Shown one piece after another: positions 1 through 23,327 of a DNA stretch of 23,327 nt. The translations under genes and the position numbers were made by a program. Numbering within the stretch: position 1 is the first letter of the stretch; every line of letters begins with the position of its first letter. The stretch is from Phycisphaerae bacterium. Its GTDB lineage: Bacteria > Planctomycetota > Phycisphaerae > Sedimentisphaerales > SG8-4. Where the stretch lies: assembly GCA_030603035.1 (NCBI GenBank), contig JAUVYQ010000023.1, positions 1-23,327 on the forward strand, in the 5' to 3' direction. The notes beneath the pieces were generated by a model. The model worked only from the letters and a program-made list of their open reading frames with translations, ran no database searches and was not told the DNA's origin.

Positions 1-122
1 ACACAATTCTACAGATTCTGAGCGTGACCTTATTCGAGAAAGTGTCTATTTTACAAGTACTTATGGAAGCCGGCTACAAAACTGATGGCACTGGTTTTTG
101 TAACCAGTTAATGTTATTCGAC

Positions 123-1448
123 TTATAACCGGACAGTAGTGATAAGCAAATACTGTGGGCTTTGTGATATACTCAGCTTCAAACCATCGGTTTGCCAAGA
201 AAGTTTGGTTTTGTTGCCAAGTAAGTTGACGAGCATCCTTTCACCGGGCCGTGTCGGCAAGGTTATCTCGTGCTCTTTGCCCATTGTCCAGAACACCACA
301 GCTTCGTTTTCCTTGCTACTCTGCGAACCCAGCCCTTCGGAAGGGCGGGGCGAAGCACAAGTTTTGGTCAACTTGAGGACAAAATCGTTTTTGCTGTCCA
401 CATCCAGTCGTTGCTCAACGGAATATCCAGCAAGAGTAGAAGATAGGGTCTTGGCTGCGAGGTATGCTGTCTTGGGCTTTAGGTCGTGTGTCATCGTCCC
501 GAAGTGATGTTCTCTCTCGTTAGGGTTGGTTCCATCGTTTTTCCAATCATACCATATACTGACAGGGATGCGCTGATGGAGATTGACCAGAAACATTCGT
601 ACAAGATACTGGGCCTGTTGCTGTTCGGTGAGACGGGATTTATCCCAGTTGATGAGCGAATATCCCCATTCGCCTGAGAGGACAGGGATATCCTTTGGTT
701 CCCGCGAAGCGGGGTCCCCCTCCGGGGCGTAACGTTTAATGAGTTCACGAAGTCTGGCATAATCTTTGATGACTGTCTCAGGTGGCTGTGGTCGGTATGG
801 ATGTACCGTCAGGGCATCAATCCACTTGAGCAGCCCTGTCTTGAAACACTCCTGGAGCCATCCAAATGGAATTCCCGATGTGGCTGGGGCGACGACCAAA
901 CCGGTGCTATCAGCTTCTTTAAGTCGTGGAGCGGTTAGTTTGACGAGCTTGCAGTAATCGTCGGCGCTCGGTTGAGGTCTCCAAAACTGCTTTATGTTCG
1001 GCTCATTCCATATCTCCCAGAGTATTGCTTTTCCTGCGTATCTCTTTGCAGCAGCTTCGGCGAAAGCGGCGAACGCCCTGCGGCCTTGCTCTGTGCGGAC
1101 CGACCTGTCCGACTCATATAGCCGGTTACTGTAGTCGAGAATATACAGGATACGTATGCCTCGTTTGGAGCATCCTTTCGTCAGGGCATCATAACCAGAT
1201 TTCTCGAATTCGTAAGCTCCTTTCTTTCTCTCGACAGCTCCCCATGTCAGGTCTATCCTGATGAACTTGAACTCTGCATCGGAGATTAAGTCCAAATCCC
1301 GGGGTTCGCTCCTGAAATGTATGTTGACGCCAAAGCCATTCGGCACAGTGAGTTCGGGCAGGGGAACTGCTCCTGTGGAAGGAAACGCTACGGCTACGGC
1401 CCCTAAAATTAAACATCCGGCCAGGGATATGCAGTATTTCTTAATCAT
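123..1448 (-). CDS. secreted clan GH-A glycoside hydrolase (GH39/GH5-like, PslG-like)
   Basis: Predicted exported (beta/alpha)8-barrel glycosidase cleaving an unidentified polysaccharide. The acid/base signature WEIWNEPN and the nucleophile segment VLSGEWGYS are both visible, in the usual GH-A order, followed by a short beta-rich C-terminal part. The N terminus after MIKKYC has a hydrophobic stretch ending near AFPSTGA, a typical signal peptide. An in-frame ATG 84 bases upstream (1532) would add 28 residues, but that stretch contains a hairpin (1478-1497) and gives an unusually long n-region, so I prefer the start at 1448; neither start has a strong ribosome site. Two GC-rich palindromes lie in frame in the gene, coding PEGDPASREPKD and SPRPSEGLGSQSS. 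It is divergent from the virion cluster and may be host or cargo. The family is confident, the substrate unknown. Confidence 0.8.
   Translation of the reverse strand: MIKKYCISLAGCLILGAVAVAFPSTGAVPLPELTVPNGFGVNIHFRSEPRDLDLISDAEFKFIRIDLTWGAVERKKGAYEFEKSGYDALTKGCSKRGIRILYILDYSNRLYESDRSVRTEQGRRAFAAFAEAAAKRYAGKAILWEIWNEPNIKQFWRPQPSADDYCKLVKLTAPRLKEADSTGLVVAPATSGIPFGWLQECFKTGLLKWIDALTVHPYRPQPPETVIKDYARLRELIKRYAPEGDPASREPKDIPVLSGEWGYSLINWDKSRLTEQQQAQYLVRMFLVNLHQRIPVSIWYDWKNDGTNPNEREHHFGTMTHDLKPKTAYLAAKTLSSTLAGYSVEQRLDVDSKNDFVLKLTKTCASPRPSEGLGSQSSKENEAVVFWTMGKEHEITLPTRPGERMLVNLLGNKTKLSWQTDGLKLSISQSPQYLLITTVRL
327..352. repeat. GC-rich palindrome inside the glycoside hydrolase gene (copy 1)
   Basis: GCCCTTCGGAAGGGC (332-346) is a perfect 15-base palindrome with flanking CCCA and GGGGCG. 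It is in frame and codes the linker-like SPRPSEGLGSQSS. The core matches the copy at 15131-15145 except at two paired positions. Confidence 0.6.
701..729. repeat. GC-rich double hairpin inside the glycoside hydrolase gene (copy 2)
   Basis: CCCGC-GAA-GCGGG (701-713) is followed immediately by CCCC-TCC-GGGG (717-727). The region codes PEGDPASREPKD, between the barrel and the nucleophile strand, without breaking the frame. Confidence 0.5.
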
Positions 1449-1477
1449 CGATTGTATAGTCTTCAAAATAACGCTAA

Positions 1478-1497
1478 CCCCATACATAAGTGTGGGG
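1478..1497. repeat. hairpin in the leader of the glycoside hydrolase gene
   Basis: CCCCATAC and GTGTGGGG form an 8-bp stem (one G-T pair) with a four-base ATAA loop. It lies between the two candidate starts of the hydrolase gene. It resembles the C-tract/G-tract hairpin at 1808-1841, so it may be a dispersed palindromic element. Confidence 0.5.
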
Positions 1498-1532
1498 AAT
1501 CCTTTTCTCTTCAAATTGGTCATCTTATTCAT

Positions 1533-1807
1533 CTTCTGTCTGCCTGCTTTTGCTTAACGATATCGGTGTAAAGGAGATTCTGCGTAAGCAGAATTTGAAC
1601 GGCACGTAATTATACGGCAGATGTGCAGGTTTGTTAGAAAAATCAATCAAAAGTGCGGGTAGTTAGCAACAAAAACAGAAATTTTCAAAATTTTTTTTAA
1701 TCGTTTGTAGCTAAGGGTTTGCGAAAAAAGCTCTTTCTGAAAATCCCACATTTTTCGACTCAAACGCGCAGGTTCGTCCAATAGTAGAGGGACGTAAAAA
1801 AAATTGC
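1533..1807. other. AT-rich divergent intergenic region
   Basis: About 330 bases separate the divergent hydrolase gene (using its upstream ATG) from the portal gene, and I see no gene in them. Visible structures are a perfect hairpin ATTCTGC-GTAA-GCAGAAT (1577-1594), a 15-base palindrome AAATTTTCAAAATTT (1679-1693) running into a T tract, and a short inverted repeat CGTCC/GGACG just before the portal leader. Promoters for both directions should lie here, but I cannot place convincing -35/-10 boxes. Confidence 0.4.
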
Positions 1808-1841
1808 CCCCCACATCTTGCTTCGCAAGAAGCAGTGGGGG
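1808..1841. repeat. two-tier hairpin just upstream of the portal gene
   Basis: An outer stem CCCCCAC/GTGGGGG (1808-1814, 1835-1841) encloses an inner stem CTTGC-TTC-GCAAG (1817-1829). It ends about 10 bases before the portal ribosome site GAGGAAAAG (1851-1859). No T tract follows on the plus strand, so it is not a standard terminator. It may be a dispersed palindromic element or a leader structure affecting translation of the cluster. Confidence 0.6.
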
Positions 1842-1861
1842 TAAAATTGCGAGGAAAAGAA

Positions 1862-3400
1862 ATGGCTTTTGACCTTGGTATCTTTAAAGACCCGACTTTA
1901 CAAGAAGATTATATCGAGTGGCTCGTTGATGAGCACTCGGTAGATATTCAAACACACTTTGCGAAACTGTGGGAATATTACGCAAACCGGATGGAAACCC
2001 CCAAAGCAGGGGCTGAATTGGGGCGGTGCTACCTGCAGGCACAGGAATATGGGCTTCCTGCGAGAATAACAGGGCTCGTGCACTCGGCAAACGCAGGTGT
2101 CTTCGGTGCAAGACGCCTCTGCGATGTGCAGCGAAAAGAAGTAGTAATCGAAAACGATATTGCGTGGCGAATAAATGCAGCGGTGGATTTTCTGTTCGGA
2201 AAGCCAATTAGTTTTGTTTCCAAATCGCCGGACAGCCAAAAACGTGCAGAAATCGAATCTATATTGAAGGCAGTGTTTGCGGCTAACGGCGGTATCGGAT
2301 TTTTTCAGGATATGGCAGTGCTCGGAAGTGTTTACGGTTTTGTCGATTGTCTCGTCAGGCCTGGCGATGAAATTACCAATTTACGATTTTCGATTTCCGA
2401 TTCGTCAATTGCCAATCGTCAATCGTCAATCCACAATTTCAACGATGTGCTGCAATTGGCACAAACAATCGGCTTAGAACTGATTGAAGCACCGAGAGCA
2501 CTGCCTGTTCTGGAAGAGGATGACTACAAAAAAATCAGATATTACGTGCAGCACTTCTACCAGAAGAAAAACGCCCTGAGCGGGAAAAACTCTTTTCTAT
2601 CGAGACTGCTGTCGCAGGTCAGGCGAAGCAGTGATAGTCGGCAGGTGGTTGCAGTGACGGAGATTACTTCGGGTACCGGCTGGCAGAGGTATGAAGACAA
2701 ACAGCTTGTTGCAGAAGGCGAATTGCCGTGGGGATTTCTGCCGGTGGTGCATATTCAAAACATCGCTCAGCCATACTACTACGAGGGGCTAAGCGATGTC
2801 GAGCCGCTGATACCGCTGCAGGACGAGCTTAATACCAGATTAAGTGACAGGGCGAACAGGATTACGTTCCAGACGTTTAAGATGTATCTTGGCAAAGGGA
2901 TAGAGGGATTCGAGGACAGGCCCATATCGCCAGGTAGGATGTGGTGTACCGACAATCCGGACGCGGCTATTGAAGAGTTTGGCGGAGATGCGGCGACGCC
3001 GAGCGAGGATATGCACATCGCTGAGATTAGAGAAGCGATGGATAAAACCAGCGGAGTAACACCAGTGGTGGCGGGAGTATTGAAGAATAAGCTCGGCAAC
3101 CTTACAAGTGCGGTGGCTCTCAGACTGACGTTTATGGGGATGCTGTCGAAGACCGAGCGAAAGAGGTTTACGTACAGAGAAGGGCTGAAAAAAATCGCCC
3201 AAATGGTTCTGGATATACTCGATAAGGCCAACATCTACAAAATCGGCGGGGCGGACAAAGAGATTGATATTATTTTTCCCAGTCCGCTGCCTGAAAATAT
3301 GATGGAAAAGCTAAAGGAGGCCCAGATTAAAAAAGAATTGGGCGTGCCGACTGAGCAGTTGCTCAGAGAATTAGGCTATGAGGCCGTGAAAGAAAGTTAA
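1862..3400 (+). CDS. phage portal protein, SPP1 gp6-like
   Basis: Dodecameric portal ring protein at the capsid vertex through which DNA enters and leaves. The sequence has the SPP1 gp6-type layout: an acidic N-terminal region, a central wing/stem, and a conserved segment LNTRLSDRANRITFQ followed by GNLTSAVALRLTF near residues 330-430. It is about 512 residues, normal for the family. The start at 1862 is chosen because GAGGAAAAG precedes it; a GTG at 1835 lies inside a hairpin. Residues about 171-193 (ITNLRFSISDSSIANRQ and the next six) are low-complexity and encoded by an AT-rich repeat also seen near 15745, an in-frame insertion. No terminase gene lies upstream, where phages normally carry it. 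It is followed by scaffold- and capsid-type genes. Confidence 0.85.
   Translation: MAFDLGIFKDPTLQEDYIEWLVDEHSVDIQTHFAKLWEYYANRMETPKAGAELGRCYLQAQEYGLPARITGLVHSANAGVFGARRLCDVQRKEVVIENDIAWRINAAVDFLFGKPISFVSKSPDSQKRAEIESILKAVFAANGGIGFFQDMAVLGSVYGFVDCLVRPGDEITNLRFSISDSSIANRQSSIHNFNDVLQLAQTIGLELIEAPRALPVLEEDDYKKIRYYVQHFYQKKNALSGKNSFLSRLLSQVRRSSDSRQVVAVTEITSGTGWQRYEDKQLVAEGELPWGFLPVVHIQNIAQPYYYEGLSDVEPLIPLQDELNTRLSDRANRITFQTFKMYLGKGIEGFEDRPISPGRMWCTDNPDAAIEEFGGDAATPSEDMHIAEIREAMDKTSGVTPVVAGVLKNKLGNLTSAVALRLTFMGMLSKTERKRFTYREGLKKIAQMVLDILDKANIYKIGGADKEIDIIFPSPLPENMMEKLKEAQIKKELGVPTEQLLRELGYEAVKES
2371..2441 (+). repeat. AT-rich dispersed element inserted in frame in the portal gene
   Basis: The stretch is dense in variants of ATTTACGATTTTC and AATCGTCAATC. 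The 13-mer ATTTACGATTTTC recurs exactly at about 15744-15756, next to the membrane-protein gene. The length is compatible with a multiple of three, and the portal frame stays open through it. Confidence 0.6.
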
Positions 3401-3407
3401 GAGGGTT

Positions 3408-3440
3408 CCCAGCCGCAATAAAGTGCGTTTGGGGTCCCAG
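3408..3440. repeat. portal-scaffold spacer with a motif shared with 20492-20519
   Basis: The gap contains TTCCCAGCCGCAATAAAG followed by GCGTTTGGGGTCCC. The string AAAGTGCGTTTGGGG is matched at one mismatch by AAAGGGCGTTTGGGG in the spacer beyond the sulfatase, which suggests a further dispersed element. Confidence 0.35.
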
Positions 3441-3464
3441 ACTGAAGTTTAATCAGGAGGTTTT

Positions 3465-4001
3465 ATGAGTCCGATTGACACAGACGAAGGGATTTTGTCA
3501 GAAGACACAGCGGGACATACTAATAGTGACGTCGATAACTTGAAACTTGTTCCGGTGGCCGAATCAATCCGCTATCGAAAGAGAGCACAGAGTGCTGAGA
3601 AGAAAATCGAAGCTTTGGCTGAGCAATTGAGTGAAGCAAAATCAGAGGCCAAAAAGATGGCTGAGCAGTTGAGCAGTATTGAGGTCGAACAAAAACTGAC
3701 GCGCAAATTAGCTGCTGCTGGGACTGTCGATCTGGAAACGGCCGTGTTAATTGCCAAGGCCAGAATAGAAGGTGGGGACGATGCGGATTTGGACGGTGTG
3801 GTTAAGCAGTTGAAGAAGGAAAAGCAATATCTGTTCGCCGACAATAGTGATGGGGCTGTGACGGCAAAAAAAACCGCAGGGGTTAAGGACCGAATGCAAA
3901 ACAGCCAGACAATCCTCGAAGGAGCAGCCAGGAAAGCGGCAACGACAGGCAATCGGACAGATTTGCAGGAGTATCTGAAACTGCGAAGAAATTTTATCTA
4001 A
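3465..4001 (+). CDS. capsid scaffold-like coiled-coil protein
   Basis: A 178-residue hydrophilic protein with a strong predicted coiled coil from about residue 40 to 75 (AEKKIEALAEQLSEAKSEAK and onwards), then a charged helical tail ending in KLRRNFI. Small, highly charged coiled-coil proteins directly between portal and major capsid genes are usually internal scaffolds that guide procapsid assembly, and that position is the main basis for the call. The start follows a clear AGGAGG. No protease domain is visible. Sequence identity to a named scaffold family (for example the GP20 type) is not certain. Confidence 0.6.
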   Translation: MSPIDTDEGILSEDTAGHTNSDVDNLKLVPVAESIRYRKRAQSAEKKIEALAEQLSEAKSEAKKMAEQLSSIEVEQKLTRKLAAAGTVDLETAVLIAKARIEGGDDADLDGVVKQLKKEKQYLFADNSDGAVTAKKTAGVKDRMQNSQTILEGAARKAATTGNRTDLQEYLKLRRNFI

Positions 4002-4040
4002 GTTCATAGTTTGTGGTTTATAGACTGAGAACTATGAACT
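4001..4040. repeat. inverted repeat between scaffold and capsid genes
   Basis: AGTTCATAGTT (4001-4011) and AACTATGAACT (4030-4040) are a perfect 11-bp inverted repeat with an 18-base loop, followed by AACT-rich sequence up to the capsid ribosome site. The left arm overlaps the last base of the scaffold stop codon. It could be a dispersed element or an mRNA structure tuning capsid expression. Confidence 0.6.
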
Positions 4041-4072
4041 CATAACTACTAACTAAAGAAGGAGAAAAACAG

Positions 4073-5227
4073 ATGGCTTTTACAGGAAAAGCAACTTATT
4101 CGGCGGGTACGACTCTGCCGGAATTGGCTGAGGACGTATCGGATTTAATCGGGATAGTTTCGCCCTATGAGACACCTTTGTTGGATGCCCTGGGCGACCC
4201 GATGAGAGAGGCAACCAGTACACATCATGAGTGGCTTGAGGATGAACTTCTGCCTAATAAAGATGCAATCAACGACAGCGACTTTACCGACCCGGACGTT
4301 GACACTGATTTTGTGGTTGACCACGGTAGCAGATTCCGGGTTGGCGACCAGATTCAGGTTGAAGGGTCAGAGGAATTGATGCTGGTTACCGGTATCGACG
4401 GCGATACGCTGACAGTGGTTCGAGGTTATGCGGGCACTACCGCAGAAGACTTGGCTGACAATCAGGTAATCAACATTCTCGGAAATGCGGCTCTCGAAGG
4501 GTCGGACAAGCCCAGTACAAGATTTACCAATCGCACCCGGTGCGGCAACTACACGCAGATATTTACCGCTGCGGTGGAAGTAAGCGGGACGGATATGGCT
4601 GCGAGCCAATTGGGTCTGGCTGATGAGATGGATTATCAAAAGCAGGAACGGCTGCGGGAGCTGCTTCGCGATCTGGAAAATACGGTTATCAACGGTGGTC
4701 AGCCGACGAGCAATCCCGAAGGCAGCGGCTCTGTAAGAAGGTCGATGAATGGCATTATTCAGCACCTCTCGGCGAATGTTTTCCATACTGGCGATAGCGG
4801 TTTTCCGACAGGTACCGAGCTTGACGAGGCCAAGATTAATTATGTGCTCAGGAAGATTTGGGAAACCAGTAATGGTAATGTTGACCTGATTGTTGTCGGT
4901 GGTTTTCAGAAGCGAAAGATAAACGCTTTCTCCGCTGACAGCCGGACCTACGGAGCCAACGATACCACTTTCACTGATATGATTAGTGTTTACGAAAGCG
5001 ACTTCGGTGTTTGCAGAATTGTTACCTCGCGATGGGTGCCACAGGATGCTGCGCTACTGCTGGATTCATCCCGTATTAGCGTGCTGCCATTAGCAGGTCG
5101 GAGCTTTCATTTCAAGCCGTTGGCAAGTGGTGGTGATTATGAGTGTGGCGAACTGATTGGTGAATATAGCGTGGAGCTCAAGAACGAGGCGGCACACGGG
5201 CTTATTCGCGATCTGAGTGCCAGCTAA
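4073..5227 (+). CDS. major capsid protein, SU10/DUF5309-like HK97 fold
   Basis: Main shell protein of the predicted particle. The N-terminal segment (TTLPELAEDVSDLIGIVSPY, then ETPLLDAL) and the following THHEWLEDEL are typical of the SU10-type major capsid family. About residues 80-140 (DHGSRFRVGDQIQVEG and onwards) form a small beta-rich insertion, and the C-terminal half contains the alpha/beta region (VDLIVVGGFQKRKINAF) and a terminal GEYSVELKNEAAHGLI strand. It is 384 residues, the expected size, with the strong ribosome site AAGGAG. It follows portal and scaffold in classical order. There is no N-terminal protease-cleaved extension. Confidence 0.85.
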   Translation: MAFTGKATYSAGTTLPELAEDVSDLIGIVSPYETPLLDALGDPMREATSTHHEWLEDELLPNKDAINDSDFTDPDVDTDFVVDHGSRFRVGDQIQVEGSEELMLVTGIDGDTLTVVRGYAGTTAEDLADNQVINILGNAALEGSDKPSTRFTNRTRCGNYTQIFTAAVEVSGTDMAASQLGLADEMDYQKQERLRELLRDLENTVINGGQPTSNPEGSGSVRRSMNGIIQHLSANVFHTGDSGFPTGTELDEAKINYVLRKIWETSNGNVDLIVVGGFQKRKINAFSADSRTYGANDTTFTDMISVYESDFGVCRIVTSRWVPQDAALLLDSSRISVLPLAGRSFHFKPLASGGDYECGELIGEYSVELKNEAAHGLIRDLSAS

Positions 5228-5272
5228 ATGGTGGTGGGTTAGCCGAGACGTAAAATGATGCGTCTTGGCAGG

Positions 5273-5305
5273 GGTGCCCAAAGGGACAACCGCTCTTTGG
5301 GCACC
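5273..5305. repeat. perfect 11-bp hairpin between capsid and connector genes
   Basis: GGTGCCCAAAG (5273-5283) and CTTTGGGCACC (5295-5305) enclose an 11-base loop. There is no T tract. It may be an mRNA processing or stability element below the capsid gene, or another dispersed palindrome. An open frame runs across it from 5265, but the true downstream start is 5343. Confidence 0.6.
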
Positions 5306-5342
5306 TAATCCCGCCGGTTACGCGAGAAGAGGGCTAAAGAAA

Positions 5343-5999
5343 ATGGTTAATTTTTCAAACGATGTGGATATTTTGAAATACGAGCCGATATTGTTCGGCG
5401 AGTTACATCTGCCGGGTCAGGTATTGGTGGCAGGGACAAGCGGGACGCTCAGCGGGACGACATTTACCGCAAGCGGCGCAGATTTTGTAAGTGCGCAGGT
5501 CCCGGCTGGCGGCGTTATATATTTGCAATCTGCAGATGGTTCGCTGGACGGCGCATACGAGATTATCTCGGTCGATTCGGCAACAGCACTTACAGTTTCA
5601 GTGATCAGGGCAGGTTCAGATGATGATGCTATTGCGCCGCCGGCGGCTACTGGCATATCCTACCGCATCAGCACGTTCGGGCCACAGGCCAGCGAAGCCG
5701 GCTTTAAGTTGACTGAATACTTCGGTATTAGGCCGGGTAATCCCGGAAGCGTCTATGATGCTGAGGACGTTCTGGATACGGATGTCTTAAAGAGGGCGTC
5801 GGTCTTTGCAGTCGTGTCAAGTGTGTATGCAATGTTAGCCAGTAAAGCCAAAGATGAGAATTTCTGGAAGAAGAGTCTGCACTATCAGAGGCTTTTTGAG
5901 AGGGCAAAAGAGCGGTGTCGGCTCAGTATTGATGTCGGCTCTGACGGGGTGGCTGATGTCACCAGGGTCGGGGCGTCTGTAAGGTTGGTGCGGGATTAG
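5343..5999 (+). CDS. putative head-tail connector/neck protein
   Basis: A 218-residue protein not recognised with certainty. Residues about 25-110 are a beta-rich small domain (GTLSGTTFTASGADFVSAQV, later YEIISVDSATALTVSV). The C-terminal half is alpha-helical and charged (ENFWKKSLHYQRLFERAKER), similar in character to phage head-completion or connector proteins. Position directly after the capsid gene supports that role. The start at 5343 has GAGGGCTAAAGAAA upstream; the longer frame from 5265 runs through a hairpin and is rejected. It shares with the capsid protein a beta-rich insertion of similar style, as if both carried a decoration domain. Confidence 0.5.
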   Translation: MVNFSNDVDILKYEPILFGELHLPGQVLVAGTSGTLSGTTFTASGADFVSAQVPAGGVIYLQSADGSLDGAYEIISVDSATALTVSVIRAGSDDDAIAPPAATGISYRISTFGPQASEAGFKLTEYFGIRPGNPGSVYDAEDVLDTDVLKRASVFAVVSSVYAMLASKAKDENFWKKSLHYQRLFERAKERCRLSIDVGSDGVADVTRVGASVRLVRD

Positions 6000-6016
6000 T
6001 TTGCGAAGGAAAACAG

Positions 6017-6388
6017 ATGAGTACCACTTTGGATGGACAAAGTTTATTTGACGAGCAGCAGTTAGAGATTGAGCCGGAGAGTATTGGCCGGGATTCGATA
6101 GAGAGAACGGTGCCGGGACTGGACGGCGTGCTGAGTATTGATCTGGGCAGACGTGGCAGGAAGATAAAACAGAGAGGCGTGTTGCGGGCGAAAAGCCGGG
6201 CGAAAATGGATGATAGAATCAGCGTAATATCGGCCTATATGGACGGTGATACGCACACGTTGGTAACCAGCAGCGGCAAAAAGTTTGATAATCTTCGAAT
6301 GGATGTTTTCAAGGTAAGCAAAGTGCGGGCAAGCGGCGGCGGTGTAACTATCGATTATGAAATCGTTTATACGCAGTTAGAGGTTTAG
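6017..6388 (+). CDS. small tail/baseplate-like protein
   Basis: A 123-residue protein, mainly beta, with the core GLDGVLSIDLGRRGRKIKQR and a C-terminal strand VTIDYEIVYTQLEV. The pattern, an opening short glycine-rich loop, basic strand, then a paired strand TLVTSSGKKFDNLRMDVF, resembles small tail or baseplate proteins that adapt a tube or hub, but I cannot assign a family. It has ribosome site GAAGGAAAA, sits 17 bases after the connector-like gene and five bases before the next gene, so it is clearly part of the same transcript. Confidence 0.4.
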   Translation: MSTTLDGQSLFDEQQLEIEPESIGRDSIERTVPGLDGVLSIDLGRRGRKIKQRGVLRAKSRAKMDDRISVISAYMDGDTHTLVTSSGKKFDNLRMDVFKVSKVRASGGGVTIDYEIVYTQLEV

Positions 6389-6393
6389 TAATA

Positions 6394-7170
6394 ATGGAAC
6401 TTATCAGCAGCGGGATAGAAAGGGTCAGGGCGTTTGAATTGCCCGGCGGCATTTGGTCGGACGGTGGGTATGTCGGAACGCCGCGGATAGCTTTGGTAAG
6501 ATGGCGGTCGGCCTGGAGCGATAAGTTTTATCAGATTTATGTCAACGGCCAATGTGCGGGGGTAACGGTTGACAGTCAGCAAAGACAGATGATTGTTCAG
6601 ATACCTGCCTCTTTAGAATCACCAGTTCGGATCGAAGTTTTTGCCGTTGAGGTCGAACAAACGGATACTGATTTTAGCAGTGAGATTGATTCGTCGATTG
6701 ACCAGATTGGCCGGGTGAAAATCAGTGTGCTGCGTGGCCAGGATTTGCCGATTGGCGCAACTGCTCAAATCTACTTTGACAACAGCACGGGCGAAATCGA
6801 TTACGACAAGGCACTTAATGATTCGCCGATAAGGGTGTGGCCGGCCTGGCAGGATAAGGCGGGGTTCGGAATGAGCAGGTTCGGCGCAAGTGATTTTGGT
6901 TATGACTCGGCGGCGGCGGTAGGGTTTGGAAAGGGCAGTTTTGGTCACGGTCGGTTCGGCCTTGATGCTGATACGTTTGAGTGGACAAGCCCGCCGCTGT
7001 GCGCGGGCGTTTACAAATTTGCCGTCAAGGTTACTGATGAAGCGGGCAATGAAAGCAGCGGCAGCGAAACCGGCCAAGTCACGGTGACACCGGCACCAAG
7101 GCCCGCAGAGCGAATAGGTATTTCTTCATTCGATAAACAGACGAATCAATTGGTGTTGAGTGTCTCGTAA
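6394..7170 (+). CDS. fibre-like beta-sandwich protein with FG repeats
   Basis: A 258-residue protein with two fibronectin-III-like segments: one around residues 25-90 and one at the C terminus (AGVYKFAVKVTDEAGNES). Between them residues 157-190 form a low-complexity run in which Phe-Gly recurs with short spacers (GFGMSRFGASDFG, then GFGKGSFGHGRFG). A motif IYFDNSTGEIDYD is paralogous to VYYDAGTGQINYE in the gene at 10283. A particle-surface or tail-associated role is inferred from domain type and position. No signal peptide. No family name can be given. Confidence 0.45.
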   Translation: MELISSGIERVRAFELPGGIWSDGGYVGTPRIALVRWRSAWSDKFYQIYVNGQCAGVTVDSQQRQMIVQIPASLESPVRIEVFAVEVEQTDTDFSSEIDSSIDQIGRVKISVLRGQDLPIGATAQIYFDNSTGEIDYDKALNDSPIRVWPAWQDKAGFGMSRFGASDFGYDSAAAVGFGKGSFGHGRFGLDADTFEWTSPPLCAGVYKFAVKVTDEAGNESSGSETGQVTVTPAPRPAERIGISSFDKQTNQLVLSVS

Positions 7171-7191
7171 AAGAGTAACAAGGAGAATATT

Positions 7192-7980
7192 ATGGCTGAA
7201 GTTTATCCATCTGACAACGCGTTGTTAAATATGCAATCTGACAGTGAGACCGGCGTTGAGTATATACCTACCGGTACATCGCCTTATTATCTGCACTTTA
7301 GAAAATTGCTGTATCGGCTATTGTTGGCTACACGGCGGGCAAACGATTTGAGGGTCTATGATGAGGGCGGGCTGGATATTGGCGTAAAAGAAGGCAAGTT
7401 CTGGCAGGGCACAGAGTTGGTTGGCTATGATGGCTCATCGGGCAATACTTTGGCGGATGATAAGACAAATATTTATGTCTATCTGGATTCAGCCGGCAAT
7501 CTTGTCACCAACGAATACAGCAGCTTCCCGAATATGGCAACCACGCCTCATATTCGCTTGGCGGTAGTAACCACCTCAGGCGGGGACATCGAGTCGATAA
7601 CCGATTCCCGCGCTGGTCATAATGTTGTGATGCCATATGGGGCCGGTGGGGTGAAAAAGCTGATCGAGGCACATACTGCCGATGATACGCTGACGGCGGC
7701 TGAATCCGGCAGTGTTCACACAAATTTAGGCGCTACCGGGACAATTACGCTTACGCTGCCGGCATCGGCGCCGCAGGGGACGGTATTTACCTTTGCGGTC
7801 CAGGCAGCCCAGGAGCTGCGGATTGACCCCGGCACGGCAACAATCAGGGACGACAGCGGCCAGACGGCTGATAAGTACAAGTCGGCTGATGCGATCGGTG
7901 AATGCCTGACACTTATTGCCGATTCGAATGGCGACTGGGTGACTATTGCCAAGAACGGGACCTGGACCGAGGAAGCGTAA
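7192..7980 (+). CDS. tail-fibre-like structural protein
   Basis: A 262-residue protein with a helical N-terminal segment (SPYYLHFRKLLYRLLLATRR) followed by glycine- and threonine-rich beta sequence, including GSVHTNLGATGTITLTLPAS, typical of C-terminal fibre domains that form trimeric beta structures. A putative role is receptor or surface binding on the particle. A good ribosome site AAGGAG precedes it. Its stop codon overlaps the next start as TAATG, indicating translational coupling. Family not recognised beyond this fibre-like character. Confidence 0.45.
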   Translation: MAEVYPSDNALLNMQSDSETGVEYIPTGTSPYYLHFRKLLYRLLLATRRANDLRVYDEGGLDIGVKEGKFWQGTELVGYDGSSGNTLADDKTNIYVYLDSAGNLVTNEYSSFPNMATTPHIRLAVVTTSGGDIESITDSRAGHNVVMPYGAGGVKKLIEAHTADDTLTAAESGSVHTNLGATGTITLTLPASAPQGTVFTFAVQAAQELRIDPGTATIRDDSGQTADKYKSADAIGECLTLIADSNGDWVTIAKNGTWTEEA

Positions 7981-8321
7981 TGAAAAATCATCCACTTTAT
8001 AAAAAGTTCAAACAGATAGTCCTTGACGGCAATTACACTATCGAGCAGGTGGAAAATGCGGACTTCAATCAGGTGGCAGAGCTGCTGGGCACTCGCAGCT
8101 TCAGTTTGGCTTTTCTCAATAATATGAAGCGCGGGATTATTATGGCGCTGCAAAACCAGAATGATGAAGCCGATATGCAGCAGTTGAGATTAACAGCAAT
8201 GATGTGGCTCAATGCGAACTTCCCAGATTGGCAGTCAGAACGTGGACGTGAAGACGACAAGCCGTTTGTGACCATCTGGTTGAAAGGCAAACCCCAATTA
8301 TCGGAGGAGGAACCTGAATAA
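7980..8321 (+). CDS. small protein translationally coupled between two fibre-type genes
   Basis: A 113-residue, helical and soluble protein (MKNHPLYKKFKQIVLDGNYT at the start) with no recognised domain. Its start overlaps the preceding stop (TAATG) and its own stop overlaps the next start in the same way, so the three genes are translated in tight coupling. A position between a fibre-like and a beta-helix gene, and a small alpha-helical size, would fit a fibre-assembly chaperone, but nothing in the sequence demonstrates that. Confidence 0.5.
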   Translation: MKNHPLYKKFKQIVLDGNYTIEQVENADFNQVAELLGTRSFSLAFLNNMKRGIIMALQNQNDEADMQQLRLTAMMWLNANFPDWQSERGREDDKPFVTIWLKGKPQLSEEEPE

Positions 8322-9799
8322 TGCCAATTATTTTCCACAATAAAGATAGTGTTTTCTTTGTCGGCGGTACCGGAACAAAGACAGGCCTTGCAACGGCTGG
8401 TGGTTGTACGCAGGCTTTCTGGGACAGTAGTCAAAACCTTGATGATGTGATGAAAAATAATGGTCAGCCACAAGGTTATGACGCTGATGCAGTGGTTACT
8501 GATAATGGTAGTGGCAAGGTACGAATGACAGGAGATGCAAGTAATTTTGCGACTTGTAGCGTAGGTTTGGTAGCATATTTATCCTTTCCTCCTCCTGGAA
8601 ATGGGGGGTATTCGAATGGCAGATACGAGGTAATCGATGTCGATAGTGCTGGCGATTGGATTGATATTGATTTGACATACGACCCTACTTATCAAAGCTC
8701 TTGTGATGTTACAGTTGGTGGGGCGTTTGATACCGCTCAGAATGCCTGGAACAACACGGACGCTACGCACAGTTATAGCGTTACGATTCACAGCAATAAA
8801 AGCCAATCTCATAGCAACGGAGATTTTACTGCAACGTGGAACCTTGGAACGGCAGGAGGTACTTTAACTAACACTAACAGGCCATTTAAGCGTTTCGTGG
8901 GATTTACCACGCAGCCAGAAGATGGTGGGCAGATTATCCTTGACGGTGAGGATGACGCAGCTTTTAGTCCGAATGGCGGTATAAAGCTTGATAGTGCCAT
9001 CGAGTGTATAATCTTTGAGAACGTGATTGTTAAACGGGCATATGTTAATTGGAATGCTGCTAATTCAGGTATTGCTGCCGCTCGTTTTATAAACTGTGAA
9101 GGTAATAATGGGCATACAGGATGGCGTCTGCAATATGGTGCCAATTTTGTTCTTATCAATTGTAAAGCCGACGGCAACACCTACTACGGGTTCGATTTGG
9201 TATACATCAGTGGTTTGTTGGCTCACTTTTTTATCAATTGTATAGCCAGTAATAACGGAAGAGAGGGTTTTAGAAACGCAGGCGGGCGTTTTGGAGGACT
9301 CCTCCTGGGATGTATCGCTCACGGTAATGGAAAAGGGGGAACGCCTTATGATGGTTTTCTTATCAAGGTGAACACCGGCACGGAAGTGGTAAGAAACTGT
9401 GTTGCTTATGATAACGGTAAGCACGGCTTTGAGTTTGGCTATTATGATGCTATTGCTATTAACTGTATCGCCAAGGACAACGGGCAGTGGGGGTTCTACG
9501 CTGATATGGGAGCAGTTAGACTGATGGCACCTCACGTTGCTTACTGCTGTGCTCACAATAATAGCAGCGGTCAGTTCAGCTTGCCTGGTGCATTACCTGC
9601 CATTCATAGTATCGAGGAAGACCCTCAGTTTGTCGATGCGGCCAATGGTGATTTCAGACCTCGCAATCCTGCGGTGCTTCGCGGCGGCAAGCCGGATATA
9701 AGCGGCAATCCCACTCAGATGGGAGCTATCTTACAGAAATATCAGTTCGGAGATCGTGAGCGCATAGTGAATATGGCCAGACTTAGAATTATTCGATAG
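8321..9799 (+). CDS. right-handed parallel beta-helix protein, tailspike-like
   Basis: A 492-residue protein with an N-terminal beta domain and a repetitive middle, about residues 258-390, in which coils of the form Asn-Cys-x-Ala-x-x-Asn-Gly-x-x-Gly-Phe recur six times (for example INCIASNNGREGF, RNCVAYDNGKHGF, INCIAKDNGQWGF). This is the right-handed parallel beta-helix pattern of pectate-lyase-like folds and phage tailspikes. Such proteins bind or cleave polysaccharide at the cell surface. No catalytic Asp/Glu set can be assigned from the primary sequence. No signal peptide, which fits a virion rather than a secreted enzyme. Planctomycetes also carry many secreted beta-helix proteins, so location in the virion cluster is the argument for tailspike. 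Confidence 0.65.
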   Translation: MPIIFHNKDSVFFVGGTGTKTGLATAGGCTQAFWDSSQNLDDVMKNNGQPQGYDADAVVTDNGSGKVRMTGDASNFATCSVGLVAYLSFPPPGNGGYSNGRYEVIDVDSAGDWIDIDLTYDPTYQSSCDVTVGGAFDTAQNAWNNTDATHSYSVTIHSNKSQSHSNGDFTATWNLGTAGGTLTNTNRPFKRFVGFTTQPEDGGQIILDGEDDAAFSPNGGIKLDSAIECIIFENVIVKRAYVNWNAANSGIAAARFINCEGNNGHTGWRLQYGANFVLINCKADGNTYYGFDLVYISGLLAHFFINCIASNNGREGFRNAGGRFGGLLLGCIAHGNGKGGTPYDGFLIKVNTGTEVVRNCVAYDNGKHGFEFGYYDAIAINCIAKDNGQWGFYADMGAVRLMAPHVAYCCAHNNSSGQFSLPGALPAIHSIEEDPQFVDAANGDFRPRNPAVLRGGKPDISGNPTQMGAILQKYQFGDRERIVNMARLRIIR

Positions 9800-9810
9800 G
9801 AGTTTAAAAA

Positions 9811-10254
9811 ATGGCAAATACGGCAATCGAAATACCCTTTTATGTATCAAAGGATGGAGAGCCGCTGACTGGTGCAGCAGCTCAAATGGATTTTGAAAGC
9901 TTGAAGACACTGGCAGGCGGTGACAAATCCGGCGATGCTCCAACTATCAGCGAAATCGGCGGCGGCTGGTACAAATTCAGCGTCGCTTACGGGGCGGCAC
10001 CATTTGATGCAGGCGACCTTATCGCGGTATTGGATGCCGATAAAAATGGTAACAACAATCTGGCTAATGCTGAGCGGTATATTCCCGTCGAAGTTAGGCT
10101 GGATTTTTATGCCCTGATGCGGCTGGTCAATAAGATGAGCCAGAATAAAAGTACGGGCGATATGGCAATAAAGAACGCTGGTGGCAATACGATACTGCAG
10201 CTTGGTATTACCGACGGCGAGAGCACGCTGGATAGAGAGCCGGGAGCGCCGTAA
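9811..10254 (+). CDS. fibre-associated beta-domain protein
   Basis: A 147-residue protein with an N-terminal beta-sandwich-like part (IEIPFYVSKDGEPLTGAAAQ) of the kind found at the N terminus of baseplate or fibre-upper proteins, a linker, and a C-terminal helical/beta segment (DFYALMRLVNKMSQNKS). Ribosome site TAGGAG lies upstream. It follows the beta-helix gene by 11 bases. A role joining the spike to the particle is plausible but inferred only from order and fold type. Confidence 0.4.
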   Translation: MANTAIEIPFYVSKDGEPLTGAAAQMDFESLKTLAGGDKSGDAPTISEIGGGWYKFSVAYGAAPFDAGDLIAVLDADKNGNNNLANAERYIPVEVRLDFYALMRLVNKMSQNKSTGDMAIKNAGGNTILQLGITDGESTLDREPGAP

Positions 10255-10282
10255 AGCTTATTTTTTATGACATTTTGAGACT

Positions 10283-10969
10283 ATGGAAGCCAAGTTTTTT
10301 GACAGTTTATATGAAGGTGATTCGCCAAACGGTGTCAAGCTCGGAATGGGCCTGACCGGCGGGGATTTCTGGCCTCGTATTGCAGGTTGTCAGGTGCTCT
10401 ATCGCGGGTCCGGCATCGATGAGATTGATTTCTCCAGCATACTGGCTGTGGCCGAAGCAGAGTCTTCTGAGATATGGCCGCCCAGCTATATTCCGCACAA
10501 TAGCGGCTCGACATATTTTTATGTTGTTCGTCGGGTCAATAATTGCGGGCGTCAGGAACATACCTTAGCTGCTGCGGTCAAAGTTTCAATAGATGCCAGC
10601 GGGAACCTGGCAGAGCCGCAGCCCAATAATATTTTTGAGGCAATAGCCCAACAGGTGTCCGGCAATAAAATACAGCTTATCTGGGTCTATTGCCCCATTG
10701 CACAGGAGTCGGCGCCTGCGTGCTTCAAGGTTTATTATGACGCCGGCACGGGACAAATCAATTATGAAAACCCAATTGCCATGATTTGCTATGCCGGCCG
10801 AAGGTTTTACAGCTACCAAAGTGACACACTCGAGGCGAGTAAATATCTCTTTTGCATAAGAGCTGAAGATGCTGCTGGGATGGAGAGTGCTTCATTGGCC
10901 CCAATAAGGGTCCAGCTTGATACCGTAAGCCCCGGTGCGGTCAATATTCTAAGTACCGAAATTATCTAA
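10283..10969 (+). CDS. fibronectin-III-like protein paralogous to 6394-7170
   Basis: A 228-residue protein with two FN3-like segments. The second contains CFKVYYDAGTGQINYENP, matching IYFDNSTGEIDYDKA in the gene at 6394, and ends in a strand pattern YLFCIRAEDAAGMESAS that also aligns with YKFAVKVTDEAGNESSG there. It lacks the FG-rich insert of the paralogue. No strong ribosome site is seen before the ATG. Probably another surface component of the particle; no named family. Confidence 0.45.
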   Translation: MEAKFFDSLYEGDSPNGVKLGMGLTGGDFWPRIAGCQVLYRGSGIDEIDFSSILAVAEAESSEIWPPSYIPHNSGSTYFYVVRRVNNCGRQEHTLAAAVKVSIDASGNLAEPQPNNIFEAIAQQVSGNKIQLIWVYCPIAQESAPACFKVYYDAGTGQINYENPIAMICYAGRRFYSYQSDTLEASKYLFCIRAEDAAGMESASLAPIRVQLDTVSPGAVNILSTEII

Positions 10970-10986
10970 CATATCTGAGGCTTCTT

Positions 10987-12816
10987 ATGTCTAACAGAAT
11001 CGACTTTTTCCAATCAACTCAAACACGACTGGCACTTCCCGGGGCTACTGTCTCAATTTTGCTCGATGGTGCGTTGTGCTCCCTTCTTGAGCCGATAGAG
11101 ATTGTGCGCAGCGGCTGGCCGGATTTTAGCTGGGCGAGATTAGCTTATAACTCTGCTGCGTACGCGAGCGCCGATTTGGTCGCTGTTGAGGATATTGAGA
11201 CCGAACTTGCGATGGGAGAACGTGTTTGCATCCAGCAAATTTATAACGGTGTCCCGCCAGGCGCAGCGGCTTTTGCTTTTCCTCTCTTCGAGGGTCAAAT
11301 AGAAGGCATCGAGACAGAGATTGGGCCTAAGGGTGAAAGAGTGGAAATCGTAGCCAGGGATTTTAGCGCAAATCTAAAACGTATCACCGTCTATGGCCAG
11401 CGGGTGGGTGATTCAGACGGCTCGAGTTTGTTTCTGGCTGGTGTTGATACCGTGTTTAATCTTGATGGCAAGGCCAATGCCAATCCTATGCTGATAAAAG
11501 TTAATGGTAAGAGCTATATAACCTTTTGTGCCGAGCCGTCGCAAGGCAAGCTCTGGAGCTATGTGGAAGTTATTAACTATTTGCTTTGCGAGTACTTGCC
11601 GAGCGGCCAACTGCAGAGGCCGAGTGTCGAGCAGTTGCAAGCATTGACCGAAGACCAGAAGGTTCGCGACCTTGATGTGACAGGCCTGAATCTATTACAG
11701 GCACTGCACCGATGCTGTGAGAGGATAGGATTGAAATTCAAATTTGTTCCCCGGCTCGTAGAAACTGGCCCTAAGCAGGCGATTGTGTTCTATAAGAGTG
11801 GTACAGGCAGAGCGGTTGAGTTAAATTGCCAACCGCACGGCGAACAGTTTAGCATCTCAAATACAAATATCGCGAGCTTGCGTAGCAGGAAAAATTTTTG
11901 GCCGATAACGCACAGGTATATTGCTCAGGGTGACTTCAAAGTTTATGAAGCGACCTTCGAATTGGTAAAGGCCTGGGACAGCAGCCACGAGGATATTGAT
12001 TATGATAAATTCTCACCTTCGACCAACCCCGATTTCTATCAGGTAAAGGATGTATATCGTAAATGGTGTCTCAACGAGGCAGGCGACTACAGTGGCACCC
12101 CATACAACCAGGGTGATACGTTTGACTTTTCAAAAATTTTCCAGAGTGGTAATTTCATTTGTCGTCGCAGGCGCTTTTGGCCGGCCTTAACCACTGACAA
12201 ACAGGAAAGGTCGCTGGGTTATTTTCTGCAGGTCTCATTTGATAACGGCTTGCACTGGTGGCAATACCTTTACGCTTTTAATAACCTGCTCGAGGAGTGC
12301 GGAGTGTGGCTCAGCAGTGACCAGCTCGATGTTGACACCTGGGTGGCGGCTCTAAAGGGAGTATTGAAGTTCAGGATAACCGCATCGGTAATCAGCGATG
12401 AGAGATTGAATTGTGTGGTTGCCGACGGGCCTGTCGATTCGACCGTGCCTGTGGTTGAGCATATTATTACGCTTCCCCGCCAGTTCAAGTATCGCAAGGT
12501 TTCCAGCCAGAGCATTTTTGCAAATTTATCCGGCGATACGCTCGGTGTGCCGGACGAGGCTGACGATTCTATTGCTTTATACGAATTTGTGCGTAAAAGG
12601 GCTCAGGTGGCGTCTGAGACTATCGAGACTGTCGATGTGCAGACGCCTTACTTGGCCTTTGATTACAGAATCGGCGACAGGGTGAGCACAAGTCCTGAAA
12701 GCAGGGACCTGCTCGGCTGCAGGAGCGATAACCGAAGCGTCAGCTGGATAGAGCAAGTCCAGATGGATTTTGAAAAGCAGTGTACGAATTTGAAAATCGT
12801 TCGCAAAAGGAAATAA
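10987..12816 (+). CDS. large hub/baseplate-like tail protein
   Basis: The largest protein of the cluster, 609 residues. The N-terminal segment FEGQIEGIETEIGPKGERVE followed by IVARDFSANLKRI has the style of hub proteins of the gpD/gp27 group, in which a beta-barrel carries a conserved R-D-x-S-x-x-L-x-R strand. Later parts are mixed alpha/beta with several Trp-rich stretches (for example GLHWWQYLYAFNN). A tail-tip or baseplate hub function is inferred. No lysozyme or peptidase motif was found. It begins 17 bases after the FN3-like gene and is followed by a five-base gap. Confidence 0.5.
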   Translation: MSNRIDFFQSTQTRLALPGATVSILLDGALCSLLEPIEIVRSGWPDFSWARLAYNSAAYASADLVAVEDIETELAMGERVCIQQIYNGVPPGAAAFAFPLFEGQIEGIETEIGPKGERVEIVARDFSANLKRITVYGQRVGDSDGSSLFLAGVDTVFNLDGKANANPMLIKVNGKSYITFCAEPSQGKLWSYVEVINYLLCEYLPSGQLQRPSVEQLQALTEDQKVRDLDVTGLNLLQALHRCCERIGLKFKFVPRLVETGPKQAIVFYKSGTGRAVELNCQPHGEQFSISNTNIASLRSRKNFWPITHRYIAQGDFKVYEATFELVKAWDSSHEDIDYDKFSPSTNPDFYQVKDVYRKWCLNEAGDYSGTPYNQGDTFDFSKIFQSGNFICRRRRFWPALTTDKQERSLGYFLQVSFDNGLHWWQYLYAFNNLLEECGVWLSSDQLDVDTWVAALKGVLKFRITASVISDERLNCVVADGPVDSTVPVVEHIITLPRQFKYRKVSSQSIFANLSGDTLGVPDEADDSIALYEFVRKRAQVASETIETVDVQTPYLAFDYRIGDRVSTSPESRDLLGCRSDNRSVSWIEQVQMDFEKQCTNLKIVRKRK

Positions 12817-12821
12817 CAATT

Positions 12822-13157
12822 ATGAGCAACGGTGTGAATATTGTAGATAACCAACAGGCACTGGAAAGACTTGCCCGAAAGGGTTCTGAAGAAACTCGAG
12901 AGATATCAGTTGTCACTTCACCCGGCGCCAGAGCCGCCGCCTGGGCTGTTAAGGTCAAAAGTCTGTCATCATATAATGTCTATAATGTCCGGGTTGTGGA
13001 GATAGGCGATGCAGGGTCGCTGCCGGTAGAGGTTGGGGGGCAGATGCAGGCAGTCAATTTGGCTGAATCGTTTCTTGAGGATGGCCAACTCCCAGCCGGG
13101 ACCTATGTGGTAATGTCCAGAGTGGGTGGTAAGAATGTTTTCTATGTCCCGGTGTAA
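12822..13157 (+). CDS. small beta-rich virion-cluster protein
   Basis: A 111-residue soluble protein (MSNGVNIVDNQQALERLARK at the start) with a C-terminal beta region VEVGGQMQAVNLAESFLEDG and a terminal strand KNVFYVPV. No recognised domain. The frame is open from 12780, but the start at 12822 avoids overlap with the hub gene. It sits between the hub-like gene and the membrane coiled-coil gene, so a minor tail or head role is possible. Confidence 0.5.
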   Translation: MSNGVNIVDNQQALERLARKGSEETREISVVTSPGARAAAWAVKVKSLSSYNVYNVRVVEIGDAGSLPVEVGGQMQAVNLAESFLEDGQLPAGTYVVMSRVGGKNVFYVPV

Positions 13158-13159
13158 AA

Positions 13160-13441
13160 ATGGCTGAAGAGAATTCGAGAAGCTGGCAGTTTAATCGCAG
13201 GGTAAATGTTTCTGTGTTGGTTCAATTGTTATTTCTGGCCTCTCTGATTGTGGGCAGTTGGGTTAATTTACAGAGACAGCTTGACCTGCTGCAGCACGAT
13301 GTAACGTATTTGTGTCAGTGTCAGAAGGATTTCCAGCAAAAACTCGAATTGCTTCAGTCAAAAAGCATTTCGTATGAGTATCGCCTTCGGGCGCTCGAGA
13401 GAGATTTAAACAAAACAGACACATCAGAAGAGACTTTTTAA
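13160..13441 (+). CDS. membrane-anchored coiled-coil protein, inner-spanin-like
   Basis: A 93-residue protein with a short basic N terminus, one membrane segment at about residues 17-35 (SVLVQLLFLASLIVGSWV), then a heptad-rich periplasmic helix to the end (QRQLDLLQHDVTYL and KSISYEYRLRALERDL). One transmembrane anchor plus a coiled coil is the architecture of an Rz-type inner spanin, which with an outer-membrane lipoprotein disrupts the envelope at lysis. The next gene is a lipoprotein. A cysteine pair (CQC) lies in the coil. No endolysin or holin is seen nearby, so the lysis role is unproven. Confidence 0.5.
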   Translation: MAEENSRSWQFNRRVNVSVLVQLLFLASLIVGSWVNLQRQLDLLQHDVTYLCQCQKDFQQKLELLQSKSISYEYRLRALERDLNKTDTSEETF

Positions 13442-13479
13442 TCGGTTAACAGGAACGAGACGGTTTAAGGAGAGAACTT

Positions 13480-14058
13480 ATGAAAAAGATTTTCGCGACA
13501 CTAATTCTGCCGTGCCTTTTATTGGCTGGCTGTGATAGTCTGCGTTTTGCACCGACCGAGGTCCAAAAGCAAAATGCCTGGCTGCACAATCGCACAACGA
13601 CGATAGCTGCAGAAACTGCCAAATCTGAGGCCACCTCTGAAAAACTGCAGGCATTGACCAAGCTGTCGCAGTTGCAGAGCAGGCCCTTTACTTCTTATTA
13701 CGGCCTGCCGAAGGAATTCCCACAAGCTGATACAGCCGAGGATATACTTGCCGAATCGAACTTCCGGCTTGCCCAAACGGCTCTACAGCAATCGGCTGAT
13801 AGGCCTGATGCCTGGCAATTAGCTGATAATGCGTTTGAATTGGCTATTGCTATTTCAGCTCTATTGGGTGGCGTGTATGGCACAAGAGCGGTTCGGTTCT
13901 TAAAGCAAGCCAGGAAAAAATCGCAGGCATTGCAGGAGATTATCGCCGGCAACGAGCTTTTCAAGAAAGAGTACAAAGCCTACGCTGGAGAATTCAAGCA
14001 AGCTCATCACGACCAATCACCCCAGACCCGTCAAATCGTGGCGGAAATGAAAGCGTGA
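13480..14058 (+). CDS. lipoprotein of the virion cluster, possible outer-spanin partner
   Basis: A 192-residue lipoprotein: signal MKKIFATLILPCLLLAGC with a clear lipobox (LLAGC, modified Cys at about residue 18), then an alpha-helical body rich in Ala and Gln, and a second hydrophobic segment at about residues 122-140 (AFELAIAISALLGGVYG). Ribosome site AAGGAG is present. It is the last gene of the cluster, ending in TGA, the only TGA stop among the intact genes of the window. An o-spanin is normally smaller and without a second hydrophobic segment, so this is a guess from order. An alternative is an envelope anchor for the particle. Confidence 0.55.
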   Translation: MKKIFATLILPCLLLAGCDSLRFAPTEVQKQNAWLHNRTTTIAAETAKSEATSEKLQALTKLSQLQSRPFTSYYGLPKEFPQADTAEDILAESNFRLAQTALQQSADRPDAWQLADNAFELAIAISALLGGVYGTRAVRFLKQARKKSQALQEIIAGNELFKKEYKAYAGEFKQAHHDQSPQTRQIVAEMKA

Positions 14059-14225
14059 CTCGATGCTTGATGCTCCCGGATTGAGGATTTGGTTATGTCT
14101 GAACCAGCGCGATTAGGCGAGGTTCTGCTGGAAGTAATGAGCGATATAACAAAGAGAATGGACGCCCGATGCTCGATTCTCATTGCAATTCCGGCAGAAA
14201 AAGCTATACTCGATGCTCGTTCGAA
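14056..14225. repeat. cluster of CTCGATGCT-type short repeats
   Basis: Variants ACTCGATGCTTGATG, CGATGCTCGATTCTC and ACTCGATGCTCGTTC occur three times between the lipoprotein stop and the DUF503 gene. They look like a fragmentary dispersed repeat family and flank or interrupt the short ORF here. Confidence 0.4.
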
Positions 14226-14269
14226 TATCAAGAATCCGCCAAGGGGCGTCCTGCGGAGAGAATCGAGAA
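14095..14269 (+). pseudogene. short ORF remnant upstream of the DUF503 gene
   Basis: An ATG at 14095 opens with MSEPARLGEVLLEVMSDITK, which looks like a genuine protein N terminus. About 25 codons on it runs into the CTCGATGCT repeat cluster and then into the reading-frame shadow of the DUF503 gene. This is most likely a gene truncated by repeat insertion. I do not recognise the family. Confidence 0.3.
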
Positions 14270-14551
14270 ATGATTGTCGGCGTGATGACAGCTCAATTGC
14301 ATATGCAGGGGGTAGCTTCCCTCAAGGAAAAGAGAAGCATCGTCAAAAGCATTATCGGCCGATTGAAAAGCAGGTTCAATGTTTCCGTTGCAGAAGTTGA
14401 GCATCAGGACAATAAAACACGTGCGGTCGTTGCGATAGCAATGGTTTGCAACGAAACTCGTTTCATAAATCAGCAGTTTGATGCCATCATTAATTTTATG
14501 CAGAAAGACGGCCGATTCCACCTCGGACAAATTGAACGGGAAACTTTTTAG
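14270..14551 (+). CDS. DUF503 family protein (YlxP-like)
   Basis: A 93-residue protein matching the DUF503/YlxP family along its length: MIVGVMTAQLHMQG, the invariant SLKEKRSIVKSIIGRLK, FNVSVAEVEHQD and a C-terminal helix. The family is a small ferredoxin-like-fold protein usually encoded between infB and rbfA and thought to act near ribosome maturation; that neighbourhood is absent here. The start at 14270 is chosen over the longer frame (14183) because GGAGAG precedes it and the family begins with MIVGV. It is the first host-type gene after the virion cluster. Confidence 0.85.
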   Translation: MIVGVMTAQLHMQGVASLKEKRSIVKSIIGRLKSRFNVSVAEVEHQDNKTRAVVAIAMVCNETRFINQQFDAIINFMQKDGRFHLGQIERETF

Positions 14552-14582
14552 TGATTTGGTGCTTGATGTTCCAAAAGAATTA

Positions 14583-14659
14583 AACGCAGAGAACGCTGAG
14601 AACGCAGAGAAAGAACTAAAATTAAAAAAAACTCGGCGGGCTCTGCGAGCTCGGCGGTT
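14583..14659. repeat. tandem 9-mer inverted array between convergent genes
   Basis: Left arm: three 9-mers AACGCAGAG, AACGCTGAG, AACGCAGAG (14583-14609). Right arm: CTCGGCGGG, CTCTGCGAG, CTCGGCGG (about 14632-14657), roughly the reverse complement of the left, with an A-rich centre. It fills the 120-base gap between the converging DUF503 and membrane-protein genes and could serve as a bidirectional transcription stop, or be a dispersed repeat. Confidence 0.65.
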
Positions 14660-14671
14660 AAAAAAGACGAA

Positions 14672-15673
14672 CTAAGAAATCTTATCGACGATAAATCTTG
14701 CGCCAAGAAATATGTCCACCGCCATCGCTGAGCACAGAATAACCCACCGCAGAGCAGCGATGCGCAATTTTGCTCGTGTCATAAAGAATATGATAGCGAC
14801 TGTAATTGCGCCGAGTATGTACATCCAGGCGGTTTCGGTAAGAAGCTTTGCGTATCTTGACCCCAGCCCCAAGAATGTCTGAAAGTACTTTGTCGCAAGC
14901 AGCAGCGTTACGATAGCAAGCGCACCCATAATTATTGCGGTTACCAAGACCCATCTCCTGTTGGCAAAGCCAGCCGAGACAAGTCCCTGCATCCCTGTAC
15001 CTACAAGTACCGAGCAGCACAGAACAGGAACGGCCAGCCAGATAATCGGGCTTGTGTTAAGAAAAGAGTCACAAAAGGCCAATATTGTGCCTGAGCAGAA
15101 GATTATTATTATGCCGAACCGGCGGGCCCTGCCCCTCGGAGGGGCTGGGCGGGCCGCCAGCAGCATAGAAAAACCCATCACCAATGCCGCTATTGGGACC
15201 TGATAAAAGCCGAGAAGGGTCAAGCTGCGCCCTACCATAACGCTTAAATTACGCTCTACTATAACACACGGAGCCAACACCCCGGCCAGGTCGGCTAAAT
15301 GCAATTTGACCTGTGTTGGGATTGCGAATAAGCGATAGTGAGCGGATATCTGGAAGAATAGCAGTATTGCCAAAACCGGCAGGGCCGAAAGCGGCCGGCT
15401 TATCCACCGCCACCTCGCTTTAGGGCCGAACGCAGCAGGACAAAATAGCCACGGTATAGTCGCTGCTAAAAAACCTGCCGTCGGGTGGTAACCAGCCAAC
15501 CCAAGCGCAAACGGCCCGAAGCCATAGATGGCTCCTGCAAAAAACGAGCCCCAAAACGCAGATACCCACCGGCGACTCAGCACAAAACATCCCACAGAGG
15601 CCAAACAAACATTCACAACCAGAAGGTACTGTAGTCTATTGAAGTGTTTGAAATGCGGCTGATACAGATACAC
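14672..15673 (-). CDS. multi-pass membrane protein of unknown function
   Basis: A 333-residue highly hydrophobic protein with about eight to ten predicted membrane spans, few charged residues and no recognised catalytic motif. The annotated start is GTG at 15673; the frame stays open to 15745 and adds another hydrophobic stretch (SLIRFAAAAVIYAGFAV) that looks like a real first membrane span, but no ATG, GTG or TTG is found there. The upstream limit lies inside an AT-rich repeat, so the original start may have been replaced. The loop around residues 171-180 (ARPAPPRGRARRF) is encoded by a GC-rich palindrome. It lies downstream of the purF-like gene with a 130-base gap. Confidence 0.6.
   Translation of the reverse strand: MYLYQPHFKHFNRLQYLLVVNVCLASVGCFVLSRRWVSAFWGSFFAGAIYGFGPFALGLAGYHPTAGFLAATIPWLFCPAAFGPKARWRWISRPLSALPVLAILLFFQISAHYRLFAIPTQVKLHLADLAGVLAPCVIVERNLSVMVGRSLTLLGFYQVPIAALVMGFSMLLAARPAPPRGRARRFGIIIIFCSGTILAFCDSFLNTSPIIWLAVPVLCCSVLVGTGMQGLVSAGFANRRWVLVTAIIMGALAIVTLLLATKYFQTFLGLGSRYAKLLTETAWMYILGAITVAIIFFMTRAKLRIAALRWVILCSAMAVDIFLGARFIVDKIS
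15119..15157. repeat. GC-rich palindrome inside the membrane-protein gene (copy 3)
   Basis: GCCCCTCGGAGGGGC (15131-15145) is a perfect 15-base palindrome with GGCGGGCC and GGGCGGGCC flanks, and it codes ARPAPPRGRARRF in the minus frame. Its core is nearly identical to the one at 332-346. Confidence 0.6.
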
Positions 15674-15724
15674 AGCGAAGCCGGCGTAGATTACCGCTGC
15701 TGCGGCGAACCTGATTAAGCTCGT

Positions 15725-15790
15725 TTTTGATTTAAGGTTTTCGATTTACGATTTTCCTTTTTCGTTTTTCGGTCGGCAATCGCAAATCCT
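15725..15790. repeat. AT-rich dispersed element upstream of the membrane-protein gene
   Basis: It contains TTCGATTTACGATTTTCC and GGTCGGCAATCGCAAATCC. The 13-mer ATTTACGATTTTC is identical to one in the portal gene at about 2381. It covers the 5' boundary of the membrane-protein reading frame and the region downstream of the purF-like gene. Confidence 0.55.
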
Positions 15791-15805
15791 TTTACAAAAT
15801 CCGAG

Positions 15806-17293
15806 TTAGAGTGCGACCTTTGCCTCTGCTGTCTTCTTTGCAGATGGTTGCTTTACATCCACTATATCTATTGCCGATTTTGGACGTGCTGATTTTGGAC
15901 ATTCGCCGGTCCAGCAATAGAGACAGAGCTTCTCTTTGGGCCGCCCGATGGCCTTAACCATATCGTCTACAGTCTGATATCTGAGTGTTGACACATCTAA
16001 ATCCCTGGCAATCCATTCCACCATTCTTTTGTATTTTTCGCTATTTGTGTCTATGTATTCTGACACATCTTGTAGGTCATGGCTTTCCAGAGAAGCGATG
16101 GCTTTACGGGCGGCAAGCTCGCCGATGGAGCGCGTGGAAAGATTGAACCTGCAGGGAAACATCAAAGGCGGGCAGGCGGGTCTTATGTGTATCTTTTTGG
16201 CGCCGCAATCCCAGAGTTTTTTTATAGTGAAGTTCTTAAGCTGGGTTCCCCTCACGATAGAATCCTCACACACAACAATGTTGTTGCTTTCAATTACCTC
16301 TTTAATGGGGATAAGTTTCATCTTTGCGATGAGGTCGCGTGTCTGCTGTGAAGGTGGCGTATAGCTTCTACCATATCCTGGCGTGTATTTAACAAGGGGA
16401 CGTCTGAATGGTTTGCCTGATTCCATCGCATATCCTAATCCATGAGCACATCCGGAGTCCGGAACCCCTGAGACCAGGTCAACCTCAATATCCCTATCGC
16501 GTTTTGCAAGGTAGCGGCCACATCTTTCCCTAACCGTTTCTACATTTATTCCTTCATAGTTTGATGCAGGAAAACCGGTATATATCCAGAGAAATGCGCA
16601 GATTTGGTTTGCATTTCCTCCGCCCGGCCTTCTTTGCACTATGCCATCTTCATTTATCAGAATTATCTCTCCTGGTTCAAGGTGTTTTGCAACCTCGAAT
16701 CCGTTATTTGGAAAGGCACTGGTCTCAGCCGTCACCGCCCATGCATCGGCGCGTTTTCCAACAATGAGAGGCGTGTATCCAAATCTGTCTCTTGCTGCAT
16801 ATATTCCATCCTTATGTAGCAATAGAAGTGAGCATGAGCCATCAATAACATCAAACATCTTCTCTATACCGTCTATCAAATCGTCTCCCTGGTTGATTAG
16901 CTTTGCTATCAACTCTGGGGTGTTAACGGCTCTTTTGCTTACCTCGCTGAAAGATATTCCCTTCTTTAGCAGTTTTGTTGCCAACTCCTCAGCGTTTTCT
17001 ACAAAGCCGCTGGTTACGATGCAAAATGGTCCGAATCTTGAGTTTAGATAAATAGGTTGTTCGTCATAGTCGCTGATAACGCCGATGCCTTTGTTGCCGT
17101 TTATACATTTATAATCATCATAGAATTTTGACTTAAACTGGCTCTGGTTCAGGTTGTGTATTTGGCGGGTGAAATCTTCTCCAAGCACCGCTATGCCTCC
17201 ATATTCGGTTCCCAGATGCGAATGATAATCTGTTCCATAGAAAAGCGTTTCTGCACAATTCTCATTCGAGACCACTCCAAAAATACCACTCAT
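15806..17293 (-). CDS. PurF-like amidophosphoribosyltransferase paralogue lacking the glutaminase nucleophile
   Basis: A 495-residue homologue of PurF (PRPP amidotransferase). The start at 17293 is fixed by AAGGAGG seven bases upstream and begins MSGIFGVVS, where PurF has Cys-Gly-[IL]-F-G: the N-terminal Cys nucleophile is Ser. Other glutaminase residues are also changed: the RYST arginine motif is VISD, the AHNGN oxyanion segment is VTSGF, and the SDTE aspartate is NTPE. The PRPP-binding motif VVCEDSIVRGTQL (about residues 338-350) is intact, and all four iron-sulfur cysteine positions are kept (ICAFLW, FPC, CLYC). It is third in the order purF > purM > this gene. It may use free ammonia, have a different acceptor, or be regulatory. 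Similar Cys-less PurF paralogues are, to my recollection, known in Bacteroidetes. Confidence 0.85.
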   Translation of the reverse strand: MSGIFGVVSNENCAETLFYGTDYHSHLGTEYGGIAVLGEDFTRQIHNLNQSQFKSKFYDDYKCINGNKGIGVISDYDEQPIYLNSRFGPFCIVTSGFVENAEELATKLLKKGISFSEVSKRAVNTPELIAKLINQGDDLIDGIEKMFDVIDGSCSLLLLHKDGIYAARDRFGYTPLIVGKRADAWAVTAETSAFPNNGFEVAKHLEPGEIILINEDGIVQRRPGGGNANQICAFLWIYTGFPASNYEGINVETVRERCGRYLAKRDRDIEVDLVSGVPDSGCAHGLGYAMESGKPFRRPLVKYTPGYGRSYTPPSQQTRDLIAKMKLIPIKEVIESNNIVVCEDSIVRGTQLKNFTIKKLWDCGAKKIHIRPACPPLMFPCRFNLSTRSIGELAARKAIASLESHDLQDVSEYIDTNSEKYKRMVEWIARDLDVSTLRYQTVDDMVKAIGRPKEKLCLYCWTGECPKSARPKSAIDIVDVKQPSAKKTAEAKVAL

Positions 17294-17369
17294 CTTTTGC
17301 CTCCTTTGCAATATGTTTGATATTTCCGTTATCAAACGCTTGGCGAACCGCCGCGCCGCTAATCATCAG

Positions 17370-18437
17370 CTATTTAAGGACTACTTTGCCTGTGCCTGTT
17401 GTGATTCTGCCTATCTTGTAGACCTGCTCGCCATATCTTGTCAGCTTCTTTGCTATCGAATCGGCAAAGTCCTCAGACACTATCAGCACGAACCCTATCC
17501 CCATATTGAAGACGCTGAACATTTCCTCTTCTTCGACAGGGCCTGTCTTTTGCAGAAATGTTCATATCTTCGGCACCGGCCAGCTCGTTTTTTTTATAAC
17601 CGCATTACAAACTTTCGGCAGCACTCGCGGAATGTTTCCCACAAGTCCGCCGCCGGTAATGTGTGCCATTCCATGGACGACTCGTTTGACCTTGTATTGT
17701 GATAATAGTTTTACTATTGGTCGAACGTAAATTCGCGTCGGTTCCAGCAGCACATCTCCCAGCATAGCTCCGCTGAGTTCATCCACCGTGTCGGTCATTT
17801 CAAGAGCGGCTTTCTTGAAACATATGTTGCGAACGAGCGAATAGCCATTGCTGTGCAGCCCGCTTGAGGCCAGGCCGAGAATATAGTCGCCGGATCTTAT
17901 GTTTTTTCCGGTGATGATTTTTTTCCGCTCGACTACTCCGACGGCAAACCCGGCCATATCGAAATCGTCCTTTCGGTAGGTATCGGGCATTTCAGCGGTT
18001 TCCCCGGCGATTAGTGCGCAGTCAGCCACTCTGCAGTCGGCCGCAACGCCTTTTACCAGCTCGGTGATTACTTTCGGCTCCAGCTTATTCACCGCCAGAT
18101 AATCGAGGAAAAATAGCGGCTCAGCGCCCTGAACAAGCATGTCATTGACGTTCATTGCCACTAAATCAATACCTACGGTGTCAAACTTTTTTATTTTGCC
18201 GGCGAGTTGAACTTTGCTGCCCACGCCATCGGTGCAGGCCACAAGGACAGGGTTCTTGTAATTTTTCTTGAAGAGTCTTTCGTCGTAGTCAAGCCGAAAC
18301 ATCCCCGCAAAGCCGTTTTTACTCTCGATAACTCGCGGCCCGAATGTACTGGCAACGCAGGAGTAAATTTGCCGAACCATCTCATCGTTGGCATCGATAC
18401 TTACGCCGGATTGTTCGTAGCTGATGTATTTACTCAT
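17370..18437 (-). pseudogene. purM: phosphoribosylformylglycinamidine cyclo-ligase interrupted by an in-frame TGA
   Basis: AIR synthetase of the purine pathway: converts FGAM to AIR with ATP. Family signatures are complete in order: SYEQSGVSIDANDEMV, CTDGVGSK, LVAMNVNDMLVQGAEPLFFL, AGETAEMP, HITGGGLVGNIPRVLP. The frame then meets TGA at 17564-17562 (codon 292 of 355) and continues in the same frame as TFLQKTGPVEEEEMFSVFNM and on to TTGTGKVVLK with a TAG stop at 17372-17370, so the break is a single stop codon, not a frameshift. The start overlaps the purF stop (8-base overlap). The interruption could be a nonsense mutation, an assembly or sequencing error, or recoding. Homologues usually have a Phe at this position (P-P-[IV]-F). 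Confidence 0.85.
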
Positions 18438-19884
18438 CTATCTCGGACTCGGACAAATCGTCAAACATCTGCAATTGACAGCGTTCCGCAGCGAACTTGT
18501 TCACCGCAATATCTACAGGTATTCTGTATTTGCCGTTCCAGCAGGCGGTGCAATAGTGCTCTGCCGGCAGCGATGCGCAAGATAGCAACCCTTCCAGCGA
18601 CTGATAACCGACACTGTCCACTTCAAGAAAATCTTTGATTTGTTCTAAATTGCGATTATTTGCCAGTAGTTCTTCTTTGGTGGGGAAATCAACACCATAA
18701 AAACAGGGAAACCTGAGTGGCGGACAGCTCACTCGCATATGGATTTGCTTTGCGCCGGCTTGGCGCAATGCCCTCATCTTGCCTCTTGTGGTTGTGCCGC
18801 GAACGATTGAATCATCCACCACTACGATGCGTTTTCTGCCCACGACCTCTTTTACAACTGCCAGCTTGAGTTTAACCTCCAGTTCTCTTAGTTTTTGGTC
18901 GGGCGAGATAAATGTCCTGCCTATGTAGTGGCTCCTGACAAATCCCATATCGAAAGGTATTTTACTTTGCTCTGCGTATCCTATTGCCGCCGATGTCCCT
19001 GAGTCCGGCACCGGTATTACCACGTCTGCCTCGGCCGGCTGTTCTATCGCCAGTTGCCTTCCGAGCTTTTTTCTAAGCTCGTGCACATTTTCACCAAAAA
19101 TGGTACTGTTTTGCTTGGCGAAATAGATGTGTTCGAAGATACAGTGGGCCGGTGTGACAGTGCCCGGCTTGATGAAAAACCTGCTGGAGAAACCCCCTTT
19201 ATCCAGCCGGACGATTTCACCGGGTTCGACCTCACGAATAAACTTTGCCTCTATCGCATCGAAAGCGCAGGTCTCACTGGCAATGACGTAACAGCCTTTT
19301 TCTGTTTGCCCAATGCACAGAGGCCTGATGCCGTAAGGGTCGCGGGCCGCTTCAATATGGTCGGCAAACAAAAACAGCAGGCAATACGCCCCCTGCAGAT
19401 GGTTCAATACGTGTGACAGGGGGTCGGGATTGCTGACGTGGGTCGGCTTGGCCAGCAGATGAGTTATTATTTCGGTATCGCTTGTGGACTTGAAGATACT
19501 GCCGTGTGCCTCATATTCGTCCCGCAGCAGTGCTGCATTTATAAGATTGCCGTTATGTGCCACTGCCACCTGTCCGCGGGAGTACTCACTCAAAAGCGGC
19601 TGGCTGTTAATGGCGCGGCTTCCACCTGTTGTTGAATACCGCACATGGCCAATTGCTATCGGATTAGATAATTTCGCCAAAATGTCTGAACCGCTGCGGA
19701 AAACCCTCCTTATCGTGCCCATACCTGTGTAACATCGGATAGATTCTCCATTGCTGGAGGCAATTCCTGCTGACTCCTGGCCGCGGTGCTGAAGGCTGTG
19801 TAAGCCGAAAAAGGTTTTTTGAACGGCTTCCACGTCACCAAGAATACCGAAGAGACCACAGTTTTCTTTTATATCTTTCGCCAC
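18430..19884 (-). CDS. purF: amidophosphoribosyltransferase
   Basis: First committed enzyme of purine synthesis: transfers glutamine ammonia to PRPP to give phosphoribosylamine. Start is GTG at 19884 (TTG at 19887 also possible; GAGGG upstream, a TAG stop shortly before). After a short propeptide the catalytic Cys lies in ENCGLFGIL; LQHRGQESAGIA, VRYSTTGGS, AHNGNLIN and TSDTEII complete the glutaminase site. The PRPP motif VVVDDSIVRGTT is near residue 357. Cysteines in AHCIFEHIYFA, FPCFYGVD and CTAC correspond to the iron-sulfur ligands of Bacillus-type PurF. It overlaps purM and heads the operon. Length about 485, normal. Confidence 0.95.
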   Translation of the reverse strand: MAKDIKENCGLFGILGDVEAVQKTFFGLHSLQHRGQESAGIASSNGESIRCYTGMGTIRRVFRSGSDILAKLSNPIAIGHVRYSTTGGSRAINSQPLLSEYSRGQVAVAHNGNLINAALLRDEYEAHGSIFKSTSDTEIITHLLAKPTHVSNPDPLSHVLNHLQGAYCLLFLFADHIEAARDPYGIRPLCIGQTEKGCYVIASETCAFDAIEAKFIREVEPGEIVRLDKGGFSSRFFIKPGTVTPAHCIFEHIYFAKQNSTIFGENVHELRKKLGRQLAIEQPAEADVVIPVPDSGTSAAIGYAEQSKIPFDMGFVRSHYIGRTFISPDQKLRELEVKLKLAVVKEVVGRKRIVVVDDSIVRGTTTRGKMRALRQAGAKQIHMRVSCPPLRFPCFYGVDFPTKEELLANNRNLEQIKDFLEVDSVGYQSLEGLLSCASLPAEHYCTACWNGKYRIPVDIAVNKFAAERCQLQMFDDLSESEIDE

Positions 19885-19954
19885 CAAACCCTCGCGCTAA
19901 ATAATTGATGCAGAAGATTAAGAGCCAGCCAGAATAGTAGTTTAGTGAATCCGT

Positions 19955-20004
19955 CAAATCAAGTCAAATAATTGCTTGTCTTGATTTGCTGGATCAAGTC
20001 AAAT
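19955..20004. promoter_or_regulatory. repeat pair upstream of purF
   Basis: CAAATCAAG (19955-19963) and CTTGATTTG (19980-19988) form a 9-bp inverted repeat, and ATCAAGTCAAAT occurs twice as a direct repeat (19958-19969 and 19993-20004). The site lies between the thioesterase stop and the purF start, 70-120 bases before purF. It could be a terminator-like stem for the upstream gene or an operator for the purine operon; no T tract is evident. Confidence 0.4.
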
Positions 20005-20007
20005 CCG

Positions 20008-20439
20008 TTAAGGCGGTTTTTTTTCTGATTCGGGATACATAAATTTGGGTATTCGGCGAACTTTGCCCTTGGTGTCGACGCAGGCCAATATGCTCGAGCC
20101 CTCAGCCAGGATTACCCCATCGCAGCAGCGAGTGAGTTTGTACGTATGCTCAATCTTACTGGCGGTAATTGTCGAACAGCTCGTTTTCAATTGCAGCTTC
20201 TGGTCATACATCGCGGGCTGACGATATTTTATACACAACTCGGCCACGACGAAGAACACACCGGCTTTCTCGAGGTCTTTGTATGCCAGACCGTTAGCGC
20301 GCAGAAGCTCCGTGCGTCCCATTTCAAACCACACCGGATAAACGCTGTGATGAACCACTCCGCCTTGGTCGGTTTCAGCGTATCGAGGCACAATAGTTAT
20401 TGTATGACTCTGAATAGTTTTTCGTTTCGCAGAACCCAT
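20008..20439 (-). CDS. acyl-CoA thioesterase, YbgC/4HBT hot-dog fold
   Basis: A 143-residue hot-dog thioesterase. RYAETDQGGVVHHSVYPVWF is the YbgC/4-hydroxybenzoyl-CoA-thioesterase signature, with the catalytic Asp and the following His. The remaining strands and the KVRRIPK tail fit the family length. ATG at 20439 has GAAGG upstream. The likely role is hydrolysis of a short acyl-CoA in the cytoplasm; the substrate cannot be read from sequence. It lies between sulfatase and purF with spacers containing dispersed motifs, so it may be transcribed with the sulfatase or alone. Confidence 0.85.
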   Translation of the reverse strand: MGSAKRKTIQSHTITIVPRYAETDQGGVVHHSVYPVWFEMGRTELLRANGLAYKDLEKAGVFFVVAELCIKYRQPAMYDQKLQLKTSCSTITASKIEHTYKLTRCCDGVILAEGSSILACVDTKGKVRRIPKFMYPESEKKPP

Positions 20440-20491
20440 TTCGCACCTTCAGCAGCCAGGATATCATAAAGGCTGACATTTGCAGGACGGA

Positions 20492-20519
20492 CCCCAAGGC
20501 TAACAAAGGGCGTTTGGGG
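20492..20519. repeat. hairpin downstream of the sulfatase gene, motif shared with 3408-3440
   Basis: CCCCAA (20492-20497) and TTGGGG (20514-20519) pair across a 16-base loop containing AAAGGGCG. The right half AAAGGGCGTTTGGGG matches the portal-scaffold spacer at one mismatch. Confidence 0.4.
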
Positions 20520-20607
20520 ATACCATCGGGTGTTTCTTTATCTCTTTCATTTTAGTAAAGTATCTGATTCGATTGTTGCTTATCAGGCCAAAGGTCTGGA
20601 CCGGATC

Positions 20608-22545
20608 CTATCCGCCGTTAGCGGGCTGCAAGGCGTATGCAAGGGCCCAATCAATAAACATTGCGTAATTGTTATTCTTGTAGCTTCCGTCCGGATGCTT
20701 ACATCTTGCTCTGGTTTTTTTCATTTGCGGGACAATTGGACGCGCTTTATTGCCAATGCTCTGGATCTCTCGTGCGGCGTACAAGACTACCGGTTCGCGC
20801 TGGTCTTCCAAGCCTTCGGCCAACACCGGCAAAGCATTCTCACACGAGCCCAATCTGCACAATGCGCCGGCTGCGGCGAATCGGACGTTTGGCTGATCAT
20901 CGGTTAACGCTTTTGCCAGGGCCTGGGTTGCAGGTGCAGCTTTGGCACCAAGGACGCTTAGACCAACAACGGCCCAATATCTGACCACACTATCGCTGTC
21001 CCTTGATAACTCAACCAGCTCGGCCAGTCTCTCAGGCCCGGCGCCAACCAGCTCAGCGGCAGCGAGGATACGCTGTTGAGGATATTCGGCGACCTGTCGT
21101 GCGATTTCATACGGCGTCGAATCTTCCGCGCGAATGTGCATTTCCGCCTCCGGCAGCAGCCCTGTGTCATACGTTTCAGCCATCCATTTACGGTGCACCT
21201 GCCGCATACGTTCCAGGATGTGTCGATGCCCTGCCGAACGGGCCAGGTTGTGTATTTCGTGCGGGTCGGCCAATGTGTCATAGATCTCCTCAACCGGCTT
21301 GGTCGGTGCCCAGAATAATTTTTGCGGGCCGCCGAGCCGGCCTTTTGCAACTACCCTGCGCAGCTCTTTCATAATCTCTGCCCTGTCCGGATATTCGCTT
21401 GGTTGTACATACGGCAGATGGGGCATATAATTGCGAATGTACTTGTAGCGCTTATCGCGGACGCAGCGGGAAAGCTCATAAGCCTCGTCAACCCGGCTGG
21501 CTGCTGCGAAGACATATTCTCGCGGCGTCTCTGCCTTGCTGCCAAGAAACACTCGGCCCTGCATATAGCCGGGGATTGGTAGTCCAGCTATGCTCAATAC
21601 GGTCGGAGCGAAATCAACAAAACTAACAAGTCTGTTGGTTTTTTTGCCTGGTTTGACCGGCGAGAGGTTTCGGTACCGGCCCGGGAACCGAATGATTAGT
21701 GGGATATGAAGGCCGGAGTCGTAGAGCGTTCTTTTAAATCGGGGAACACCTAAACCGTGGTCTGAAAAAAAGAACACTATTGTATTATCAGCCAGGCCGT
21801 CTTCTTCAAGCTGGCTGAGCAAATCTCCGACCTGCTTGTCCATAAAGGTAATCAGGTCGTAGTAGCGGGCCCATATCTTCCGCACAATTGGGGTATCGGG
21901 ATAGTATGGAGGCAGAGGAATTTGGCTCCCGTCATGGCGTTCTTCGGGTTTAAGTTGCGAGCGATACTTGGCAAAAAACTCCTCATCGGAGCCGTTGATT
22001 TGTCCTTGATGTGTCGAGGTGAAATTGAACACGCTAAAAAACGGCTGGCTGGGCCTACGCTTGCGCCAATGAGCCTTGTTGCTGGACTCGTCCCAGACGT
22101 TGATATCGGTGAAGTTATAGTCTTTTTTGTAATTGTTCGAACAGTAGTATCCGGCTGCCCGCAGGTACTGCGGAAAACACCAGATTTGTTTTGGCAGCTT
22201 TATGTTGGATCGCAGGTGTTGGCTGCCGAGAGAGGTAGCGTGCACCCCTGTTATCAAACATGAGCGGGCCGGTGCGCAGACCGGGGCGGTGGCAAACGCA
22301 TTCGTGTATAGCACTGCTTCGCTGGCGAACTTATCCAGGTTCGGTGTTATTGCGTAAGCATCGCCGTAGCAGCCCAGGTAGGGACTGATATCCTCGCAGG
22401 TAATCCAAAGAATATTAGGTTTTTCTTGGGACGCTTCATCCACCGGCTGTTTTGAACCACTTGTACAGCCCGAAATAGCCAAACTTGAGGCATAAAATCC
22501 TATGGCTTTAATAAAATCACGACGGGAGTTTTCGATTGTGTTCAC
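20608..22545 (-). CDS. Tat-exported lipoprotein sulfatase (S1 family) with C-terminal HEAT repeats
   Basis: Formylglycine-type sulfatase acting on sulfated sugars or glycans at the envelope. The N terminus has a twin-arginine motif (SRRDFIKAIG) and a lipobox (AISGC, Cys27). The sulfatase core begins at PNILWITCEDISPYLG with metal-binding Asp, and the activation motif C90-A-P-A-R94 is the Cys-type CxPxR that becomes formylglycine. FFFSDHGLGVPRFK and DFAPTVL further define the alkaline-phosphatase fold. Residues from about 520 to 610 are HEAT-like helical repeats (VRYWAVVGLSVLG, VRFAAAGALCRLG). Start is GTG with a good GGAGGA. Members resembling SGSH/N-sulfoglucosamine sulfohydrolase have this layout; substrate unproven. 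Such genes are very common in planctomycetes. Confidence 0.9.
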   Translation of the reverse strand: MNTIENSRRDFIKAIGFYASSLAISGCTSGSKQPVDEASQEKPNILWITCEDISPYLGCYGDAYAITPNLDKFASEAVLYTNAFATAPVCAPARSCLITGVHATSLGSQHLRSNIKLPKQIWCFPQYLRAAGYYCSNNYKKDYNFTDINVWDESSNKAHWRKRRPSQPFFSVFNFTSTHQGQINGSDEEFFAKYRSQLKPEERHDGSQIPLPPYYPDTPIVRKIWARYYDLITFMDKQVGDLLSQLEEDGLADNTIVFFFSDHGLGVPRFKRTLYDSGLHIPLIIRFPGRYRNLSPVKPGKKTNRLVSFVDFAPTVLSIAGLPIPGYMQGRVFLGSKAETPREYVFAAASRVDEAYELSRCVRDKRYKYIRNYMPHLPYVQPSEYPDRAEIMKELRRVVAKGRLGGPQKLFWAPTKPVEEIYDTLADPHEIHNLARSAGHRHILERMRQVHRKWMAETYDTGLLPEAEMHIRAEDSTPYEIARQVAEYPQQRILAAAELVGAGPERLAELVELSRDSDSVVRYWAVVGLSVLGAKAAPATQALAKALTDDQPNVRFAAAGALCRLGSCENALPVLAEGLEDQREPVVLYAAREIQSIGNKARPIVPQMKKTRARCKHPDGSYKNNNYAMFIDWALAYALQPANGG

Positions 22546-22639
22546 TTCTTAATCCTCCAAAGATTTTGCACCAAGCCTTGCTGTTAATAAGACAGTTTGC
22601 TCATTATTGTGACCAAATCGGTCCGTTAGAATCAGTACA

Positions 22640-23327
22640 TTATACCTTTCTGCCCAGTGCCTCAAACATCGCCAGTACGTTGTCGACCGGCGTGTTGCAC
22701 TGAATATTGTGAACTGTATTAAAGACATAACCATTCTTCTGGCTGAATATCCGCACCCGCTCGGCAACCTGCCGGCGCACCTCATCGGGCTTGCCAAACG
22801 GAAGCGTCTGTTGTGTATCCACGCCGCCGCCCCAGAAAACTATCCTGCCGCCGTATTTATCAACCAGAAGTTGTGGGTCCATACCCTTGGCCGAGGTCTG
22901 AACAGGATTTAGAATATCGAATCCTGCTTCGATGAATCCCTCAATAAGCGGCTCGCAGCCCCCGCAGCAGTGTTTCATTGTCTTCCATTCGGTATGGGCG
23001 TGAATCCAGTCGTTGAGTTTCTGGCTGTTTGGTAGATAGAGTTCCCTGTATCCATCGAGGCCGCAAAACAGTGTATTCTGCGCCGCCAAGTCGGTTCCAT
23101 CGACAAATACAACATGCACTTTGTTGCCTACAGCTTGGTAAAGCCTCTCAAGATTCTTAATAGCGATTTCCACCTGGCCAGCGAAAACCTCTTTAATATA
23201 CTCTCTTCGTGTCACCGTGCTGATATACCATTCTTCGATGTCTCGAATCCCTTTCGGGGCCCTTAGGCCCGGTGCCGGGACGTGCGCTATGTCACCAAGG
23301 CCGGTACCCGGCAGACCCATAGCAATC
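22640..23327 (-). CDS. uroporphyrinogen decarboxylase (URO-D)-like protein, partial at window edge
   Basis: At least 226 residues; the frame is open to the right edge so the N terminus lies outside. The C-terminal barrel part is URO-D-like: HCCGGCEPLIEGFIEAGFDI, NPVQTSAKGMDPQLLVDKYG, IVFWGGGVDTQQ and NIQCNTPVDNVLAMFEAL at the end. URO-D family members of this kind in planctomycetes are mostly not haem enzymes but methyltransferase or corrinoid-system relatives; the substrate is unknown. It lies 94 bases upstream of the sulfatase gene in the same direction and may form an operon with it. Confidence 0.7.
   Translation of the reverse strand, partial: IAMGLPGTGLGDIAHVPAPGLRAPKGIRDIEEWYISTVTRREYIKEVFAGQVEIAIKNLERLYQAVGNKVHVVFVDGTDLAAQNTLFCGLDGYRELYLPNSQKLNDWIHAHTEWKTMKHCCGGCEPLIEGFIEAGFDILNPVQTSAKGMDPQLLVDKYGGRIVFWGGGVDTQQTLPFGKPDEVRRQVAERVRIFSQKNGYVFNTVHNIQCNTPVDNVLAMFEALGRKV

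Follow-up and report, generated by a model that had tools for sequence, protein, structure and literature searches.

The window analysed here, the whole stretch of 23,327 nt, comprises positions 1 to 23,327 of the forward strand of contig JAUVYQ010000023.1 (GCA_030603035.1), from a Phycisphaerae bacterium assigned to SG8-4. Positions 1862 to 14058 hold 15 colinear plus-strand genes, all with open frames in the ORF list, and host genes lie on either side. The genes of the cluster and two of its neighbors are as follows.

123..1532, minus strand: GH5-like glycoside hydrolase, host flank (PF00150, 5.7e-11); also close to the cluster in 9 of the 81 related loci
1862..3400, plus strand: gene 1, portal protein (SPP1 gp6-like), 512 aa (PF05133, 1.4e-16; phrog_64, 7.4e-27); alternative GTG start at 1835
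3465..4001, plus strand: gene 2, scaffold-like protein, 178 aa (phrog_194, 5.6e-5; PF06810, 3.6e-6, under the curated cut-off)
4073..5227, plus strand: gene 3, SU10-type major capsid protein, 384 aa (PF17236, 1.1e-86)
5265..5999, plus strand: gene 4, core protein beside the capsid gene, 244 aa; 75 of 81 loci; head-tail connector by position only
6017..6388, plus strand: gene 5, tail module, 123 aa; 48 of 81 loci; weak DNA_circ_N match (0.076)
6394..7170, plus strand: gene 6, tail module, 258 aa, C terminus Ig-like (PF19077, 1.6e-4, under the cut-off); 45 of 81 loci
7192..7980, plus strand: gene 7, tail module, 262 aa; 45 of 81 loci; NG86 dN/dS 0.10-0.15 (4 pairs)
7980..8321, plus strand: gene 8, small protein in a variable slot, from the ORF; 5 of 81 loci
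8321..9799, plus strand: gene 9, beta-helix tailspike/fibre-like protein in the variable slot, 492 aa (PF13229, 7.2e-8; phrog_18512 tail fiber, 1.1e-4); 7 of 81 loci
9811..10254, plus strand: gene 10, variable slot, 147 aa, from the ORF; 10 of 81 loci
10283..10969, plus strand: gene 11, tail module, 228 aa; 39 of 81 loci
10987..12816, plus strand: gene 12, probable tail/baseplate hub (gp27/Mu gp44/VgrG-like fold), 609 aa, from a structural model and Foldseek
12822..13157, plus strand: gene 13, small protein; 29 of 81 loci; possible GTG start at 12780
13160..13441, plus strand: gene 14, spanin/holin candidate, 93 aa, N-terminal transmembrane segment followed by a probable coiled coil (by eye); 48 of 81 loci
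13480..14058, plus strand: gene 15, lipoprotein (LLAGC), 192 aa, with a second hydrophobic stretch; 38 of 81 loci
14270..14551, plus strand: DUF503 gene, host flank outside the element (PF04456, 1.9e-30)

A sequence-only reading of this DNA had described a run of colinear, intact virion genes, which the open plus-strand frames across the cluster bear out, and had counted 13 of them where we count 15. The portal, scaffold-like, SU10-type capsid and fibre/tailspike-like proteins that it named correspond to Pfam or PHROG profile matches of genes 1, 2, 3 and 9, and the family profile of gene 3 matches the PDB sequences 9ny2, 9in6 and 7z45. Its connector-like protein can be placed at gene 4 by position only; the model of this protein (pLDDT 87.8) gave no PDB fold match at an E value of ≤0.001. 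Its hub-like protein agrees with gene 12, for which sequence searches gave no match above noise; a medium-confidence model (pLDDT 69.9, pTM 0.52) matched the hubs of phages and injection systems in PDB (best Foldseek E value, 3.0e-10; 43 matches at ≤0.001, all to tail, baseplate, or injection-system proteins, with query TM-scores of only 0.20-0.35), and gene 12 thus probably encodes a tail or baseplate hub. Envelope association, also proposed, holds for two genes only. Gene 14 has one transmembrane segment (hydropathy peak of 2.21 at residue 17), and its homologue in Sedimentisphaera matches a holin profile weakly (phrog_1296, 0.0055); gene 15 carries a lipobox, found in 27 of 33 members of its family, and the second hydrophobic stretch is present in 33 of 33.

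The flanking genes are of host type, as had been claimed, and encode GH5-like, DUF503, glutamine amidotransferase, AIR synthase, thioesterase, sulfatase, and UROD proteins. The purM-like and UROD genes of the right flank recur in 0 of 81 loci and the DUF503 gene in 2 of 81, indicating a chromosomal site common to near relatives only. No terminase, integrase, lysin, or replication gene was named among the window genes scanned with Pfam and PHROGs, and the contiguity of integrase, repressor, lysis, and replication genes with structural genes that characterizes an ordinary prophage was not seen among them. Within the cluster, no tape-measure gene was recognised and no toxin or immunity gene was named by Pfam or PHROGs; neither a lysin nor an induction switch was identified for the element. 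The window contains no att-like repeats bracketing the cluster, Rfam gave no match, and a hairpin just 5' of the window portal gene had no counterpart at the corresponding position when 39 further loci, of 61, were folded. In several related loci, the cluster itself includes a spore photoproduct lyase-like gene.

The core of the cluster recurs in 80 genome loci that were kept (85 were confirmed), each from a record whose title names Planctomycetota or one of its subgroups, with portal, capsid, and gene 4 together in 68 of 81 loci, contig ends notwithstanding. Beside this conserved core, the spike slot varies across loci, holding a beta-helix or LamG protein. Class and phylum samples were requested at ≥80% completeness, membership of the class Phycisphaerae being taken from record titles. 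Of 297 genomes sampled from the class, 131 have the capsid gene: capsid and terminase occur together in 127, capsid only in 4, terminase only in 27, and neither in 139 (Fisher P = 1.6e-50, with relatedness ignored). One capsid match was found in 119 of the 131 capsid-positive genomes. The hub was undetected in 71 of the 131, and 27 of 154 terminase-positive genomes lacked a detected capsid gene; incomplete assemblies and divergence may account for part of these missing detections. An outlying capsid group in the phylum sample differs in that the terminase match was absent in 2 and weak in 14 of 16 genomes.

The description of the cluster as terminase-less is correct for the window but fails for its relatives, whose orthologous terminase sits elsewhere in the genome. 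The terminase was located there first with phrog_2 and then with the family alignment. In 40 genomes that we selected from the 80 loci, a large-terminase family match was present in 38 and strong in 37, so that the label is wrong for whole genomes. The match in G040 was weak, and none was found in G006 or G021. Since rpoB is also fragmented in G006, an assembly error is likely there; G021 gave no match despite a full-length rpoB. The match in G010 consists of two pieces about 0.94 Mb apart, and G007 and G033 are partial. In the nearest relative searched (locus L001, with a capsid 93% identical to that of the window), the terminase lies on another contig. Among 29 terminase proteins extracted, 21 form one orthologous family, the other 8 being dropped from family analyses; in an alignment of 15 of the 21 first found, the residues of Walker A, Walker B, and the nuclease do not vary. 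On the strength of the phrog_2 and family-alignment matches elsewhere in the relatives' genomes, a truly terminase-less particle was rejected.

The terminase and capsid genes are separated by 1 kb to 1.1 Mb in at least 49 genomes with both on one contig, pairs drawn from the strongest terminase matches listed and biased towards short distances by fragmented assemblies. A terminase close to the block, which together with an integrase the sequence-only reading took as a sign of an ordinary prophage, is lacking in the window itself; among the matches listed, 18 of 49 such relatives have one no more than 20 kb from the capsid gene. Three compact relatives (L123, L124, and L131) have both modules together on one strand; L131 is Sedimentisphaera cyanobacteriorum, whose finished genome carries the head and packaging genes inside about 14 kb. 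Same-strand neighbors at 26 terminase loci with at least 6 kb upstream include genes for a small terminase (18 loci), ABC (17), GNAT (17), ParB (17), and HTH (13) proteins. By sequence, the second module thus comprises the large terminase, usually with a small terminase, a ParB-like protein, an ABC half, a GNAT half, and an HTH/antiterminator-like regulator.

These findings bear on whether leftover capsid genes might form a particle free of DNA, used to deliver proteins or as a compartment. The window does have a portal without an adjoining terminase, and the 3' end of the cluster holds lipoprotein and membrane genes, as such a particle might. The strong terminase match in 127 of the 131 capsid-positive genomes of the class sample, the invariant terminase motifs in the 15 aligned members, and the constraint on the portal nevertheless make this reading very improbable. 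Protein delivery, one of the functions first suggested, is disfavored because the packaging motor is retained with its motifs intact; a terminase missing from one window is not evidence for a DNA-free particle.

Selection on the cluster appears to be purifying: dN/dS was below 1 for every gene measured, a set that leaves out the terminase and gene 8. The dN/dS comparison proposed earlier for portal and capsid gave NG86 values well below 1 (0.11-0.18 and 0.05-0.14, respectively); tail genes gave 0.09-0.46, and YN00 estimates were higher than those of NG86, up to 0.65 for gene 5. The capsid protein evolves at 0.86 times the rate of rpoB, and its ORF is at least 383 aa long in all 40 genomes chosen from the loci. 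Frameshifts in relatives would have spoken for an ordinary prophage; few capsid genes are broken, with an internal stop in 3 of 131 best capsid matches and a split gene in 4 genomes. The incomplete set of phage functions at one place and the few relatives with split or interrupted capsid genes could be read as signs of a decaying prophage remnant that merely appears intact here. We consider this hardly conceivable given the capsid ORF lengths and rates just described, and a decayed prophage was rejected on the strength of intact frames, dN/dS, and class-wide conservation.

Trees were built for 27 genomes in which all four genes were close to full length, the other 13 of the 40 being left out, and rpoB served as the single host marker. 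Every split with support of ≥95 was also found in the rpoB tree (capsid, 7 of 7; portal, 8 of 8; terminase, 9 of 9), with no supported conflicts, many splits being unsupported; Mantel r was 0.90-0.91 for the same 27 genomes. Judged from these sequences, inheritance appears to be mostly vertical, the element co-diversifying with its host. Positions of tyrosine integrases, the only type considered, were compared by eye with those of capsid and terminase in 18 genomes. Using a limit of 30 kb from the capsid gene, a nearby integrase, likewise named as a mark of an ordinary prophage, was found in one genome (G106, 25 kb) and in none of the other 17; G082 and G097 have an integrase no more than 30 kb from the terminase. 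G002 has a second terminase-family member with an integrase 4.6 kb away, which shows that the family also occurs outside the domesticated locus. A close-relative scan of IMG/VR returned one locus, with host-type genes adjoining; a terminase pattern scan of IMG/VR, which reaches close relatives only, found none. Matches were obtained to 254 phage records, all at <60% identity.

An active temperate phage lineage that closely tracks its hosts could account for the phage-like gene order of the compact relatives L123 and L124, for the second terminase copy near an integrase in one genome, and for the SU10-type head, which free phages also use. It is much harder to reconcile with the single match in most capsid-positive genomes (119 of 131), the one IMG/VR locus, beside host-type genes, in a scan reaching close relatives, the lack of a tyrosine integrase around the capsid gene (30 kb) in all but one of 18 genomes, the agreement of supported splits with rpoB, and the photoproduct lyase-like gene within the cluster in several loci. 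We regard it as improbable.

Our results suggest that the class Phycisphaerae has domesticated an element of phage origin, inherited with the host chromosome, of which the cluster forms the particle module; the element most likely works as a gene transfer agent (GTA). The dN/dS values below 1 for the genes measured and the absence of supported conflict with rpoB give good support to the GTA-like domestication that the sequence-only reading had suggested. As the genes for the packaging motor usually lie at another chromosomal site, the element is probably a new lineage of GTA and not a motorless relic. A different use of the same machinery would be a PBSX-like killing particle, or phage-like bacteriocin, that packages host DNA but is kept for killing competitors and not for DNA transfer. 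PBSX is expected to have a DNA-packaging motor too, and the variable beta-helix/LamG spike slot next to the conserved core fits a shifting target range. This explanation seems unlikely to us, as the cluster is without a toxin or immunity gene named by Pfam or PHROGs and 71 of 131 capsid-positive genomes are without a detected hub, a part that a killing needle needs. A bolder account, which we consider less likely, is that of a class-wide Planctomycetota DNA-packaging machine whose motor and capsid have drifted into separate loci. Many lineages, Sedimentisphaera included, would have shed the detectable hub, leaving a DNA capsule with a portal but no tail. A dedicated ABC/GNAT/ParB-like module that acts on the chromosome of the host would gate its loading, and the machine would be old and useful enough for its capsid to change as slowly as RNA polymerase.

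According to the available excerpts of PMC9662315, GTAs have particle genes derived from caudoviricetes, are fully endogenised, often at several loci, and are mostly inherited vertically, co-diversifying with the host; they package mostly random host DNA in a particle that cannot hold the whole element and deliver it to other cells. At the time of their formal classification, the genetic basis was established for three groups. In the Planctomycete element, particle genes derived from tailed phages are present (portal, SU10 capsid, scaffold-like protein, hub-like fold, TerS, and TerL), endogenisation is complete at several host loci, with host genes flanking and sometimes interrupting the clusters, and inheritance is mostly vertical (27 genomes, one host marker). 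As far as the excerpts of PMC9662315 describe it, the GTA of Brachyspira hyodysenteriae (VSH-1/BhGTA, Brachygtaviriformidae) likewise has a structural cluster without terL, a single-copy terL elsewhere, dispersed loci, and co-diversification with its host, a likeness in organisation. The Planctomycete element differs from BhGTA in the host phylum, in having its terminase within a packaging module that can be recognised as such, and in its class-wide co-inheritance. With the Rhodobacter capsulatus GTA and RcGTA-like elements (Rhodogtaviriformidae), it shares domesticated tailed-phage particle genes, vertical inheritance, and several loci (excerpts of PMC9662315 and PMC7947584); unlike RcGTA, by description, it combines an SU10-type head with an SPP1-type portal, and no tape-measure gene was recognised in the cluster. 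The Sporosarcina phage Lietuvens, a tailed phage with an SU10-type head, has a homologous capsid (31.8% identity) and the annotated order terminase-portal-scaffold-capsid. Its genome of 64.5 kb further encodes sheath, tube, and tape-measure proteins, whereas no gene for these was recognised in the Planctomycete cluster, the packaging module of which is often separate. Hexagonal particles are reported from Poriferisphaera strain ZRK32, likewise a member of the Phycisphaerae, in the accessible part of PMC10945688.

If the element is a GTA, the second module, under host control, would cut host DNA, probably at random, and pump it through the portal into capsids assembled from genes 1 to 3. A short tail from genes 4 to 13, with an exchangeable surface-binding spike, would complete the particle. 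Its release may be aided by the products of gene 14, a membrane protein, and gene 15, a lipoprotein, and the DNA would be taken up by kin cells.

The proposed function would add a GTA lineage in another phylum; no earlier report of the element was found in open-licence PMC text, mainly titles and abstract openings. The intermediates between compact and scattered arrangements record the dispersal of a phage genome into host genes. With its head and packaging genes inside about 14 kb, Sedimentisphaera cyanobacteriorum makes the GTA idea directly testable. The species is available in culture, and as it carries the element, the benefit of such a particle to its host can be tested outside the usual model groups.

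The virion gene cluster described in the sequence-only reading is borne out as a run of colinear ORFs, although with 15 genes rather than the 13 counted there:

1862-14058, + strand: cluster of 15 colinear ORFs
Genes 1-3, + strand: portal, scaffold-like protein and SU10-type capsid
Gene 4, + strand: core protein of unknown fold
Genes 5-7 and 11-13, + strand: tail module
Genes 8-10, + strand: variable slot, including a beta-helix spike
Genes 14 and 15, + strand: small membrane protein (14) and lipoprotein (15)
Left flank: GH5-like gene
Right flank: DUF503, two glutamine amidotransferases, AIR synthase, thioesterase, sulfatase and a UROD-type gene

Searches by sequence with gene 12 gave nothing above noise in Pfam, PHROGs or PDB sequences; its predicted model (pLDDT 69.9, pTM 0.52) resembles the hubs of tails and injection systems, with 43 matches at E<=0.001 and the best of them at 3.0e-10, although query TM-scores are just 0.20-0.35. 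No tRNA, Rfam family or att-like repeats bracketing the cluster were found in the window. A strong hairpin directly 5' of the portal gene (1808-1846) had no counterpart at this position when 39 other loci were folded.

The capsid protein has 4,766 homologues among 7,999 scored candidates, the best 120 of the 4,766 having identities of at least 89%. A genome scan with the capsid confirmed 85 stretches, and all 80 loci kept carry titles of Planctomycetota or a subgroup (identity 57-93%). With one IMG/VR locus added, tblastn of each gene against these 81 loci, many of whose contigs stop within the cluster, detected the capsid in 81, gene 4 in 75, the portal in 72, the scaffold in 70, gene 14 in 48, the hub (gene 12) in 40 and gene 15 in 38; in 68 loci the portal, the capsid and gene 4 were all detected. 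We read the IMG/VR locus as host chromosome, because genes of neighbour family K24 and of the spore photoproduct lyase family lie 3' of its gene 14, arranged as in chromosomal loci. All 254 phage records with a capsid match fall below 60% identity, and the best 20 listed reach at most 31.8%. The capsid gene was present in 131 of 297 genomes of the class sample, as a single match in 119 of them. The phylum sample gave matches in 44 of 294 genomes: 25 common with the class sample, 16 outlying and 3 weak. Capsid genes of the outlying genomes are more distantly related (E 1e-102 to 1e-142), and this group shows a weak match or none to the cluster-associated terminase family; in four of the 16 (loci L192-L195) an SU10 capsid (E ~1e-140) has different neighbour genes.

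A PHROG terminase profile matched in 30 of 40 cluster-carrying genomes, and 21 of the 29 proteins extracted form a single orthologous family whose identities track the capsid clades. With an alignment of 15 family members, matches rose to 38 of the 40 genomes, 37 of them strong; G040 was weak, and G006 and G021 had none. Matches were partial or in pieces in G007, G010 and G033; the two pieces in G010 (C1:1627448 and C1:686424, on a 6.2-Mb contig) lie ~0.94 Mb apart, through rearrangement, decay or misassembly. PF17289 and the large terminases in PHROGs and PDB match this family, and four cysteines and the Walker A, Walker B and nuclease-site residues are invariant in all 15 aligned proteins. 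A same-strand module often lies upstream of the large terminase (TerL) and comprises a regulator (HTH/sigma- or antiterminator-like), an ABC half, a GNAT/ABC half, a ParB-like protein and the small terminase (TerS). TerS matched phrog_2538 at 8.1e-8, 3.4e-6 and 0.0031 in the three cases scanned; of 26 terminase loci with 6 kb or more of upstream sequence, 18 showed TerS, 17 each showed ABC, GNAT and ParB, and 13 showed HTH. G002 has a second strong family member (C1:2569170-2570597, E 1.2e-209) with a tyrosine integrase 4.6 kb away, which may mark a prophage that continues to use this motor.

At a terminase cutoff of E<1e-60 (no values fell between 9.3e-30 and 2.7e-70), 127 class-sample genomes have both capsid and terminase, 4 the capsid alone, 27 the terminase alone and 139 neither (Fisher p 1.6e-50, relatedness ignored). 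In the 27 that apparently keep the packaging terminase but not the SU10 capsid, the assembly may be incomplete, the capsid divergent or the motor put to another use. In 49 genomes where both could be placed on the same contig, they are <10 kb apart in 9, all on the same strand, 10-20 kb in 9, 20-50 kb in 14, 50-150 kb in 10 and farther in 7, to a maximum of 1.1 Mb. Compact arrangements occur in L123, on one strand (HTH-ABC-GNAT-TerL-portal-scaffold-capsid-g4-g5-g7-hub), and L124 (GNAT-TerL-portal-scaffold-capsid-g4-g5-g6); the order in the nearest phage is terminase-portal-scaffold-capsid. In several loci a spore photoproduct lyase-like gene lies 3' of gene 14, and 5' of gene 15 where that gene is seen. 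We infer that a formerly contiguous block was split up through insertion and rearrangement. Among 18 genomes, one (G106) has a tyrosine integrase no more than 30 kb from the capsid gene, and two (G082 and G097) have one at most that far from the terminase.

Trees of 27 of the 40 genomes showed that every supported split (ultrafast bootstrap >=95) of the capsid (7/7), portal (8/8) and terminase (9/9) is present in the rpoB tree, with no conflicts between supported splits. The rpoB tree itself has 14 supported splits, 8 of which reappear in the capsid tree, 12 in the portal tree and 9 in the terminase tree. Mantel correlations with rpoB (0.897, 0.913 and 0.900, respectively) exceeded all 500 permutations. 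Small transfers are compatible with these trees, since many splits are unsupported. Relative to rpoB, the capsid evolves at 0.86x, the portal at 2.2x and the terminase at 2.8x. Across six close pairs, NG86 dN/dS spanned 0.05-0.14 (capsid), 0.11-0.18 (portal) and 0.09-0.46 (tail genes), with YN00 maxima of 0.21, 0.22 and 0.65. What the sequences show is conservation of the genes for head, portal, hub-like protein, TerS and TerL, purifying selection on the structural genes, and co-inheritance.

Parts of the cluster are also exchanged or interrupted. Compared with L008, L018 and L020, the slot between genes 7 and 11 (window 7980-10254) is exchanged as a cassette: the window, L001, L014, L017 and L065 have a beta-helix spike there, and L003, L008 and L020 have a LamG-type protein accompanied by small genes. 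In L135, L136 and L138 (genomes G190, G100 and G217) the capsid gene is interrupted by a prophage-like insert that encodes a large serine recombinase (PF00239, PF07508) and, in L135 and L138 (same family in L136), a capsid protein resembling Mu gpT. The split falls at about residue 58-61 in G190 and G100 and at 320 in G217, and in L138 the recombinase frame continues into the capsid C terminus; the capsid gene may be an attachment site for such inserts. A fourth capsid gene, in L137 (G041), is split at residue 56-58 by ~7 kb in which that recombinase family was not found.

Of the 131 capsid-positive genomes, 60 gave a hub match; the remainder may have lost or replaced the hub, or it may have diverged too far or lie on a contig that is missing. 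Conversely, 24 class genomes have a hub and no capsid, and the five loci examined (L187-L191) represent another compact element. Its version in L188 has TerL, portal (phrog_113), protease, major head protein (phrog_371) and adaptor, followed by the same g5-hub-g6-g7-K14-g11 tail module (K14, a neighbour-gene family), and one tail module seems common to two head types. Sedimentisphaera cyanobacteriorum (G103), which is in culture, is hub negative; one strand of ~14 kb carries portal, scaffold, capsid, g4, g14 and g15 together with HTH, ABC, GNAT, a TerS-family gene and TerL. No ParB-like gene was recognized in this block, and its TerS-family proteins had no match in PHROG.

We found no report of the present element in the literature searched on GTAs or domesticated capsids of Planctomycetota/Phycisphaerae; a Zavarzinella prophage, from another planctomycete class, is described in PMC7947584 as having an RcGTA-related TerL. 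GTA attributes in PMC9662315 include phage origin, several loci and co-diversification with the host, and these three, which are testable by sequence, were all found here. The nearest known system is the Brachyspira GTA, whose terL likewise lies outside the structural cluster. We therefore class the cluster as a GTA-like element, probably of a new lineage and short of a proven GTA. In such an element, a regulator would switch the particle and packaging modules together, TerS/TerL would load host DNA via the portal, probably by a headful mechanism, and the ParB-like, ABC and GNAT proteins might assist in choosing or preparing that DNA. The products of genes 14 and 15 are a candidate release pair, of spanin or holin type by architecture only, and the exchangeable spike would attach the particle to a surface.
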